The position numbers were made by a program, and so were the translations under genes. From assembly GCF_000972865.1 (NCBI RefSeq), contig NZ_CP011144.1:1798001-1862000 (forward strand): a stretch of 64,000 nucleotides of DNA. Reading direction: 5' to 3'. Positions 1 to 64,000 of the stretch are shown piece after piece. The notes beneath the pieces were generated by a model. That model had not been told where the DNA came from, made no database searches, and was given only the letters and a program-made list of their open reading frames with translations. The stretch comes from Pseudoxanthomonas suwonensis. Lineage in GTDB: Bacteria; Pseudomonadota; Gammaproteobacteria; Xanthomonadales; Xanthomonadaceae. Positions within the stretch are counted from its first letter, which is position 1. Each line of letters opens with the position of its first letter.

Positions 1-76
1 CGACGCGACGTCGCGGGCACAGGCGACTCCCTCATTCTCCTGACGCCCGTGTCGCCGGCTGAACCCGGCTCCTACA
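1..76. repeat. Palindromic intergenic repeat (partial copy, truncated by window edge)
   Basis: This is the right-hand part of the roughly 97-bp repeat family seen throughout the window. It has the internal CAGGCGACTCCCTCAT segment and ends in GCTGAACCCGGCTCCTACA. The left arm lies outside the window. It sits just downstream of the amidohydrolase gene, the usual intergenic position for this family. Confidence 0.75.
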
Positions 77-103
77 CACACGCTCAGGAAGCGCGACCGC
101 GGC

Positions 104-1432
104 TCAGCCGGCGGTGCCGTGCAGGTAGTCCAGCGACACCTGCAGCAGCGCGCGCAAGCCGACGTCCAGCGCGGTCTCGTCGAGCAGGAACTCCGGCGAG
201 TGGTTGCCCGGCGCGGTGGCCGGGTCGATGCCCGGCGAGGTCGCGCCGACGAAGAAGAACATCGCCGGCACCTGCCGCGCGTAGAAGGAGAAGTCCTCCG
301 CGCCCATCTGCAGCGGCGGCTCGTACACGTTGTCCGCACCGACCACCGCCTGCAGGCTCGGCCGCATCTTCGCGGTCAGCGCCGGGTCGTTGACCGTGGC
401 CGGGTTGCCGTCGCCGTCGGGTACTTTCGCCTCGACCATGGCGCCGTGCGCGGCGGCCACGTGCTCGGACACGTTGCGCAGGTCGGCGAATATCCGCTCG
501 CGCATGGCTTCGTCGAAGGTGCGGATGGTGCCGATCAGCTCCACGTCGTCGGGAATGATGTTGTAGCGGATGCCGCCGTTGACCGCGCCGAAGGTGACTA
601 CGGCCGGCAGTCTGGCGATGTCGGTGCGGCGGCTGACGATCGTCTGCGCGGTGCCGACCAGGTCGGCCGCGGCGACGATCGGGTCGATCCCGCCCCACGG
701 CCGCGAGCCGTGCGTCTGCCGGCCGACCACCTTGATGCTGAAGCTGTCGGACGCGGCCATCAGCGGGCCGCCGCGCACCGCGATCTGCCCGGCCGGCACC
801 GAGGAGAACACGTGCAGGCCGAACACGGCCTCGGGCTTGAAGTCCGCGAACAGGCCCTGCGCCAGCATCAGCGAGGCGCCGCCCTCCTCGCCCTCCGGCG
901 CGCCTTCCTCCGCGGGCTGGAACACGAACATGACCTCGCCCGGCAACTCGTCGCGCATCGCCACCAGCGCCTTGGCCACGCCGAGCAGGATGCCGGTGTG
1001 GGCGTCGTGGCCGCAGGCGTGCATCACCCCGACGGTCTGGCCGCGGTAGGTCGCCGTCGCCTTCGACGCGTACGGCAGCCCGGTGCGTTCGGTCACCGGC
1101 AGCGCGTCCATGTCCGCGCGCAGGGCGATCCGCGGTCCCGGCTTTCCGCCCTTGAGGATCGCGACCACGCCGTGGTGGGCGATGCCGGTCTTCGGCTCCA
1201 GGCCCATGCGCCGCAGTTCCTCCGCCACCACCCTGGCGGTGCGCGCCTCGCGGTTGGACAACTCCGGGTGCTGGTGGAAGTCGCGGCGCCAGTCGACCAC
1301 CTGCTGCTGCAGCTGCGCGGCTGCCGCGGCCACTTCGGGGCGCTGCGCAGCATCGGCTTGCGCCGGCGGGACAAGGGCGAACGAAAGGGCGCAGGCAAGC
1401 AGGGAAGCACTCGAGCGGGCAGCCAGGGACAT
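104..1432 (-). CDS. Secreted M20-family amidohydrolase (hippurate hydrolase-like)
   Basis: A 442-residue protein with a Sec signal peptide (about residues 1-27, Ala-rich h-region, PAQADA cleavage area). It carries the hallmarks of the M20 amidohydrolase/aminoacylase family: FHQHPELS (52-59), ALRADMDALP (103-112), a metal-binding MHACGHDAH (137-145) and PAEEG (173-177) with paired glutamates. Family members hydrolyse N-acyl amino acids or amide side chains with a dinuclear metal centre. The signal peptide places this one in the periplasm or outside, so peptide or N-acyl amino acid scavenging is likely; the substrate cannot be read from sequence. Length is slightly above the usual 380-430 residues because of the leader. 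It is transcribed away from the permease at 1629, so the 200-bp gap holds divergent promoters. Confidence 0.9.
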   Translation of the reverse strand: MSLAARSSASLLACALSFALVPPAQADAAQRPEVAAAAAQLQQQVVDWRRDFHQHPELSNREARTARVVAEELRRMGLEPKTGIAHHGVVAILKGGKPGPRIALRADMDALPVTERTGLPYASKATATYRGQTVGVMHACGHDAHTGILLGVAKALVAMRDELPGEVMFVFQPAEEGAPEGEEGGASLMLAQGLFADFKPEAVFGLHVFSSVPAGQIAVRGGPLMAASDSFSIKVVGRQTHGSRPWGGIDPIVAAADLVGTAQTIVSRRTDIARLPAVVTFGAVNGGIRYNIIPDDVELIGTIRTFDEAMRERIFADLRNVSEHVAAAHGAMVEAKVPDGDGNPATVNDPALTAKMRPSLQAVVGADNVYEPPLQMGAEDFSFYARQVPAMFFFVGATSPGIDPATAPGNHSPEFLLDETALDVGLRALLQVSLDYLHGTAG

Positions 1433-1521
1433 CGCGCGACTCCGGTGGATGATCCGTCGATGCTACCGGTTACGCATGCACATGGCGGCATCGGACTCCA
1501 GGAAGGGCCGGAACGGTCTTC

Positions 1522-1550
1522 GTCATTCCCGTGCAGGCGGGGACGACGAC
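1522..1550. repeat. Short REP-like palindrome fragment
   Basis: The segment CGTCATTCCCGTGCAGGCGG followed by GGACGACG resembles one arm of the REP element found complete in the nrd operon (10229-10344 and 11523-11609). It lies in the divergent gap between the M20 hydrolase and the TSUP permease. It is a half-element, so transcriptional function is doubtful. Confidence 0.5.
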
Positions 1551-1628
1551 AGTTGTTCAGGCCTTTCCCTAGAATGGCGACCCACGCCACGTCATCCGCG
1601 CCGGCGTCTTCCCCACGCCGGTAGCCCG

Positions 1629-2414
1629 ATGGCCGATCTCGCCCTGCAGCTCCTGCTGCTGCTTTTCCTCGCCGGCCTGCTGGCCGGCTTCATCGATTCG
1701 ATCGCCGGCGGCGGCGGCATGATCACCCTGCCGGCGATGCTGCTGGCCGGGATCCCGCCGCTGCAGGCGCTGGGGACCAACAAGCTGCAGTCGCTGTTCG
1801 GCTCGGCCTCGGCCAGCTGGTCCTACGCGCGTCACGGCCACGTGGACCTGCGCGGGCAACTGCCGATGGCGCTGGCCGCCGCGGCCGGCGCGGTGCTCGG
1901 CGCACTGCTGGCCACGGTGGTGCCGGGCGCGTGGCTGCGCGCCGTGCTGCCATTCCTGTTGATCGGCATCGCGCTGTACTTTGCGCTCAAGCCCGACATC
2001 GGCGCGGTCGACCGCCACCGGCGGATGAGCCCGCGCGCGTTCGGCCTGACCTTCGTGCCGGCGATCGGCTTCTACGACGGCGTGTTCGGCCCGGGCACCG
2101 GCTCGTTCCTGATGCTGGGCTTCGTCGGCCTGGCCGGCTTCGGCCTGCTCAAGGCCACCGCGCACACCAAGTTCCTCAACTTCGGCTCGAACCTGGGCGC
2201 GTTCGCGGTGTTCGCGGTGACCGGCTCGGTGCTGTGGAAGGTGGGCCTGCTGATGGGCGCCGGCCAGTTCCTCGGCGCGCAGCTGGGCTCGCGCTTCGCG
2301 ATGCGGCACGGCACGCGGGTGATCAAGCCGCTGCTGGTGACCGTGTCGCTGCTGCTGGCGCTGAAGCTGCTGGCCGATCCAGCGCATCCGCTGCGCGGGT
2401 GGCTGGGATTCTGA
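1629..2414 (+). CDS. TSUP-family sulfite exporter TauE/SafE-like membrane protein
   Basis: A 261-residue, almost entirely hydrophobic protein with about eight membrane segments. The glycine-rich motif IDSIAGGGGMITLPAMLL near residues 19-36 is typical of the TauE/SafE (TSUP) family. A second family block with GFYDGVFGPGTGSF follows mid-protein. Family members move small organic or sulfur-containing anions across the inner membrane; this substrate is unknown. The frame is open upstream to 1083, but ATG 1629 is chosen because the hydrophobic family N-terminus starts exactly there. A palindromic repeat follows directly. Confidence 0.9.
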   Translation: MADLALQLLLLLFLAGLLAGFIDSIAGGGGMITLPAMLLAGIPPLQALGTNKLQSLFGSASASWSYARHGHVDLRGQLPMALAAAAGAVLGALLATVVPGAWLRAVLPFLLIGIALYFALKPDIGAVDRHRRMSPRAFGLTFVPAIGFYDGVFGPGTGSFLMLGFVGLAGFGLLKATAHTKFLNFGSNLGAFAVFAVTGSVLWKVGLLMGAGQFLGAQLGSRFAMRHGTRVIKPLLVTVSLLLALKLLADPAHPLRGWLGF

Positions 2415-2432
2415 GCCCGCCACGCAGTTCCT

Positions 2433-2529
2433 TGTAGGAGCCGGGTTCAGCCGGCGACACGGGCGTCGGGAAAACGAGGGCGTCGCCTGTGCCGACGTGG
2501 TGTGTCGCCGGCTGAACCCGGCTCCTACA
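2433..2529. repeat. Palindromic intergenic repeat (complete copy)
   Basis: Begins TGTAGGAGCCGGGTTCAGCC and ends GGCTGAACCCGGCTCCTACA, a perfect terminal inverted repeat of about 20 bp. The centre contains GAGGGCGTCGCCTGTGCCGA. It separates the convergent permease and purU genes and could fold as a long stem when transcribed from either side. Confidence 0.9.
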
Positions 2530-2556
2530 AAAAGCGCGATGCCGCTGCGACGTCGC

Positions 2557-3408
2557 TCAGCGGAATACGACGGTCTTGTGGCCGTTGAGCAGGATCCGGT
2601 GCTCGACGTGGCGGCGCACCGCCCGCGCCAGCACCTGCGATTCGATGTCGCTGCCGGTGCGGACCAGGTCGCGCGGAGTCATGGCGTGGTCCACGCGGGC
2701 CACGTCCTGCTCGATGATCGGGCCCTCGTCCAGGTCGGGCGTCACGTAGTGCGCGGTGGCGCCGATGATCTTGACCCCGCGCGCGTGCGCCTGGTGGTAC
2801 GGCTGGGCGCCCTTGAAGCTGGGCAGGAAGCTGTGGTGGATGTTGATCGCGCGCCCGGCCAGCGCCTCGCACAGCCGCGGCGAGAGGATCTGCATGTAGC
2901 GCGCCAGCACCACCAGGTCGATGCGCTCGCGCTCGACCAGGCCGAGGATCGCCTGCTCCTGCTCCGCGCGGTTGGCCGCGTCCACCGGCAGGTGGTGGAA
3001 CGGCACCCCGTAGGACGCCGACAGCGCCGCGAAGTCGGCGTGGTTGGAGGCGACCGCGGCGATGTCCACCCGCAGCTGGCCGCTGTGCGCGCGAAACAGC
3101 AGGTCGTTGAGGCAGTGGCCCTGCCGGCTGACCAGCACCAGCAGGCGCGCGCGCCGGCGCGCGTCGTGGATCTGCCAGTCCATGTCGAACTCGTCGGCCA
3201 GGTGGCCGAAGCGTTCGTGCACGACGGGCAGCACGCCGGGCTCGGGCACCTCGAAATGCACGCGCAGGAAGAAGCGGCCGCTCTCCTCGTCGCCGTACTG
3301 CTGGGCGTCGAGGATGTTGCAGCCCTGGCCGAACAGCAGGCCGCTGACGCGGTAGACGATCCCGGTGCGGTCGGGGCAGGAGAGGGCGAGGACGTGGTCG
3401 TGGCGCAT
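2557..3408 (-). CDS. purU: Formyltetrahydrofolate deformylase
   Basis: A 283-residue protein, the normal PurU length (about 280). The N-terminal ACT domain (about residues 3-80) starts with HVLALSCPDRTGIVYRVSG. The C-terminal formyltransferase fold (about 90-283) carries INIHHSFLPSFKGAQPY and DLDEGPIIEQDV, which hold the catalytic His/Asp region. PurU hydrolyses 10-formyl-THF to formate and THF, balancing one-carbon pools and supplying formate for PurT. The reading frame is open far upstream (to 3915) but that part has no homology-like features and lies over the sirtuin gene, so ATG 3408 is used. The sirtuin gene is 53 bp upstream on the same strand. Confidence 0.93.
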   Translation of the reverse strand: MRHDHVLALSCPDRTGIVYRVSGLLFGQGCNILDAQQYGDEESGRFFLRVHFEVPEPGVLPVVHERFGHLADEFDMDWQIHDARRRARLLVLVSRQGHCLNDLLFRAHSGQLRVDIAAVASNHADFAALSASYGVPFHHLPVDAANRAEQEQAILGLVERERIDLVVLARYMQILSPRLCEALAGRAINIHHSFLPSFKGAQPYHQAHARGVKIIGATAHYVTPDLDEGPIIEQDVARVDHAMTPRDLVRTGSDIESQVLARAVRRHVEHRILLNGHKTVVFR

Positions 3409-3461
3409 AGGGGCGCCATGGTAGGCGAGCACAGGCGGCGGCGCGCGGCCGGTTGCAGCTG

Positions 3462-4334
3462 TTACCGAAGCCGGCCCACCGTGGCGCCGCCGGCCAGCTG
3501 CGCCAGTGCCTGCGCGCAATCGGCACGGACCTTCAGCGCGAGCAGATCGTCGGCGCGGGTGCGGCCGAGGTTGACCGCCGCCAGCGGAATCCCCGCCTCC
3601 GCCGCCATCCGCGCGAAGCGGAATCCCGAATACACCATCAACGAAGAACCGACCACCAGCATCGCGTCGCTGCGGCGCAGGTGGGTGGCGGCGGCCTCGA
3701 CCCGCGCGCGCGGCACGCTCTCGCCGTAGAACACCACGTCCGGCTTGAGCATGCCGCCGCAGCGGGCGCAGCCGGGCACCCGGAACGCGGCGAAGTCCAC
3801 GCCGTCCAGGTCGGCGTCGCCGTCGGGTGCTGCCGCGGCCACATGCCGCTCCCAGCCGGGATTGCGCGTCAGCAGTTCGTGCTGGAACGCGTCGCGCGGC
3901 ATGGCCGCCGCGCAATCCAGGCAGACCACCCGGTCCAGCCGGCCGTGCAGGTCGATCACCGCGCGGCTGCCGGCACGCTGGTGCAGGCCGTCGACGTTCT
4001 GGGTCACCAGTGCCTCGAGGCGGCCGTCCGCTTCCAGTGCCGCCAGCGCGCGGTGCGCCGGGTTCGGTTGCGCGGCGGCGAAGCGCGGCCAGCCGGCCAG
4101 GCTGCGCGCCCAGTAGCGGCGGCGGGTGCCCGCCTCGCCGGTGAACGCCTGGAAGGTCACCGGCTGCGCGCGCTTCCAGCCACCGTCGGCGTCGCGGTAG
4201 TCGGGGATGCCGGACGAGGTGCTGCAGCCGGCGCCGGTCAGCACGAACAGGCGAGGGTGGCGGTCGATGAAGTCGCGCAGCACCGCGGCCGGCTCATGCA
4301 CGGCAGCGTCGGCGGTTTGGACAAGGGCATCCAT
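3462..4334 (-). CDS. Class II (SIRT4-like) Sir2 family NAD-dependent protein deacylase
   Basis: A 290-residue Sir2 protein. The NAD-binding loop reads LTGAGCSTSSGIPDYRD (about residues 35-50), followed by the active-site motif VTQNVDGLHQRAGS and the catalytic His in DLHGRLDRVVC. A structural zinc site is formed by CLDC and, after a long insert, CARCGG. GSSLMVYSGFRF is the second NAD-binding block. The GIPDYRD form and insert length match class II sirtuins (SIRT4-type) rather than CobB. ATG 4334 is preferred; ATG 4346 and 4370 are in-frame alternatives. It may be co-transcribed with purU downstream. A second sirtuin of a different class lies at 16276. Confidence 0.88.
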   Translation of the reverse strand: MDALVQTADAAVHEPAAVLRDFIDRHPRLFVLTGAGCSTSSGIPDYRDADGGWKRAQPVTFQAFTGEAGTRRRYWARSLAGWPRFAAAQPNPAHRALAALEADGRLEALVTQNVDGLHQRAGSRAVIDLHGRLDRVVCLDCAAAMPRDAFQHELLTRNPGWERHVAAAAPDGDADLDGVDFAAFRVPGCARCGGMLKPDVVFYGESVPRARVEAAATHLRRSDAMLVVGSSLMVYSGFRFARMAAEAGIPLAAVNLGRTRADDLLALKVRADCAQALAQLAGGATVGRLR

Positions 4335-4419
4335 GCAGCCCTGCATGGGGCCGCCCGCGGCATGGCGCAAGCCGGTGCGGTTGACGCCCCGCGGCCGGCC
4401 GGCTAACGTGGCCCCGCCG

Positions 4420-4635
4420 GCGGTTCCATCGCTTCATCCCAATGGAGCGATGGATTAAAAGGGAAGTCCGGTGCGCCCGTGCGCGAGCACGGGCAATTCC
4501 GGCGCTGCCCCGCAGCGGTAATTGGAAACGACCTCCGCCATCGCACTGGCCCTCGCGGCCGGGAAGCGGCGGACAGTAGGCCCCGGCGCCCCGTGCGCCG
4601 CCCGTCCATGAGCCCGAAGACCTGCCCCGGCCGGA
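4420..4635 (+). promoter_or_regulatory. Cobalamin (AdoCbl) riboswitch upstream of metE
   Basis: The conserved core is readable: AAAAGGGAAGTCCGGTGC (from 4457), AATTCCGGCGCTGCCCCGCA (4495-4514), GCGGTAATTGG, and the B12 box region CCGAAGACCTGCC (4613-4625). Order and spacing fit the cobalamin riboswitch consensus. It lies about 215 nt before the metE ATG. No T-tract follows, so control is probably translational or Rho-dependent. With B12 present it should shut off the B12-independent methionine synthase. Confidence 0.93.
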
Positions 4636-4680
4636 AGGCGTGCCCGCCTTCCGCCTGACCTGGAGCCTCCGCGGGGAGGC
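4633..4680 (+). promoter_or_regulatory. Putative expression platform hairpins of the metE riboswitch
   Basis: Immediately after the B12 box are two perfect hairpins: GGAAGGCG-TGCC-CGCCTTCC (4633-4652) and GCCTCC-GCGG-GGAGGC (4665-4680). Neither has a downstream U-run. They may be alternative partners for the aptamer, but this is inference. Confidence 0.45.
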
Positions 4681-4849
4681 GGCCGGAACCTGCGCGCGGC
4701 GGCCCGCCGTGCGCGCGTTTCCGCGCCCGTCCCCGTGGCCGCTCCGGTTCGCCCGCGGGGGCGAAGGTCGCTCCGGCACCGCACGCGGCCCAGGCCGCGG
4801 ACGGCGCCCGCCCTTCGTTCCTCATCGACCATGCATGAGGAATCGCACC

Positions 4850-7141
4850 ATGACGCTCACCACCAACCTCGGCTTCCCCCGCATCGGGGCCCGCCGCGAA
4901 CTCAAGCAGGCCCTCGAGGCCCACTGGGGCGGCGATACCGCCGCCACGCAACTGCTGGACACCGCCCGCGAACTGCGTGCCCGCCACTGGCGGCTGCAAC
5001 GCGAGGCCGGCATCGACCTGCCGCCGTCCAACGACTTCTCGCTGTACGACCAGGTGCTGGACACCGCGTTCCTGTTCGACGCGATCCCGCAGCGCTACCG
5101 GGCCGTGGTCGATGCGGCGCCGCTGGCGGGCTACTTCGCCATGGCCCGCGGCCTGCAGCGCGACGGCATCGACCTGCGTGCGCTGGAAATGACCAAGTGG
5201 TTCGACACCAACTACCACTACCTGGTGCCGGAACTCGAAGCCGGCCAGCAGTTCGCCCTGCGCGGCGACAAGCCGGTCGCGCAATACCTGGAAGCGAAGG
5301 CGCTGGGCATCGAGACCCGGCCGGTGCTGATCGGTCCGGTCACCTTGCTGTGGCTGTCCAAGACGGTGGACGGCAGCGACCGCTTCGCCCTGCTCGAACG
5401 CCTGCTGCCGGTGTATGCGCTGCTGCTGGAGAAGCTGCACGCCGCCGGCGCGCAGTGGGTGCAGGTCGACGAGCCGGCGCTGGTGCTGGACCTGCCCCCG
5501 GCGCTGCGCGAGGCCTACCGCACCGCCTACGCGGCCCTCGCCGCCGGGCCGCGGGCGAAGCTGCTGCTGACGCCCTACTTCGGCGGGCTCGGCGACAACC
5601 TCGAGTTGGCCGCGTCGCTGCCGGTGGACGGCCTGCACCTGGACCTGGTGCGCGCGCCGGAGGAACTGGAGGCGGTGCTGGAGCGGCTGCCGGCGGATCG
5701 CGTGCTGTCGCTGGGCCTGGTCGACGGCCGCAACGTCTGGCGCACGCGCCTGGACAACGCCCTGCTGCTGGCCCGCTACGCGCGCAACCGGGTCGGCGGC
5801 GACCGGCTGTGGCTGGCGCCGTCGTGCTCGCTGCTGCACGTGCCGGTGGACCTGGACGGTGAGAAGGCGCTGGATGCGGACCTGAAGTCCTGGCTGTCGT
5901 TCGCCAGGCAGAAGCTCGGCGAGATCAGGCTGCTGGCCGATGCGCTGGAAGGCCGTGACGGCGCCGAGACCGCGCTGGAGGAGGCGCGCCAGCGGATCGA
6001 ATCGCGCAAGACGTCGCCGCGCGTGCACCGCCCGGAAGTCGCCGCGCGCCTGGCCGGCCTGGCCGCCGACGCCGGCCGCCGCCAATCGCCATATCCGGCG
6101 CGCCGCCAGGCGCAGGCTGCGGCCCTGGGCCTGCCGTTGTACCCGACCACCACCATCGGCTCGTTCCCGCAGACCCACGAGGTGCGCGAGGCGCGCGCGA
6201 AGTTCAAGTCCGGCAAGCTGGCCGAGGCCGACTATGAGGCCTTCCTGGAAGCCGAGACCGAAAAATGCGTGCGCTTCCAGGAACAGGTCGGAATCGACGT
6301 GCTGGTCCACGGCGAGTTCGAGCGCAACGACATGGTCGAGTACTTCGGCGAGCAGCTCGAGGGCTTCGCCTTCACCAAGCTCGGCTGGGTGCAGAGCTAC
6401 GGCAGCCGCTGCGTGAAGCCGCCGATCATCTTCGGCGACGTGGTCCGGCCGGCGCCGATGACGGTGCGCTGGTCGAAGTACGCGCAGTCGCTCACGGACC
6501 GGCCGATGAAGGGCATGCTCACCGGCCCGGTGACCGTGCTGCAGTGGTCGTTCGTGCGCGACGACCAGCCGCGCGCCGACACTTGCCGGCAGATCGCCCT
6601 GGCCCTGCGCGACGAGGTCACCGATCTGGAGGCGGCCGGCATCAAGGTCATCCAGATCGACGAGCCGGCGCTGCGCGAAGGCCTGCCGCTGCGCCGCGCG
6701 CAATGGGACGCGTACCTGGCCTGGGCGGTGCACGGCTTCCGCCTGACTGCTTCCGGCGTGGCCGACGCCACCCAGGTCCATACCCACATGTGCTACTCCG
6801 AGTTCAACGACATCATCGAGGCGGTGGCGGCGATGGACGCGGACGTGATCTCGATCGAGACCTCGCGCTCGCGCATGGAACTGCTGGACGCGTTCGTCAG
6901 GTTCCGCTACCCCAACGAGATCGGGCCGGGCGTGTACGACATCCACTCCCCGCGCATCCCCACCGTGGCCGAGATGGTCGGGCTGCTGGAGAAGGCGCGC
7001 GCGGTGCTGGCGCCCGAGCAGATCTGGGTCAACCCGGACTGCGGGCTGAAGACCCGCGGCTGGGCGGAGGTACGCACCGCGCTGGAGCGGATGGTCGAGG
7101 CTGCGCGGATCCTGCGCAGCGGGCAGGCGCGCGCGGCCTGA
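4850..7141 (+). CDS. metE: Cobalamin-independent methionine synthase
   Basis: A 763-residue protein close to E. coli MetE (753). The N-terminal motif [18 protein letters not shown] is diagnostic. The C-terminal zinc/homocysteine site is visible as [11 protein letters not shown] and [11 protein letters not shown], with [11 protein letters not shown] beginning the catalytic half. The enzyme transfers methyl from 5-methyl-THF-triglutamate to homocysteine in the cytosol without B12. ATG 4850 is chosen; an in-frame ATG 4835 would add five residues. A cobalamin riboswitch precedes it, giving the classic arrangement where B12 represses MetE in favour of MetH. Confidence 0.97.
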
Positions 7142-7290
7142 GCACGCGGCCCGGGCACACGGCATGCGCCGGCGACCGCCGGTGCATGCCGGTTCCGGCG
7201 GCGATGGCGCTGCCCGCCGCCGGGGCTGCCCGGCGCGGCGCGGCGCGCTACCATGCCGGTCCCCCCTGCACACCACAGGAACCGCCCAAC

Positions 7291-8184
7291 GTGTCCATCA
7301 ACCAGGAACAGAAGGACCGCATCGCCTCCGGCCAGGGCTTCGTCGCCGCCCTCGACCAGAGCGGCGGCAGCACGCCCAAGGCGCTCAAGCTTTACGGCAT
7401 CGACGAATCGGCCTATTCCGGCGACGCGGAGATGTTCGCGCTGGTCCACCAGATGCGGACCCGCATCGTCACCAGCCCGGCCTTCAGCGGCGAGCGCGTG
7501 CTCGGCGCGATCCTGTTCGAGCGCACGCTCGACGACAGCTTCGCCGGCCAGGAAGCGGCCCATTACCTGTGGCAGACCAAGCGGGTCGTGCCGTTCCTGA
7601 AGATCGACAAGGGCCTGGAGGACGAGGCCGAAGGCGTGCAGCGGCTCAAGCCGATCCCGGGCCTGGCCGAGCTGCTGGCGCGGGCCAAGGCCAAGGGCGT
7701 GTTCGGCACCAAGGAACGCTCGGTGATCAAGGCCAACAACCCCGCCGGCATCGCCTCCGTGCTCGACCAGCAGTTCGAGTTGGGGCAGCAGGTGCTCGAC
7801 GCCGGCCTGGTGCCGATCATCGAACCGGAGGTCGACATCAAGGCCGCCGACAAGGAGGCCATCGAGGTCGAGTTGAAAAAGGGCCTGCTGGCGCGGCTGG
7901 ACAAGATCGACCCGGCCACGCCTGTGATCCTCAAGCTGACCCTGCCGAGCGTGGACGGCTACTTCCAGGAACTGGTCGACCATCCGAGCGTGCTCAAGGT
8001 AGTGGCGCTGTCGGGCGGCTACAGCCGCGACGACGCCAACGCCAGGCTGGCGCGCAACCCCGGCGTCATCGCCAGCTTCAGCCGCGCGCTGACCGAGAGC
8101 CTGAGCGCGCAGCAGAGCGACGAGGAGTTCGACCGCGAACTGGATGCGACGATCGAGTCGATCTACCGCGCCTCGATCGCCTGA
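7291..8184 (+). CDS. Class I fructose-bisphosphate aldolase
   Basis: A 297-residue protein with GTG start 7291 preceded by CACAGGA. Its beginning, NQEQKDRIASGQGFVAALDQ, then GSTPKAL and VVPFLKIDKGLEDE, match the bacterial class I (Schiff-base) aldolase family (COG3588). It cleaves fructose-1,6-bisphosphate to dihydroxyacetone phosphate and glyceraldehyde-3-phosphate, or runs in reverse in gluconeogenesis. It needs no metal. The gene stands alone; the upstream frame extends through metE but carries no aldolase-like sequence. Confidence 0.92.
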   Translation: MSINQEQKDRIASGQGFVAALDQSGGSTPKALKLYGIDESAYSGDAEMFALVHQMRTRIVTSPAFSGERVLGAILFERTLDDSFAGQEAAHYLWQTKRVVPFLKIDKGLEDEAEGVQRLKPIPGLAELLARAKAKGVFGTKERSVIKANNPAGIASVLDQQFELGQQVLDAGLVPIIEPEVDIKAADKEAIEVELKKGLLARLDKIDPATPVILKLTLPSVDGYFQELVDHPSVLKVVALSGGYSRDDANARLARNPGVIASFSRALTESLSAQQSDEEFDRELDATIESIYRASIA

Positions 8185-8191
8185 CCGTCCC

Positions 8192-8218
8192 GGTGCCGGC
8201 GTCGTGGGCGCCGGCACC
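8192..8218 (+). terminator. Strong hairpin after aldolase gene
   Basis: A perfect 10-bp stem, GGTGCCGGCG / CGCCGGCACC with a 7-nt loop, begins 8 nt after the aldolase stop codon. It lacks a U-run, so it may be a 3'-end stabiliser or weak terminator rather than a canonical intrinsic terminator. Confidence 0.5.
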
Positions 8219-8289
8219 CGCGGTGGCGGCGCCCATCGCCCGCCGCCCGCATCCGCCGCCGGGCCGGTACGCGCCCGCCATGCTTCCCG

Positions 8290-8496
8290 ATGATGCTTCC
8301 CGAACACGAACTCCCGCGCCCGGACGACGACGATCCGCCGCCGCTGCCGCCGGACAAGCCGCTGCCGGCCGAGTGCTGCGAGAGCGGCTGCCCGATCTGC
8401 GTGTACGACCTCTACGCCGAAGCGCTGGAGGAATACCGGCACGCGCTGGCCGAGTGGAAGCGGCGGCACCCGGACGCAGGTCCGCCGTCGTTGTAG
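8290..8496 (+). CDS. Small oxidoreductase-like domain protein (CCxxGCxxCVxDxY)
   Basis: A 68-residue acidic, proline-rich protein. The motif PAECCESGCPICVYDLYAEA, followed by LEEYRHALAEWK, is that of the short oxidoreductase-like N-terminal domain family (PF09791 type). Four cysteines in CC-x2-GC-x2-C suggest metal or Fe-S binding, but the role is unknown. ATG 8290 and ATG 8293 are both possible. Its 3' end abuts a palindromic repeat. Confidence 0.75.
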   Translation: MMLPEHELPRPDDDDPPPLPPDKPLPAECCESGCPICVYDLYAEALEEYRHALAEWKRRHPDAGPPSL

Positions 8497-8622
8497 GAGC
8501 CGGGTTCAGCCGGCGACGCGACGCCGTGGGCAGGTGCGACGGCTGCCTCGCTCCGGCCAGCGTGGAGGTTCAACGCGGGGCCATCCACCACCTCGGGTCG
8601 CCCACTGAAGTGGGCTCCTACA
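8492..8622. repeat. Palindromic intergenic repeat (diverged, long copy)
   Basis: Starts TGTAGGAGCCGGGTTCAGCC and ends TGAAGTGGGCTCCTACA. The interior (about 90 bp) is unlike other copies, so this is a diverged or chimeric element. It overlaps the last codons of the upstream small gene. Confidence 0.65.
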
Positions 8623-8648
8623 GGTGAAGCGGACGGCGGTGTATCGGC

Positions 8649-9056
8649 TCAAGCCGTCGCCGGCAGCGGCGGCGCCGACGTCGGCCGGCCCAGCGGGTCG
8701 AGCGCGATCATCACGAAGCGGCCGCGGGTGCACAGCTTGCGCTCGCCGGTCAGCAGGTTCTCGTTGATGACCTCGACCTCGACGTTCATCGAGCTGCGCC
8801 CGACCCGGGCGATCCGGGCCACCACCTCGACCAGGTCGCCCTTGTGGATCGGCTGGCTGAAGTCGACCTGCTCCGAGCGCGCGGTCACCACCGTGGTCCG
8901 CGCCCAGCGCGAGGCGACGATGAAGGCGGCCATGTCCATCCACGCCAGCGCCTGGCCGCCGAACAGTGTGCCCAGGTGGTTGGTGTGGTCGGGGAAGACC
9001 ATGTGCAGCAGCCGCGCCTCGGTGGGACGGTAGTCGGACTCGGGGGCTTCGGACAT
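8649..9056 (-). CDS. Hotdog-fold acyl-CoA thioesterase
   Basis: A 135-residue single hotdog domain. The motif PDHTNHLGTLFGGQALAWMD (about residues 22-41) is characteristic of the YciA/BFIT-type acyl-CoA thioesterases, with the active-site Asp in AWMD. SMNVEVEVINENLLTGERKLC gives the second half. It hydrolyses acyl-CoA in the cytosol, chain-length preference unknown. ATG 9056 is selected; the frame stays open to 9326 only because it reads through palindromic repeats. Confidence 0.9.
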   Translation of the reverse strand: MSEAPESDYRPTEARLLHMVFPDHTNHLGTLFGGQALAWMDMAAFIVASRWARTTVVTARSEQVDFSQPIHKGDLVEVVARIARVGRSSMNVEVEVINENLLTGERKLCTRGRFVMIALDPLGRPTSAPPLPATA

Positions 9057-9148
9057 CGTGGTGCTCTCCAGAGAGGCTCGGTCTTCCAGGCGCGTCATCG
9101 CCGCGCGCGGACGACTTGCGTACACGGTGACCGCGCGGCACGGCTTCT

Positions 9149-9246
9149 TGTAGGAGCTGGCTTCAGCCGGCGACACGATGCCGTCGGCACAGGCGACTTC
9201 CTCATGGTTCCGACGCCCTGGTCGCCGGCTGAACCCGGCTCCTACA
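9149..9246. repeat. Palindromic intergenic repeat, first of a tandem pair
   Basis: TGTAGGAGCTGGCTTCAGCC on the left and GGCTGAACCCGGCTCCTACA on the right. The inner segment carries CAGGCGACTTCCTCATGGTT. It is followed 23 bp later by a second copy in the same orientation. Confidence 0.9.
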
Positions 9247-9269
9247 CAAAGCGGCGGCGCTGTTGCTGT

Positions 9270-9367
9270 TGTAGGAGCTGGCTTCAGCCGGCGACACGAC
9301 GACGTCGACACAGGCGACTCCCTCATGGTTCCGACGCCCGTGTCGCCGGCTGAACCCGGCTCCTACA
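9270..9367. repeat. Palindromic intergenic repeat, second of a tandem pair
   Basis: Same orientation and length as the preceding copy, with start-to-start spacing of 121 bp. Its right end overlaps the last codons of the thioredoxin-like gene (stop at 9363), so the gene's C-terminus is partly repeat-derived. Confidence 0.9.
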
Positions 9368-9722
9368 AGGGGACGGCGGCTTCGCGGATGGATGACTTCA
9401 GGTGCGAATCCACCGCCTGCGCCACCTGGATGGGCGACTGGAACCCTGGCAGCCGGGCAACTTCCTCACCGTCGCGGAACAACGCCAGTGTCGGAGTCTG
9501 GCGCAGGCCCAGGCCGCGGAAGAATTCCTCGCCGACCTGCTCGAGCTTGACCTTGAGCAGGACCATGCCCTCGGCGGCAGGTTCGGCGGCGAACTTCCTC
9601 AGCGACATGTCGAGCATGGTGCAGCCCGGGCAATTGTCCTTGTGGAAGTCCACCAGCAGGCGCGGGTGCGCGGCGACGGCGGCGGCGTAATCGTCAGGCG
9701 ACGAAGCGTGCAGGGTCTGCAT
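9363..9722 (-). CDS. Thioredoxin-like protein with CPGC active site, last gene of nrd cluster
   Basis: A 119-residue thioredoxin-fold protein. The redox motif is DFHKDNCPGCTMLD (about residues 25-38), CPGC instead of the usual CGPC, and the cis-proline block is LRQTPTLALFRDGEE. The start overlaps the 3' end of the flavodoxin gene by 29 bp, so translation is probably coupled. Position at the end of nrdA-nrdB-flavodoxin suggests it helps reduce ribonucleotide reductase or the flavodoxin. That is inference from context. The stop codon lies inside a palindromic repeat. Confidence 0.82.
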   Translation of the reverse strand: MQTLHASSPDDYAAAVAAHPRLLVDFHKDNCPGCTMLDMSLRKFAAEPAAEGMVLLKVKLEQVGEEFFRGLGLRQTPTLALFRDGEEVARLPGFQSPIQVAQAVDSHLKSSIREAAVPL

Positions 9723-10200
9723 TCTCGATGGTCTCGCTTGGCATGCCCGGACCAGGCATGCGTTGGGTACAGGTCAGGATGCGGTCGGTCCAGCGCTGGA
9801 TCCTCAGCGCGTCGCGCTCGCCGTGCGGCATCTGCTCGATCTCCAGCCGCGGGTAGCGGGTGCCGAAGAACGCGGCGATCCGGCGCACCGCGCCGCAGTA
9901 GTACTCCTCGCCCCACTGGGTCTCGCCGGTGCCGAACACCGCCAGCTGCGCCGGCTTGCCGACCGCCGCGACCAGCTCGGCGATCAGCGCCTTCATCTCA
10001 GAGGGCGTGCGCCCGGCGTTGTCGGTCCAGGCGCCAAGCACGTAGAGGTCGTGGCGCGGTTCGCCGGCGTCGGTCAGGGCCTGGATCCCGGCCTCGATCC
10101 AGCTCACCTCGTGGCCCAGCGCCTCGCAGCGCGCACGCACCTGGCGGGCGACGTCACGGGTGTTGCCGCTGAGGGAGGAGAAGGCGATCAGGATGCGCAT
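9694..10200 (-). CDS. Ribonucleotide reductase-associated flavodoxin
   Basis: A 168-residue flavodoxin-fold protein. The FMN phosphate loop SSLSGNTRDVARQV is at residues 8-21, and the flavin-contacting blocks LGAWTDNAGRTP and VFGTGETQWGEEYYCGAV follow. It is longer than NrdI and resembles a short-chain flavodoxin with a C-terminal extension. Lying directly after nrdB and overlapping the thioredoxin-like gene, it probably supplies electrons to maintain the diferric-tyrosyl radical or to reduce the RNR system. ATG 10200 is chosen; upstream in-frame sequence is a REP palindrome. Confidence 0.85.
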   Translation of the reverse strand: MRILIAFSSLSGNTRDVARQVRARCEALGHEVSWIEAGIQALTDAGEPRHDLYVLGAWTDNAGRTPSEMKALIAELVAAVGKPAQLAVFGTGETQWGEEYYCGAVRRIAAFFGTRYPRLEIEQMPHGERDALRIQRWTDRILTCTQRMPGPGMPSETIENADPARFVA

Positions 10201-10228
10201 GGGGTGGATTCCTGCGGCTGGCTTTCCG

Positions 10229-10344
10229 CCGTCATCCCCGCGTAGGCGGGGATCCAGCGACTTTGGGGGGCCAACGGCAAAGTCACTTGGGTGACCAGCC
10301 ATTCGGCTGTGGAAAAGCACCTCCCGCCTGCGCGGGAACGACGG
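10229..10344. repeat. REP-type palindrome between nrdB and the flavodoxin gene
   Basis: Left arm CCGTCATCCCCGCGTAGGCG continues to GATCCAGCGACTTT. The right side contains AAAGTCACTTGGG and then CCCGCCTGCGCGGGAACGACGG. It fills almost the whole gap between nrdB and the flavodoxin gene and could form a long stem in the nrd transcript. Confidence 0.8.
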
Positions 10345-10346
10345 AA

Positions 10347-11423
10347 TCAGAGGTCATCGAAGCCGTTGTCCGAATTGGTCTTCTTGTAGCTGGCGTTGCG
10401 CATCTCGAAGAAGTCGGTCTTGGTCTCGGTGAAGTTGTCGGCGTAGGCCTTGATCCACGGCATCACGTTGTCGGTGCTCTCCGAGTACAGCTTCTCGATG
10501 CCGAGCATGCCGGACATCTTGTTGGCGCGGTACTTCACGTAGCGGATCATCTCGTCCACGTCGATGCCGTCGATGCCGTCCAGCACTTCGCCGGTCCACT
10601 GCGTCTCCAGCTCGATGGCGTGGGCGAAGGCGCCGTGCACGTAGTCGGTCAGCTCGTCGGTCTGCAGCTCCGGGTTCTCGCCGACGATGGCGCGGATCAC
10701 CTCGCTGATGAACTTGGTGTGGGCCAGCTCGTCGCGGTTGATGAAGCTGATGATCTTGCCGGTGCCGGTCATCCGGTTCTGGCGCACCAGGTTGTAGAAG
10801 TAGGCGAAGCCGGAATAGAAGTTGATGCCCTCCAGGATCGAGGACTGGATCAGCGAGCGCAGCAGGGTCTCGGCGGTCTTCTCGCGCATGAAATCGTCGT
10901 AGGACGCCATGATCGGCGCGTTGCGCCGCTGGATCGTCGGGTGGGTGCGCGCGATCTCGAACACCCGGTTCTGGTTGGCCAGGTCGGTGATCGAGGCCAG
11001 CACGTAGCTGTAGCTCTCGTTGTGGATCACCTCCTGCTGGCCGATGATCGCGGCGTTGGCGTGCGCGGCCGGGTCGGTGATGTACTCGGCGACGTTGTAG
11101 ATGAAGCGGGTCTGCGGCGAGTCCAGGGTGGCGAGCAGGCCGATGATCGAGTCGTAGGCGTTCTTCTCCCGCGCCGACAGCTCGCCGTACTGCTTGGCGT
11201 CGCCCTTCATGTCGACCTCGTCCGGGATCCAGAAGTTGGTCGAGAGTTCCTTGTAGGCGCGGTAGAACGACGGGTACGGGATGTCGTTCCAGTTGAGGAT
11301 GCCGGAAGTCCTGCCGTTGATGATCCCGGTGGAGCGGTTCGGGTGGCGCGGCTCCAGGATCTTGATGCGGTCGAGCGGGGTGGCGGTGAGCGGAGCGGCC
11401 GTGGGCTGAGCGATGGCGGACAT
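10347..11423 (-). CDS. nrdB: Class I ribonucleotide reductase, beta subunit
   Basis: A 358-residue radical-bearing subunit. Diiron ligand helices are visible: QQEVIHNESYSYVLAS, SSILEGINFYSGFAYFY and NRDELAHTKFISEVI. The protein supplies the tyrosyl radical to NrdA for reduction of ribonucleoside diphosphates. The C-terminus (NSDNGFDDL) is the acidic/aromatic tail type that docks into NrdA. ATG 11423 is used; the frame extends further to 11528 only through a REP palindrome. The gap to nrdA is 223 bp and contains that REP element. Confidence 0.96.
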   Translation of the reverse strand: MSAIAQPTAAPLTATPLDRIKILEPRHPNRSTGIINGRTSGILNWNDIPYPSFYRAYKELSTNFWIPDEVDMKGDAKQYGELSAREKNAYDSIIGLLATLDSPQTRFIYNVAEYITDPAAHANAAIIGQQEVIHNESYSYVLASITDLANQNRVFEIARTHPTIQRRNAPIMASYDDFMREKTAETLLRSLIQSSILEGINFYSGFAYFYNLVRQNRMTGTGKIISFINRDELAHTKFISEVIRAIVGENPELQTDELTDYVHGAFAHAIELETQWTGEVLDGIDGIDVDEMIRYVKYRANKMSGMLGIEKLYSESTDNVMPWIKAYADNFTETKTDFFEMRNASYKKTNSDNGFDDL

Positions 11424-11522
11424 GGGATTCGGGTCTCTAGTTTTGCTCCCTCCCTCCGCTTGCGGGGGGAGGATTGGGAAGGGGAACGCGCCGCAGGCGC
11501 GGTTCCTGCTGTCGCTTTTGTT

Positions 11523-11609
11523 CGTCACTCCCGCGTAGGCGGGAGCCCAGTGTCTTTCGCGAAGCGGGCGAGCAAAGTCACTGGGTCCCCGCCTACGCGG
11601 GGATGACGG
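11523..11609. repeat. REP-type palindrome between nrdA and nrdB
   Basis: Left arm CGTCACTCCCGCGTAGGCGG plus AGCCCAGTG, right arm CACTGGGTCCCCGCCTACGC plus GGGGATGACG. The arms pair over about 30 bp with few mismatches. Position inside the operon suggests an effect on transcript stability or relative NrdA/NrdB output. Confidence 0.85.
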
Positions 11610-11646
11610 CGCTGGGGGTGGCGCAGTCGAGTCCGACCGTAGCCGA

Positions 11647-14121
11647 TCAGCTCGAACACCATTCGCACTCGGCGATATCGATGTCGTTGGAACGCACGTA
11701 ATAGGTGGTCTTGATGCCCTCGCGCCAGGCGGTCATGTGCAGTTCCAGCAGGGTGCTGGCGCGGATGGTGGAGGGCACGTACAGGTTGAAGCTGATCGCC
11801 TGGTCGACGTGGCGCTGGCGGCGGGCGTTCTGCCGCACCGAGGCGAACTGGTCGACCTTGTAGGCGCCTTTCTCGTAGTACGGCCAGGTCTCCAGGGACA
11901 GCCCCGGCGCGGCGACCGGGCGGCGGAAGTCCTTCTTCTCCTCGTAGTAGAACGCCGAGTAGATCGGGTCGATCGAGGCGGTGGAGCCGGCGATCTGCGC
12001 GGTGGACATGTTCGGGGCCACCGCCAGCAGCCAGCCGTTGCGCACGCCGTTGACCGCCACCTGTGCGGCCAGGTCCAGCCACGACGGGCTGTTGTAGCCG
12101 CGGTCGCGGAAGTAGGCGCCGGTGTGCCAGTCGCTGCCGGGGAAGGCGGGATAGGTGCCCTTCTCCTTGGCCAGCTCCATGCTGGCCTGCACGGTCAGCT
12201 GGTTGATCCGCTCGTACAGGGCGTCGCTGTAGTCCTCGGCCTGCGGCGAGTTCCAGTGGATGCCCTTCTGCGCCAGCAGGTGGTGCCAGCCGAAGGTGCC
12301 CAGGCCGATCGCGCGGTACTTGCGGTTGGTGATCGTGGCCTGCGGCACCGGCAGGTCGTTGAGGTCGATCACGTTGTCGAGCATGCGCACCTGGATCGGG
12401 ATCAGGCGTTCGAGCACGTCGGTGATCAGGTCGCCCTGGTCCTGCTGCGGGACCACGGCGCGGCCGAGGTTGACCGAGGACAGGTTGCAGACCACGAAGT
12501 CGCCGGCCTGCCTGGTGGTCACGATCTGGTTGCCGGAGATGATCTCCTGCATGAGCCGGGTCGGGCTCATGTTCTGCAGGATCTCGGTGCACAGGTTGGA
12601 CGAGTAGACCATGCCGGCGTGCTTGTTCGGGTTCTTCCGGTTGACCTCGTCGCGGTAGAACATGAACGGGTTGCCGGTCTCCAGCTGGCTGACCATGATC
12701 CGCTTGAAGATCTCGATCGCCTTGACCGTCTTGCGCGAGATGCGCTCGTCGGCGACGACCTCCTCGTAGCGCTTGCGGAAGGTGCCCTCGCCCTTCTTCT
12801 CGTCGTAGCTGTCCTGCAGGTACCAGCCCTTGATCCGCCTGACCTCGTGCGGGTCGAACAGGTACCAGTCGCCGCGGCGCTCCACTGCCTCCATGAACGC
12901 GTCGGGGACGCACACCGAGGTGAACACGTCGTGCGCGCGCAGGCGCTGGTCGCCGTTGTTCAGGCGCAGGTCGAGGAAGGCCTCGATGTCGCGGTGCCAG
13001 ATGTCCAGGTAGACCGCCACCGCACCCTTGCGCTGGCCGAGCTGGTCCACCGACACGGCGGTGTTGTTGAGCTGCTTGATCCACGGCACCACGCCGCCGG
13101 AGGAGTTGGGCACGCCGCGGATCGAAGAGCCCGACGAGCGCACGTAACCCAGGTAGGCGCCCACGCCGCCGCCGCCCTTGGAAACGCGGGCGATATCGGT
13201 GTTGGAGTCGTAGATGCCCTGCAGGCTGTCGTCGACCGTGTCGATGAAGCAGCTCGACAGCTGGCCGCCGACCTTGCCGGCGTTCTGCAGGGTCGGGGTG
13301 GCCACGGTCATGTACAGGTTGGACAGCGCCCAGTACGCCTCGCCGACCAGCTGCATGCGCCGCTCGCGGCTGCCCTTGCCGGGGCCGGACTCGTCCTGCA
13401 TCAAGTACAGGGCGATGGTCAGCCAGCGCTCCTGCGGCAGCTCGAACACCCCGCGCGAAGTGTCGGTGGCCAGGTAGCGGGTGGCCAGCAGGTACAGGCC
13501 GTTGTAGGCGAACAGCTTGTCGCGCTCGGGGTCGATCATGCGCCCGGCCTCCTGCAGTTCCTCCTTGGAGTAGGCGCGCAGGATGTCGTTGGAATAGACG
13601 TTGCGGTCGGCCAGGCTCTCCTGCAGGCCGACGTAGGAGCCGTACTTCTGCTCGGCGTCGTAGAAGCGGTTGCGGCTGGCGCGCTTGTACAGCCGGCGCA
13701 GGTACAGGCGCGCGGCGAAGTACTCCCACTCCGGCGCGGCCAGGTCCACCCGCGCCTCGGCCTCGCGGATCAGGTGGTCGACCAGGTCGTCGGCGTTGAC
13801 CGCGTCCTTGCGCTCGACGAAGCCGAACACGCTGCGCTTGTAGTCGGCCACGTCCAGCTGCGGGAACTCGGCGTGGACGGCGTCGATGCTGCGCTCCAGG
13901 CGCGCGCGGTCGAGCGGAATGCGGCGGTTGCCGGCCTCCTTGGTGATCCAGGTGGCGACGGCGCTTTCGTCCAGGGTCGGTTGGGGCATGGGCGGGGCCT
14001 GGGGGGGCGGGGGCACGAGGTCGGTCGAGTCGGCGGCGATCGCGGCCGGCGGCGCGACGGCGGGCGTGGCGGCGGCGGCGGCGGCCGGCGCGGCATCGGC
14101 GATGGTGTCCTGGTGCGTCAT
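11647..14121 (-). CDS. nrdA: Class I ribonucleotide reductase, alpha subunit
   Basis: An 824-residue catalytic subunit. An Ala/Pro-rich N-terminal extension (about 1-50) precedes an ATP-cone-like domain (about 60-150). Active-site residues are in LSSCFIDTVDDS, SSNLCTEILQNMSP (Asn-x-Cys-x-Glu) and VVCNLSSVNLG. The C-terminal redox pair is ECEWCSS. It reduces NDPs to dNDPs with the NrdB radical. A cobalamin riboswitch lies about 190 nt upstream on the same strand, so expression should fall when B12 is plentiful. ATG 14121 is preferred because the next in-frame start (14232) lies in the leader. Confidence 0.96.
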   Translation of the reverse strand: MTHQDTIADAAPAAAAAATPAVAPPAAIAADSTDLVPPPPQAPPMPQPTLDESAVATWITKEAGNRRIPLDRARLERSIDAVHAEFPQLDVADYKRSVFGFVERKDAVNADDLVDHLIREAEARVDLAAPEWEYFAARLYLRRLYKRASRNRFYDAEQKYGSYVGLQESLADRNVYSNDILRAYSKEELQEAGRMIDPERDKLFAYNGLYLLATRYLATDTSRGVFELPQERWLTIALYLMQDESGPGKGSRERRMQLVGEAYWALSNLYMTVATPTLQNAGKVGGQLSSCFIDTVDDSLQGIYDSNTDIARVSKGGGGVGAYLGYVRSSGSSIRGVPNSSGGVVPWIKQLNNTAVSVDQLGQRKGAVAVYLDIWHRDIEAFLDLRLNNGDQRLRAHDVFTSVCVPDAFMEAVERRGDWYLFDPHEVRRIKGWYLQDSYDEKKGEGTFRKRYEEVVADERISRKTVKAIEIFKRIMVSQLETGNPFMFYRDEVNRKNPNKHAGMVYSSNLCTEILQNMSPTRLMQEIISGNQIVTTRQAGDFVVCNLSSVNLGRAVVPQQDQGDLITDVLERLIPIQVRMLDNVIDLNDLPVPQATITNRKYRAIGLGTFGWHHLLAQKGIHWNSPQAEDYSDALYERINQLTVQASMELAKEKGTYPAFPGSDWHTGAYFRDRGYNSPSWLDLAAQVAVNGVRNGWLLAVAPNMSTAQIAGSTASIDPIYSAFYYEEKKDFRRPVAAPGLSLETWPYYEKGAYKVDQFASVRQNARRQRHVDQAISFNLYVPSTIRASTLLELHMTAWREGIKTTYYVRSNDIDIAECEWCSS

Positions 14122-14307
14122 TGCGTCCCCTCCTGTGCGTGGTGCACGCCACGACCCGCCCGCGCGGGATCGCGAAGCCGGAACGGAACGAGGATGGGAA
14201 CGCGGCGTCGCAGGGATTGAGAGCACCGGCACGGGCCGGCCCTGCGTCGCCAGCCATCTCCCCCCGGAGATTCCGCGGCCGGCACCGCGCGGTGTGCTGC
14301 GCGCGGC

Positions 14308-14510
14308 TGTCGGCAGGTCTTCGGACTCATGGGCGCGGAAGGCCTGGCCTTCCTCCTACCCGCCGCTTCCCGGGACCGGCGGTCCCAGTGCTCATATGGC
14401 GGGGTCGTTCCCAATTACCGCTGCGGGGCAGTGCCGGACTGGCGCCAAGGCGCGTCACCGGCTTCCCTTTTGATCCGGAGGCGAGCGGGCCGCCGGAACC
14501 GACGACCACA
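14308..14510 (-). promoter_or_regulatory. Cobalamin (AdoCbl) riboswitch upstream of nrdA
   Basis: Read on the minus strand, the conserved pieces are ATCAAAAGGGAAGCCGGTG (about 14474-14456), TCCGGCACTGCCCCGCAGCG (about 14439-14420), GGTAATTGGGAACGA, and ATGAGTCCGAAGACCTGCCG (14330-14311) as B12 box. Core blocks match those of the metE riboswitch in order and spacing. It controls a B12-independent class I RNR, an arrangement established for Streptomyces nrdABS. No U-tract follows; translational control is likely. Confidence 0.93.
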
Positions 14511-14739
14511 AGATATTGGGGGGAAGCGGGATCGTCAATACGGAATGTTGGGCCTAGCCGGGAAAGCGGCGGAAAGCAATCCTGGCCTTGGGCCGGCGGA
14601 CGCAGTCCCCGCAAACCGTCGACCCGGCCGGGGTGGAGCGTGTTCCAGGGGGCTGCCCAACCTCCCCGAGGCGGCCGGTTGGTTGCCGGCCGGCGGCGCT
14701 GGAGCCGCGCGATTGTGGCGGCAGCGGCGGCGACTTAAG

Positions 14740-15582
14740 GTGCGGCCGTTGCCGCACCACGACCTCGCCGTGCCGACGGACTCCCCTCGAGACGACCCGC
14801 GCCTGGCCGCGCTGCCCGACGGCCTGCACCGGCTGCGGCTGGCCGATGGCCGTGCGGCCGTGGCCAAGCGCCGGCGCGGTGCCCCGGCCGGCTTCTTCGC
14901 CGCCGAGACGCATGGATTGGCGCGGCTGCGGGCGACGGCCACGTTGCGCGTGCCGCAGGTATACGCCTGCGATGCGGAGGCGATCGTGCTCGAGGACCTC
15001 GGCCACGGACACCCCGGGCCGGCGGACTGGACCGATGCCGGACGCCGGCTGGCGGTGCTGCATGCGCACCACGGCCACCGCTTTGGCCTGGAGCACGACG
15101 GCTGGTGCGGCGACAGCGCCCAGGCGAACACACCGGCGGACGACGGCTGGGCGTTCTTCGCCCGCTGCCGGCTGCTGCCGCAGGGCCGGCGCGCGCGCGA
15201 CGCCGGTCGTCTGGATGCATCGGACCTGCACGCGCTGGAACGGTTGTGCGTGCGACTGCCGGATCTGATCCCGGAACAACCACCCTCGCTGCTGCACGGC
15301 GACCTGTGGCTGGCCAACCTGCATCCCTGCGCCGACGGCGCGCTGGCGCTGATCGACGCGGCCGCCGTGCACCACGGCTGGGCCGAGGCGGAACTGGCGA
15401 TGCTGACCCTGTTCGGCGAACCGCCCGCCGCCTTTTTCGACGCCTACCACGAGGCCGCCGGCATCGATCGGCACTGGCGCGCGCGGGCGCCGCTGTACAA
15501 CCTCTACCACCTGCTCAACCACCTCAACCTGTTCGGCGCCGGCTACCTGGGCGCGGTGCGCGCAGTGCTCGCCCGGGCCTGA
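14740..15582 (+). CDS. Fructosamine kinase / aminoglycoside phosphotransferase-fold protein
   Basis: About 280 residues with a kinase-like fold. The phosphate-transfer core is SLLHGDLWLANLHPCADGAL (Brenner-type HGDLxxxN) followed by LIDAAAVHHGWAEAELAMLTLFG, which fits fructosamine kinases (COG3001). IVLEDLGHGHPGPADW is the hinge block. These enzymes phosphorylate Amadori products to repair glycated protein, so protein deglycation is possible. The start is uncertain: GTG 14740 and GTG 14770 are both in frame and neither has a good ribosome site. The N-lobe looks short compared with the family. Confidence 0.75.
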   Translation: MRPLPHHDLAVPTDSPRDDPRLAALPDGLHRLRLADGRAAVAKRRRGAPAGFFAAETHGLARLRATATLRVPQVYACDAEAIVLEDLGHGHPGPADWTDAGRRLAVLHAHHGHRFGLEHDGWCGDSAQANTPADDGWAFFARCRLLPQGRRARDAGRLDASDLHALERLCVRLPDLIPEQPPSLLHGDLWLANLHPCADGALALIDAAAVHHGWAEAELAMLTLFGEPPAAFFDAYHEAAGIDRHWRARAPLYNLYHLLNHLNLFGAGYLGAVRAVLARA

Positions 15583-15613
15583 CCGGCGCTGTGGCATCGG
15601 CGACACTGCGCGC

Positions 15614-16279
15614 ATGGACTCCCTCGACGCATCCGGCAACCGCCGCCTCGGCACCGCCATCCTCTGCCTGCTCGTCCTGTTCTGCCTCGCCGCGCTGGGC
15701 GTGCAGGCCTCGCGTCCGGAATACGACTGGTGGCAGGCGCCGCTGAGCTTCTACCTGGCCGGACCGAACAGCACCTGGCTGCGGCTGGGGTACTACGGGC
15801 TGGCCGGCGGCTCGGTGCTGCTGGCGATCGGCCTGTACCGCACGCTCGCGCCGGCGGCGCGCTACGCACTGGTCCCGGCGCTGCTGGTGGCCGGCGGCGC
15901 GGCGCTGGCGGTGACCGCGACCTGGCCCGGGGCCAGCCCGGGCCATCCGGTGAGCGACCTCGGCGCGCTGGTGCACGGCCTCTCGGCGATCGGCGCCTTC
16001 CTGTTCGTCGGTACCGCGATGCTGCTGCAGTCGGCGGCGCTGCACCGCGATCCGCACTGGCGGCCGCTGGCGGCGTGGCTGCTGGCGCTGGCCACGCTAG
16101 CGTTCGGCGGCCTGTGGCTGCATGCGCTGTGGAAGGCGCTGCCGCGTGGCGGTTCGCAGAAAGCGGTGATCGCCCTGTACCTGCTGTGGCTGGGGACGGC
16201 AGCGTGGCGGCTGCGCTCGACACCGGCAGCGATGGCCGCCGAAGGCGGCGCGACGGGCCTGGAGGGTTCGCCCACCTAG
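15614..16279 (+). CDS. DUF998-family membrane protein
   Basis: A 221-residue hydrophobic protein with six predicted membrane segments. The pattern matches DUF998: a first helix (about 12-31), a short loop with RPEYDWWQAPLSFYLAGP, a second helix with YYGLAGGSVLLAIGLYR, and a conserved HPVSDLGALVHGLSA loop. Function is unknown. It ends tail-to-tail with the second sirtuin gene, the two stop regions overlapping by 4 bp. Confidence 0.75.
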   Translation: MDSLDASGNRRLGTAILCLLVLFCLAALGVQASRPEYDWWQAPLSFYLAGPNSTWLRLGYYGLAGGSVLLAIGLYRTLAPAARYALVPALLVAGGAALAVTATWPGASPGHPVSDLGALVHGLSAIGAFLFVGTAMLLQSAALHRDPHWRPLAAWLLALATLAFGGLWLHALWKALPRGGSQKAVIALYLLWLGTAAWRLRSTPAAMAAEGGATGLEGSPT

Positions 16280-17073
16280 TCCGCCGCGCCAGCGCGCGGC
16301 GCGGCCGGATGCAGTGCCAACAGTCGCGGCAGGGCATCGGCCGCGTTCGCGCGCCAGGCATGGTCGACCGTGTCCGACAGCGCGGTCGGCTCGGGATTGA
16401 TCTCCACCACCATTGCACCGTTGCGCCGGGCCAGCGCCGGCAACCCCGCCGCCGGATGGACCAGCCCGGAGGTGCCGACCACCAGCATCAGCGCACAACC
16501 GGTCGCGCACCCGACCGCGATCCGCCACGCTGCTTCGGGCAGCGCCTCGCCGAACCAGACCACCCCGGGCCGGACGCCGCCGCCGCAGGCCACGCACGCC
16601 GGCGGCGCGATCCGCTCCAGCCCGGGCTCGTAGTCCGGCAGCGGTCGGTCGTACGCCTGGCCGCAGTCAAAGCAGCGCAGGGCGAACAGGCTGCCGTGCA
16701 CGTGCGCCTGCACTTCGCTGCCGGCGCGCTCGTGCAAATCGTCCACGTTCTGGGTGACCAGCGACAGCGCCTGGCCATGGCAGCGGCCCAATTCGGCCAG
16801 GGCGAAGTGGCCGGCATGCGGCCGGGCCTGGCCGACTAGGTGCATGCGCCAGCGGTACCAGGCCCAGACCAGCGCCGGATCCCGGCGCCAGGCGTCCGCG
16901 GTCGCCAGCACCCGCGGGTCGAAACGCGACCACAGGCTGTCGCCGCCGCCGCGGAAGGTCGGCACGCCACTCTCAGCCGACATGCCCGCGCCGGTCAGCA
17001 CGCAGACCCGCGCCGCGGCGGCGAACGCGGCGCGGCAGGCGGCAGCGATGGCGGCGGGCACGGCGGCATCCAT
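16276..17073 (-). CDS. cobB: Class III (SIRT5/CobB-like) Sir2 NAD-dependent protein deacylase
   Basis: A 265-residue Sir2 protein. NAD loop LTGAGMSAESGVPTFRGG is at 26-43, the active-site block SLVTQNVDDLHERAGS follows, and the catalytic His lies in AHVHGSLFALRC. Zn cysteines are CFDC and CVACGGG. Tyr73 and Arg76 in AWYRWRM form the Y-x-x-R pair that lets class III sirtuins bind succinyl or malonyl lysine. So it is likely a deacetylase plus desuccinylase regulating metabolic enzymes. The stop overlaps the DUF998 gene end. Confidence 0.9.
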   Translation of the reverse strand: MDAAVPAAIAAACRAAFAAAARVCVLTGAGMSAESGVPTFRGGGDSLWSRFDPRVLATADAWRRDPALVWAWYRWRMHLVGQARPHAGHFALAELGRCHGQALSLVTQNVDDLHERAGSEVQAHVHGSLFALRCFDCGQAYDRPLPDYEPGLERIAPPACVACGGGVRPGVVWFGEALPEAAWRIAVGCATGCALMLVVGTSGLVHPAAGLPALARRNGAMVVEINPEPTALSDTVDHAWRANAADALPRLLALHPAAPRAGAAD

Positions 17074-17162
17074 GTCCGCACCCTGCCATACCGGCCATCC
17101 GCATGCGATGGCCTTCCAGGGGCCGCTGCTATCCTCGCCCGCGCACCCGAGGGAGGAACCGC

Positions 17163-18884
17163 ATGCGCATCATCGCCATCCTGCTGGCGCTGCTCGGCCT
17201 GGGCGCCGCCTCCGTGGCGCAGTCCAAGGACTTCCTGCGTGCCGAAGGCCGCCACATCGTCGACGAGGGCGGCCGGCCGGTGATCCTGCGCGGCATGGGC
17301 CTGGGCGGCTGGATGCTGCAGGAAGGCTACATGCTCGACCTCGAAGGCACCGGCACCCAGCGCAGCATCCATGCGCGCATCGTTGATCTCATCGGCGAGG
17401 AACAGGCCGAGACCTTCTACCAGGCCTGGCGCGACAACCACACCACCAAGGCCGACATCGACGCGCTGGCGCGCTGGGGCTTCAACTCGGTGCGCCTGCC
17501 GATGCACTACGCGCTGTACACCCTGCCGGTGGAACAGGAACCGGTGCCCGGAGAACAGACCTGGCTGGAGGAAGGCTTCCGCCGCACCGACGAGCTGCTG
17601 GCCTGGGCCAAGGCCAACGACCTGTACCTGGTCCTGGACCTGCACGCCGCGCCCGGCGGCCAGGGCAACGACATCAACATCGCCGACCGCGATCCTGACG
17701 CGCCGTCGCTGTGGGACGACCGCCGCCACCAGGACAAGATGGTCGCGCTGTGGCGCCGGCTCGCCGAGCGCTATCGGGACGAGCCGTACGTCGCCGCCTA
17801 TGACATCATCAACGAGCCCAACTGGGGCTTCGCCTCGAGCGACGACAGGAATGGTTGCGAGGAGCAAGGCAACGCACCGCTGCGCGAACTGCTGGTGCGC
17901 ACCACTGCGGCGATCCGCGAAGTGGACCGGCGCCACATGATCGTCATCGCCGGCAATTGCTGGGGCAACAACTATCGGGGCGTGCTTGATGGCGGTCCCT
18001 GGGACGACAACCTGGTCATCAGCTTCCACAAGTACTGGAACCATACCGACCGCGACAGCATCGCCGGCATGCTGGAACTGCGCGAGAAGCATGGCATGCC
18101 ACTGTGGCTTGGCGAGACCGGCGAGAACTCCAACGACTGGTTCGCCCGCACAGTGGCCCTGGCCGAGGGCGAGGGCATCGGCTGGGCATGGTGGCCGCTG
18201 AAGAAGCTGCGCTACAACAACCCGCTGCAGATCGTGGCCAACGACGGCTACCGCCAGGTGCTGGCGTACTGGAACGGCAAGGGCCCGCAGCCCTCGCGCG
18301 AGGAGGCGGAGGCCGGGCTGATGCAACTGGCCCGCCACGACGTGCGCCACGAGAACAACCGCTTCCACCCGGACGTGGTCGATGCGCTGATCCGCGCGCC
18401 GCATTCAGACCGGTCGCTGCCGTTCCGCGAACACACCATCGGCGCCGACGGCGGCCGCATCGCCGCGGTCGACTTCGACATGGGCCGCGACGGCGTCGCC
18501 TACCGCGACCGCACTCCGGCCAACCACCACATCTCCGAAGGCGGCGAGCGGGTGGTCTGGAACCCGGCCATGGCCTACCGCAACGATGGCGTCGACCTGG
18601 CCCGCGGCGCCGATGGCCGCTTCCACGTGAGCGGCCTGGAGGCGGGCGAGTGGCTGAAGTACACCTTCGACGCGGCGCAGGCCGGCCGTTTCGACCTGCG
18701 CCTGCACACGCGCGGTCGCGGCCGTGTCTCGCTGCTGCTCAACGGCGAGCCGGTGCCGGCGCGCGCGACGACCAGGGCGGGCACCGTCTTCCCCGGCCTG
18801 GCGCTGCAACCGGGGCGCAACACACTGGTGGTCCACGCCGAGGCCGGGCCGTTCGACCTGGAAGCGCTGGAGTTCCACCGCTGA
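17163..18884 (+). CDS. Secreted GH5-family glycoside hydrolase with C-terminal carbohydrate-binding domain
   Basis: A 573-residue protein with a signal peptide (about 1-19, LGAASVAQS). The GH5 barrel (about 20-390) starts LRGMGLGGWMLQEGYML. The acid/base Glu is in YDIINEPNWG (about residue 218) and the nucleophile Glu in LWLGETGENSN (about 318). HAAPGGQGNDINIAD is the conserved His loop. A C-terminal beta-sandwich (about 430-573) with VSGLEAGEWLKYTFD resembles a CBM6-type module. Likely a beta-glucanase acting outside the cell; substrate specificity cannot be assigned. ATG 17163 is chosen because the signal peptide begins there. Confidence 0.88.
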   Translation: MRIIAILLALLGLGAASVAQSKDFLRAEGRHIVDEGGRPVILRGMGLGGWMLQEGYMLDLEGTGTQRSIHARIVDLIGEEQAETFYQAWRDNHTTKADIDALARWGFNSVRLPMHYALYTLPVEQEPVPGEQTWLEEGFRRTDELLAWAKANDLYLVLDLHAAPGGQGNDINIADRDPDAPSLWDDRRHQDKMVALWRRLAERYRDEPYVAAYDIINEPNWGFASSDDRNGCEEQGNAPLRELLVRTTAAIREVDRRHMIVIAGNCWGNNYRGVLDGGPWDDNLVISFHKYWNHTDRDSIAGMLELREKHGMPLWLGETGENSNDWFARTVALAEGEGIGWAWWPLKKLRYNNPLQIVANDGYRQVLAYWNGKGPQPSREEAEAGLMQLARHDVRHENNRFHPDVVDALIRAPHSDRSLPFREHTIGADGGRIAAVDFDMGRDGVAYRDRTPANHHISEGGERVVWNPAMAYRNDGVDLARGADGRFHVSGLEAGEWLKYTFDAAQAGRFDLRLHTRGRGRVSLLLNGEPVPARATTRAGTVFPGLALQPGRNTLVVHAEAGPFDLEALEFHR

Positions 18885-18976
18885 CACCCGGGGCCGGTGC
18901 AGCAGAACGGGCAGCCGGTATTCCGGCTCCAATGCCCGCCAGATGCGTCATCGCATCAAGCGCCGTCGTCAGGCAC

Positions 18977-20119
18977 CTAATCGGGATCGGCCACCAGGTG
19001 GCGTGGAAGGTCGATCGTGAACACGCAACCGGAACCGGGGATGCTGCGGACGCTGAGCAGCCCGTGGTTGGCCTCGACGCTGCGGCGCGATATGGACAGT
19101 CCCAGACCCAGTCCGCTGCGGTCTTCGCCCTCCTGCACGAAGGGCAGGAACATCGTGTCGGCGGCACCGGCCGCGAGTCCGCCGCAGCGGTCCTCCACAT
19201 CGATCAGGATGCGGTCGGCCACGGCATAGGCGTTCAGTGCGATCTCGCTGCGCGGCCGCGAGAACTTGAACGCATTCTGCAGCAGGTTGCCGGTCGCCGA
19301 GAGCAGCAGGTCCCGGTCCACATCGATGGCCAGCAGCGGGTCGACTTCGGACACCTTGAGCACGCAGCCCTTGACGTCCGCTTCCAGGGTGGCGGAGAGC
19401 TTGATCTCGGCGATGAAGTCCGCGAGCGAGTACAGCCGGTTCTGCACCGGGATGCCCGCGGTCATGCGGACCTCGGCCAGCGAGCGGTCTATCAGGTTGC
19501 CCAGCCCGACCAGGGCGCGATCGAGCACACCGCCGGTGGCGCCGGACAGGCCGACCTTGCCCTGCTTGATGATGGAAAGGGCGAGCGTTGCGGTGCAGAG
19601 CTGGTTCCTCAGTTCGTGGGCGAAGAATCCCAGTCGTTCGTTCAGCTCCATGGCCTGCCGTTCGGCCAGTGCGACGTCGTGCTGGTAGCCGAACTCGGTG
19701 ACGGCATTGGCGATGGCATTGTCCAGGCACCGGTTGAGCGTCCTGAACTCGTCGATCCCGATGGTTTCCCCGCGCTCGAAGGCCAGGTCCGAGATCGCCT
19801 GGCACAGGTCGCCGTAGTCGTGGACCACCTCGTCGAGGGTGAAACCGTGCTGCAGCAGTTCCTTGCCGTGCAGCGCGGCCGACTCGCCGATCTCGGACAG
19901 TTCCGGCTTTCCTCCGCCGGTCGGGCCGGATACCTTGCGGCTGCGCATCGGTTCGGAGGTCTGCTCGACCTGCAGCGTCTTGATGAGCTGGTCGAGAAAG
20001 ACGCTCACGCCGAAATCCAGTTCGTCGCCCGGCGTGCCGGAAGCCGACCGCTGGGCCACCTTGCTGCGGCACCGGGCGATCAATTCGGCGCGGTTGTCGG
20101 TGAGGAACTGGTGCATCAT
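18977..20119 (-). CDS. Soluble sensor histidine kinase
   Basis: A 380-residue histidine kinase without membrane segments. The N-terminal 130 residues resemble the RsbRD-type sensory domain (FLTDNRAELIARCRSK start). The phospho-acceptor box is FFAHELRNQLCTATLAL (about 167-183). ATPase boxes are NLLQNAFKFSRP (N box), VEDRCGGLAAG (G1; D-x-x-x-G form) and RSGLGLGLSISRRSVEANHG (G2). The signal and partner regulator are not adjacent, so this is an orphan kinase within the window. The closely spaced repeated glycine motif confirms a HATPase_c fold. Confidence 0.85.
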   Translation of the reverse strand: MMHQFLTDNRAELIARCRSKVAQRSASGTPGDELDFGVSVFLDQLIKTLQVEQTSEPMRSRKVSGPTGGGKPELSEIGESAALHGKELLQHGFTLDEVVHDYGDLCQAISDLAFERGETIGIDEFRTLNRCLDNAIANAVTEFGYQHDVALAERQAMELNERLGFFAHELRNQLCTATLALSIIKQGKVGLSGATGGVLDRALVGLGNLIDRSLAEVRMTAGIPVQNRLYSLADFIAEIKLSATLEADVKGCVLKVSEVDPLLAIDVDRDLLLSATGNLLQNAFKFSRPRSEIALNAYAVADRILIDVEDRCGGLAAGAADTMFLPFVQEGEDRSGLGLGLSISRRSVEANHGLLSVRSIPGSGCVFTIDLPRHLVADPD

Positions 20120-20327
20120 CTCCCCACCATACGCGGCTTGTGTTCCCGCGCGCGGGCCTGGACCGGAAATGGCTACCGTCCGTCGGCCGGGCGCGCCGCC
20201 GCAGGCTGAACAGGTCAGATCCTGGTCGTGCGGTCTGGCATGCGCGGGGCATGCCGGCGCCGCTCCGGCACTGCGTCCGAAGACGCTCCCGTGGTGGCAA
20301 GGCCCTGCGTGGGGGGCCGGCGTATGC

Positions 20328-21431
20328 TCAGCCGCGGTGCGCGCGCGCCAGGTACTCGGCGCTCTGCATCTCGATCAGGCGCGAGGCGGTGCGTTCGAAC
20401 GCGCCGGCCAGGCGGCTGCCGCTGTACAGCGCCACCGGCGCGGCGGCCGCGGTGCAGACCAGGGTCACCTGGCGGTCGTAGAGCTCGTCGACCAGGTTGA
20501 CGAAGCGGCGCGCGGCGTCCTCGTTGGCGGCGTCAAACGCCGGGATGCCACCGAGCAGCACGATCTGGAACTCGCGCGCGATCTCGATGTAGTCGGTGGT
20601 CGAGCGCGGGCCCTCGCACAGCTCGGCGAAGTCGAACCAGGCCACGCCGTGGCCGCGGCCGCGCACCGCGATCCGCCGCCCCTCGATCTGGATGCTGCCG
20701 TTGCGCGCCGGCGCGCCGGCCGCCAGCGCCTGCCAGCGCTCGGCCAGCCAGGCGTCGCCGTGTCCGTCCAGCGGCTGCCGGTATACCGGTGAACGGGTCA
20801 GCGCGCGCAGGCGGTAGTCCTCGCGGCCGTCGGCAGCCAGCTCCACGCAGTGCTCGCGCAGCTGCGCGATCGCCGGCAGGAAGCGCTCGCGCTGCAGGCC
20901 GTCCTTGTACAGGTTCTGCGGCGCGGTGTTGGAGGTGGTCACCAGGGTCACGCCCTCGGCGAACAGCCGCTCCAGCAGGCGCCCGAGCAGCATCGCGTCA
21001 CCGATGTCGGTGACGAAGAACTCGTCCAGGACGAGCACGCGCAGCCCGTCGCGCCACTGCCGCGCGATCCTGGCCAGCGGATCGGCCTGGCCGGCGTGCT
21101 CGCGCAGCTGTTCGTGCACGCCGCGCATGAAGCGGTGGAAGTGGGTACGCCGCTTCTGCTCCAGCGGCAGGCCGTCGTAGAACAGGTCGACCAGGAACGT
21201 CTTGCCGCGGCCGACGCCACCCCACAGGTACAGGCCCTTTACCGGCGCCGGGCGCCCGCCCAGGCCCAGCTTCGCCCGCCATCCGGTGGGCGTGCTCGCC
21301 AGCAGTTCGCGCTGGATCCGGTCCAGCTCGCGCAGCGCCGGGTGCTGCGCCGGGTCGTCGCGCCAGCGCCCGGCCGCCGCGCCCTCGGCGTAGGCCTGCG
21401 AAGGCGTCCGCACCATCGCCGCATCGCTCAT
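20328..21431 (-). CDS. zapE: Cell division protein ZapE (AFG1-like ATPase)
   Basis: A 367-residue P-loop ATPase. Walker A is LWGGVGRGKTFLVDLFYD (about 65-82), Walker B VLVLDEFFVTDIGDAML, and the family block HFHRFMRGVHEQL lies between. Sensor and C-terminal blocks (TTSNTAPQNLYKDGLQRERF, FAELCEGPRSTTDY) match ZapE, which binds FtsZ and modulates Z-ring stability under stress. The start overlaps the stop of the hydrolase gene by 4 bp (ATGA), so the pair is translationally coupled. Confidence 0.93.
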   Translation of the reverse strand: MSDAAMVRTPSQAYAEGAAAGRWRDDPAQHPALRELDRIQRELLASTPTGWRAKLGLGGRPAPVKGLYLWGGVGRGKTFLVDLFYDGLPLEQKRRTHFHRFMRGVHEQLREHAGQADPLARIARQWRDGLRVLVLDEFFVTDIGDAMLLGRLLERLFAEGVTLVTTSNTAPQNLYKDGLQRERFLPAIAQLREHCVELAADGREDYRLRALTRSPVYRQPLDGHGDAWLAERWQALAAGAPARNGSIQIEGRRIAVRGRGHGVAWFDFAELCEGPRSTTDYIEIAREFQIVLLGGIPAFDAANEDAARRFVNLVDELYDRQVTLVCTAAAAPVALYSGSRLAGAFERTASRLIEMQSAEYLARAHRG

Positions 21432-22093
21432 GCCGGCGGCAGCCAGGCCTTGACCTCGTGCTGGATCGCGCCGCGCAGGTCGATCAGCTTGCGGTGGAAG
21501 AAGTGGCTGGTGTCGACCATGCGCACCAGCTGCGGCTTGCGCGGCAGCGAGTCGATCCAGTCGTAGACCGCCTGCGGATCGACGATCTCGTCGGCGTCGC
21601 CCTGCACCACCAGCCACGGCACCTCGGGTATCTCCAGCGGCCCGAAATCCCAGCCGCGGCCGCTGGCCGGTGGCGCGACCGATATCAGCGCGTCGGGCTG
21701 CAGTTCGGCCGCCGCCGACAGGCTGACATAGGCGCCGAAGCTGAAGCCGGCCAGCCACAGCGCATCGTCCGGGCGCGCGGCGCGGACCCAGCTCACCACC
21801 GTGCGCAGGTCCTCGCGCTCGCCATTGCCATGGTCGAACTCGCCGGCCGACTGGCCGGTGCCGCGGAAGTTGAAGCGGACGGTGGTCGCGCCGAGCTCGC
21901 GCAGCGCGCGCGCCACCATGGTCACGACCTTGTTGTGCATGGTGCCGCCTTCGGTCGGCAGCGGATGGCAGACCACCGCGACCAGCGGGCGCGCCTCGAC
22001 CGGCTCGGGATAGTCGACGGCGACCTCGAGGGCGCCGGCCGGGCCGTTGAGCAGCAGTGTTTCGGAGGCGACGGGGAAGACGGGCTGGACCAT
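21428..22093 (-). CDS. Alpha/beta-hydrolase of the dienelactone hydrolase-like group
   Basis: A 221-residue alpha/beta hydrolase. The nucleophile elbow is LAGFSFGAYVSL (GxSxG, Ser near residue 118). VVCHPLPTEGGTMHNKVV is the oxyanion block, RFNFRGTGQSAGEFDHG follows, QGDADEIVDPQAV carries the catalytic Asp and DTSHFFHRKL the catalytic His. The family is widespread upstream of zapE-like or transport genes and has no assigned substrate. The last four bases overlap the zapE ATG, so both are likely one transcript. Confidence 0.87.
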   Translation of the reverse strand: MVQPVFPVASETLLLNGPAGALEVAVDYPEPVEARPLVAVVCHPLPTEGGTMHNKVVTMVARALRELGATTVRFNFRGTGQSAGEFDHGNGEREDLRTVVSWVRAARPDDALWLAGFSFGAYVSLSAAAELQPDALISVAPPASGRGWDFGPLEIPEVPWLVVQGDADEIVDPQAVYDWIDSLPRKPQLVRMVDTSHFFHRKLIDLRGAIQHEVKAWLPPA

Positions 22094-22170
22094 GGCGGCA
22101 TGATACAGGTGGGGCGTTGGGGGGCTGGCCGGTGCGTGGTGTGGGACGCATCCGAAGGGCCACGCCGTTT

Positions 22171-22267
22171 TTCGAGGGCGGGGTTCGGCCGGCTACATGC
22201 CATCTCGGCGCAGGCGACTTCTTCGTGGTTCCGACGCCCCTGTCGCCGGCTGAACCCGGCTCCTACA
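22171..22267. repeat. Palindromic intergenic repeat, first of three in tandem (degenerate left arm)
   Basis: Right arm GGCTGAACCCGGCTCCTACA is intact, but the left arm (GGGTTCGGCCGGCTACATG) is decayed. Followed by two intact copies at exactly 120-bp spacing. The 447-bp gap 22094-22540 holds only these three elements. Confidence 0.8.
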
Positions 22268-22290
22268 GAAGAGCCGGGCGACGTGGCTGT

Positions 22291-22387
22291 TGTAGGAGCT
22301 GGCTTCAGCCGGCGACACGACGTGCCGGCACAGGCGACGCCCTCATGGTTCCGACGCCCCTGTCGCCGGCTGAACCCGGCTCCTACA
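22291..22387. repeat. Palindromic intergenic repeat, second of three in tandem
   Basis: TGTAGGAGCTGGCTTCAGCC to GGCTGAACCCGGCTCCTACA, centre CAGGCGACGCCCTCATGGTT. Separated from its neighbours by a near-identical spacer containing CGGGGCGACGTGGCTGT-like sequence, so the unit plus spacer was duplicated together. Confidence 0.92.
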
Positions 22388-22410
22388 GAAAAGCGGGGCG
22401 ACGTGGCTGT

Positions 22411-22507
22411 TGTAGGAGCTGGCTTCAGCCGGCGACACGACGTGCCGGCACAGGCGACGCCCTCATTCTCCCGACGCCCGTGTCGCCGGCTGAAGCCGGC
22501 TCCTACA
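22411..22507. repeat. Palindromic intergenic repeat, third of three in tandem
   Basis: Nearly identical to the second copy, 120 bp start to start. It ends 33 bp before the transporter ATG, so the hairpin lies in its 5' untranslated region if transcription begins upstream. Confidence 0.92.
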
Positions 22508-22540
22508 CAATGGCGGCCTTTTCCGCGGCGGCGATCCCGA

Positions 22541-23398
22541 ATGCACTTCATCCTGCTCAGCGTGGCCTGCAGCGTGCTGGTCTCGGTGCTGCTCAAGCTG
22601 GCACCGCGGCGCGGCTGGGACGTGGCGCAGATGGTGACCTGGAATTACCTGGCCGCGGCCCTGCTCTGCGCCTGGCTGCTGCAGCCGCCGGCGGCCGCGC
22701 TGAGCCAGCCCGGCGCGCCCTGGGCCGAGCTGCTGGCGCTGGCATTCGTGTTGCCGACGCTGTTCCTGGTGCTGGCCGCCGCCGTGCGCCACGCCGGCAT
22801 CGTCCGCACCGACATCGCCCAGCGGCTGTCGCTGCTGCTGTCGCTGGCGGCCGCGTTCCTGTTCTTCGGCGAGCGCGCCGGCACGATGAAGCTGGCCGGG
22901 CTGGCGCTGGGCCTGGTCGCCGTGGTCGGCATCCTCGCCCGCCCGGTGCAGGGCCAGGCTGACCGGCGCGGCTGGCTCCTGCTGCTGGCGGTGTGGGCCG
23001 GTTTCGCCCTGGTAGACGTGATGCTCAAGCGCCTGGCGCTGTCGGGAACGCCGGCCACGGCGGCGCTGCTGGTGGCGTTCGTGCTGGCCTTCGCCGGCAT
23101 GCTCGCCTGGCAGGGCTGGCGGCGGATCCGCCACGGCGTGCGTCCGGGCCTGCGCCACATCGGCGCCGGGCTGCTGCTGGGCGTGCTCAACTTCGGCAAC
23201 ATCGTGTTCTACGTGCGTGCGCACCAGGCGCTGCCGGACAGCCCGGCGGTGGTGTTCGCGACGATGAACATCGGCGTGGTGCTGCTGGGCACGGCGGTCG
23301 GGGTACTGGGCTTCGGTGAGCGGACCTCGCGGCTGAACCGGGTGGCGATCGTGCTGGCGGTGGTGGCGATCAGCCTGATTGCCCTCGCTCCGCGCTGA
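22541..23398 (+). CDS. EamA/DMT-superfamily transporter
   Basis: A 285-residue protein with about ten hydrophobic helices arranged as two EamA-like halves. The first half ends with LSLLLSLAAAFLFFGERAGTMKLAG and the second with TMNIGVVLLGTAVGVLGFGER, the repeated gly/glu signature of drug/metabolite transporters. It is probably a secondary carrier or exporter of a small metabolite. ATG 22541 is selected because translation of the long upstream open frame is only repeats and antisense hydrolase sequence. Confidence 0.87.
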   Translation: MHFILLSVACSVLVSVLLKLAPRRGWDVAQMVTWNYLAAALLCAWLLQPPAAALSQPGAPWAELLALAFVLPTLFLVLAAAVRHAGIVRTDIAQRLSLLLSLAAAFLFFGERAGTMKLAGLALGLVAVVGILARPVQGQADRRGWLLLLAVWAGFALVDVMLKRLALSGTPATAALLVAFVLAFAGMLAWQGWRRIRHGVRPGLRHIGAGLLLGVLNFGNIVFYVRAHQALPDSPAVVFATMNIGVVLLGTAVGVLGFGERTSRLNRVAIVLAVVAISLIALAPR

Positions 23399-23406
23399 CC
23401 CGTTTT

Positions 23407-23502
23407 TGTGCAGGAGCGGGCATGACCGCGACACGACGACCTCGGCACAGGCGACGACCTCGTGATGCCGACGCCCGTGTCGCGGTCATGCCCGCTCCTA
23501 CA
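23407..23502. repeat. Palindromic intergenic repeat (sequence-variant copy)
   Basis: Variant with arms TGTGCAGGAGCGGGCATGAC and GTCATGCCCGCTCCTACA. The arms changed together, so base-pairing is preserved. This compensatory change argues that the folded structure, not the primary sequence, is maintained or generated. Confidence 0.8.
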
Positions 23503-23563
23503 CACGCCGCAGGAGAAACGCGGCAGGCTGCCGTTCGGCCAGGCGGCACAATAGAATGAAGGC

Positions 23564-24397
23564 ATGAACACCCCGCACGACTCCAGCCTCGGCCGCGAGG
23601 TCGCCTACCCGACCCGCTACGACCCCTCGCTGCTGTTCCCGATCCCGCGCGCCGCCGGGCGCGCCGAGCTGGGGCTGGCCGCCGGCGCGACGCCGCCCTT
23701 CGTCGGCCACGACCGCTGGCACGCCTACGAGCTGTCCTGGCTGGACGCGCGCGGCAAGCCGCAGGTGTCGACCGCCACCCTGCAGGTGCCCTGCGACTCG
23801 CCGAACCTGGTCGAGTCCAAGTCGCTCAAGCTCTACCTCAACTCGCTCAATGCCGCGCGCTTCGACGACGCGCAGGCGCTGCACGCGGCGATCGCCGGCG
23901 ACCTGTCGCGCTGCACCGGTGCCGCGGTGACGGTCGCGGCCGGGCTGCCGCCAATGACTGGCAGCGGCGCCGACGCCGGCAACGACGGCGAGTCGCTCGA
24001 CGGCATCGAGGCCGACTTCGACGACTACGGTCCGCCCAACGCCGGCTACCTGCGCGCCGACGACGCGGTGCAGGTCGAAGAACACCTGTGCTCGGCCCTG
24101 CTCAAGTCCAACTGCCCGGTCACCGGCCAGCCGGACTGGGCCAGTCTGCACCTGCGATACCGCGGCCCGCGCATCGACCGCACCGGGCTGCTGCGCTACC
24201 TGGTGAGCTTCCGCGAGCACGCCGGCTTCCACGAGCAGTGCGTGGAGCGGATATTCATCGACCTGCTGCGCCAGTGCCGCCCGGCCGCGCTGTCGGTCGA
24301 AGCGCGCTACACCCGCCGCGGCGGACTGGACATCAATCCCTGGCGCGCCACCGCCGGCATGCCCGCACCTCCCGCATTGCGTGACCTGCGTCAATAA
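23564..24397 (+). CDS. queF: NADPH-dependent 7-cyano-7-deazaguanine reductase
   Basis: A 277-residue long-form (type II) QueF. The catalytic Cys lies in [20 protein letters not shown] (about residues 73-92), a signature shared with T-fold nitrile reductases. The C-terminal half contains [37 protein letters not shown] and [18 protein letters not shown]. It converts preQ0 to preQ1 in queuosine biosynthesis. The gene stands alone; a variant palindrome lies upstream. Confidence 0.95.
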
Positions 24398-24510
24398 CAC
24401 CGCTCAGGACGCCACCCGGACCAATAAACACTTCACGAGCTCCAGATGCTTTATTAACAGGGGCTGTGAGACCGTGGCCGCGCATTCCGCATTCCCACAG
24501 GTCCATGCAC
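24398..24510 (+). promoter_or_regulatory. AT-enriched probable promoter region for the LysM gene
   Basis: The stretch around 24405-24470 (AATAACACC, CCAATAAACACTTCACG, TGCTTTATTAACAGG) is markedly more AT-rich than its surroundings. It is the only candidate promoter before the LysM gene. No exact -35/-10 pair with ideal spacing was identified. Confidence 0.35.
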
Positions 24511-24810
24511 ATGAGCAGCGGGAACAAGCCGGACTTCTCCAACGTGCAGGGCGGCGTCCGCAGCACCGAGGCCGAGCGCCCGGATTTCAGCAACGTGCAG
24601 GGTGGGGTCACCTCGACCGAGGAGATCGTCAATCCGCCGGAGCAGACCTACACCGTCGAGAAGGGCGATTCCCTGTCGAAGATCGCCAAGCAGTTCTACG
24701 GCAAGGCCAATGCCTGGCCGCAGATCTTCGAGGCCAACCGCGACCAGCTCGATGACCCGGACCGGATCAAGCCCGGCCAGGTGCTGAAGATCCCGCCCGC
24801 CAAGACGTGA
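24511..24810 (+). CDS. LysM-domain protein with duplicated N-terminal [10 protein letters not shown] motif
   Basis: A 99-residue protein without a clear signal peptide. Residues about 6-17 and 23-34 are direct repeats of [13 protein letters not shown]. A single LysM domain (about 47-96) has [20 protein letters not shown] and [15 protein letters not shown], close to the E. coli Kbp/YgaU type. LysM domains bind peptidoglycan or GlcNAc polymers. Without a leader it may be cytoplasmic like Kbp, or exported otherwise. ATG 24505 is an alternative start. Confidence 0.85.
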
Positions 24811-24885
24811 GGCCACACCGGTCGCCGGACCGAAGCGCCGAACAGAAGAAGCGAACAGAAGAAGCGAACAGAGAAGGATGTCCCG

Positions 24886-25374
24886 ATGAGCCGCACCTGC
24901 CTGCTGTACCCGCTCTCCGCCGCACTGGCCACCGCGCTGGTGCTGGCCGCCTGCAAGAAACCCGAACCCATACCGCCACCGGCACCGCTCGCGACCGAGC
25001 CCGCCCCGGCTGCGACGACCCTGCCCTCGGCCACCCCGGCCAGCGTGACCGCACTGGAACTGGGCAACAGCGTCGGTGCCGACGAACGCGTCACCGCTCC
25101 GGCCACCACCTTCGCGCCCGGGGACACGATCTACGCCTCGGTCACCACCCGCACCGGCGATCCGACCGCCACCGTGCCGGGCCGGCTGTCCGCGAAATGG
25201 ACGTTCCAGGACGGCCAGACCGTGCACGAGGACGCCCGCGACCTGACCCTCACCGGCGACGGCACCACCACCTTCCAGATCAGCCGGCCCGGCGGATTCC
25301 CCGTCGGCCGCTACACGGTCGAAATCTCCCTCGACGGCGCAGTCGTGCAGTCGCGGGAGTTCGAGGTGAAGTAG
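24886..25374 (+). CDS. Putative lipoprotein
   Basis: A 162-residue protein with a lipoprotein signal peptide; lipobox LVLAAC puts the acylated Cys at residue 23. A Pro/Ala/Thr-rich linker (24-55) follows. The C-terminal 100 residues look like an immunoglobulin-like beta-sandwich (GDTIYASVTTRTGD, FPVGRYTVEISLDG, REFEVK). No named family was recognised. It starts 75 bp after the LysM gene and may share its transcript; an intrinsic terminator follows at 25422. Confidence 0.8.
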   Translation: MSRTCLLYPLSAALATALVLAACKKPEPIPPPAPLATEPAPAATTLPSATPASVTALELGNSVGADERVTAPATTFAPGDTIYASVTTRTGDPTATVPGRLSAKWTFQDGQTVHEDARDLTLTGDGTTTFQISRPGGFPVGRYTVEISLDGAVVQSREFEVK

Positions 25375-25421
25375 CAGCAAACTCTCTCTCCTGTCTCTCT
25401 CCCAGCAGGGTGAGCAAGCTT

Positions 25422-25451
25422 GGGCGCGGTGCGAACCGCGCCCGTTTTTTT
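25422..25451 (+). terminator. Intrinsic terminator after the lipoprotein gene
   Basis: Perfect 9-bp GC stem GGGCGCGGT-GCGA-ACCGCGCCC followed by G and seven Ts. This is the clearest rho-independent terminator in the window and ends the LysM-lipoprotein transcript, 47 bp after the stop codon. Confidence 0.9.
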
Positions 25452-25583
25452 GGGTTCTTCTCCCAAACAAGGGCGTCTACTTTGGTGTGGGCGTTGCTAC
25501 ACCTCTGGCGCAGAAAAGCGTTGACTTTGGTCGGGACCCTGCGGCGAAAGGGAGCGAGCAAGGCCTGTGGTGGCACTGCCTTC

Positions 25584-25680
25584 TGTAGGAGCCCAGCTTG
25601 CTGGCGACACGGGCGTCGGAACCATGAGGGCGTCGCCTGGGCCGAGGTCGTCGCGTCGCCGGCTGAACCCGGCTCCTACA
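25584..25680. repeat. Palindromic intergenic repeat (mixed-arm copy)
   Basis: Left arm TGTAGGAGCCCAGCTTGCTG differs from the right arm GGCTGAACCCGGCTCCTACA, so pairing near the base is interrupted. Probably a recombinant of two subtypes. Confidence 0.8.
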
Positions 25681-25712
25681 ACAGCCGCAGCGCGGCCGCT
25701 CTTCCGCTCTTC

Positions 25713-25809
25713 TGTAGGAGCCGACTTCAGTCGGCGACACGGGCGTCGGGATCACGAGGACGTCGCCTGTGCCGATGGCGCCGGGTCGCGGGCAAGCCCG
25801 GCTCCTACA
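25713..25809. repeat. Palindromic intergenic repeat (mixed-arm copy)
   Basis: Left arm TGTAGGAGCCGACTTCAGTC, right arm GCGGGCAAGCCCGGCTCCTACA. The two halves belong to different sequence subtypes, again suggesting recombination between copies. Confidence 0.8.
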
Positions 25810-25890
25810 GAACAGCGCAGCAGAAAAGTGCAGGCATGTTGCTTGGGGTACGCCGGAACGGAGCCACGAGCCCGACGTTCCCGAAGACGT

Positions 25891-25989
25891 GGCGGTGCGG
25901 GTGTGTTGCGGCAGCGGCCAGGGATGGCCGCGTCGGCGAGTCGGCACAGGGATGTGCCGTCGAGACGACCGCAACACACCCGCACTGCC
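25891..25989. repeat. Three-stem structured palindrome with twin GGGA tetraloops
   Basis: Outer arms are GGCGGTGCGGGTGTGTTGCG plus G (25891-25911) and its complement 25969-25989, with one mismatch in 21 bp. Inside are two hairpins: CGGCCA-GGGA-TGGCCG (25915-25930) and CGGCACA-GGGA-TGTGCCG (25942-25959). The result is a cloverleaf-like three-way junction. Function unknown; could be an RNA structure or a mobile palindrome family. Confidence 0.7.
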
Positions 25990-26154
25990 GTGGCTCAGCC
26001 CGAAGCCGGCCACCCCAGGCGCTCTTGCGGTTGTGGTTGCGGTTGCTTACCCCACGGCCCGTTCCCCCGACTGGGCCAAGAACCTTTTTTGCGCCGCCGG
26101 CTTGATTCCCCCGCTCGCGGCCGCCATGGATCAGAATCGACCCATGGAGGCCGC

Positions 26155-26913
26155 ATGTCCCCCGACCTGACCCCCGCCGAGCGCGACCGCCGCCGGCTGA
26201 TGCTGGCCTTCAACCTCAGCCTGGCCTTCGTGGCGCTGCTGCTGGTCATGTTCGTCCTGCAGCCGCGCCTGCCGGTGTCGGCGATGGCAGTCTCGCCGCG
26301 CGACCCGTCCTCGCTGCTGGGCCTGCTGACCGCGCCGCTGCTGCACGGTTCGGTGGCGCACCTGGCCGCCAACGCCACCGCGCTGCTGATCCTGGGCTCG
26401 CTGGCCGGCAGCGTGTATCCGCGCGCCACCGTGCGGGCGCTGCCGCTGATGTGGCTGGGCTCGGGCCTGGGCGCGTGGCTGCTGGGCGAGGAAGGCACCC
26501 GCCATCTCGGCGCCAGCGGCGTGACCCACGGCCTGATGTTCCTGGTGACCACGCTGGGCCTGCTGCGCCGCGACCGCGCTTCGATCGCCACCGGCATGAT
26601 CGCGCTGTTCTTCTACGGCGGCTCGGTGCTGACCGTGCTGCCGCATGGCGACGGCATCTCCTGGCAGTCGCACCTGGGTGGCGCGCTCGGCGGCGTGCTG
26701 GCCGGCATCCTGTTCCGGCGGCTGGATCCGATGGCGCCGCGCAAGCGCTACAGCTGGGAGATCGAGGAAGAGCGGGAACGCGACGCCGAACGCAACGAAC
26801 TGGAGCCGCCGCCGCCGGCCGACGTGCCGGTGCTGTGGGAACGTCCCGGCGACTGGGTGCGTGGCAAGGTGCTGCGCTTCCCGCCACGGCCACCGCGGAC
26901 GCCACCGGACTGA
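26155..26913 (+). CDS. Rhomboid-family intramembrane serine protease
   Basis: A 252-residue polytopic protein with about six membrane helices. The serine dyad motif is HLGASGVTHGLMF (GxSG, about residues 119-131). The partner His is in SWQSHLGGALGGVLAG (about 176-191), and LLHGSVAHLAANATALLI is the conserved TM2 block. A charged C-terminal tail (about 200-252) follows. Rhomboids cleave transmembrane segments of substrate proteins in the inner membrane. ATG 26155 is preceded by GGAGG. Confidence 0.88.
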   Translation: MSPDLTPAERDRRRLMLAFNLSLAFVALLLVMFVLQPRLPVSAMAVSPRDPSSLLGLLTAPLLHGSVAHLAANATALLILGSLAGSVYPRATVRALPLMWLGSGLGAWLLGEEGTRHLGASGVTHGLMFLVTTLGLLRRDRASIATGMIALFFYGGSVLTVLPHGDGISWQSHLGGALGGVLAGILFRRLDPMAPRKRYSWEIEEERERDAERNELEPPPPADVPVLWERPGDWVRGKVLRFPPRPPRTPPD

Positions 26914-27122
26914 GGACGCGGCGCGCGTTCGCGCGGGCACGACAGCAGACAGATATTGACCTGGCCGGCAGTCCGCACCGCCATGCCGCGACTTGCCCCT
27001 GGCGCGGATGGACGGCGTCGAAGGACATCGCCCGCGCCATGCACGTGCGCGCGCCACCGTTGCGGCTTCCACCGGCACCGCGGCGCTTATAGTGGCGGCC
27101 TCGCAAACCACGGGGACACGGC

Positions 27123-28292
27123 ATGGCACCGACGCACCGCTCCTTCGCTGCGCGCCTGCGGCACCTCCTGTTCATCCTGGCCGCGCTGCTTCCGGCGACG
27201 GTCCCGGCCACGGCAGCGGACGGCGAGCGGCTGAAAGTGATCGGCTACGTGATGGACGGCCCGACCCTGCCGCCGATCAGCGCGCACAAGCTCGATGCGA
27301 TCAACTTCGCCTTCGCCCTGGTCGATCCGCAGGGCGAGGTCTACCTGCCGGGCGCCACCGCGGCCGCTTCGCTCGCCGGCCTGACCGCACTGCGCCGCGA
27401 GAACCCGGGCCTCAAGGTGCTGGTCTCGATCGGCGGCTGGGGCGCCGACCACTTCTCCGAGGCGGCGCTGACGCCCGAAGCGCGCGCGCGCTTCGCCGAC
27501 AGCGCGGTGCGGCTGTTGCGCGAGCACGGCCTGGACGGCATCGACATCGACTGGGAATACCCGACCCTGCCCGGGCCCGGCATCAGCCACCGCCCCGAGG
27601 ACCGGGAGAACTTCAGCCTGATGCTGGACGACGTGCGCGCGCGGCTGGATGCGCTGGGCCGCGAGCATGGCCGCCACTACCTGCTGACGATCGCCGCCGC
27701 CGACGGCGAGGCGGCGCGCGGGCTGGAGCTGGCACGGATCGCGGGCGTGCTCGACTGGATCAACCTGATGACCTACGACTTCTACGGCAGCCTCGGCCCG
27801 ACCACCGGCCACCACGCCGCGCTGGACCGCTCGCTGCTGGCGCCGGCCGACGGCCGCACCACGGTGCAGGCGGTGGACGAGTTCCTCGCCGCCGGCGTAC
27901 CGCCGGGCAAGCTCAACGTCGGCGTGGCGTTCTACGGGCGCGAGTTCGCCGAGGTCGAGCCGGCGCACCGGGGCGTGCACCAGCCGTACGGCCGCTACGT
28001 CGATGCGCTGCCCTGGCGCGAACTGCGCGGCCTGGACGGGCGCGACGGCTACGTCCGCCACTGGGACGCCGAAGCGCAGGCGCCCTACCTGTGGAACGCG
28101 GACAGCCGCCGGTTCGTCACCTACGACGACCCGCAGTCGCTGGCGGCCAAGGCCGCGTTCGTGCGCGAGCGCGGGCTCGGCGGGATGATGTACTGGGAGC
28201 ACCGGCACGACGCCGGCGACGAACTGCTGGACGCGCTGCGCACCGGACTGGACGCCGCGCCCGCCACGCCCACCCGGGAGGCTTCGCGATGA
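27123..28292 (+). CDS. Secreted GH18 chitinase-like glycoside hydrolase
   Basis: A 389-residue protein with a signal peptide (about 1-32, ending PATAADG). The GH18 active site is LDGIDIDWEYPTLPG (about 138-152), giving the D-x-D-x-D-x-E motif with catalytic Glu. KVLVSIGGWGADHFSEA is the second beta-strand block, and INLMTYDFYGSLG and MMYWEHRHD close the barrel. It probably hydrolyses chitin or related GlcNAc polymers outside the cell, typical of predatory or lytic Xanthomonadaceae. Its stop overlaps the next gene's ATG. Confidence 0.92.
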   Translation: MAPTHRSFAARLRHLLFILAALLPATVPATAADGERLKVIGYVMDGPTLPPISAHKLDAINFAFALVDPQGEVYLPGATAAASLAGLTALRRENPGLKVLVSIGGWGADHFSEAALTPEARARFADSAVRLLREHGLDGIDIDWEYPTLPGPGISHRPEDRENFSLMLDDVRARLDALGREHGRHYLLTIAAADGEAARGLELARIAGVLDWINLMTYDFYGSLGPTTGHHAALDRSLLAPADGRTTVQAVDEFLAAGVPPGKLNVGVAFYGREFAEVEPAHRGVHQPYGRYVDALPWRELRGLDGRDGYVRHWDAEAQAPYLWNADSRRFVTYDDPQSLAAKAAFVRERGLGGMMYWEHRHDAGDELLDALRTGLDAAPATPTREASR

Positions 28293-29173
28293 CCGGCCAC
28301 CTTCCATCGTCGACCGGCACGTGGCGGATGCCGTTGCGCCTGCTGGCGCCGGCCGGCGTGCTGCTGCTGGTCGCCTGCACCAGCGCTCCGCCACCGGCCG
28401 CAACGGCGGTCGCGGCGCCGGAACAGCCGGTGCCGGAAATCCGCCCGGGCAGGCTCGCCGGCTACCTGGCCGCGGCCGCGATTCCCGACAGCCTGGTGCT
28501 GGTGCCCGCCCCGCCGGCCGCCGGCAGCGCCACCCTGGCGCAGGACCATGCGGTGATGCGCGCCGCCCTGGCACTGCGCGGCACGCCGCGGTTCGAGCAG
28601 GCCATCCGCGATGCGGACCTGGACTTCCCGTTCGCCGCCGGCAGCTTCGCCTGCGCGCTCGGCGTGGGCATCGATGCACAGCGCACGCCGGCCACCTACC
28701 GGCTGCTGCGGCGCACGCTGGCCGATGCGGCCGTCTCCACCCGCACGGCCAAGGAGCAGTACCAGCGCCCGCGTCCCTTCGTCGAGAACGGCGAACCGAC
28801 CTGCACGCCGGAGGACGAGCAGGCGCTGCGCGGCAACGGCTCCTATCCCTCCGGGCACACCGCGATCGGCTGGGCCTGGGCGCTGGTGCTGGCACAGGCG
28901 GTGCCGGAGCGCACCGATGCGCTGCTGGCGCGCGGCCGCAGCTTCGGCGACAGCCGGCTGGTGTGCAACGTGCACTGGCAGAGCGACGTGCTGCAGGGCC
29001 GGTTCATGGGCTCGGGCACGGTGGCGCGGCTGCAGTCCGATCCGGCGTTCCGCGCCGACGTGGCCGCGGCGACCGTCGAACTGGCCGCCGCGCGCGAACA
29101 GGGGCTGGCGCCGGACCGCGATTGCGCCGCGGAAGCGGTGGCGCTGGCGGAGCCGTTGCCGGGTGCGCTCTGA
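28289..29173 (+). CDS. Class A non-specific acid phosphatase (PAP2 superfamily), lipoprotein-like
   Basis: A 294-residue PAP2-fold enzyme. The three phosphatase motifs are KEQYQRPRP (K-x6-RP, about 154-162), GSYPSGHTAIGWAW (about 184-197, signature of class A bacterial acid phosphatases) and SRLVCNVHWQSDV. An export signal of the form LLLVACTSAPP suggests lipidation at Cys32, so it may be membrane-anchored in the periplasm. It releases phosphate from organic monoesters. ATG 28289 overlaps the chitinase stop (ATGA), so translation is coupled. Confidence 0.9.
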   Translation: MTGHLPSSTGTWRMPLRLLAPAGVLLLVACTSAPPPAATAVAAPEQPVPEIRPGRLAGYLAAAAIPDSLVLVPAPPAAGSATLAQDHAVMRAALALRGTPRFEQAIRDADLDFPFAAGSFACALGVGIDAQRTPATYRLLRRTLADAAVSTRTAKEQYQRPRPFVENGEPTCTPEDEQALRGNGSYPSGHTAIGWAWALVLAQAVPERTDALLARGRSFGDSRLVCNVHWQSDVLQGRFMGSGTVARLQSDPAFRADVAAATVELAAAREQGLAPDRDCAAEAVALAEPLPGAL

Positions 29174-29195
29174 ATCGTGGCCGAAAAGCCACGAT
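29174..29195 (+). terminator. Hairpin immediately after the phosphatase stop codon
   Basis: Perfect 8-bp stem ATCGTGGC-CGAAAA-GCCACGAT starting at the base after TGA. No T-tract follows, so terminator activity is uncertain. Confidence 0.5.
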
Positions 29196-29200
29196 GCAGT

Positions 29201-29300
29201 ACCTGCAGGGGCACAGCTTGTTGACGGCACGGGCATCGGAATCACGGGGGCGACGCCTGTGCCGGCGGCGTCGGGTCGCCGGCTGAACCCGGCTCCTACA
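29201..29300. repeat. Palindromic intergenic repeat, first of four in tandem
   Basis: Degenerate left arm (CCTGCAGGGGCACAGCTTG) and intact right arm GGCTGAACCCGGCTCCTACA. The 29174-29703 gap contains only this cluster plus the preceding hairpin. Confidence 0.75.
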
Positions 29301-29323
29301 ACAGCTACGACGCGGCCGCTCTT

Positions 29324-29422
29324 CTGTAGGAGCTGACTTCAGTCGGCGACACGGGCGTCGGAATCACAGGAGCGTCGCCTGGGCCGACGGCGTCGGGTCG
29401 CCGGCTGAAGCCAGCTCCTACA
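29324..29422. repeat. Palindromic intergenic repeat, second of four in tandem
   Basis: TGTAGGAGCTGACTTCAGTC left, GCTGAAGCCAGCTCCTACA right, spaced about 122 bp from the next copy. Shared spacer carries ACGACGCGGCCGCTCTTC-like sequence. Confidence 0.9.
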
Positions 29423-29445
29423 CAGCTACGACGCAGCCGCTTTTC

Positions 29446-29543
29446 TGTAGGAGCTGACTTCAGTCGGCGACACGGGCGCTGGAATCATGAGGGCGTCGCC
29501 TGGGCCAACGGCGTCGCGTCGCCGGCTGAACCCGGCTCCTACA
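29446..29543. repeat. Palindromic intergenic repeat, third of four in tandem
   Basis: TGTAGGAGCTGACTTCAGTC left, GGCTGAACCCGGCTCCTACA right; same orientation as neighbours, centre ATGAGGGCGTCGCCTGGGCC. Confidence 0.9.
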
Positions 29544-29568
29544 ACAGCAGCGGCGCGGCCGCTCTCCC

Positions 29569-29640
29569 GTAGGAGCTGACTTCAGTCGGCGACACGGGCG
29601 TCGGAACCACGAGGGAAGTCGCCTGGGCCGACGCCCATGC
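29569..29640. repeat. Palindromic intergenic repeat, fourth of four (right end lost)
   Basis: Left arm CGTAGGAGCTGACTTCAGTC and the central GGGAAGTCGCCTGGGCCGAC are present, but the right arm is missing, so the element is truncated next to the 110-residue gene. Confidence 0.7.
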
Positions 29641-29703
29641 CGCCAGCAGTCCGCCCTTTGCTGCAACCAGCAAAGCCAGCGACGGCAATGCCATAGCCAG
29701 GGA

Positions 29704-30036
29704 TCACCCGCCGGATGGGGCCGGCACCCGGCAGTGGCGCTCGAACGCCTCGGTGCTGTTCTCGAATCCCTGCGCCTGCGCCAGTTCCCAGGGCCGCTCG
29801 CATTGGCCCGTTCGTTCGCACCAGCGATAGCCGGCCGACGGGATGCAGCCGTGTTCATCGCGGTCGCCGCCAACCAGGGGCGCCGGGGCGGTGATCGGTG
29901 CCGGCGGCTCGGCTGCCGGCGGTTCCTGCGGCACGGCACAGCCACCCGCGACCGAAAGCATGCAGGCCGCCATCCAGGCGATCGCTTTTCCGCTTCGCCG
30001 TTTCCCGGCGCTGATGATCCCGGCATCGCCGTCCAT
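29704..30036 (-). CDS. Small exported Cys-rich protein (hypothetical)
   Basis: A 110-residue protein with an export signal (about 17-33, AWMAACMLSVAGGCAVP); Cys33 could be a lipobox. The C-terminal block DEHGCIPSAGYRWCERTGQC continuing ERPWEL is a small conserved module seen in many proteobacterial secreted hypotheticals, with four cysteines likely forming disulfides. Function unknown. It lies 29 bp downstream of another small exported protein gene on the same strand, and could be the last gene of the surface operon. ATG 30036 is chosen, start not certain. Confidence 0.6.
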   Translation of the reverse strand: MDGDAGIISAGKRRSGKAIAWMAACMLSVAGGCAVPQEPPAAEPPAPITAPAPLVGGDRDEHGCIPSAGYRWCERTGQCERPWELAQAQGFENSTEAFERHCRVPAPSGG

Positions 30037-30065
30037 CGCGGACCTCCTTGGTCAGTCCGATCCGC

Positions 30066-30380
30066 TCAGCCCTTCGGATCGCGGATGTTGATCGCCCCAT
30101 AACGCTCGCGCGCGCCGCGGGCGATGCGGCATTCCACCTTCACGTCGCGCCCTTCCACCCGCAGCCGCCCGTCCACGTACAGGGTGCTGCCGCGGTCGTG
30201 GTAGGACGCGCTCCACTGGTAGATCTTTTCGCCGCGGCCGACGTAGCGCGCCTCGGTCTCCTGCCGGCACCAGGGCACCAGCTCGCTGGCCTGGTGGATC
30301 TCGCGTTCGTACGGGTGGTAGCCGGCAGGGGCGGACGCCTGGGCGGCGGCCAGCAGCACGGCCAAAGTGGCAGGAATCAT
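30066..30380 (-). CDS. Small secreted protein (hypothetical)
   Basis: A 104-residue protein with a signal peptide (about 1-17, LAVLLAAAQASA). The mature part contains YHPYEREIHQASELVPWCRQ, then two Cys in all (PWC and VEC) that may form one disulfide. No family was recognised. It is 49 bp downstream of the DUF11 gene and 29 bp upstream of the Cys-rich gene, all on the minus strand. Codon use is like its neighbours. Confidence 0.65.
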   Translation of the reverse strand: MIPATLAVLLAAAQASAPAGYHPYEREIHQASELVPWCRQETEARYVGRGEKIYQWSASYHDRGSTLYVDGRLRVEGRDVKVECRIARGARERYGAINIRDPKG

Positions 30381-30429
30381 CGTCTCCTCCTTCGATGCCA
30401 GCCCGGATCATATCCGGCGTGCGGGCGCC

Positions 30430-31245
30430 TCACTGGCCGGACGCGGTGACCGTGCACTGCAGGGTCACCACCACCTGCCCGCCTGCGGGCAGGTCAGGAA
30501 TGGTAACGCCTGCGCCGACGAGGTCGTTGACCGGCACGGTGGCACCGCCACCCGGGCAACTGGCGCCACCGCTCGCCGAACAGGCAGCCGTGGGACTGGG
30601 GGCCGTGCAGTCCAGGCCCGCGCCCGGCGTGTCGCTCAGTTGCACGCCGGTCACGTTCCCGGGGCCGGCGTTGTTCACGGTCAGGGTGTAGCTGACCACC
30701 CCGCCGGTGCGCACGGTGCCGGGAGTGGCGGATTTGGCCACCGATACGTCGGCGATGAGCAGGTTGGTGAAGGTGCAGACGATGGCAGCGTCCGGCAGCA
30801 GGTTGGCCGGCGCGATGACCAGCGTGTTGCCGGCCAGGGTGCCGAACGAGGCGGGATTGCCGGTGACGGCGGCATTGGTGTCGCTGCAGCTGGCGCCATC
30901 GAGTTCGAACACGGGATTGGCCGCCTCGGTGATCGACACCGGCAGCGCCGGGATGGCCACCGTCGAAACCTGGGTCGAGAGCGTCGGCGTGCCCGCGGTG
31001 GTGGTGACGATGCTGTCCGCCGCGTCCGACAGGTTGGTCATCGTGTACGCGAAGGTGCCGGTCCCGCCCTGGCTGACCTTCGCCAGCTGCACGGTCTGCG
31101 CGCCGGCAACCGGAATGGCACCCAGGGCCAGCGCACACAGGACCGCCACGCCCGGCGGCCACCTGCCGGACACGCGCAAGGGATGCCTGCCGGTCGGGCC
31201 AGGGCCGGAAGACGGAGAAAGCGCGGGAGAAGCCTGCGTCGCCAT
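30430..31245 (-). CDS. Secreted DUF11-domain protein, third gene of the surface operon
   Basis: A 271-residue protein with an unusually long n-region (about 30 residues) before the signal h-region VAVLCALALGAIPVAGAQ. Residues about 50-140 form a beta-rich domain (QLAKVSQGGTGTFAYTMTNL). A DUF11-type domain (about 143-271) starts VSVAKSATPGTVRTGGVVSY and contains NNAGPGNVTGVQLSDTPGAG. These repeat folds are the same class as those in the giant protein upstream, so it may cap, decorate or nucleate that fibre (inference). Its ATG directly follows the barrel gene's stop, with no gap. Confidence 0.8.
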   Translation of the reverse strand: MATQASPALSPSSGPGPTGRHPLRVSGRWPPGVAVLCALALGAIPVAGAQTVQLAKVSQGGTGTFAYTMTNLSDAADSIVTTTAGTPTLSTQVSTVAIPALPVSITEAANPVFELDGASCSDTNAAVTGNPASFGTLAGNTLVIAPANLLPDAAIVCTFTNLLIADVSVAKSATPGTVRTGGVVSYTLTVNNAGPGNVTGVQLSDTPGAGLDCTAPSPTAACSASGGASCPGGGATVPVNDLVGAGVTIPDLPAGGQVVVTLQCTVTASGQ

Positions 31246-34200
31246 TCAGTACACCCCCACGAGGTTGAGGAACCAGCCCTTGTGGTCGTAGTCGAAATCG
31301 GTCAGGTCGTCGCTGAACTCGGTGAAGTTGTAGCCGGCGCCGATGCGGAAATTCTTGCCGATGTCGCGGTCCAGCCCCACCAGCCAGCCCTGCCGGGTGC
31401 CGCCCGACTGCACGTCCAGCCAACGGTACTCGGCCAGCGCGTGCCAGGCATAGACCACCTCGTAGCGCAGCTGCAGCGCGGCGAAATCGGTGGCCGAGTC
31501 GAACCACGCGCCGCTGCCGCGTCCGTAGCGCGCCTCGCCCTCGCGCCGGGCGAGCTTGCCGGCGACCTCCCAGTTCTGGTCGTGGCGGTACACGCCCTCG
31601 AACGACAGCACCTGGGTCTTCTGGTCGTAGTCGTTACCGCCCACCTGGCCGGGACTGGCCAGGTCGTACAGGTAGGTGTAGCGGCCGAACAGCTCCCAGC
31701 GCACGCTGTCCCAGGGCCGCCAGGCGAAGCCAGTGTTGCCCTCGATGAAGCGCGCGTCGGCGAGCGGGTCGCGGTTGTCGTCGGTGTCGGCGTAGTTCAG
31801 CCGCGCGGCGATGCGCAGGCTCTCGCTGAGCTTGTGCACCAGACGGTGGGTGCTGACCCACTGGTCGCGGTCCTCGGCGCCGCGGTCGCGGCGGTACTCC
31901 AGCTTGCTCTGCCAGTCGGTGTCGGCCGAGGTGCGGCCGCCGTTGAGGCTGACCGCGCTGCGGTCGATGTTGCCGCCGCCGGCGTTGGTCAGTTCGCCGT
32001 CCTGCAGGGTGAAACCCAGGTTCCAACCGACGCCGGGATAGAAATCCATGCCGAAGGTATTGGCCAGGCCCTCGGAGCCGTCGGGATCCTTGAGGTACTG
32101 GCTCTCGTTGAACAGGTTGGCCTGCCGCGACAGGCGCCAGCGCTGGCCCACCGTCCAGCCGTTCTGCCGGTTCGGATTGAACAGCGAGTCGTAGCGCCGG
32201 GTGTCGGTGGACCAGGTGTAGCTGCCGTAGATCGAATGGTCCGGCTGCAGGCGGTATTCGGCGGTGAGGCTGGCCGCGTTGCCGCGGTCGCCGCTGCTGA
32301 CCTCGCCGCCCACCGACGACAGGTTGCCGAACAGGTAGCGGCCGCCGACAGCGAGGGCGTTGTTGTCTTCGTAGCGACCGTCGTCGTCGTCCAACGTGAC
32401 CTGCGCCAGTCCGTACAGTTCCAGGCTGCTGCCGAAGCGGTGGCTGTACTTCACCGCGCCCAGCAATCCGGTGGCGTCCACGCCGGCGCGGTCCTCCTGG
32501 ACCCGGCGCAGTTCGGTGCTGAAGGTGCCGTCGTCGCTGACCCGCCATTCCAGCAGGCCCTGCACCTGCACCAGCGAGTCGGCGCCGCGCTCGGCCTCGC
32601 TGTAGCGCGAATACAGCTTGAGGTTCGGCGTGATCCAGCCCAGCACCTCGGCGCCGTACTCGGTCACCTCCTCGCCCGGATCGAAGCGGCTGATCGAGAA
32701 CCCGCCATCGACCCGGCGCCACCACGCCGCCGTGCTCCAGTCCTCCTCGGTCCAGCCCAGTTCCTTGAAGTTGGCCCGCGCTTCCAGCGCCCGCGCCTCG
32801 CCCTCGCGCGGGCCCAGCGGGTTGGTCTGGACGAAGCTCAGGCCGCCGTTGTCGGAGAAGAACACCGGCGCGCTGTAGGACTCGGTCCTGGCGTACTCGG
32901 CCTTGAGGTAGGTGCCCTTGCCCACCTGCAGGGTCAGGTCGCCGCCGGCCAGGGTGTAGTCCTGGCCCGCGCGGTTCTCGTCCACGTAGGTGACGCCGAG
33001 GCCGACGTGGTCGCCGAACCAGTGCTTGCCGCGCACGCCGGCGGTGATGTCGTCGGCGTCGAAGCCGGTCGGGATCCATTCGTAGTCCACCAGCAGGCGC
33101 TGCTCGAAGCCGTCCAGCGGGGTGTCGCGGGTCAGGGTCGGCACGTTGTCGCGGGTGATCTGCGCCAGCGGCCGGCTCAGGATCACCCGCCCCTGCATCT
33201 CGTCGATCTCGTAGTCGGCGCCGCGCACCAGCACGACGCGGTTCTCCACCCGGCCGGTGGTGGTGTCGCGGATCTCGAGCGTGACCGCCTCCGAGCCGGG
33301 CAGGATGTCGGTGTGGCGCAGGTAGTACAGGCTGCCGCCGGTGCCGATGAACTGGCTGTGCCCGGGCGCGGTCTGCGCCTGCGAGCCGAACGCGCGCAGT
33401 ACCGTGGCCGGGTCGCCCCAGGCGTTGGCGCGCAGCGAACGCCAGGACAGCGCGCCGCCGTACAGCGAACGCACGTACTGGCCGTATTCGGTGCCGGTGA
33501 AGCCGGTGGCGTAGTTGCCCCACAGCGCCTGGTTCTTGTCCCAGTCCACCCGCAGGTAGAAGCGGCCCATCGTGTCCACGTCGCGCCAGGTCGTGGAGTC
33601 GTCGCCGTACACCGGGTAGTACAGGTCCGGGTCCAGGCGCCGGAAGATGTCCTGCGGATCGGCGTTGCCGAAGCCGTCGAACAGGCGCTCCAGGTCACGC
33701 TCGGTGGTGTCGGCCTGGGCGGTGACCAGGTAGCGGCCCTTGTACTTGGCCTTGCCGTAGAACGCCAGGCGGCCGTCGCTGATCACGTCGTCGGCGTAGC
33801 GCGGGTCGACCGAGGCGCGGTCGACCGAACTGCTGACCTTGTTCTGGGCGATGGTCACGTCGGCCAGGCCGATGCCGAAGAAGTACTCGCCGCTGACGTC
33901 CACCGACAGGGTGTGCGCGTAGTCGCCCTGCGCGCCGGTCAGCGCCACCTCGAAGTCGTGCTGGCCGACCGGCATCAGGTACTCGGCGACGAACTTGCGG
34001 TCCAGGTCGACCGGATAGCTGTGGCCGTCGATGGTCAGGCTGGCCCGGTCGGGCAGGTTGCGGCCGTGGATGCGCACCCGCGAGCCGTTGAGCGCGATGT
34101 TCTGCTGGCGCAGGCCGTTGCCGGCGAAGACGTTGTCGAGCAGGCGCTGCGATTCGGCCTGCTCGCCGCTCAGCGCGGTGCCCAGCGAGCGCTCGGTCGC

Positions 34201-34974
34201 CTCGCGCAGGCGCCGGTTGCCGCCCTCGGCTTCCTCCGGCAGCACCAGCTGCATCACCTGCGGCCAGGTCTCGTCGACCGCGCCGCCGGCACCGTACGCG
34301 CGCAGCACGTAGATCAGCGGGTCGCCGGTGCGGAAGCGGTAGCGCTCCGGCAGCTGGCCGTCCCATTCGCCCTCGGCGACGGCGGCCACCTCCAGCGGCA
34401 CGATGGCGATCGGTTCGATCAGGTCGCCGTCGCTGCCGCGGTAGATCGCGATCTCGTAGCGTTCGACGAAGGCGCTGTAGTTGCCGCGCGCATAGAACCG
34501 CACCGGGCGGGTGATGCGCTGGCCGTCGAACGGCAGCAGCGAGGTGGCCGATACCGACAGTTCCGGAAGGCCGGGATTGGGATCCTCGGTGACCCAGATC
34601 ACCCCGCCATCGGGCAGCGCCACCGAGAACCGGCCCAGGGCGGTGACCTGGCCGGGCCGCTCGCGCTCGACGGTGACGCGCCGGTCCGGCGCCAGCGCGC
34701 GGCCGGTGGCCGGCGCGCCCGGCGAGGTGGCCGGCAGTTCCTCGCCGCGCGTGCGCAACCGCAACAGGACGCCCTCGTCGCTGCTGCAGCCGGCGTCGTC
34801 GCACGCCGGTTCCGGCACGGCGCCCGCTGGTGGCGCGGTCTCGCCAGCCGGGAGTGCATCGGCCGGGGTGGTGGCGGCCGGCGCCGGATCGGCGGCCTGC
34901 GCGTTGGCCGCCGGCGCCAGTCCGTACAGCACGCCCAGCAGGGCGGCATCGAGCAGTCGCAGGCGCAGGGTCAT
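31246..34974 (-). CDS. Large outer-membrane beta-barrel protein, partner of the giant repeat protein
   Basis: A 1,242-residue protein with a signal peptide (1-26, PAANAQA). Residues about 27-120 form a Pro/Ala-rich acidic leader; about 120-360 is a periplasmic beta-domain (GNGLRQQNIALNGSRVRIHG, VDVSGEYFFGIGLADVTIAQ). From about 375 to the end it alternates aromatic strands and acidic turns typical of a very large barrel, with SDGRLAFYGKAKYKGRYLVT, DPDLYYPVYGDDST and GLGVTYVDENRAG, and it ends in an aromatic residue (FLNLVGVY) as BAM substrates do. It overlaps the giant gene by ATGA. I infer it is the outer-membrane exporter or anchor of that protein. Confidence 0.85.
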   Translation of the reverse strand: MTLRLRLLDAALLGVLYGLAPAANAQAADPAPAATTPADALPAGETAPPAGAVPEPACDDAGCSSDEGVLLRLRTRGEELPATSPGAPATGRALAPDRRVTVERERPGQVTALGRFSVALPDGGVIWVTEDPNPGLPELSVSATSLLPFDGQRITRPVRFYARGNYSAFVERYEIAIYRGSDGDLIEPIAIVPLEVAAVAEGEWDGQLPERYRFRTGDPLIYVLRAYGAGGAVDETWPQVMQLVLPEEAEGGNRRLREATERSLGTALSGEQAESQRLLDNVFAGNGLRQQNIALNGSRVRIHGRNLPDRASLTIDGHSYPVDLDRKFVAEYLMPVGQHDFEVALTGAQGDYAHTLSVDVSGEYFFGIGLADVTIAQNKVSSSVDRASVDPRYADDVISDGRLAFYGKAKYKGRYLVTAQADTTERDLERLFDGFGNADPQDIFRRLDPDLYYPVYGDDSTTWRDVDTMGRFYLRVDWDKNQALWGNYATGFTGTEYGQYVRSLYGGALSWRSLRANAWGDPATVLRAFGSQAQTAPGHSQFIGTGGSLYYLRHTDILPGSEAVTLEIRDTTTGRVENRVVLVRGADYEIDEMQGRVILSRPLAQITRDNVPTLTRDTPLDGFEQRLLVDYEWIPTGFDADDITAGVRGKHWFGDHVGLGVTYVDENRAGQDYTLAGGDLTLQVGKGTYLKAEYARTESYSAPVFFSDNGGLSFVQTNPLGPREGEARALEARANFKELGWTEEDWSTAAWWRRVDGGFSISRFDPGEEVTEYGAEVLGWITPNLKLYSRYSEAERGADSLVQVQGLLEWRVSDDGTFSTELRRVQEDRAGVDATGLLGAVKYSHRFGSSLELYGLAQVTLDDDDGRYEDNNALAVGGRYLFGNLSSVGGEVSSGDRGNAASLTAEYRLQPDHSIYGSYTWSTDTRRYDSLFNPNRQNGWTVGQRWRLSRQANLFNESQYLKDPDGSEGLANTFGMDFYPGVGWNLGFTLQDGELTNAGGGNIDRSAVSLNGGRTSADTDWQSKLEYRRDRGAEDRDQWVSTHRLVHKLSESLRIAARLNYADTDDNRDPLADARFIEGNTGFAWRPWDSVRWELFGRYTYLYDLASPGQVGGNDYDQKTQVLSFEGVYRHDQNWEVAGKLARREGEARYGRGSGAWFDSATDFAALQLRYEVVYAWHALAEYRWLDVQSGGTRQGWLVGLDRDIGKNFRIGAGYNFTEFSDDLTDFDYDHKGWFLNLVGVY

Positions 34975-37900
34975 GGCGTGCCCTCCGCTGCCGGGGGACC
35001 CAGCGGCGCGCCCGGGTCGGACTCGACTTCCACGGTCAGCCGTGCGCGCACCTCCGGCGGCAGCCGCTGCGCCAGCGCTTCGTAGACGGCCTTGGCGCGG
35101 CGCAGGCCGAGCGCGGCGTTGTACTCGCGGCTGCCGCGGCGGTCGGCATGGCCGATGATCGATATCGCCTCGCCGCCGCTGGCCGCGACCTGCCTGGCCA
35201 GCTCGTCGAGCAGCGGGTCGAAGCGCGGCGGGATGGTGGCCTTGTCGGTGTCGAACAGGAACGTGCCGAGCACGGTGCCACCCTCGCCGATGCCGGCGAG
35301 CAGCGAGGCCGGGTCGTCCGGATCGGCGCGCACGCTGATTGCCACCTGCGGGCGCAGCGACTCGTCCAGGCGTTCGCCCAGCAGCGCCTGCACCGCGGCG
35401 GCACGGGCCAGGGCCAGCGCCCCGGTCTCGCCGCTGGCGTCGATCACCACCTCGCCGCCACCGTGGCGGCGCACCTGCTCGGCCATGCTGTCCACCACCG
35501 CCAGGTAGCGCGCCTGCACCTGCGCGCTGCCCGGCGCGAACACCACCGTGCCCAGCGTCATCTCCACGTCGCGGCGGCCCTCGATGACCTGCTCGGGCAG
35601 GCGCACGCCGAAGTCGAAGCGGGTCGGCACGCCGCCGGTGATGCGGCGCACCTTCGGGTTCTCGGTGGTCAGTTCCGAACCCGGCGGGAGCGTGGCGGTG
35701 TCGACCTTGAGCACGAAGTTGCGGCCGCGCGCGGCCCGGCCGGCGTCGATGCCGACCAGGTGGTAACGGCCGTACTGGTCGGTCTCGATCAGCAGGCCCT
35801 CGACCGAGGCGATGCGCACGCCGGGGATGCCGCGCTCGTCGATGCCTTCGTTGCGCACCACGTAGTCGACCTGGTAGCCGTCGGCCGACTGCGCGACCTG
35901 GCGGCGCACGGTCGGCGCGGCCGCGGTCAGGCCCTTGGCGGCGTCGCCCCGGGTCTCCAGCGTGGTGCTGCCGTCGGCGGCCATGCGCACGGTGGCGCCC
36001 TGCGCGCTGGTCAGCACGAAGTCGCCGGTGAAGTCGGGTTCGCGCAGGCGCTGGCGGATCACCACCTCGTGCGCGGCGGCCGGATCGGCCGGCGACTGGC
36101 GGCCTTCGATCCGGCCCAGCTCGAGGCCGCGCAGCAGCGGCGCGCTGGCGTCGGGCACGGACTGCGCGCCGGCGCCGCGGTCGATCGTGGTCGAGCCGGC
36201 GATGTACGCGCCGGGGGCGAAGCCGCCCTGCACGCGCACGCCGGTGAGCGCGGCGCTGTCCTGCCAGGCGTCGCCGTCGCGGTCGTTGAACACCGTGCCG
36301 GAGATCAGGCTCTCGTCGAGCATCGGGTCGCTGCCCAGCACGACCTCGGCGGTGGCCACGTTCGAGGCCGGTCCTTCGTAGGCCGGGTCGTACGCCACCG
36401 CACGGTTGACCTGCGTGCCCGGCCGCACGCCGGCGCCGACCCGCATCAGGTAGCTGATGGTGGCGGTATTGCCGGCGGCCAGGTCGATGTCGGAGATGCG
36501 CAGCGGCGAGATGCCGGTGGCGGTGACCAAGCCGTCGTCGTCGCGGCCCTGCAGCGAGCCCTCGACGTAGGTGAAGCCGGCCGGCGGGGTGTCGATGATG
36601 TAGCCGTCGACCAGGTCGATCTCGCCGGTGTTCTCCAGGGTCAGGGTGTAGCGGACCAGGTCGCCGACGTTGACCTGGCGCACCCCGGCCACCTTGGTCA
36701 GGTACAGCTGCGCCGGCTCGTTCTGCACCTCCACCTGCGCCGCGGCGTTGGCGGTGACCTGGATGGTGCCGCTCACCAGGCCGGCGTCGCCCTGCGCCAG
36801 CACGGTGTTGACCAGCAGGCCGATGTCGGAGTGGACCTCCTCCTCGGTGATGACGTGCTCGTAGCTGTCGCAGCTGGCGACCTGGCCGGGCACCAGGGTG
36901 GTCGGCGCACAGGCCAGCGTTACCGGCGCGCCGCCCTGGAAGGTGTCGGTGACGGTGACGCCGGTGAGGGTGACGTTGCCGGTATTGGTGGCATTCACCG
37001 TGTAGGTGACCACGTCGCCGATGTTGCCCTTGCCGGGCGTGGCGTTGTCCACGGTCAGCACCGCGGTCTTGGTCGTGGCGATGGCCGGGCGCTGGATCAC
37101 CGGGGTGACGATCTCGGTGGCGCAGGCCGGGTCGGCGGAACCGGCCGGACAGGCCTGCGGTGGCAGCGGCGGCACGTCCGGCGGGGCCTCGGTCTGCACG
37201 GTGGCGGTGTTGAGCACCTGCCCGGCGTCGGCGTCGGCCTGGGTGACGGTGTAGGTGGCCACCAGCTCGCAGGTGCCGCCCGGCGTCACCAGCGGGCAGG
37301 TCAGGCTGTCCGGCGTGGTGATCGGATCGTCGATGGTGACGTTGGCCAGCGGCACGTTGCCGGTGTTGGTGGCGGTGACGCCATAGGTGAGCGTGTCGCC
37401 GACGCTGACCTCGCCGTTGCCGTCGGCATCGTCGTTGGCGGTGAGTTTCTTCTCCAGCGCGATCGACGGGCGGCTGACCGGATGGATCGTGTCGCAGACC
37501 GTGCAGGTCGGTTCCGCGTCGCCGCCGGCGGGGTTGCTGGGCACGACCACGTTGCGCGGCGCACCGGTGGCGTCGGCATCGACCGTGGCGGTGTAGGTGA
37601 AGTCGTAGCTGCCCGGGAGGGTCCCGGCCGGCAGCACGCAGGTAAGCGCGCCGCTGCAACTGTAGGCGCCCGGGTTGGTGACCGCGCCGAAGGTCAGGCC
37701 CGGGTCGAGGGTGTCGACTAGGGTGATGTCCTCGGTCGTCACCGAGCCGCTGACCACGGTGGTCACGGTGTAGGTGATGAGCGTGCCCGGATTGACCGGC
37801 GTGGCGCTGGCCGGCGTGGAGGCCTTGGAGACCGTGCTGGTGGAGGCGACCACCGGGTTGTCCGTGTCGCACACGGTGCAGGTCACCGGCGGATCCACGC

Positions 37901-40900
37901 CGGGATCCTTGCTGGCCACGACGTTGTTGCCCACCGATCCGGTGGCGTCGGCGGCGACGGTGGCGGTATAGACGAGTGGGTAGCTGCCCGGAGGCGTGCC
38001 GGCCGGCAAGGTGCAGACCAGCGGGTTGGCCGCGTTGCAGCCGAAGGCGCCGGCACTGGTCACCGCACCGAAGGTCAGGCCCGGGCCGAGGGTGTCGGTG
38101 AGCGTGACCGGCTCGTGCAGGCTGGCATCGGCGACGGTGGCGGTCACCGTGTAGGTCAGCACGTCGCCGGGCGCCACCTCGGTGCCCGACGCCGGATCGA
38201 CCGCCTTGGCGACGGTGGTGACCGCGGGAACGACGGTCACCTCGGCATCGTCGGGTCCGCTGTCCACGCTGCCGCCGGCAACGGTGCCGCTGGCCACGGC
38301 GGTATTGGTGATCCGGCCGGACAGCAGGTCGGCCTGGGTCACCACGTAGCTCGCGGTGCAGGTGGTGCTTGCCGCGGGAGCCAGCGTGGTCACCGCGCAG
38401 GTGGGTGCCGGCACGGTACCGGAGCCGCTGAACGCGGTCTCGGTCACGACCAGCGCATTGACCGTCACGCCACCGGTGTTGGTCACCAGGAAGGTGTAGT
38501 CGATGGTGTCGCCGACCGCGGACACGCTCGTCGGCGTGGCGGCCTTCTCCAGGCTGAGCCCGGGCACGGCGGTGGCGGTGACGACCGCATCGTCCTCGTT
38601 GGTGAGCAGGGGGATGCCATCGGGTGGCGTCACCTGCGCACGCGCGGTGTTGGTCACCTGGCCGGCGTCGATGTCGGCCTGGGTCACCGTGTAGCTGGCC
38701 GTGCAGGTCACGCTGGCGTTGGGCGGGTAGCTGCCGGCGGGGCAGGTCACCACCGGCCAACCGCCGGTGCCGCTGAACGCGCGCTCCTCCACCACCGGGT
38801 CGGTGACGGTCTGGTTGCCGGTATTGGTGATCAGGAACTCGTAGGTGACCTGCTCGCCGGCCGCGGCCACGGTCGTCGGGGTGACTTCCTTGGCCAGCGA
38901 CGCCGAACGCAGGTTGTCCACGGTGACCTGGGCATCGTCGTCGTTGCTGGCCACCGGCCCGCCCGGGCCAACGGCATTCGCCCGCGCCACGTTGTCGATG
39001 CTGCCGGCATCCATGTCGACCTGGGTGACCTGGTAGGTCGCGGTGCAAGTGACCGAATCGCCCGGCGCCAGGGTTCCGGCAGCCGGCCCGCACACCACCC
39101 CGGTCATCGTGCCGCTGCCGCTGAAACCCGCCTCCTCGATGGCGATCGCGTTCACCGTTACGTTGCCGGTGTTGGTCACCTCGAAGCTGTAGGCCAGCAC
39201 CTGGCCGGCGGTGGACACCTGTGTCGGCAGTACCGACTTGACCAGCTGGAGTTGCACGTCCTGGTCCACGGTGACGGTGGCACTCGACGGCGGGCTCGGC
39301 ACGGCGGTGCCGTCCGGCGCCTGGCCATTGGCCGTGGCGGTATTGGTGACCTGGCCGGCGTCCAGGTCCGCCTGGGTGACCGCGTAGGCGGTGCTGGTGC
39401 AGGTGGTGTCGGCGCCGGGGGCCAGTTCGCTCACCGGGCAGGTGATGGTCGGCGCCGTGCCGGTGCCGCTGAAGGCCGTTTCGGTGACCGACAGGTTGTC
39501 GATGGTGACGTTGCCGGTGTTGGCCACCAGGAACGAATAGCTCACCGTGTCCCCGACCGCCGTCACGGTCGTGGGCGACGCGGTCTTGGTCAGGGCCAGG
39601 GCGGGCGCCGCAGCGGCGGTGAACTGCGCGCTCGATGGCGCACTGGCCGCGGGGCCGGCGTTGGTGGTGGTGCCGTCCGCTTCGGCGGTATTGGTCACCA
39701 CGCCGGCGTCGATGTCGGCCTGGGTGGCGGTATAGGTGGCGGTGCACTGCACCCGTTCGCCCGGGGCGAGCGTGGTGCGCGCGCAGTCCGCGACCGGTGG
39801 GCTGCCGGTGCCGCTGAAGGCCAGCTCGGTGACGACCAGGTCGTTGATCGTGGTGTTGCCGATGTTGCTCACCTGGAAGATGTAGACCACCTGCTGCCCG
39901 GCCTGGCTGACGGCAAGCGGCAGCACGGACTTGGCCAGGTCCAGCTGCACCTGGGCATCGACATCCACATCGGCGGCGTCGGGCGCGCTGACCACGCTGG
40001 CCCCGCCCGGATCGGTGCCCGAGACGGTGGCTTCGTTGTGGATCCCGCCCTGGTCCACGTCGGCCTGCTGGACCGTGTACGTCGTCGTGCAGGTCGTCGC
40101 CTGGCCGGGCGCGAGCGTGAGGTCCGCGCAGGTCGGCGGCGTCAGTGCACTGGTGCCGTCGAACGCGGTTTCGTTGATCTGCACGCCGTCGATGGTGATG
40201 TTGCCGGTATTGGTCACCTGGAAGGTGTAGGTCACCACGACGCCGGCCTGCGACACCTGGCTCGGCGAGACCGACTTGTCGAGAACGAGTTCGGCGAACT
40301 GGTCGCCGGTCACGCGTTTGCTGGACGTCACCGGGCCGACGACGTTGTCGCCCGGGTCCAGCGCCGTGGCCTGGGCGGTGTTGTTGACGAAGCCGGCGTC
40401 CAGGTCGTCCTGGTTGAAGACATAGGCGGCGGTGCACGCATAACTGGCCCCAGGCGCCAGCGCCGCCGGCTGGCCGCTGCAGTCCGGCACGGGCGCCGGC
40501 GTGTTGTTCCCGTCGAACGCCGTTTCGGTGACGGCGATGGTGTCCAGGGTCACGTTGCCGGTGTTGGTGACGGTGTAGGTGTACGCGATCGGCGTATCGG
40601 CCACGCTCACCACGTCCGGGGTGGCGGCCTTGACCAGGGTCAGCGCCGCATTCTCCAGGACGGTCACCTGTGCCTGGTCCTGGTTGCTCTCCACCGGCAC
40701 CGCCGTGGGCGACTGGCCGGTCGCGGTCGCGTCGTTGACGATCGAGCCCTGGTCCAGGTCCTGCTGGGTCACGCTGTAGGTGGCGTTGCAGTTGGCGACC
40801 GCCCCCGGCGCGATGCTGGTGGGCGAGCAGGAAATCGCCGACACCGCGCCGGACCCGGTGAAGTCGTCCTCGCGGATCGCGATCTGGCCGATCGTGACGT

Positions 40901-43900
40901 TGCCGGTGTTGGTGACCTGGAAGGCATAGCCGACCTGCTGGCCGACCGCGGACACCGTGGTCGGCGTGGCGGTCTTGACCAGCGCCAGCGCCGGGCTCTC
41001 GGCCAACGCCGTGGTGGTCGCATCGTCATCCGTGACCGCAGCGCCGCTGGGCGGGTTGCCCGACGCGGTGGCGGTGTTGCTGACGCTGCCCGCGTCCATG
41101 TTCGCCTGGGTAATCGTGTAGGTACGGCTGGCGCAGGTCATCGACGCGCCCGGTGCCAGCTGGCCCGGTGGGCAGCTCACCGCCGCCGGGTTCAGGGACG
41201 GGTCGTTCAGGGTGATCGTGGACAGCGTCACGTTGCCGGTGTTGGTGACCACGAAGCCGTACTGGATGGTGTCGCCGGCGTCGGTGACCGACGGCAACGC
41301 ACCCTGCGCGGTGGTCGGGGCGGCAGCGCTCTTGTCCAGCTGGATCTGCGGGCCGGCCGCGAGCGGGACGGTCGCCGTGTCCGGCGCGGAGGTGACGCGG
41401 GCGCTGGCGGGGGGCGTGGCCGACGCGGTGGCGGTGTTGTCGATCACGCCGTTGTCCATCTCGGCCTGGGTGATCGTGTGCACGCCGGTGCAGGTCGCCG
41501 TTTCGTTCGGGCCGGCGGCCTCCAGGACAGTACGGTCGCAGGTGACCGGCCCGTTCAGGTTGGCGTCGTTGATCACCAGCTGGGTCAGCGTCTGGTTGCC
41601 GGTATTGGTCACCACGAAGGTGTAGGTAATGGTGTCGCCGGCGTCGGTGACGGCCGCATCGAGGCCCTGGTCGATGCTGGGGCTGCCCGCGGTCTTGACC
41701 AGCGCCAGCGTCTGCACGGGAATCGGCAGCTGCACGGTGGCCGATGCGGTGGCCCGGCCTCCGTTCCACAGCGCTTCGGCCGTGTTGTCGATATCGCCGT
41801 CGCCGCCGCCGTTGGTGTCGAAGTCGAGCGGCGTCGACAGGTAGGTGCCGATGCAGGTGAAGTCTTCTCCCGGCGCCAGCGAGGTGATGGGCGTGGGCGG
41901 CGTGCAGCTCAGCGACGGCACGCGCGGGTCGACCACGCGTACGTTGGTCAAGGTGATGTTGCCGTTGTTGGTACCGGTGATGGTGTAGACGATCGGATCG
42001 CCGGGCAGCGCCACCGAGGCCACGTCGGCGGCCTTGCCGAAGGCCAGCGAGGGATTCTTGACGATCGGGATCGACAGGGTGCTGGTGGCCTGCAGGTTGA
42101 CCGGGCCGGACGGCCCGCTGACGGTGACGCCCGTCGCCGCCGCGGCGTTCTCGATGGACGTTTCCGTGTCGATGTCGGCCTGGGTGACCGCACGCGCCGT
42201 CCCCGTGCAGACCACGTCCACGCCGGGCTGGCCACTGCCGCCGAACAGCACCGACGCACCCGGCGGCAGGTTGACCGCTGGCGAAGCCGGACACGCCAGG
42301 CCCAGCGTACCGTCGCTGACGGTGACGTCGTTGACGGTGACGTTGCCGGTATTGGTCACCCGGAAGCTGTAGTTGACCGTCAGCGGCGCGGCGATGCTGG
42401 TCACGTCCGCCTGCTTGAGCAGGGTGATCGCCGGCTGGCGGACCGGCAGGGTGACTTCGTTGACGTCCGAATTGGTGAGGATGTCGGTGGTGCCGGCCAC
42501 GGTCGCGCTGACGGTGGCGCGGTTGTCGATCTGGCCGTCGTTGGGCTTGAAGTCGGTGCTGCCGCTGTCGATGTCGGCCTGGGTCACCGTATAGGTGCTG
42601 CTGGCGGCATCGCAGGTGAACGTCACCGTGCCGGCGGGCGGCAAGGAGGCGATCGGGTCGCAGTCCAGGCCGGGCAACAGGGAATCGGTGATCGTCAGGT
42701 TCAGCAGCGTCGTATTGCCGGTATTGGTGACGTCGAAGCTGTAGAGGACCGGCGAATTCGGTCCGGGCACCGAAACCACGTTCGAGCTCTTGCGCAGGAA
42801 CAGGCCCGGCGCGCGCGCAGGCAGGTCGACGATCCAGTCGTCGGAGTCGGTCGCCGTGACCGGATTGCCGTCGTCGAGGTACGTCGCCTGTCCCGTGACC
42901 GTGTTCAGGATCACGCCGCTGTCGGCGACAGGATTGCCCTGGTTGTCGATGTCCTGCTGCTGGACCGTATAGACATGGGTTCCGTTGCAGCTGAACGTCG
43001 CCGTCTGCCCCGGCGCCAGCGTCGGGATGACGTCGCAGGCCAGGGCGTCGATGACGGTGTCCTGGACGATCTGGGCGTCGGTGAGGGTGACCTGCGAATT
43101 GTTGGAGGCGGTGAAGGTGTAGGTGATCTGTTCGCCGACGCTCGAGACGAAGGTCTTGTCGGCGGTCTTGATGATGGTCGCCGTGCCCGGTCCCGTGTCG
43201 ATGTCGACAGCGGCGGTGTCGGTGTCGACCACCGGCCGGCCGTCGTACGTGCCGGCGGCGGTGGCGGTATTGACCATCACCCCGCCCGCATCGATGTCGG
43301 CCTGGGTCACGGTGTAGGTGGCCGAACAGGTGGCACTGGCGCCGGGCGCCAGGTCGAACGGCGCCGCGGGCGTGCAGGTGATCGGCCCCAGCCCTGCCTT
43401 GGGGTCGACGACTTCAATGCCGGCCACGGTGACGTTGCCCGCATTGGTGACCGTGAACGAATAGGTGACGACCTCCCCGGCGGCGCTGACGCTCGCAGGA
43501 CTGGCGGTCTTGTCCAGGTGCAGGCGTGGCGCCGGCGGATCCAGCGGCGTCGTTTCGCTGGCCTCGCCGCTGGCGCTGCCACCGGTCGGACTGGTGCCGG
43601 TCCCGAAGGCGATGTTGTCGATGTTGCCGCTGCCGCCGCCGTAGCTGTCGATGTCCGCCTGGGTGATTACATAGGTGTTGCCGGTGCACAGCACGTCCGC
43701 CGGCGGCGCGGGGCTGCCGACCAGCACCGATTGTCCCGGCGCCAGCGGCCCGATCGGCCCGCAGCTGAGGCCGGGCAGCAGCGGATCGACGATGGTGACG
43801 CTCTGGATGGTGGCATTGCCGTTATTGGTGATGGTGAAGTTGTAGGTGATCGTCTCCCCGGCGCTGCCCTGACCGCTGCCATTGGTGTCGGCCAGGGTGC

Positions 43901-46793
43901 CGCTCTTGCTGAAATCGGCCACGAAATCGCGCGCGGGCAATGCCGTTTCCGCATCATCGGTGTCGGTGATCGTGGCACCGTCCGGATCCGTGCCGCTGGC
44001 ATCGGCCGTGTTGGTGACGAAGTCGTCGTCGCTGCCATCGCCGCTGCCGAAGCGGTCGATGTCGGCCTGGGTGACGGTGTAGGAACCGGTGCAGCTGACC
44101 GTCGCGCCGGGCACCAGCGTCGCGGGCAATGACGGATTGCAGCTGAGCGTGCCCTGGCCGACCAGCAGCGGATCGTCCAGGGTCACATTGTCGAGCGGGA
44201 CGTTGCCGTCGTTGGTGATGGTGATCGAATAGGGAATCACGTCGCCGGCGGCGTTGACGCTGGTCACCGTGGTGCTCTTGTCGACCACGAGCGACGGCCG
44301 TGGCACGAACGTGTTGCTGTAGGTGCAGGTGACAGGGACGCCAGCATCGGCGTCGGCGATCGAGATGGTCAGGCCGTTACCCAGATTGGTGTCGGTGCCA
44401 TCGCAACTCACATTGCTGTCGAAGTCGGCCGCATTGCCGGTGGTGAAGCTTTCGGCCGGCAGTTGGCCGGTCTCGAAGGCGAACACCTCGAACGGGCCGA
44501 CCGTGGTGGCGGTCGGGTCGGTCGAAGTGAACGGGGTGCTGTTGTTGATGAAACCCGTGGTCGCCGGGATGCTGACCGTTGCCCCGGTCACCGGGCCACC
44601 CCAGACCTTGCGCACGTACAGCTCGGTGCTCTTGCGGTCGTTGGTGAAGGTGCAGACGATCGGCCCGTCGGTCGCGCCCACGGTCAGCGTGCCGCGGGTC
44701 GGATCGCCCGGATCGTTGACCAGCCCGCTGGTGTTGGTGCAGGCCAGGGTTTCCAAGTACAGGTTGGAAGTGATCGTGCCGAACGATTCGTCGATCGTGA
44801 TCACTTCGCCGGCATACGCCGTCCAGACCGGACCGCTGTCGGTCTGGCTCGGGCCGCCGCTGGCGCTGGAATTGAACGTACCCTTGCCGCTGGCCACCAG
44901 GCTGACGGTATCGCCCGGCAGGCCGTTGAGCCAGGTCTTCTGCAGCTGCAGCGTGGTGCTGTTGCGGGTGTTGGCGTAGGTGCACTGGATCGGCTGGCCC
45001 TGGTCGGCGGGCAGCACTTCCAGGGTGTTGGCGACCTTGCCGTCGGTGCCGGACAAGGCGCCGCCCGAGCAGGACACTGCCACCGTGTAGTTGGCCAGCG
45101 CGCCGGCGGACATGGTCTCGGCCGGCAGGGTGGCGATCTCGCCCGCATACACGGTCGCCGTGATGCTGGCTGCGCCGACCGAAGCGGTGGAGGTGAAGGC
45201 GTTGGTGTTGTTGAGCAGGCCGGTGGTCGCGGCCAGCTGCGCCTGGTCGCCGCCGCGGCTGTTCGGCCCCCAGACCTTGTTGAGCTGCAGCGTGGCCTGC
45301 AGCCGGGTGTTGGTGTAGCGGCAGGTGATCGTGGTGTCCGCCGCGCCGACGGTGAGCTGGTCGCCGGCGAGCGGCGTGCCGTTGCCGCTGCAGCTGAGCA
45401 CGCTGGTGTAGTTGGCGGCATTGGCCGCGGTGGCGAAGGTTTCGGACAGGGTGAGGGTTTCACCGGCGTACACCTGCTGCGCCGTCCCGGTATCGGTCTC
45501 GGTGGCGGTGTCGGCGCTGGAATCCAGCGTGACCGGACCGTGCAGGCTGCCGCTGGCCGAGACCTGCGCCTGCTCGCCCACCAGGGCGTTCACCCAGCGC
45601 TTCTCCAGCACCAGGTTCACCGGCCTGCGGGTGTTGGTCTGGGTGCAGGTGATGGCCGTGTCGCCGCCGGCGACGGTGAGGGTGTTGCCGGACAGCGGTA
45701 TGGCGTTGCCGGTGCACGCCATGGCCGCGGTGTAGTTGGCGGGGCTGCTCAGGGTTTCGGTGATGGTGCCCGACTCGCCGGCATAGACCACCACCTGTGC
45801 GCCGGTGGTGCTGTTGCCGCCGGTCGCATCCGCGGTGGAACTGACCGTGGCCGGGAAGGTGAAGCCGTTGCTGGTGACCGTCGCGGTGTCGCCGGGCTGG
45901 GCGTTCACCCAGGTCTTAACCAGCTGCAGCTGGGCGGAGCGCCGTGTGTTGGTCGCCGTGCACGTCAGCGAACTGTCGGCGGGCATGATGAAGGTGGCGC
46001 CGATGGTCGCCCCTATCACCCCGTCGATGTCGCGCACGCAGGTCAGCGCGACCGTGTAGTTACCCGCCGACGCGGCCGGGGAGAAGACCTCGGCCACGGT
46101 CACGGTCGAGCCGGGCTGCGCCACGGCGGTGGCCGGCGTGGTCGTGCCCGACACGGCTGATGACCCGGGTACCGCGTTCTGCACGCCGGGGCCGGAGATG
46201 GTGAGCTGGACGGAGTCGCCGGGCCTGCCGTTTTCCCAGGCCTTGGTGAGGGTGACGCCGCGGTAGACCGGATGGGTGGTGGTGCAGGCGGCCGGGCAGC
46301 TGTCGCCGCCGGTGGCGCTGTTGGCCACCGCCAGCCCGGCACTGGGCAGCACCGTGGCGCCGTAGGTGACCGAGTACGTGCCGGTGGTCCCGGCCGGGAC
46401 CACGCACTCGACGTTGCCGCCGGCCTGGGTGCAGCCGGCGGGCAGCGGCGTGACGGGTTGCAGGCCTGGTCCCGGCGTATCGGTGATCAGGATGGGGGCC
46501 GCGGTGGTGCCCGCGGAGATCGTCGCGGTGATCGTGTACTGGATGGTGTCGCCGACCGCGACCGGCGTGCCGCTGGCGGGGCTGGCGGTCTTGCCCAGGG
46601 CCACGGCATAGACGCCGACCGTGACGCTGTCGCTGTTGTCTGACGGGTCGTCCGCGACCCCGGCCGGCAGCGACACCTGCGCGCCGTTCTGCACCTGGGT
46701 CTGCGCATGCGCCGGCACCGCGCCGCAGGCAAGCAGGGCCATGCCCATCACCCAGGCGACACTCCGGTAACGCAGTCCCTGCATTGCCAGCAT
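34971..46793 (-). CDS. Giant DUF11-repeat cell-surface protein with C-terminal OmpA-like domains
   Basis: A protein of about 3,940 residues. The signal peptide spans about 4-34 (WVMGMALLACGAVPAHAQ). One DUF11-like unit (about 55-175) is followed by six prealbumin-like repeats (about 176-828, each opening like LxLxKxWxNxxPGD and ending TNTR), then about 22 DUF11/DUF7507 repeats (about 831-3488, core TYTFxVTNTGNVTI). An SdrD-like segment with ISGTVFNDRDGDAWQD follows (about 3492), then two OmpA-like domains (about 3748-3810 and 3846-3925). The second keeps GHADRRGSREYNAAL and LRRAKAV, the peptidoglycan-binding Asp and Arg. Start ATG 46793 or 46784; the frame runs open to 46946. Likely a surface fibre or adhesin anchored to peptidoglycan. 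Confidence 0.88.
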   Translation of the reverse strand: MLAMQGLRYRSVAWVMGMALLACGAVPAHAQTQVQNGAQVSLPAGVADDPSDNSDSVTVGVYAVALGKTASPASGTPVAVGDTIQYTITATISAGTTAAPILITDTPGPGLQPVTPLPAGCTQAGGNVECVVPAGTTGTYSVTYGATVLPSAGLAVANSATGGDSCPAACTTTHPVYRGVTLTKAWENGRPGDSVQLTISGPGVQNAVPGSSAVSGTTTPATAVAQPGSTVTVAEVFSPAASAGNYTVALTCVRDIDGVIGATIGATFIMPADSSLTCTATNTRRSAQLQLVKTWVNAQPGDTATVTSNGFTFPATVSSTADATGGNSTTGAQVVVYAGESGTITETLSSPANYTAAMACTGNAIPLSGNTLTVAGGDTAITCTQTNTRRPVNLVLEKRWVNALVGEQAQVSASGSLHGPVTLDSSADTATETDTGTAQQVYAGETLTLSETFATAANAANYTSVLSCSGNGTPLAGDQLTVGAADTTITCRYTNTRLQATLQLNKVWGPNSRGGDQAQLAATTGLLNNTNAFTSTASVGAASITATVYAGEIATLPAETMSAGALANYTVAVSCSGGALSGTDGKVANTLEVLPADQGQPIQCTYANTRNSTTLQLQKTWLNGLPGDTVSLVASGKGTFNSSASGGPSQTDSGPVWTAYAGEVITIDESFGTITSNLYLETLACTNTSGLVNDPGDPTRGTLTVGATDGPIVCTFTNDRKSTELYVRKVWGGPVTGATVSIPATTGFINNSTPFTSTDPTATTVGPFEVFAFETGQLPAESFTTGNAADFDSNVSCDGTDTNLGNGLTISIADADAGVPVTCTYSNTFVPRPSLVVDKSTTVTSVNAAGDVIPYSITITNDGNVPLDNVTLDDPLLVGQGTLSCNPSLPATLVPGATVSCTGSYTVTQADIDRFGSGDGSDDDFVTNTADASGTDPDGATITDTDDAETALPARDFVADFSKSGTLADTNGSGQGSAGETITYNFTITNNGNATIQSVTIVDPLLPGLSCGPIGPLAPGQSVLVGSPAPPADVLCTGNTYVITQADIDSYGGGSGNIDNIAFGTGTSPTGGSASGEASETTPLDPPAPRLHLDKTASPASVSAAGEVVTYSFTVTNAGNVTVAGIEVVDPKAGLGPITCTPAAPFDLAPGASATCSATYTVTQADIDAGGVMVNTATAAGTYDGRPVVDTDTAAVDIDTGPGTATIIKTADKTFVSSVGEQITYTFTASNNSQVTLTDAQIVQDTVIDALACDVIPTLAPGQTATFSCNGTHVYTVQQQDIDNQGNPVADSGVILNTVTGQATYLDDGNPVTATDSDDWIVDLPARAPGLFLRKSSNVVSVPGPNSPVLYSFDVTNTGNTTLLNLTITDSLLPGLDCDPIASLPPAGTVTFTCDAASSTYTVTQADIDSGSTDFKPNDGQIDNRATVSATVAGTTDILTNSDVNEVTLPVRQPAITLLKQADVTSIAAPLTVNYSFRVTNTGNVTVNDVTVSDGTLGLACPASPAVNLPPGASVLFGGSGQPGVDVVCTGTARAVTQADIDTETSIENAAAATGVTVSGPSGPVNLQATSTLSIPIVKNPSLAFGKAADVASVALPGDPIVYTITGTNNGNITLTNVRVVDPRVPSLSCTPPTPITSLAPGEDFTCIGTYLSTPLDFDTNGGGDGDIDNTAEALWNGGRATASATVQLPIPVQTLALVKTAGSPSIDQGLDAAVTDAGDTITYTFVVTNTGNQTLTQLVINDANLNGPVTCDRTVLEAAGPNETATCTGVHTITQAEMDNGVIDNTATASATPPASARVTSAPDTATVPLAAGPQIQLDKSAAAPTTAQGALPSVTDAGDTIQYGFVVTNTGNVTLSTITLNDPSLNPAAVSCPPGQLAPGASMTCASRTYTITQANMDAGSVSNTATASGNPPSGAAVTDDDATTTALAESPALALVKTATPTTVSAVGQQVGYAFQVTNTGNVTIGQIAIREDDFTGSGAVSAISCSPTSIAPGAVANCNATYSVTQQDLDQGSIVNDATATGQSPTAVPVESNQDQAQVTVLENAALTLVKAATPDVVSVADTPIAYTYTVTNTGNVTLDTIAVTETAFDGNNTPAPVPDCSGQPAALAPGASYACTAAYVFNQDDLDAGFVNNTAQATALDPGDNVVGPVTSSKRVTGDQFAELVLDKSVSPSQVSQAGVVVTYTFQVTNTGNITIDGVQINETAFDGTSALTPPTCADLTLAPGQATTCTTTYTVQQADVDQGGIHNEATVSGTDPGGASVVSAPDAADVDVDAQVQLDLAKSVLPLAVSQAGQQVVYIFQVSNIGNTTINDLVVTELAFSGTGSPPVADCARTTLAPGERVQCTATYTATQADIDAGVVTNTAEADGTTTNAGPAASAPSSAQFTAAAAPALALTKTASPTTVTAVGDTVSYSFLVANTGNVTIDNLSVTETAFSGTGTAPTITCPVSELAPGADTTCTSTAYAVTQADLDAGQVTNTATANGQAPDGTAVPSPPSSATVTVDQDVQLQLVKSVLPTQVSTAGQVLAYSFEVTNTGNVTVNAIAIEEAGFSGSGTMTGVVCGPAAGTLAPGDSVTCTATYQVTQVDMDAGSIDNVARANAVGPGGPVASNDDDAQVTVDNLRSASLAKEVTPTTVAAAGEQVTYEFLITNTGNQTVTDPVVEERAFSGTGGWPVVTCPAGSYPPNASVTCTASYTVTQADIDAGQVTNTARAQVTPPDGIPLLTNEDDAVVTATAVPGLSLEKAATPTSVSAVGDTIDYTFLVTNTGGVTVNALVVTETAFSGSGTVPAPTCAVTTLAPAASTTCTASYVVTQADLLSGRITNTAVASGTVAGGSVDSGPDDAEVTVVPAVTTVAKAVDPASGTEVAPGDVLTYTVTATVADASLHEPVTLTDTLGPGLTFGAVTSAGAFGCNAANPLVCTLPAGTPPGSYPLVYTATVAADATGSVGNNVVASKDPGVDPPVTCTVCDTDNPVVASTSTVSKASTPASATPVNPGTLITYTVTTVVSGSVTTEDITLVDTLDPGLTFGAVTNPGAYSCSGALTCVLPAGTLPGSYDFTYTATVDADATGAPRNVVVPSNPAGGDAEPTCTVCDTIHPVSRPSIALEKKLTANDDADGNGEVSVGDTLTYGVTATNTGNVPLANVTIDDPITTPDSLTCPLVTPGGTCELVATYTVTQADADAGQVLNTATVQTEAPPDVPPLPPQACPAGSADPACATEIVTPVIQRPAIATTKTAVLTVDNATPGKGNIGDVVTYTVNATNTGNVTLTGVTVTDTFQGGAPVTLACAPTTLVPGQVASCDSYEHVITEEEVHSDIGLLVNTVLAQGDAGLVSGTIQVTANAAAQVEVQNEPAQLYLTKVAGVRQVNVGDLVRYTLTLENTGEIDLVDGYIIDTPPAGFTYVEGSLQGRDDDGLVTATGISPLRISDIDLAAGNTATISYLMRVGAGVRPGTQVNRAVAYDPAYEGPASNVATAEVVLGSDPMLDESLISGTVFNDRDGDAWQDSAALTGVRVQGGFAPGAYIAGSTTIDRGAGAQSVPDASAPLLRGLELGRIEGRQSPADPAAAHEVVIRQRLREPDFTGDFVLTSAQGATVRMAADGSTTLETRGDAAKGLTAAAPTVRRQVAQSADGYQVDYVVRNEGIDERGIPGVRIASVEGLLIETDQYGRYHLVGIDAGRAARGRNFVLKVDTATLPPGSELTTENPKVRRITGGVPTRFDFGVRLPEQVIEGRRDVEMTLGTVVFAPGSAQVQARYLAVVDSMAEQVRRHGGGEVVIDASGETGALALARAAAVQALLGERLDESLRPQVAISVRADPDDPASLLAGIGEGGTVLGTFLFDTDKATIPPRFDPLLDELARQVAASGGEAISIIGHADRRGSREYNAALGLRRAKAVYEALAQRLPPEVRARLTVEVESDPGAPLGPPAAEGTP
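36330..44310 (-). repeat. Array of about 22 in-gene repeats (unit about 360 bp) within the giant gene
   Basis: Protein units of about 110-125 residues recur with the core VTYTFxVTNTGNVTI and the segment CTATYTVTQADIDAG. At DNA level short blocks such as GTCGGCCTGGGTCACCGTGT (plus-strand reading) recur in most units, while flanks diverge. The last two to four units are more divergent (TPASATPVNPG, TANDDADGNGEVSVGD). Confidence 0.85.
44310..46265 (-). repeat. Six prealbumin-like repeats at the N-terminal end of the giant gene
   Basis: Six units of about 105-115 codons each open with a K-x-W motif: LTKAWENGRPGDS, LVKTWVNAQPGDT, LEKRWVNALVGEQ, LNKVWGPNSRGGD, LQKTWLNGLPGDT and VRKVWGGPVTGAT, and close with a TNTR-like string after a paired Cys. 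They form a block distinct from the DUF11 units. Confidence 0.8.
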
Positions 46794-47389
46794 CCGCTTC
46801 AGCCCCCGGTTTCCCCGGCTTGGCCGCGCGTTCGCAGGCACCCCTGACGCCACGGCCGATCCGGTTGTCACGCGACCACTGAACCGGTCGCGCGCCCTAC
46901 ACGAGTTCAAGCATGCGAAGCATTGCGTGCGGTCGGTGGCCGCCACGCACGTCCAATCATTTCCGACAAGCCAATGGGCACGGCGGTGTCGCCCGCGATC
47001 CAGGAGCGGACGAAACCGGCATTCGACGTTTCAGAAGCGCGGGCCATCCCAGTCACCGCCTTACCCCGGAAAGTCCTACATCGATGATGGCGCCCAGGTG
47101 CGATGCGATCCGGATGCCGCATGGGCGCGCACGTGTGATCCTGCGCGCCTAGTTAGGTGCGCCGTACCCGGGCTGTCAAGACAGATACCGCTAATTTAGG
47201 CTGGATTCGGCGCGGATAGGTCGTCACAAAGCTGACCAAGTGCGCATGCTCATCGCTGCGTAGATCCGATGAACCGGTCATCTGCACTATGCGACTCGTT
47301 GTCCGCTTTGCGGTGCAAATCCGTTACACCGAAGCACCCCGGTGCACGATGCCGGGCGGATGCCGGCGCCGCGGCGTTCCGTGCGTTGC
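46794..47389. other. 596-bp region upstream of the giant gene; no gene seen
   Basis: This holds the leader of the giant operon and the convergent end of the Lrp gene. There is a perfect 7-bp hairpin (CGCGACC / GGTCGCG, 46871-46892) and an AT-richer stretch (about 47140-47340: AGACAGATACCGCTAATTTAG) that is the best promoter candidate. No RNA family or credible ORF was recognised. Confidence 0.5.
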
Positions 47390-47869
47390 CTACGCCTTGG
47401 GCAACGGCAGGCCGGCGGACGCCTTCACCGTGCGCAGCACGAAACTGGAGTTGACGTCGGCCACGCCGGAGGCGTTGAGCAGGCGGTCGAGCAGGAAGCG
47501 CGAGAAGTGTTCGAGGTCGCGCACGTAGACGTGCAACAGGTAGTCCATGTCGCCGGTCAGCGCGTGGCAGGCCACCACCTCGTCCCAGCCCTGCACGTTC
47601 TCGACGAAACGCTCGATCCCGGGCGCGCCGTGCTTCTCCAGCTGCACGCGGACGAAGGCCTGCAGCCCCAGCCCCAGCGCCTGCGGATCCAGCCGCGCGG
47701 CGTAGCCGGCGACCACCCCGGCCGCCTCCAGCCGCTGGATCCGGCGCAGGCAGGCCGAAGGCGACAGGTTCACCTGCGCCGCCAGGTCGGCGTTGCTGGC
47801 GCGGCCGTCGCGCTGCAGCAGGGCCAAGAGACGCAGGTCGGTGCGGTCGAAACCGTGGGTGGCGGCCAT
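47390..47869 (-). CDS. Lrp/AsnC-family transcriptional regulator, divergent from phhA
   Basis: A 159-residue Lrp-type regulator. The N-terminal winged helix-turn-helix (about 8-60) has DRTDLRLLALLQRDGRASNA and VNLSPSACLRRIQRLEAAGV. The C-terminal RAM/effector domain (about 70-150) has FVRVQLEKHG and HALTGDMDYLLHVYV, the amino-acid-sensing turn. It is divergently oriented to phhA with 127 bp between starts, and TTGC/GCAA motifs fill that gap. Likely an amino-acid-responsive regulator of phenylalanine hydroxylase (and possibly itself). ATG 47869 is used; the frame is open to 48046. Confidence 0.92.
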   Translation of the reverse strand: MAATHGFDRTDLRLLALLQRDGRASNADLAAQVNLSPSACLRRIQRLEAAGVVAGYAARLDPQALGLGLQAFVRVQLEKHGAPGIERFVENVQGWDEVVACHALTGDMDYLLHVYVRDLEHFSRFLLDRLLNASGVADVNSSFVLRTVKASAGLPLPKA

Positions 47870-47872
47870 TTG

Positions 47873-47948
47873 TTGCCTCGCAACATCGTTTTCACGCAAC
47901 AAGATTGCACGCCCAGGGTGAATACGCGCAACTTCGCAATCCTGTTGC
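47873..47948. promoter_or_regulatory. Putative Lrp operator cluster in the lrp-phhA gap
   Basis: GCAA or GCAAC sites at 47880, 47896, 47928 and 47936, and TTGC at 47873, 47905 and 47945, spaced by about one to three helical turns. Such clustered half-sites fit a multimeric Lrp-type regulator. Binding is inferred, not shown. Confidence 0.5.
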
Positions 47949-47996
47949 GCCATTTCCGGCCTACGCTGGGCGGACCTGCCCGCAGGAGCCAGCACG

Positions 47997-48893
47997 ATGA
48001 ACGACGCCAATGCCCCGCGCCGCGTGGAGCACCAACAGACCGACAAGGGCTACGTGCCGGTCTACACCACCGCCGTGGTCGAACAGCCGTGGCTGGACTA
48101 CAGCGCCGACGACCACGCCACCTGGGGCACGCTGTACGCGCGCCAGCGCGAACTGCTGGCCGGCCGCGCCTGCGACGAGTTCCTGCAGGCGCAGGACGCG
48201 ATGGGCATGGACGCGCGCGCGATCCCGCGCTTCGACCAGCTCAACGAAGTGCTGGGCGCAACCACCGGCTGGACCCTGGTCGGGGTCGAGGGCCTGCTGC
48301 CGGAGCTGGACTTCTTCGACCACCTGGCCAACCGCCGCTTCCCGGTGACCTGGTGGATCCGTCGCCCGGACCAGATCGACTACATCGCCGAGCCGGACCT
48401 GTTCCACGACCTGTTCGGCCATGTGCCGCTGCTGATGAACCCGCTGTTCGCCGACTACATGCAGGCCTACGGCCGCGGCGGAGTGAAGGCGCACGGCATC
48501 GGCCCGGAGGCGCTGCAGAACCTGACCCGGCTGTACTGGTACACGGTGGAGTTCGGGCTGATCCGCCAGGCCGACGGACTGCGCATCTACGGCGCGGGCA
48601 TCGTCTCGTCCAAGGGCGAGTCGCTGCACTCGCTTGAATCGGCGGCGCCGAACCGGATCGGCTTCGAGCTGGAGCGGATCATGCGCACCCGCTACCGGAT
48701 CGACACCTTCCAGAAGACCTACTTCGTGATCGACAGCTTCGAGCAGCTGATGCGGGCGACCGAACCGGACTTCACCCCGATCTATGCGCGGCTGGCGACG
48801 CAGGACACGATTCCGGCAGGCGAGGTGCGCGAGGACGACCACGTGCACCAGCGCGGCAGCGGCGAGGGCTGGGCGACCGACGGCGACGTCTGA
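47997..48893 (+). CDS. phhA: Phenylalanine-4-hydroxylase
   Basis: A 298-residue bacterial aromatic amino-acid hydroxylase. The non-heme iron ligands are the two His in LFHDLFGHVPLL and the Glu in YWYTVEFGLI. ARAIPRFDQLNEVL, RRFPVTWWIRRPDQIDYI and GAGIVSSKGESLHSL are the other conserved blocks. It converts phenylalanine to tyrosine with tetrahydrobiopterin and O2. The family's normal length is about 260-300. An Lrp regulator is divergently placed upstream, and an aromatic aminotransferase occurs at 54110, together suggesting phenylalanine/tyrosine catabolism. Confidence 0.96.
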   Translation: MNDANAPRRVEHQQTDKGYVPVYTTAVVEQPWLDYSADDHATWGTLYARQRELLAGRACDEFLQAQDAMGMDARAIPRFDQLNEVLGATTGWTLVGVEGLLPELDFFDHLANRRFPVTWWIRRPDQIDYIAEPDLFHDLFGHVPLLMNPLFADYMQAYGRGGVKAHGIGPEALQNLTRLYWYTVEFGLIRQADGLRIYGAGIVSSKGESLHSLESAAPNRIGFELERIMRTRYRIDTFQKTYFVIDSFEQLMRATEPDFTPIYARLATQDTIPAGEVREDDHVHQRGSGEGWATDGDV

Positions 48894-48957
48894 TCCCTTT
48901 CATCCGCTCCGGGCAGGAGATCGGGCGTCGCCAGTCAGAGGTGATGCCGATCCGCCT

Positions 48958-50376
48958 TCAGCCCGTCGCCACCGCCGCCAGCGGCAACGGCTCGCGCGCC
49001 ACGCGCATGGACGAGCTCGGCGCCTTGAGCAGTTGCACGGCCAGCTGCCGCGCGGCCACGCGCAGTTCCGGCACAGCGGTGATCTCCCACAGCTGGCCGC
49101 GCAGCAGCGGGCCGATGCAGTAGAGCCCGCGCACCGGCGCACCGGTGCGGTCCAGCACCTCGAACTGCGGCGTCGCGCGCAGGCCCAGGCCGAGCGGGTC
49201 GGCGCTGATGGTGCCGGCGTCGCGCAGCTGGCCGACCAGCGGATGGCTGGTGCGCTCGACGTCGGTGTCCAGGCCGGTGGCGCGGACCAGCACGTCGTAC
49301 TGCTCGGCCGAGGCGTGCGCCTGGCCGCGCTCGCGGATCACCACCTCGACCGCGGCCTCGCCGCGGCGGGCGCGCAGCAGGCGGCCGGCGCGGATCCGCA
49401 GCTGGCCCTGCGCCTGCAGCTGCTCCAGTTCCTCGTGCACGCTCGGCGCCAGCCGGTGGCGGATGATTTCCCAGTACGAGCGCAGGTGGCGCAGGAAGCG
49501 CGCGCGCTGCTCGTCCGGCAGCGTCTTCCAGTAGCCCTGCAGGTACGGGCGCAGCGCGTCGACCAGCGCGCGCCAGTCCGGCACGATCGGCGCCAGGCTG
49601 CGCAGGGTGCGCAGCAGCAAGGCGACGTCGGCGCTGTTGAGCGCGTGCAGCACGTTCGGCGGCAGCGCGATCGCCGGACCCGGCTCGGGCAGGTGCGCGC
49701 GCGGCAGCAGGCCATGCCGCGACAGCGCGGTGATCGGTCCGGTGTGGCCGCGGCGCAGCAGGGTGACCACGGTGTCGGCCATGGTCAGGCCGGTGCCGAC
49801 GATCAGCACCCGGGCCGCGTTCGGCACCCGCGCCAGCGCGTCTTCGCCGTACAGGTTGCGCTGCCAGGGCCAGGCGATGTAGCCGGGATCGACCAGCAGG
49901 CGCGGGCCCACGCCCTGCAGCCGCTGCGGCGGCAGCGTGCCCACCGCCAGCACCACCCGGTCGGTGAGGAAGTCCGAGCCGTCGGCCAGCAGCACCCGGT
50001 ACGCGCCGCCCTCGCGGTCCACCGCCACCGCCTCCTGCTGCACCTGGTTGAAGCCGGCCAGCGAGACCTGCGCGGCCGACTGCAGCCGCGAGTAAAGGTA
50101 TTCGCCGTAGACCAGGCGCGGCAGGAAGCTTTCCTCGGCGCGCCGGGTCAGGTTGAGCCAGCGCGCGAACTCGCCGGGCTGGTCCTGGGTCGCGCCCAGG
50201 TCGCGGGCGCGCACGTTGAGCAGGTGCTCCGGCCGCGCCTCGCCGTAGGCCACGCCGCGGCCGTAGCCGTCGGGCGTGCCGACCAGGCACAGGTCCACGC
50301 CGGTCGGTGCGCTGCGCGCCAGCTCGGTGGCCAGCACGCTGCCGGTGAAACCCGCGCCGATGATCGTGATCCGCAT
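48958..50376 (-). CDS. FAD/NAD(P)-binding protein (NAD_binding_9-type)
   Basis: A 472-residue flavoprotein. The FAD Rossmann motif is ITIIGAGFTGSVLATELA (about 3-20) and a second dinucleotide site is RVLIVGTGLTMADTVVTLLR (about 190-209). GRGVAYGEARPEHLLNVRA matches the FAD-NAD(P)-binding family of uncharacterised oxidoreductases (often near nitrogen or siderophore-related genes). The C-terminal YDVLVRATGLDTDVER and GLYCIGPLLRGQLWEI block is conserved. Substrate unknown. It stands convergent to phhA, separate from its neighbours. Confidence 0.85.
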   Translation of the reverse strand: MRITIIGAGFTGSVLATELARSAPTGVDLCLVGTPDGYGRGVAYGEARPEHLLNVRARDLGATQDQPGEFARWLNLTRRAEESFLPRLVYGEYLYSRLQSAAQVSLAGFNQVQQEAVAVDREGGAYRVLLADGSDFLTDRVVLAVGTLPPQRLQGVGPRLLVDPGYIAWPWQRNLYGEDALARVPNAARVLIVGTGLTMADTVVTLLRRGHTGPITALSRHGLLPRAHLPEPGPAIALPPNVLHALNSADVALLLRTLRSLAPIVPDWRALVDALRPYLQGYWKTLPDEQRARFLRHLRSYWEIIRHRLAPSVHEELEQLQAQGQLRIRAGRLLRARRGEAAVEVVIRERGQAHASAEQYDVLVRATGLDTDVERTSHPLVGQLRDAGTISADPLGLGLRATPQFEVLDRTGAPVRGLYCIGPLLRGQLWEITAVPELRVAARQLAVQLLKAPSSSMRVAREPLPLAAVATG

Positions 50377-50609
50377 CGCCCAGTCCTCCCGCCCAAGTCA
50401 ACGAAGGCGCAGTAGACCGGTCCGGCCGGCGGCGTAGGTAAAACCCCGGTTAAGCCTGCCGTTTCCCTGGAAACAGATCGGCAGATGCACATGGCCGATT
50501 GGAATGATGGTGATTGGTTCTGAGCCGCCGGGGCGCGGGCGGGTGGCTGCACCCATATGCAACAACCGTGCGGTTCCACGCACCGCGGGCAGAGCCCTCC
50601 TCACCCCAA

Positions 50610-50644
50610 CCCTCTCCCCCATCGCTATGCGATGGGGGAGAGGG
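50610..50644 (+). repeat. Perfect palindrome upstream of the TonB receptor
   Basis: A 16-bp perfect stem, CCCTCTCCCCCATCGC / GCGATGGGGGAGAGGG with a 3-nt TAT loop, ends 54 bp before the receptor ATG. Sequences of this type are common in Xanthomonadaceae intergenic regions; here it could act on receptor translation. Confidence 0.75.
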
Positions 50645-50698
50645 AGCGCATCAAGCCGTCGGCATGGCGTCCACAACGCGGCCCGTACACTGCCGGGC

Positions 50699-52819
50699 AT
50701 GACCTCCCGCACCCGGTACCGCGCCGCAGGCGCGCTCCTCGCCGCAGTCCCCACCCTGGCCGCCGCCGCCGACACCACCCTGCCGCGGGTGGTGGTCACC
50801 GCGCGCGTGGACTCGGTATCGGCCTTCGACCTGCCCGCCTCGCTGGACGTGATCGACCTGGGCCGGGACTCGTCACGGCCGCAGGTCAACCTGTCCGAAG
50901 TCCTCGGCGGCGTGCCCGGCCTGCTGGCGCGTGACCGGCAGAACCATGCGCAGGACACCCAGCTGTCGATCCGCGGCTATGGCGCGCGCGCCACCTTCGG
51001 CGTGCGCGGGGTGCGCCTGTATGCCGACGGCATCCCGGCGACCATGCCCGACGGCCAGGGCCAGCTCGCGCACTTCAGCCTCGCCGCCGGCGACCGGGTC
51101 GAGGTGATGCGCGGACCGTTCTCGGCGCTGTACGGCAATTCCTCCGGTGGCGTGGTCCAGCTGTGGAGTGCCGACGGCGGCGACGCGACGCAGGCCGACC
51201 TGCGCGCGACCGCGGCCCGCTACGGCAGCGTCGCGGCCAGCGCGCGCCTGCTCGGCAGCGTCGGCGCCAGCGGCTACAACGTGGCCGCGTCCGTGTTCGA
51301 CACCGACGGCTACCGCGAGCACAGCGCCGCCCGGCGCGAGTCGTTCAACGCCAAGCTGCACCGCGAGCTGCCCGGCGGCGGCCGGCTGGACCTGGTCGGC
51401 AACCATTTCCGCTCGCCGCAGGCGCAGGACCCGCTCGGCCTGACCTGGGCGCAGGTGCGCGAGGACCCGCGCCAGGCCACCGCGGTGGCGCTCCAGTACG
51501 ACACCCGCAAGTCGGTGCGGCAGGACCAGCTGGGCGCGAGCTGGCGCCAGCCACTGGGCGAGGCCGGCGACCTGCGCCTGTCCGGCTACGGCGGCGCACG
51601 CGCGGTGACCCAGTACCTGGCGGTGCCGGTGGCGGCGCAGGCCAGCCCGCTCAGCGCCGGCGGCGTGGTCGACCTGGACGGCGGCTACGGCGGGCTCGAC
51701 GCGCGCGCCAGCTGGCGTGGCCAGGCCGGCGGCGGCGATCTGGAATTCACCGCCGGCGCCAGCGCCGACCGCCAGCGCCAGCGGCGCCGCGGCTACGAGA
51801 ACTTCCGCAGCGACGGCGCCGGCCCGCCGCTGCTCGGCGTGCGCGGTGCGCTGCGCCGCGACCAGCGCGACAGCGTCGACAACCTCGACGGCTACGCGCA
51901 GGGCTGGTGGCGGTTCGCGCCGCAGTGGTCGCTGCTGGCCGGCGCGCGCTACAGCACGGTGCGCTTCCGCTCCGACGACCGCTACGTCACCGCCGCCAAC
52001 CCCGACGACAGCGGCCGGGTCGAGTATTCGCGGCTGACCCCGGTGGCCGGCCTGGCGTTCGCGCCGCACGAGGACCTGCGCCTGTACCTGTCGGCCGGCC
52101 GCGGCTTCGAGACGCCGACCTTCAACGAGCTGGCCTACCGCGCCGACGGCGGCGCCGGCCTGGCCTTCGACCTGCGTCCGGCGGTCGGCCGCAACCTGGA
52201 ACTGGGCGCGAAGTGGCGGCGCGCCGGCGGCGCGGCGCTGGAGGCGGCGGTGTTCCGCGCCGACACCGACGACGAGCTGGCGGTGGCACGCAACAGTGGC
52301 GGGCGCAGCAGCTTCCGCAACGTCGGCGGCGCACGCCGGCAGGGCGCCGAGCTGTCGGCGCGGCTGCCGCTGGCCGAGGCCTGGTCGCTGCAGCTGGCCG
52401 CGACCTGGCTGGACGCGCATTTCCGCGACGCCTTCCCGCTGTGCACCGGTACCTGCACCGCGCCGGGCGACATCGTTCCCGCCGGCACCGCGATCCCCGG
52501 CGTCGCCGGCCGCCAGGGCTACGCGCGCCTGCAGTGGAACGGCCAGGCCTGGGACGCGGCGCTGGAGGCCAACGCGGTCGGCGCAGTCACGGTCGACGAC
52601 CGCGGCAGCGCCTCGGCGCCGGGCTACGGCCTGCTGCACCTGGAAGCGGCGCGCCGCTGGGACGCGGGCCAGGGCCGCCTGCGCGGATTCGCCCGGATCG
52701 ACAACCTGCTGGACCGGCGCCACGTCGGCTCGGTGATCGTCAACGAGGCCAACGGGCGTTACTACGAACCCGGGCCCGGCCGCAGCCTGCTGCTGGGCCT
52801 GGAGTGGCAGCCGCGCTAG
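50699..52819 (+). CDS. TonB-dependent outer-membrane receptor
   Basis: A 706-residue receptor. The signal peptide spans about 1-25 (AAVPTLAAAAD). A plug domain (about 30-150) contains LSEVLGGVPGLLARDRQN, SIRGYGARATFGVRGVRLY and RVEVMRGPFSALYGNSSGGV. The barrel (about 160-706) has alternating amphipathic strands and closes with RIDNLLDRRHVGS and the terminal block SLLLGLEWQPR. It takes up a siderophore, vitamin or other ligand with ExbB/TonB energy; the ligand is not identifiable. No ligand-linked genes lie next to it. Confidence 0.9.
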   Translation: MTSRTRYRAAGALLAAVPTLAAAADTTLPRVVVTARVDSVSAFDLPASLDVIDLGRDSSRPQVNLSEVLGGVPGLLARDRQNHAQDTQLSIRGYGARATFGVRGVRLYADGIPATMPDGQGQLAHFSLAAGDRVEVMRGPFSALYGNSSGGVVQLWSADGGDATQADLRATAARYGSVAASARLLGSVGASGYNVAASVFDTDGYREHSAARRESFNAKLHRELPGGGRLDLVGNHFRSPQAQDPLGLTWAQVREDPRQATAVALQYDTRKSVRQDQLGASWRQPLGEAGDLRLSGYGGARAVTQYLAVPVAAQASPLSAGGVVDLDGGYGGLDARASWRGQAGGGDLEFTAGASADRQRQRRRGYENFRSDGAGPPLLGVRGALRRDQRDSVDNLDGYAQGWWRFAPQWSLLAGARYSTVRFRSDDRYVTAANPDDSGRVEYSRLTPVAGLAFAPHEDLRLYLSAGRGFETPTFNELAYRADGGAGLAFDLRPAVGRNLELGAKWRRAGGAALEAAVFRADTDDELAVARNSGGRSSFRNVGGARRQGAELSARLPLAEAWSLQLAATWLDAHFRDAFPLCTGTCTAPGDIVPAGTAIPGVAGRQGYARLQWNGQAWDAALEANAVGAVTVDDRGSASAPGYGLLHLEAARRWDAGQGRLRGFARIDNLLDRRHVGSVIVNEANGRYYEPGPGRSLLLGLEWQPR

Positions 52820-52841
52820 GCGGGCGCTGGACAGGGCGGCT

Positions 52842-53019
52842 CGTCACCCGTCCTTCCCGCGGAGGCGGGGAGCACTCCACGACAGCTGCAGGATCACCCG
52901 GCGTCCCTGGGTTCTCGAAGGCTCAAGTCACTGGGTCCCCGCCTGCGCGGGGACGACGGGATATCCACGCCCTGCGCGAAGGGCCGGAAGCCTGGTTCCC
53001 GCCTGCGCGGGAACGACGG
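52842..53019. repeat. REP-type palindromes (compound) in the receptor-OMP gap
   Basis: Contains TTCCCGCGGAGGCGGGGAG, then GTCACTGGGTCCCCGCCTGC plus GCGGGGACGACGG, then TTCCCGCCTGCGCGGGAACG plus ACGG. It is a compound of the REP type seen in the nrd operon. It fills most of the 314-bp gap between the receptor and the next gene, and I see no gene in it. Confidence 0.7.
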
Positions 53020-53133
53020 CAGGTCGGCGCATGCCCGCGGCTGCCGCGCTTCGGGCGTATAGTCGCCCTGCCTGCCGCTTCGCCGCCTTCCGGCCCGGAG
53101 GGGCCGCGGCCGGATCACCGACCCGAGGTTTCC

Positions 53134-53961
53134 ATGTCGCGCACTTCGCTTTGCCGGAACACCATCCTGCTGGCGCTGCTGGCCGGCGCGCCGGGCGTGG
53201 CCGCGGCGGTCGAGCCGCTGGATACGGTCAACTTCAGCATCGGCAGCTACGTCAGCCGCTTCGATACCGAACTGCGCGCGGACGGGCGCCTCACCGACGG
53301 CACCAGCATCGACCTGCGCCGCGACCTGGGCCTGGACCCAGACGACACGATCGCCTTCGCCCGGCTGTCCTGGCGGCCGTTCGACCGCCACGAGTTCGGC
53401 CTGTCCTACTTCCGCAACGACGTCGACGTCGAACGCCGCCTGCAGCGCGACATCGTGTTCGAGGACCAGGTGTACGAGGCCTCGGCCACCGTGCGCGCCA
53501 CCTACGACCTGAAAAGCATCGAGGCCTATTACGTCTGGTGGGCCTTCTCCTCGGAGAACTGGGCGCTGGGGCCGCGGCTGGGCTTGACCGTGTACCAGGT
53601 CGAACTGGGACTGGACCTGGTCCTGGACGTGAACGGGAATCCGGTCGGCAGCGGCGCCCTGGAGGACTCGTTCAACGGCGACCTGCCCGCACCGACCCTC
53701 GGCGCCAGCTGGCGCTGGACCCCGGGCGAGCACTGGCGGATCTCGGCCGACGCCGGCTGGCTGTCCACCGAGATCAACAACATCGACGGCACGGTGAGCT
53801 ACGCCCGCCTGGGCGTGGAATGGCATCCCTGGCAGCACGCCGGACTGATGCTCGACTACAACGTCATGGACATCCGGGCCAGCACCGAGCGGCGCCATTT
53901 CACCGGGCACCTGGACATGAGGAACAGCGGCCTGCGCGTGGGGCTGATCGTCCGCTACTGA
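53134..53961 (+). CDS. Outer-membrane beta-barrel protein
   Basis: A 275-residue protein with a signal peptide (about 1-25, LAGAPGVAAAV). The mature part is a run of amphipathic strands (FSIGSYVSRFDTELRADG, FGLSYFRNDVDVERR, AYYVWWAFSSENWALG) ending in a C-terminal aromatic (VGLIVRY), as in a 10-14-strand barrel. No named family was recognised; resembles conserved Xanthomonadaceae outer-membrane proteins of the OmpW/DUF481 shape. Not obviously linked to either neighbour. Confidence 0.75.
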   Translation: MSRTSLCRNTILLALLAGAPGVAAAVEPLDTVNFSIGSYVSRFDTELRADGRLTDGTSIDLRRDLGLDPDDTIAFARLSWRPFDRHEFGLSYFRNDVDVERRLQRDIVFEDQVYEASATVRATYDLKSIEAYYVWWAFSSENWALGPRLGLTVYQVELGLDLVLDVNGNPVGSGALEDSFNGDLPAPTLGASWRWTPGEHWRISADAGWLSTEINNIDGTVSYARLGVEWHPWQHAGLMLDYNVMDIRASTERRHFTGHLDMRNSGLRVGLIVRY

Positions 53962-54109
53962 GCGGCACGCGGCACGCCCCGTCACAGCCGAAACCGTCGA
54001 GGCCGCGACGGCGGCCTGCTACGATTGCGCGGTTTGCGAACGCGCCACGCCCCCAGGCGGCCGCCGGCGCCGCGAGCCCCCTCTCCTCCCCCTGACGCAG
54101 AGCCGAGCC

Positions 54110-55312
54110 GTGTCCTTCTTTTCCAACGTCGAACTGGTCCCGGGCGACCCGATCCTGGGCCTGACCGAGGCCTACAACGCCGACCCCCGCGGCACCAAGG
54201 TCAACCTGGGCGTGGGCATCTACTACGACGAACAGGGGCGGATCCCGCTGCTCGAGGCGGTACGGCAGGTCGAGCAGTCGCTGGCCGCCGCGGCGAAGCC
54301 GCGCGGCTACCTGCCGATCGACGGCCTGCCGGCCTACACCCAGGCCACCCGCGAACTGCTGTTCGGCAAGGATTCGCCGCTGCTGGCGGCCGGCCGCGTC
54401 GCCACCACCCAGACCGTGGGCGGCAGCGGCGCGCTGCGCGTGGGTGCCGAACTGCTGCGCAAGGCGCTGCCGCACGCCACTCTGGCACTGAGCAACCCGA
54501 GCTGGGAGAACCACCGCGCGGTGTTCGGCGCCGCCGGCTTCGAGATCGTGGACTACACCTACTTCGACGCGGCCCGCCACGGCCTCGATTTCGACGGCAT
54601 GCTCGCCGACCTGGACAAGCTGCAGCCGGGCACCACCGTGCTGCTGCACGCCTGCTGCCACAACCCGACCGGCGCGGACCTGACCGTCGACCAGTGGCAG
54701 CAGGTCGCCGCGCTGCTCAAGGAGCGGCAGCTGTTCCCGTTCATCGACATGGCTTACCAGGGCTTCGACAAGGGCATCGCCGAGGACGCGGTCGCCATCC
54801 GCCTCCTGGTCGAGGCCGGGATCGACAGCTTCGTGGTCGCCAGCTCGTACTCAAAGTCGTTCTCGCTGTACGGCGAGCGCGTGGGCGCGCTGTCGGTGGT
54901 GGCCGCCAGCGCCGACCAGGCCAAGGCGGTGCAGTCGCAGGTCAAGCGCATCATCCGCACCATCTACTCCAGCCCATCCACCCATGGTGCCGCGCTGGTG
55001 GCCGGGGTGCTGACCAATCCTGAACTGCGCGCGCTGTGGGAAACCGAGTTGACCGGCATGCGCGAGCGCATCCATGCCCTGCGCGAAGGCCTGGTGGCGA
55101 AGCTGGCCGCGCTGGGCCATCCCGAGTACGAGTTCATCCGCCGCCAGGCCGGCATGTTCTCGTACTCCGGCCTGAGCCGGGCGCAGGTGGACCGGCTGCG
55201 CGACGAGTTCGGCATCTATGCGGTGGGCACCGGCCGCATCTGCGTGGCCGCGCTCAACCAGGAGAACCTGGACTACGTGGCCCAGGCGGTGGCGACGGTC
55301 AGCCGCGGCTGA
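54110..55312 (+). CDS. tyrB: Aromatic amino-acid aminotransferase (class I, PLP-dependent)
   Basis: A 400-residue aminotransferase starting at GTG 54110. The start VELVPGDPILGLTEAYNADP is typical of the AspC/TyrB family. VGGSGALRVGAELLRK, LHACCHNPTGADL, DMAYQGFDKG and the PLP-lysine block VASSYSKSFSLYGERVGAL are present, and IYSSPSTHG supplies a carboxylate-binding region. It transaminates tyrosine, phenylalanine or aspartate with 2-oxoglutarate. Together with phhA it gives the first two steps of phenylalanine catabolism. An intrinsic terminator follows. Confidence 0.88.
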   Translation: MSFFSNVELVPGDPILGLTEAYNADPRGTKVNLGVGIYYDEQGRIPLLEAVRQVEQSLAAAAKPRGYLPIDGLPAYTQATRELLFGKDSPLLAAGRVATTQTVGGSGALRVGAELLRKALPHATLALSNPSWENHRAVFGAAGFEIVDYTYFDAARHGLDFDGMLADLDKLQPGTTVLLHACCHNPTGADLTVDQWQQVAALLKERQLFPFIDMAYQGFDKGIAEDAVAIRLLVEAGIDSFVVASSYSKSFSLYGERVGALSVVAASADQAKAVQSQVKRIIRTIYSSPSTHGAALVAGVLTNPELRALWETELTGMRERIHALREGLVAKLAALGHPEYEFIRRQAGMFSYSGLSRAQVDRLRDEFGIYAVGTGRICVAALNQENLDYVAQAVATVSRG

Positions 55313-55337
55313 GACGCCCGCTGGCGCGATGCGCGAC

Positions 55338-55369
55338 GAAGGCCCGGCCGATGCCGGGCCTTCTCTTTT
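55338..55369 (+). terminator. Intrinsic terminator after the aminotransferase gene
   Basis: Perfect 11-bp stem GAAGGCCCGGC-CGAT-GCCGGGCCTTC followed by TCTTTT. It begins 25 nt after the stop codon. Confidence 0.9.
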
Positions 55370-55376
55370 CCGCTCC

Positions 55377-56727
<1,351 letters not shown>

Positions 56728-56731
56728 AGCC

Positions 56732-59347
56732 GTGTCGCTGCGCGACTACGCCCGCAAGCGCGACTTCGGCGCCACCCCGGAACCGCAGGGGGCGGCGCGC
56801 CGGCGCAGTGCGGACCGGCGCCCGGTCTTCGTGGTCCAGCTGCACCACGCCTCGCACCGGCACTACGACTTCCGCCTGGAGGCCGACGGCGTGCTCAAGA
56901 GCTGGGCGGTGCCCAAGGGCCCGTCGCTGCGGCCGGGGGAGAAGCGGCTGGCGGTGCAGGTCGAGGACCATCCGCTGGACTACGCCGACTTCGAGGGCGA
57001 CATCCCCGCCGGCCACTACGGCGCCGGCCACGTCGACCTCTTCGACCGCGGCACCTGGGCCATCGATGGCGACCCGCTGGCGGCGATCGCCAAGGGCAAG
57101 CTCGACTTCGAACTGCACGGCGACAAGCTCAACGGCGCCTGGAAGCTGGTGCGCACCGGCCTGCAGGGCCGGCAGCCGCAGTGGCTGCTGATCAAGCGTA
57201 GCGACGCACACGCCGCGGACGTGGAGGCGGACGACCTGGTCGATGGCGCCGCGCCGAAGCGTCCCCGCGCCACCCGCACGGCCACGACCGCTCCCCCTGT
57301 CGGAGCCCGTCTTGCGGGCGACCCCACGCCCCCGGCCAAAGCAACGCTCAACGCGACCTCGCCGAAACGACGCACGTCCACCACCACCCGCCCATCCCCA
57401 CGCAAGCAGGACGCCACCTGGCGCAAGCGCGCCCTGGCCCTGCCCGGCGCGCGCGCGCGGCTGCACCCGCCCGGCTTCGCCCCGGAACTGTGCACCCTGC
57501 GCGCAGCGCCGCCGGCCGGCGACGGCTGGCTGCACGAGATCAAGTGGGACGGTTACCGCCTGCTCGCCGACCTGGTCGAAGGCGAAGTCCGGCTGCGCTC
57601 GCGCAACGATCTGGACTGGACCGCGCGGGTGCCCGAGGTCACCCGCGCGGTCGAGGCGCTGCCGGTCTCCGACGCACGCCTGGACGGCGAGCTGGTGGTG
57701 CTTGACGCACAGGGCCACAGCGATTTCTCCGCGCTGCAGCGGGTGCTCGAAGGCAGTTCGCGGCAGCCGCTGCGCTACCTGCTGTTCGACCTGCCGGGCC
57801 TGGCCGGCGTGGACCTGGCGCGCGCGCCGCTGGCCGGGCGCAAGGCGCTGCTGCAGCGGCTGCTAGGCAAGCGTGCCGGCGTGCTCGCCTACAGCGACCA
57901 CGTCGTCGGCCACGGCGCCGAGGTGCTGGCCGCCAGCGGCCGCGCCGGCTTCGAGGGCATCGTCAGCAAGCGCGTCGACGCGCCATATGCCGGCGGCCGT
58001 GGCCAGGACTGGATCAAGACCAAGCACGAGCAGGGCGACGAGTTCGTGGTGGTCGGCTACACCGCGCCGAAGGGCGCGCGCGGCCACTTCGGTTCGCTGC
58101 TGCTGGGCAGGCCCGAAGCTGGCGGCCTGCGCTACGTCGGCCGCGTCGGCAGCGGCTTCGGCGACGAGGCGCTGCGCGAGCTGTACCGCCGGATGCGGCC
58201 GCTGGCGCAGGGGCAGGCGAGCGTGGCGCTACCGGCGCACGTACCGTTCAGCGCGCGCAGCGTGCACTGGATCAAACCCGAACTGGTGGTCGAGGTCGCG
58301 TTCCGTGGCTGGGCCAAGGAAGGCCTGCTGCGCCAGGCCAGCTACCGGCGGCTGCGCGAGGACAAGGCCATGGCCGAGTTGACCGCTTCCTCCGATCGCG
58401 ACGCCCGCACCGGCGTCGCCGCTTCCAAGCGCAGGACGCGCAGTGCCGCCAGCGACGACGGCAAGCGCGGCGAGGCACCGCCGCAGGGCGCAGAAGTGGC
58501 GATCAGCCATCCGGAACGCGTCGTCTACGCCGGCGACGGCATCACCAAGGGCCACGTCGCCGCCTATTACCGCGCGGTGGCGCGCTGGATCCTGCCCGAG
58601 CTGGCGCGGCGGCCGCTGTCGCTGCTGCGCTGTCCCGACGGCACCGGCGGCGAATGCTTCTTCCAGAAGCACCTCGGTCGCGGCTTCGGCCCGCAGGTGC
58701 ACGCGCTGCCGCTGCGGCAGAAGAGCGGCGTGGAGGACTACCTCTACCTCGATGACGAGGCCGGGCTGCTGCAGCTGGTGCAGATGAACGCGATCGAGTT
58801 CCACCCCTGGGGCGCGACCGTGGACGATCCCGAGCGCGCCGACCGGCTGGTGTTCGACCTGGACCCGGGCGAGGGCGTGTCGTGGAAGCAGGTGCGCGAC
58901 GCCGCCCGCGAGGTCCGCGCCCGGCTGCGCGAGGCCGGGCTGGACAGCTTCCTGCGCATGAGCGGCGGCAAGGGCCTGCACGTGGTGGTGCCGCTGGCCC
59001 CGGCCGTGCCCTGGGAACAGGCGCGCGATTTCTGCGAGGCCTTCGCCCGGGCCATGGCCGCGCACGCGCCGGAGCGCTACGTGGCCAGCATGCGCAAGGA
59101 CCTGCGTGGCGGCCGCATCTTCCTGGACTGGCTGCGCAACACCCGCGGCGCGACCAGCGTGTGCGGCTGGTCGCTGCGCGCACGCGAACACGCCACGGTG
59201 GCCATGCCGCTGCGCTGGGAGGAGCTGGCGAAGATCGCCTCGCCCGGCGCCTTCACCCTGGACAAGGCACTGCAGCGCGCCGCACGACTGCGCAAGGATC
59301 CGTGGGACGGGATCGGCGCGATCCGGCAGGCGCTGCCCACGGCCTGA
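56732..59347 (+). CDS. ligD: Multifunctional NHEJ ligase LigD (phosphoesterase-ligase-polymerase)
   Basis: An 871-residue protein starting at GTG 56732. Domain order is PE-LIG-POL. PE (about 1-165): FVVQLHHASHRHYDFRLEAD with metal-binding His. A low-complexity linker (about 165-230) is followed by LIG (about 245-540) with lysine nucleophile EIKWDGYRLLA, DGELVV and WIKTK, then POL (about 580-871) with SHPERVVYAGDGITKGHVA, LVFDLDPGEG and LRMSGGKGLHVVVPL. It works with Ku in joining double-strand breaks. The linker contains PPVGARLAGDPTPP, resembling translation of an intergenic repeat. Confidence 0.95.
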   Translation: MSLRDYARKRDFGATPEPQGAARRRSADRRPVFVVQLHHASHRHYDFRLEADGVLKSWAVPKGPSLRPGEKRLAVQVEDHPLDYADFEGDIPAGHYGAGHVDLFDRGTWAIDGDPLAAIAKGKLDFELHGDKLNGAWKLVRTGLQGRQPQWLLIKRSDAHAADVEADDLVDGAAPKRPRATRTATTAPPVGARLAGDPTPPAKATLNATSPKRRTSTTTRPSPRKQDATWRKRALALPGARARLHPPGFAPELCTLRAAPPAGDGWLHEIKWDGYRLLADLVEGEVRLRSRNDLDWTARVPEVTRAVEALPVSDARLDGELVVLDAQGHSDFSALQRVLEGSSRQPLRYLLFDLPGLAGVDLARAPLAGRKALLQRLLGKRAGVLAYSDHVVGHGAEVLAASGRAGFEGIVSKRVDAPYAGGRGQDWIKTKHEQGDEFVVVGYTAPKGARGHFGSLLLGRPEAGGLRYVGRVGSGFGDEALRELYRRMRPLAQGQASVALPAHVPFSARSVHWIKPELVVEVAFRGWAKEGLLRQASYRRLREDKAMAELTASSDRDARTGVAASKRRTRSAASDDGKRGEAPPQGAEVAISHPERVVYAGDGITKGHVAAYYRAVARWILPELARRPLSLLRCPDGTGGECFFQKHLGRGFGPQVHALPLRQKSGVEDYLYLDDEAGLLQLVQMNAIEFHPWGATVDDPERADRLVFDLDPGEGVSWKQVRDAAREVRARLREAGLDSFLRMSGGKGLHVVVPLAPAVPWEQARDFCEAFARAMAAHAPERYVASMRKDLRGGRIFLDWLRNTRGATSVCGWSLRAREHATVAMPLRWEELAKIASPGAFTLDKALQRAARLRKDPWDGIGAIRQALPTA

Positions 59348-59423
59348 CCGGCACCGGGTGCCGGAAGTCACTTTCGGCGGCCGCGCCATTGCCAGCCGCG
59401 GCCCGGCGGCCGAGCATGGCCGC

Positions 59424-60530
59424 ATGCGCCAGATGCTCCGCACCCTGCTCCAGCCCCTGCCCCTGGCCGGGCTGCTGACCATCCTCACCGTCGGCTATTC
59501 GCTGCGCTTCGCGGAGCGCTCGCACCAGCCCGAGGCGCTGCTGCTGCTGGGCGTATTCCTGTTCCTGTTCGTGGTCCTGCAGCTGCTGCCGGAACCGCGG
59601 CGCCTGCCCCAGCATCTGGTGCTGCTGGCGATGCCGCCGGTGATCCTGGCCCTGAACGGGCTGTCCGTGCGCGTGGGCGCGTCGCAGGTGCTGCTGGTGA
59701 TCTGGGCCGCCTGTACCTTCGCCGTCTGGAAGCCACGCACGGCCGCGCTGGCGGTGCTGCTGGTCAATGTGGCGTTCTACCTGCTGCTGCGCCGGACCGG
59801 CCTCGCCTCACCGTTGCCCATGGTCCTGATCAACATGGGCTTCCAGGCGCTGGCGGGCATCTGCATCCACTACGCGCGCTCGGCCGAGAGCTCGCGCGAC
59901 GCGCTGGCACGGGTCAACGCCGACCTGCTGGCCACCCGCGCGCTGCTGGCCGACAGCGCGCGCAACGCCGAGCGGCTGCGCGTGGCCCGCGAACTGCACG
60001 ACGTGGCCGGGCACAAGCTCACCGCGATGCGCCTGAACCTGCGTGCCCTGGCCACCGACCCGGCGCTGGCCCGGCGCGAGGAGATCGCGCTGGCCGAGCG
60101 CCTGTCCGGGGAACTGCTCGGCGACCTGCGCCAGGTGGTGCAGTCGCTGCGCGACGACCGCGGCCTGGACCTGGCCACCGCGCTGCGCGCGCTCGCCGCC
60201 CCCTTCCCGCGACCGGCGTTGCAACTCACAATCGCCGCGGACGTGCGCGTCACCGACCCGGCCGTGGCCGAGACGGTGCTGCGCCTGGCGCAGGAAGCGC
60301 TGACCAATGCCGCGCGCCATGCCGGCGCCGAGCGGGTGTGGCTGAGTATCGACAGCGGGGAAGACGGCTTGCGCATCGACATCCACGACGACGGGCAATG
60401 CAGCCCGCAGATCCGCGAAGGCAACGGCATGGCCGGCATGCGCGAGCGCCTGGCGGCGCTGGACGGGGCGCTCGAGGTCGGCCGCACCGCCGGCGGCGGA
60501 CTGCGCCTGCGGGCAAGGCTGCCTGCGTGA
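59424..60530 (+). CDS. NarL/NreB-type sensor histidine kinase, membrane-bound
   Basis: A 368-residue kinase. Residues about 10-155 hold five or six membrane helices with short loops. A DHp HisKA_3 box LRVARELHDVAGHKLTAMRL (about 190-209) carries the phospho-His. The ATPase has the N-box LRLAQEALTNAARHAGA and G-box GNGMAGMRERLAALDG. Its stop overlaps the response regulator's GTG start (60527-60530), so the two are translationally coupled. The signal is unknown; such membrane-only sensors often respond to envelope or membrane-active stress. Confidence 0.9.
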   Translation: MRQMLRTLLQPLPLAGLLTILTVGYSLRFAERSHQPEALLLLGVFLFLFVVLQLLPEPRRLPQHLVLLAMPPVILALNGLSVRVGASQVLLVIWAACTFAVWKPRTAALAVLLVNVAFYLLLRRTGLASPLPMVLINMGFQALAGICIHYARSAESSRDALARVNADLLATRALLADSARNAERLRVARELHDVAGHKLTAMRLNLRALATDPALARREEIALAERLSGELLGDLRQVVQSLRDDRGLDLATALRALAAPFPRPALQLTIAADVRVTDPAVAETVLRLAQEALTNAARHAGAERVWLSIDSGEDGLRIDIHDDGQCSPQIREGNGMAGMRERLAALDGALEVGRTAGGGLRLRARLPA

Positions 60531-61171
60531 ACCCGGCACCGGAGCAACTGCGCGTCGCCCTGGCCGACGACCAGGCGCTGGTGCGCGCCGGCCTGCGCGC
60601 GCTGCTCGAACGGCTGGGGATTTCGGTCGCGTTCGAGGCCGAGGACGGGCAGGACCTGCTGGACGCGCTGCTGCTGCAGCGGGTGGACGTGGTGCTCAGC
60701 GACATCCGCATGCCCGGCCTGGACGGCATCGCCGCGCTGCGCGAACTGCGCGAGACCGGCGACCGCACCCCGGTCCTGCTGCTGACCACCTTCGATGACA
60801 GCGACCTGCTGCTGCACGCGCGCGAAGCTGGCGCGCAGGGCTTCCTGCTCAAGGACGCCGCGCCGGAGGACCTGCACGAGGCGATCGTCCGGGTGGCCGG
60901 CGGCGAGACCCTGCTGGCGCCGGTCAGCACCGACCCGGTGCGCGCCCGCTACCGCTTCCATGACGAGGCACCGCCGCACGACACCTTCGGCGAACGCGAG
61001 GTCGCGATCCTGCGCCTGCTCGCCGGCGGCTACTCCAACAAGGAGATCGCCCGCAGCCTGTTCCTGGCCGAGGGCACGGTGAAGAACTACGTGTCCACCA
61101 TCCTCGACAAGCTCGGCACCCGCGACCGCACGCGCGCGGTGCTCAAGGCGATCACGCTGCGGATCATCTGA
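60527..61171 (+). CDS. NarL/LuxR-family response regulator
   Basis: A 214-residue regulator starting at GTG 60527. The receiver domain (about 8-125) has acidic pair ALADDQALVRAGL, phospho-acceptor Asp in DVVLSDIRMPGLDG, and Lys in GFLLKDAAPEDL. The C-terminal LuxR-type helix-turn-helix (about 150-210) is REVAILRLLAGGYSNKEIA plus LAEGTVKNYVSTILDKLG. Partner of the preceding kinase by the 4-bp overlap. Targets are not in evidence. Confidence 0.94.
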   Translation: MNPAPEQLRVALADDQALVRAGLRALLERLGISVAFEAEDGQDLLDALLLQRVDVVLSDIRMPGLDGIAALRELRETGDRTPVLLLTTFDDSDLLLHAREAGAQGFLLKDAAPEDLHEAIVRVAGGETLLAPVSTDPVRARYRFHDEAPPHDTFGEREVAILRLLAGGYSNKEIARSLFLAEGTVKNYVSTILDKLGTRDRTRAVLKAITLRII

Positions 61172-61228
61172 GCCGTACGGGCCGCCGATCGGAGGGCCGG
61201 CCGCGGGGATGTTTCTACATCGGCATCG

Positions 61229-61257
61229 GTAGCCGGCGCACGGAACGCGCCGGCTAC
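61229..61257. terminator. Bidirectional hairpin between convergent genes
   Basis: Perfect 10-bp stem GTAGCCGGCG / CGCCGGCTAC with a 9-nt loop, midway between the response regulator stop and the DUF4136 stop. No T-run on either side, so it may act in both directions as an RNA 3'-end structure. Confidence 0.6.
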
Positions 61258-61269
61258 TGCCGGGCCGGT

Positions 61270-61803
61270 TTACGGGAAGTCGGCGAACATCTTGGCCACG
61301 CCCGCCTCGATGGCGGCATGCTGCTTCTTCGGATCGCTCGACACGGTGTCGCTGGCGGTGCCGCGCCAGACCGCCTGCTTGGTCTTGGTGTCGAACATGT
61401 CCACGATCAGCGTGCCGACGGTATAGGTGCGCACCTGGGTGGTGGTGGCGCCCATGCCCACGCCGCCGTACCAGTGGGGACCCCAGCCCCAGCCGCCGAA
61501 GGCCGGCGCGGCGTACATCGTGTCCAGTGTCTGCTTCTGCTGGGTGGCCACGTGCGCGACCAGGGCCACGTCGCCGCTGGCGGACTCGGTCCAGCCCTTG
61601 GCGCGCAACTGGGCGTTGACGCTGTCGACGATGCGCTGCGCCACCAGCGGCGGCACGCCCTGCTGGTCCGGCTTGCTCAGCCAGGTATAGGTGCGGTAGC
61701 CGGCCAGGTTGGCCTGCGGATCGGCATCGGTATGCACGGTCGGGGTACTGGCGCAGCCGGCCAGCAGCAGGGCGAAGGCGGCGGTCAAGGCGAGATGCTT
61801 CAT
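61270..61803 (-). CDS. DUF4136-family lipoprotein
   Basis: A 177-residue protein. Lipobox LLLAGCAS places the lipidated Cys at residue 17. The domain starts ANLAGYRTYTWLSKPDQQG and has LVAQRIVDSVNAQLRAKGW, followed by a Gly/Trp-rich stretch (GGWGWGPHWYGGVGMG), then TLIVDMFDTKTKQAVWRGTA, the DUF4136 signature. The family is envelope-associated and of unknown function. It is convergent with the response regulator. Confidence 0.87.
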   Translation of the reverse strand: MKHLALTAAFALLLAGCASTPTVHTDADPQANLAGYRTYTWLSKPDQQGVPPLVAQRIVDSVNAQLRAKGWTESASGDVALVAHVATQQKQTLDTMYAAPAFGGWGWGPHWYGGVGMGATTTQVRTYTVGTLIVDMFDTKTKQAVWRGTASDTVSSDPKKQHAAIEAGVAKMFADFP

Positions 61804-61941
61804 GGCTTGGCTCCTCTCTCTGGTGGTGCGGACAGTGGGGATCGGAAGGCTAAAGCGGCGTGACGACAGGCCGGCAGCGCCTGCGGGGATTGCGGCCGCC
61901 GCCGGCCCCGGGACGACGGCCCGATGGACGCGTCGCTCCGG

Positions 61942-62562
61942 TCAGTACGGTGGGTCGACCACGATGTACTGCACCGACGTGCCGACGTACTGCGGGCGGT
62001 ACCAGGCATCGCCGCACTGCTGGTAGGTCACGTTGTCGAAGGTCGCCACCGTGCAGCTGGGTGGCAGCGAATAGACCACCGAGCCGATCAGCGCCGAGGT
62101 CGCCACCACGCCGGCGGTGAACGCGGCCGCGTCCCAGAACGGGTAGTCCCAGCCCCAGTAGGGCGGCGGCGGTAGCGGGTGCGGACCTGGGCCCGGATGG
62201 GGACCCGGGCCTGGGCCGGGACCCGGCGGATGCGGGTCGGGACCAGGCCCTGGCGGGTGAGGGCCGGGGCCTGGACCCGGATGCGGGCCGGGACCCGGAC
62301 CCGGACCTGGGCCCGGACCTGGGCCCGGGTGCGGCGCCGGATGCGGATGCTGGATGCCTCCGCCATGGGCCCCGGGCATCCCGTGGATGCCGCCCGCCGG
62401 CAGGTTGATCGCCGGCCGCGCCATGCCGCGCACGCCCAGCCCGCCTCCGCCGAGGCGGGCATCGGCCGGTGGTGCGATCGTGCCCAACACCAGGCAGATC
62501 GCCGCCGCCATGCCGGCCAGCGGCCGAGACGCCCTGGAAGAACGAGGGTTCCGCTTGTCCAT
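61942..62562 (-). CDS. Secreted protein with Pro-Gly-His-rich low-complexity tract
   Basis: A 206-residue protein with a signal peptide (about 16-36, AAAICLVLGTIAPPADA). Residues about 75-135 are almost entirely Gly, Pro and His in GPGPGPHPGP periods. A C-terminal domain (about 140-206) has PYWGWDYPFWDAAAFTAGVV and a Cys-containing CTVATFDNVTYQQCGDAWY loop, also seen in uncharacterised secreted proteins. The ATG lies 1 bp after the DUF2092 stop, so both are one operon. ATG 62562 is selected. Confidence 0.75.
   Translation of the reverse strand: MDKRNPRSSRASRPLAGMAAAICLVLGTIAPPADARLGGGGLGVRGMARPAINLPAGGIHGMPGAHGGGIQHPHPAPHPGPGPGPGPGPGPGPHPGPGPGPHPPGPGPDPHPPGPGPGPGPHPGPGPHPLPPPPYWGWDYPFWDAAAFTAGVVATSALIGSVVYSLPPSCTVATFDNVTYQQCGDAWYRPQYVGTSVQYIVVDPPY
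62170..62345. repeat. G-rich simple-repeat tract encoding the Gly-Pro-His region
   Basis: Units such as GGACCTGGGCCCGGATGGGG and GGGCCGGGACCCGGAC repeat imperfectly with G-runs on the plus strand (template for transcription). G-quadruplex potential is evident but not tested. Confidence 0.75.
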
Positions 62563-62563
62563 T

Positions 62564-63397
62564 TCAGCGCTCCTCGCCGGCGCTGCCGGCATTGGCGGGA
62601 ACGAAGTCGATCCGCCGCGCATCGGCCGGCGGCTTGAATGCGAACGCCGCGTCGCCGGTCGCCGGGGCCTTGTCCCAGTGCAGGCGCGCGGTATACGACG
62701 GCAGCGCCGGATCGGCCTGGCTGGTGATCGCCACCTTGGCCGGCAGCGAGTCCTTGCGCGAGATCCAGACCTGCCAGTCCACGCCCGGTTGCCGGTAGGC
62801 GTAGTGGTCGGTCTGCTCGCCGTCCAGCAGCGCCGGGCCGACCAGGAATGCGGAAGTCACTTGCTCCAGCGGCGCCTGCGGGGTGCCCCACAGGAACAGG
62901 TCCGGCAGCGGGAACTCGATGCCCTTGGCCGCCACCTGCGTCACCAGCTCGCCGATGGTCGGCGGCACCGGATCGATCACCGCGTAGTACTTCAGCTTCG
63001 GCGACCACAGGGTCAGCGACTGGCCGTCGTAGTAGAACTCGCGCTGCTGCCGGTCGTTGCCGACGCTGGCGACGAAACGGTCCGGTGCGCGCACTCGCCA
63101 GGAGGCGTGGCCGTCCACCGACACCTTCTGCCCGCTGTCGGTGACGTAGTCGGTGCTGGTCTCCGCCTTCAGGCCGAAGCGGTCCAGACCGCGCAGCGCG
63201 GCACCCATCTTTTCCAGTGCGGCGATCGCCTCGGCGTCGCGGACCGGCGCGGCATCGCCCGGCGCCGCCGCGGGCGCTACCGGTGAGATCGCATCCGCGG
63301 CCGGCGCGGCCGCATCGTCCTGCCGCTGGCCGCAGGCCGCGACCGCGATCGACGCGGCCAGGGCCAGCAACGTGCATCGTGCTCGTGTCGGAACCAT
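62564..63397 (-). CDS. DUF2092-family lipoprotein
   Basis: A 277-residue protein with a lipobox (SIAVAAC, lipidated Cys near residue 21). DUF2092 features include EAIAALEKMGAALRGLDRFG, DGHASWRVRAPDRFVASV, QREFYYDGQSLTLWSPKLKY and TDHYAYRQPGVDWQVWIS, resembling the LolA/LolB-like sensor fold of periplasmic proteins. Often found with envelope proteins of unknown role. Directly followed by the Pro-Gly-His gene on the same strand. ATG 63397 is chosen because the lipobox starts there. Confidence 0.85.
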   Translation of the reverse strand: MVPTRARCTLLALAASIAVAACGQRQDDAAAPAADAISPVAPAAAPGDAAPVRDAEAIAALEKMGAALRGLDRFGLKAETSTDYVTDSGQKVSVDGHASWRVRAPDRFVASVGNDRQQREFYYDGQSLTLWSPKLKYYAVIDPVPPTIGELVTQVAAKGIEFPLPDLFLWGTPQAPLEQVTSAFLVGPALLDGEQTDHYAYRQPGVDWQVWISRKDSLPAKVAITSQADPALPSYTARLHWDKAPATGDAAFAFKPPADARRIDFVPANAGSAGEER

Positions 63398-63457
63398 GTT
63401 CCTGCTCCAGGTTGGGACCCGATGCCAACAGGCCATCGGGCGGTACGACGGTGGTGC

Positions 63458-64000
63458 TCAGAAGCCGAAGCTGGCACTGACCAGCAGCGGCTCGCCCTCG
63501 AAGCGTCGCTCGACGCCGAACTCCTTCACGTAGCGCAACGACAGGTCCAGGTGCGCGCCGTCCTGCCACTTCTTGCCGTAGGTGAGCACCGGGCCGAGCC
63601 CGAACGAACGGCCGCGGAAGCCGTCGAGCCGGTCGGCGGTCGGACCGGAGTCGTCCTGGAGTTGCTGGATCCAGCCACCGACGCCACCGAAGCCCCAGCC
63701 GCTGGCGGTGCGCTTGACCAGCAGCGCGTCCAGGCGCCAGACCAGGCCGTTCTTGTAGTCGGTGTCGTCGTTCTTGCTGTACCAGTCCACCGCGCCCAGC
63801 GCGCTGAACTCCAGGGTGCCGTTCTGGAACAGGTGGGTGTAGCCGACGCCCGGCGAGACGGTCCACACGTTGAGGCCCGGGTTGGCCAGCCGATTGGGGT
63901 CGTAGTCGGCGGTCGGCGCGTAGACGTACAGGCCGAACGACCAGTGCTCGACCTGGCTTACGTGGTAGCTGGCGATCACCGGCGCGAAGTACAGGTCGAA
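63458..64000 (-). CDS. Outer-membrane channel-like protein (phenol-degradation MetA type), 5' end beyond window
   Basis: A partial gene: 180 residues read in the window, and the frame continues past 64000 (FDLYFAPVIASYHV at the edge). Strand-like blocks FGLYVYAPTADYDPNRLANP, VWTVSPGVGYTHLF and FGLGPVLTYGKKWQDGAHLD, and the terminal VSASFGF, match the MetA-pathway phenol-degradation (PF13557-type) outer-membrane family. Likely a hydrophobic-substrate channel. It is 60 bp upstream of the DUF2092 gene on the same strand. Confidence 0.75.
   Translation of the reverse strand, partial: FDLYFAPVIASYHVSQVEHWSFGLYVYAPTADYDPNRLANPGLNVWTVSPGVGYTHLFQNGTLEFSALGAVDWYSKNDDTDYKNGLVWRLDALLVKRTASGWGFGGVGGWIQQLQDDSGPTADRLDGFRGRSFGLGPVLTYGKKWQDGAHLDLSLRYVKEFGVERRFEGEPLLVSASFGF

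Follow-up and report, generated by a model that had tools for sequence, protein, structure and literature searches.

A giant CLIPPER-repeat gene of Pseudoxanthomonas suwonensis, its predicted barrel partner and a third gene ending in half a CLIPPER domain

Three genes at the locus

The window analysed here (a stretch of 64,000 nucleotides of P. suwonensis contig NZ_CP011144.1) carries on its minus strand three adjoining genes, the largest of which codes for a giant protein rich in DUF11 and DUF7507 units. These are isopeptide domains that have been renamed CLIPPER and CLIPPER_2, one of them with a solved structure, 9IFR, according to the accessible part of PMC12617251. The features of the giant gene and the other neighbours of the locus are the following.

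34971..46793, minus strand, giant fibre gene, 3,940 aa (open frame and domain searches)
46704..46793, minus strand, signal peptide, giant residues 1-30 (by eye, ...AHA^QT)
46617..46703, minus strand, putative N-terminal donor strand ("tag"), residues 31-59, with Asn36 at 46688-46686; the missing last strand of a DUF11/CLIPPER domain
46260..46604, minus strand, first CLIPPER-type domain, giant residues 64-178
44307..46256, minus strand, six prealbumin-like domains, giant residues 180-829
36396..44291, minus strand, 22 further CLIPPER/CLIPPER_2-type domains, giant residues 835-3466
35589..36305, minus strand, SdrD-like domain and insert, residues 3497-3735 (by eye), within a conserved anchor module
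35358..35567, minus strand, first OmpA-like unit, degenerate (by eye)
35067..35258, minus strand, OmpA domain, P0001 3897-3960 (Pfam)
23564-24397, plus strand, QueF (Pfam)
27123-28292, plus strand, GH18 family protein (Pfam)
47390-48046, minus strand, Lrp/AsnC regulator (Pfam)
50504-52819, plus strand, TonB receptor (Pfam)

The giant frame is free of stops from the ATG at 46793 to the TGA at 34973-34971, as the first-pass annotation, which named no strand, had read it; an alternative in-frame GTG upstream, at 46946, would give 3,991 residues, and the numbering of P0001 starts there. Its span is also covered in other frames by large shadow ORFs, which we take for by-products of the high GC. The signal peptide and the six prealbumin-like repeats of that first reading are both present, and so is the repeat class DUF11/DUF7507 (DUF7507 1423 bits in 19 stretches, DUF11 227 bits in 10 stretches, by Pfam), the number of units rising from about 22 to 23 after HMM iteration from seeds within the window. 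Of the two OmpA-like domains announced, one is matched by Pfam (a single stretch, P0001 3897-3960, E 3.3e-11) and the other is degenerate and recognisable by inspection alone. The SdrD-like segment can be followed by eye, split by some 120-130 inserted residues; SdrD_B gave no match in the window's giant (Pfam, E 0.01) and did match in the relative L110 (E 2.9e-8).

In the alignment of the CLIPPER domains the Lys and Asn columns are filled in 23/23 (the Asn of the last domain is uncertain), and an acidic residue occupies the catalytic position in all 23 (by eye). The prealbumin-like repeats keep Lys, two Cys and Asn columns in 6/6, and Glu in 6/6 by eye. As far as the sequence tells, Lys, acidic residue and Asn are positioned in these repeats for isopeptide bonds. 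Isopeptide-type domains measure about 4-5 nm each, and the 29 domains of the giant would at that length span about 120-145 nm, in keeping with the very long fibre first suggested; its OmpA-type C-terminus is probably bound to peptidoglycan, as had also been proposed, a prediction from the OmpA match. Eight neighbouring CLIPPER domains (C11-C18, giant residues 1936-2854) have Glu as the putative catalytic acid, the other fifteen having Asp (by eye). The giant chain opens with the strand and the stalk domains and has no N-terminal adhesion domain; what we propose as the tip has a gene of its own.

The combination of repeats and OmpA anchor had been considered unusual for a diderm, a view that is not supported. 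9IFR comes from the Acinetobacter silvestris protein B9T28_05395, a putative fibrillar adhesin that likewise belongs to a diderm and combines a CLIPPER stalk with an OmpA-like anchor (accessible part of PMC12617251), so that the giant's stalk and anchor are of a known kind; moreover, the anchor module gave at least 301 protein matches. The novelty is in the surroundings of this gene, and we rate as the real finding the third gene and its split domain, both of which were overlooked at first.

The partner of the giant and the third gene follow directly downstream.

31246..34974, minus strand, partner gene, predicted outer-membrane barrel, 1,242 aa, ATGA overlap with the giant gene
31252..33885, minus strand, strand-rich predicted beta-barrel part, residues 364-1241
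30430..31245, minus strand, third gene, proposed tip protein, 271 aa, its ATG abutting the barrel stop
30763..31092, minus strand, SpaA_4 prealbumin-like domain of the tip
30436..30750, minus strand, half CLIPPER domain ("catcher"), DUF11 profile 1-88 of 114, Lys171 and Asp205 kept, Asn strand absent

A system formed with the adjacent barrel gene had been proposed, and the barrel is indeed co-conserved with the giant: it adjoins the giant in 75 of 80 relatives (the remaining 5 are interrupted by contig ends), and in the phylum survey a giant adjoins the barrel at 24/24 strong barrel places. Of the queries, the SdrD-like part of the anchor and the barrel were informative, the OmpA part of the anchor being unspecific (some match in 389 of 398 genomes). 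No Pfam or NCBIfam family matched the barrel at E 0.01, usher families included; POTRA and TpsB barrel families were also without a match (E 0.01), which gives no indication of two-partner secretion. Several sources name the protein a TonB-dependent receptor, a name that we rejected, since Pfam matched neither a Plug nor a TonB barrel in it at E 0.01. A PDB sequence search returned 0 matches, Foldseek a mixture of large barrels (Mtr complex, SprA, LptD, TonB receptors), and the structural comparison placed usher complexes in the top rows (9fxs, 9fw9, 9fy9, 9bog, 6e14), with Z values close to those of unrelated barrels. We infer for the barrel a role in passing the fibre across the outer membrane or in seating it there.

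Most of 34 further barrel-match genomes matched the barrel solely in residues about 365-700 (window about 32875-33882), in ORFs of mostly 1.1-2.4 thousand residues, perhaps members of a wider giant-barrel family. At L120:9386-13107 the barrel gene lies, near its end, in two overlapping frames (a break or an assembly fault).

The divided CLIPPER domain

The third protein has a signal peptide (by eye) and a SpaA_4 domain, Pfam finding no ligand-binding domain in it, and it ends before the last strand of its CLIPPER domain. A PDB search with the catcher profile gave 9 matches up to E 1, among which only 9ifr_A was below 0.001 (E 5.8e-4). Directly past its signal peptide, the giant carries QTQVQNGAQVSLPAGVADDPSDNSDSVTV, which is the end of a DUF11 domain. 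When the tip end is followed by the giant's first 32 residues the DUF11 match runs from 1 to 114, with 62.8 bits vs 52.3 for the tip end alone. Among 20 tip-giant pairs, adding the tag always extended the match to model position 108 or beyond (median gain 15.7 bits, least 2.8), vs only 8/320 extensions with the N-termini of untagged giants. Tags from other species extended the match equally well (380/380), so the complementarity appears to be one of kind and not of pair, with no cognate specificity in the sequence. Lys and acid on one chain and the Asn strand on the other would be the arrangement of a natural tag and catcher, and it is found here at the level of sequence. On the tail profile the tag of the window itself has a weak score, 2.6 bits. 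Tag calling relied on a pattern and on inspection, and since the pattern includes the Asn, its presence in every tag is no independent evidence.

In 51 of 101 loci, counting the window, there is an ORF whose end falls at or within a DUF11 match (L043, L116 and L121 are doubtful). The point of truncation is fixed: 73 of 75 terminal domains end at model position 87-97 of 120, and of 751 internal domains binned 402 reach at least 111 and 245 more reach 98-110. Clean catchers from 46 loci keep Lys in 68/68 and Asp in 68/68 (in complete internal domains 271/293 and 273/293, respectively), and 65 of the 68 are encoded downstream of the barrel, on the same strand as it, and share the near-constant end. 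We considered a broken gene or an assembly error as the origin of the truncated domain and rejected both, since 68 catchers, from 46 loci, end alike. Model position 89 is Cys in 68/68 catchers, in the window's tip just before the C-terminus (30433-30470); in complete internal domains Cys is outside the five commonest residues at this position.

Seventeen loci have two to four catcher rows each (a few rows are possibly shared or spurious ORFs), which suggests exchangeable tips. Tandem alternative tip genes are seen in L035 and L065 (four catcher rows each) and in L047, L050 and L082 (three each), with N-terminal parts that differ and the same half-CLIPPER end. Self-polymerising tips were also considered and set aside: a loose tag pattern flagged 6 of the 75 tip rows listed, of which only that of L112 looks convincing, the other five seeming by eye to be chance.

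Co-occurrence of the two halves and natural controls

The strand was found in 28 giants, most of them from several genera of the family. Among 51 readable giants a catcher gene is present in the locus of 24/28 tagged vs 1/23 untagged ones; because the loci are related, Fisher p-values for this contrast overstate independence. The tagged giants without an HMM catcher are L009, L054, L062 (its downstream flank is 2.4 kb) and L074 (the next ORF ends similarly by eye), and in L023 a short catcher-like ORF, seen by eye, accompanies an untagged giant. In L121 an upstream ORF was scored as catcher though its end differs, and excluding this locus gives 23/28. The L011 catcher, an ORF that is at the same time a catcher of the adjacent locus L012, was scored against the hypothesis; the L109 giant was flagged by the tag pattern, judged false and scored untagged, and the mature start of L062 was set by eye. 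Removed before counting were L026 (masked), L123 (duplicate of L037), the giants with an N-terminus not visible, masked or not found (open ORFs, L010, L043, L048, L061, L069, L077, L116) and the loci with no giant hit (L005, L019, L031, L065, L072, L075).

The untagged giants act as natural controls. We compared 16 of them with the tips, namely 15 untagged giants and the second giant of the window's genome; 8 of 24 untagged giants stood outside the comparison (L104, L105, L106, L108, L109, L111, L117, L119). Ten of the 16 start with a region that separate tips elsewhere also carry, with best E values of 2.4e-88 or lower and identities of up to 87%; nine of the ten have a DUF11 match, at or after the tip-like region, that reaches model position 107 or beyond. 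In the remaining 6 the tip match is only DUF11-sized, weak or absent. The opening motif of the largest fused group is that of the L017 tip, CshA_NR2 plus GEVED (Pfam), and the CshA_NR2-like and GEVED-like adhesin domains of the A. silvestris protein, as given in the part of its description available, thus occur also in a separate tip. The second giant of the window's genome has a different N-terminus and lacks the strand; the surrounding 19.5 kb yielded no catcher ORF, and a search of the whole genome with P0243 matched only P0243 itself.

In G087, which belongs to another class (probably an alphaproteobacterium), the genes stand in the order of a tip with a catcher, a middle subunit with both tag and catcher, a base with a tag, and the barrel, by sequence a chain with polarity. 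We also drew 60 genomes of the family, in which 30 of the matches listed were checked for a terminal end (G000, G090 and G284 were also in the earlier set): a terminal catcher was confirmed in 14 genomes, 13 of which have the barrel, vs 4 of the 46 others. In G402 and G432, two of these four, the giant is visible and untagged; the giant of G405 is cut by a contig end, and G410 has a barrel piece only. A real exception is G414, with two orphan catchers (L157, L158) and with no barrel, giant or SdrD-like module found.

The proposed fibre

We consider it likely that these genes encode a sectional, peptidoglycan-anchored fibre to which the tip is attached through donor-strand complementation and through an isopeptide bond formed in trans. 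All three proteins would be exported by Sec. The giant would be base and shaft, its C-terminal SdrD-like/OmpA-type module lying at the barrel and the peptidoglycan, with the OmpA-type end binding peptidoglycan and the SdrD-like domain and the barrel seating the base. Its 29 isopeptide-type beta-sandwich domains would point outward, with the N-terminus distal. The third protein would be an interchangeable tip, whose C-terminal CLIPPER domain has Lys and Asp and lacks the last strand; the mature N-terminal strand of the giant would insert into this open domain, and Lys171, assisted by Asp205, would attack Asn36, making tip and fibre one covalent chain as in SpyTag/SpyCatcher. Of this, the sequence itself shows the unit of three genes, the complementary halves with their conserved residues and the co-occurrence of these halves; strand insertion, bonding, topology and passage through the barrel are inferred. 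We lean only slightly towards the most far-reaching form of this reading, a natural SpyTag/SpyCatcher of diderms in which the split CLIPPER domain clicks swappable adhesin tips, and in some species shaft sections, onto the giant by an autocatalytic interchain Lys-Asn bond, the barrel being the founding member of a family that exports or seats such fibres and the loci with 2-4 tip genes reflecting covalent tip swapping.

The halves are complementary and usher complexes head the structural comparison of the barrel, two observations that would suit equally a donor strand held without any covalent bond, as in chaperone-usher pili. This we regard as unlikely, since the Lys and Asp kept by all 68 catchers, and by somewhat fewer of the internal domains, need not persist without the chemistry. 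The downstream position and near-constant end of 65 of the 68 catcher ORFs, together with the barrel in 13 of 14 catcher genomes, might also be read otherwise, the end of the third protein serving the barrel as a signal for secretion or docking and the giant's strand being only a leftover of gene fission. We find this still less probable: a strand kept in 28 giants of mostly several genera, tagged giants that accompany catchers when 10 of 16 untagged ones have tip-like domains fused, and the G087 middle subunit with both halves all speak against it. The likeness of stalk and anchor to the A. silvestris adhesin (PMC12617251, in the part accessible) would fit an ordinary OmpA-anchored CLIPPER fibrillar adhesin beside an unrelated secreted protein, a quite improbable explanation given the co-occurrence, the fixed truncation point, the fused and split pairs and the abutting genes.

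The covalently tipped fibre that we prefer has relatives of several kinds. Chaperone-usher pili combine donor-strand logic, a distal tip and a large outer-membrane barrel, all of which the proposed fibre would share; here, however, the barrel has no usher family match, the shaft is one giant protein and covalent chemistry is expected. SpyCatcher derives from a CnaB-type domain. Engineered pairs such as SpyTag/SpyCatcher are isopeptide domains that have been split (accessible parts of PMC5487036 and PMC6539128), divided like the fibre-tip pair before the terminal strand and with the bonding residues on different chains. These pairs are man-made, whereas the fibre-tip halves are natural, of the DUF11 (CnaA-like) type, and would join tip to fibre. 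The archaeal thread protein Saci_0406 also combines donor strand complementation with apparent intermolecular isopeptide bonds (PMC9715654, in the part available), but its subunits are of one protein and the bond goes from the N-terminal alpha-amine to Asn57 two subunits along; the term "DUF11" is absent from the text of PMC9715654. Autocatalytic intermolecular bonds are described in phage capsids and in a helical hairpin fold (accessible part of PMC12617251). The A. silvestris adhesin differs in being fused into one polypeptide, and a partner barrel, a separate tip and a split domain go unmentioned in that same part. Among the literature matches listed there was no natural split CLIPPER joint, in a coverage that was limited and mostly outside subscription papers and preprints.

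The co-conserved barrel is a concrete candidate for how giant OmpA-anchored adhesins cross the outer membrane and stay in it, which is unexplained in the related literature found. A naturally split isopeptide domain, if true, would be a sortase-free assembly principle for bacterial fibres, and these loci would then offer protein engineers many orthologous tag/catcher pairs ready for use.
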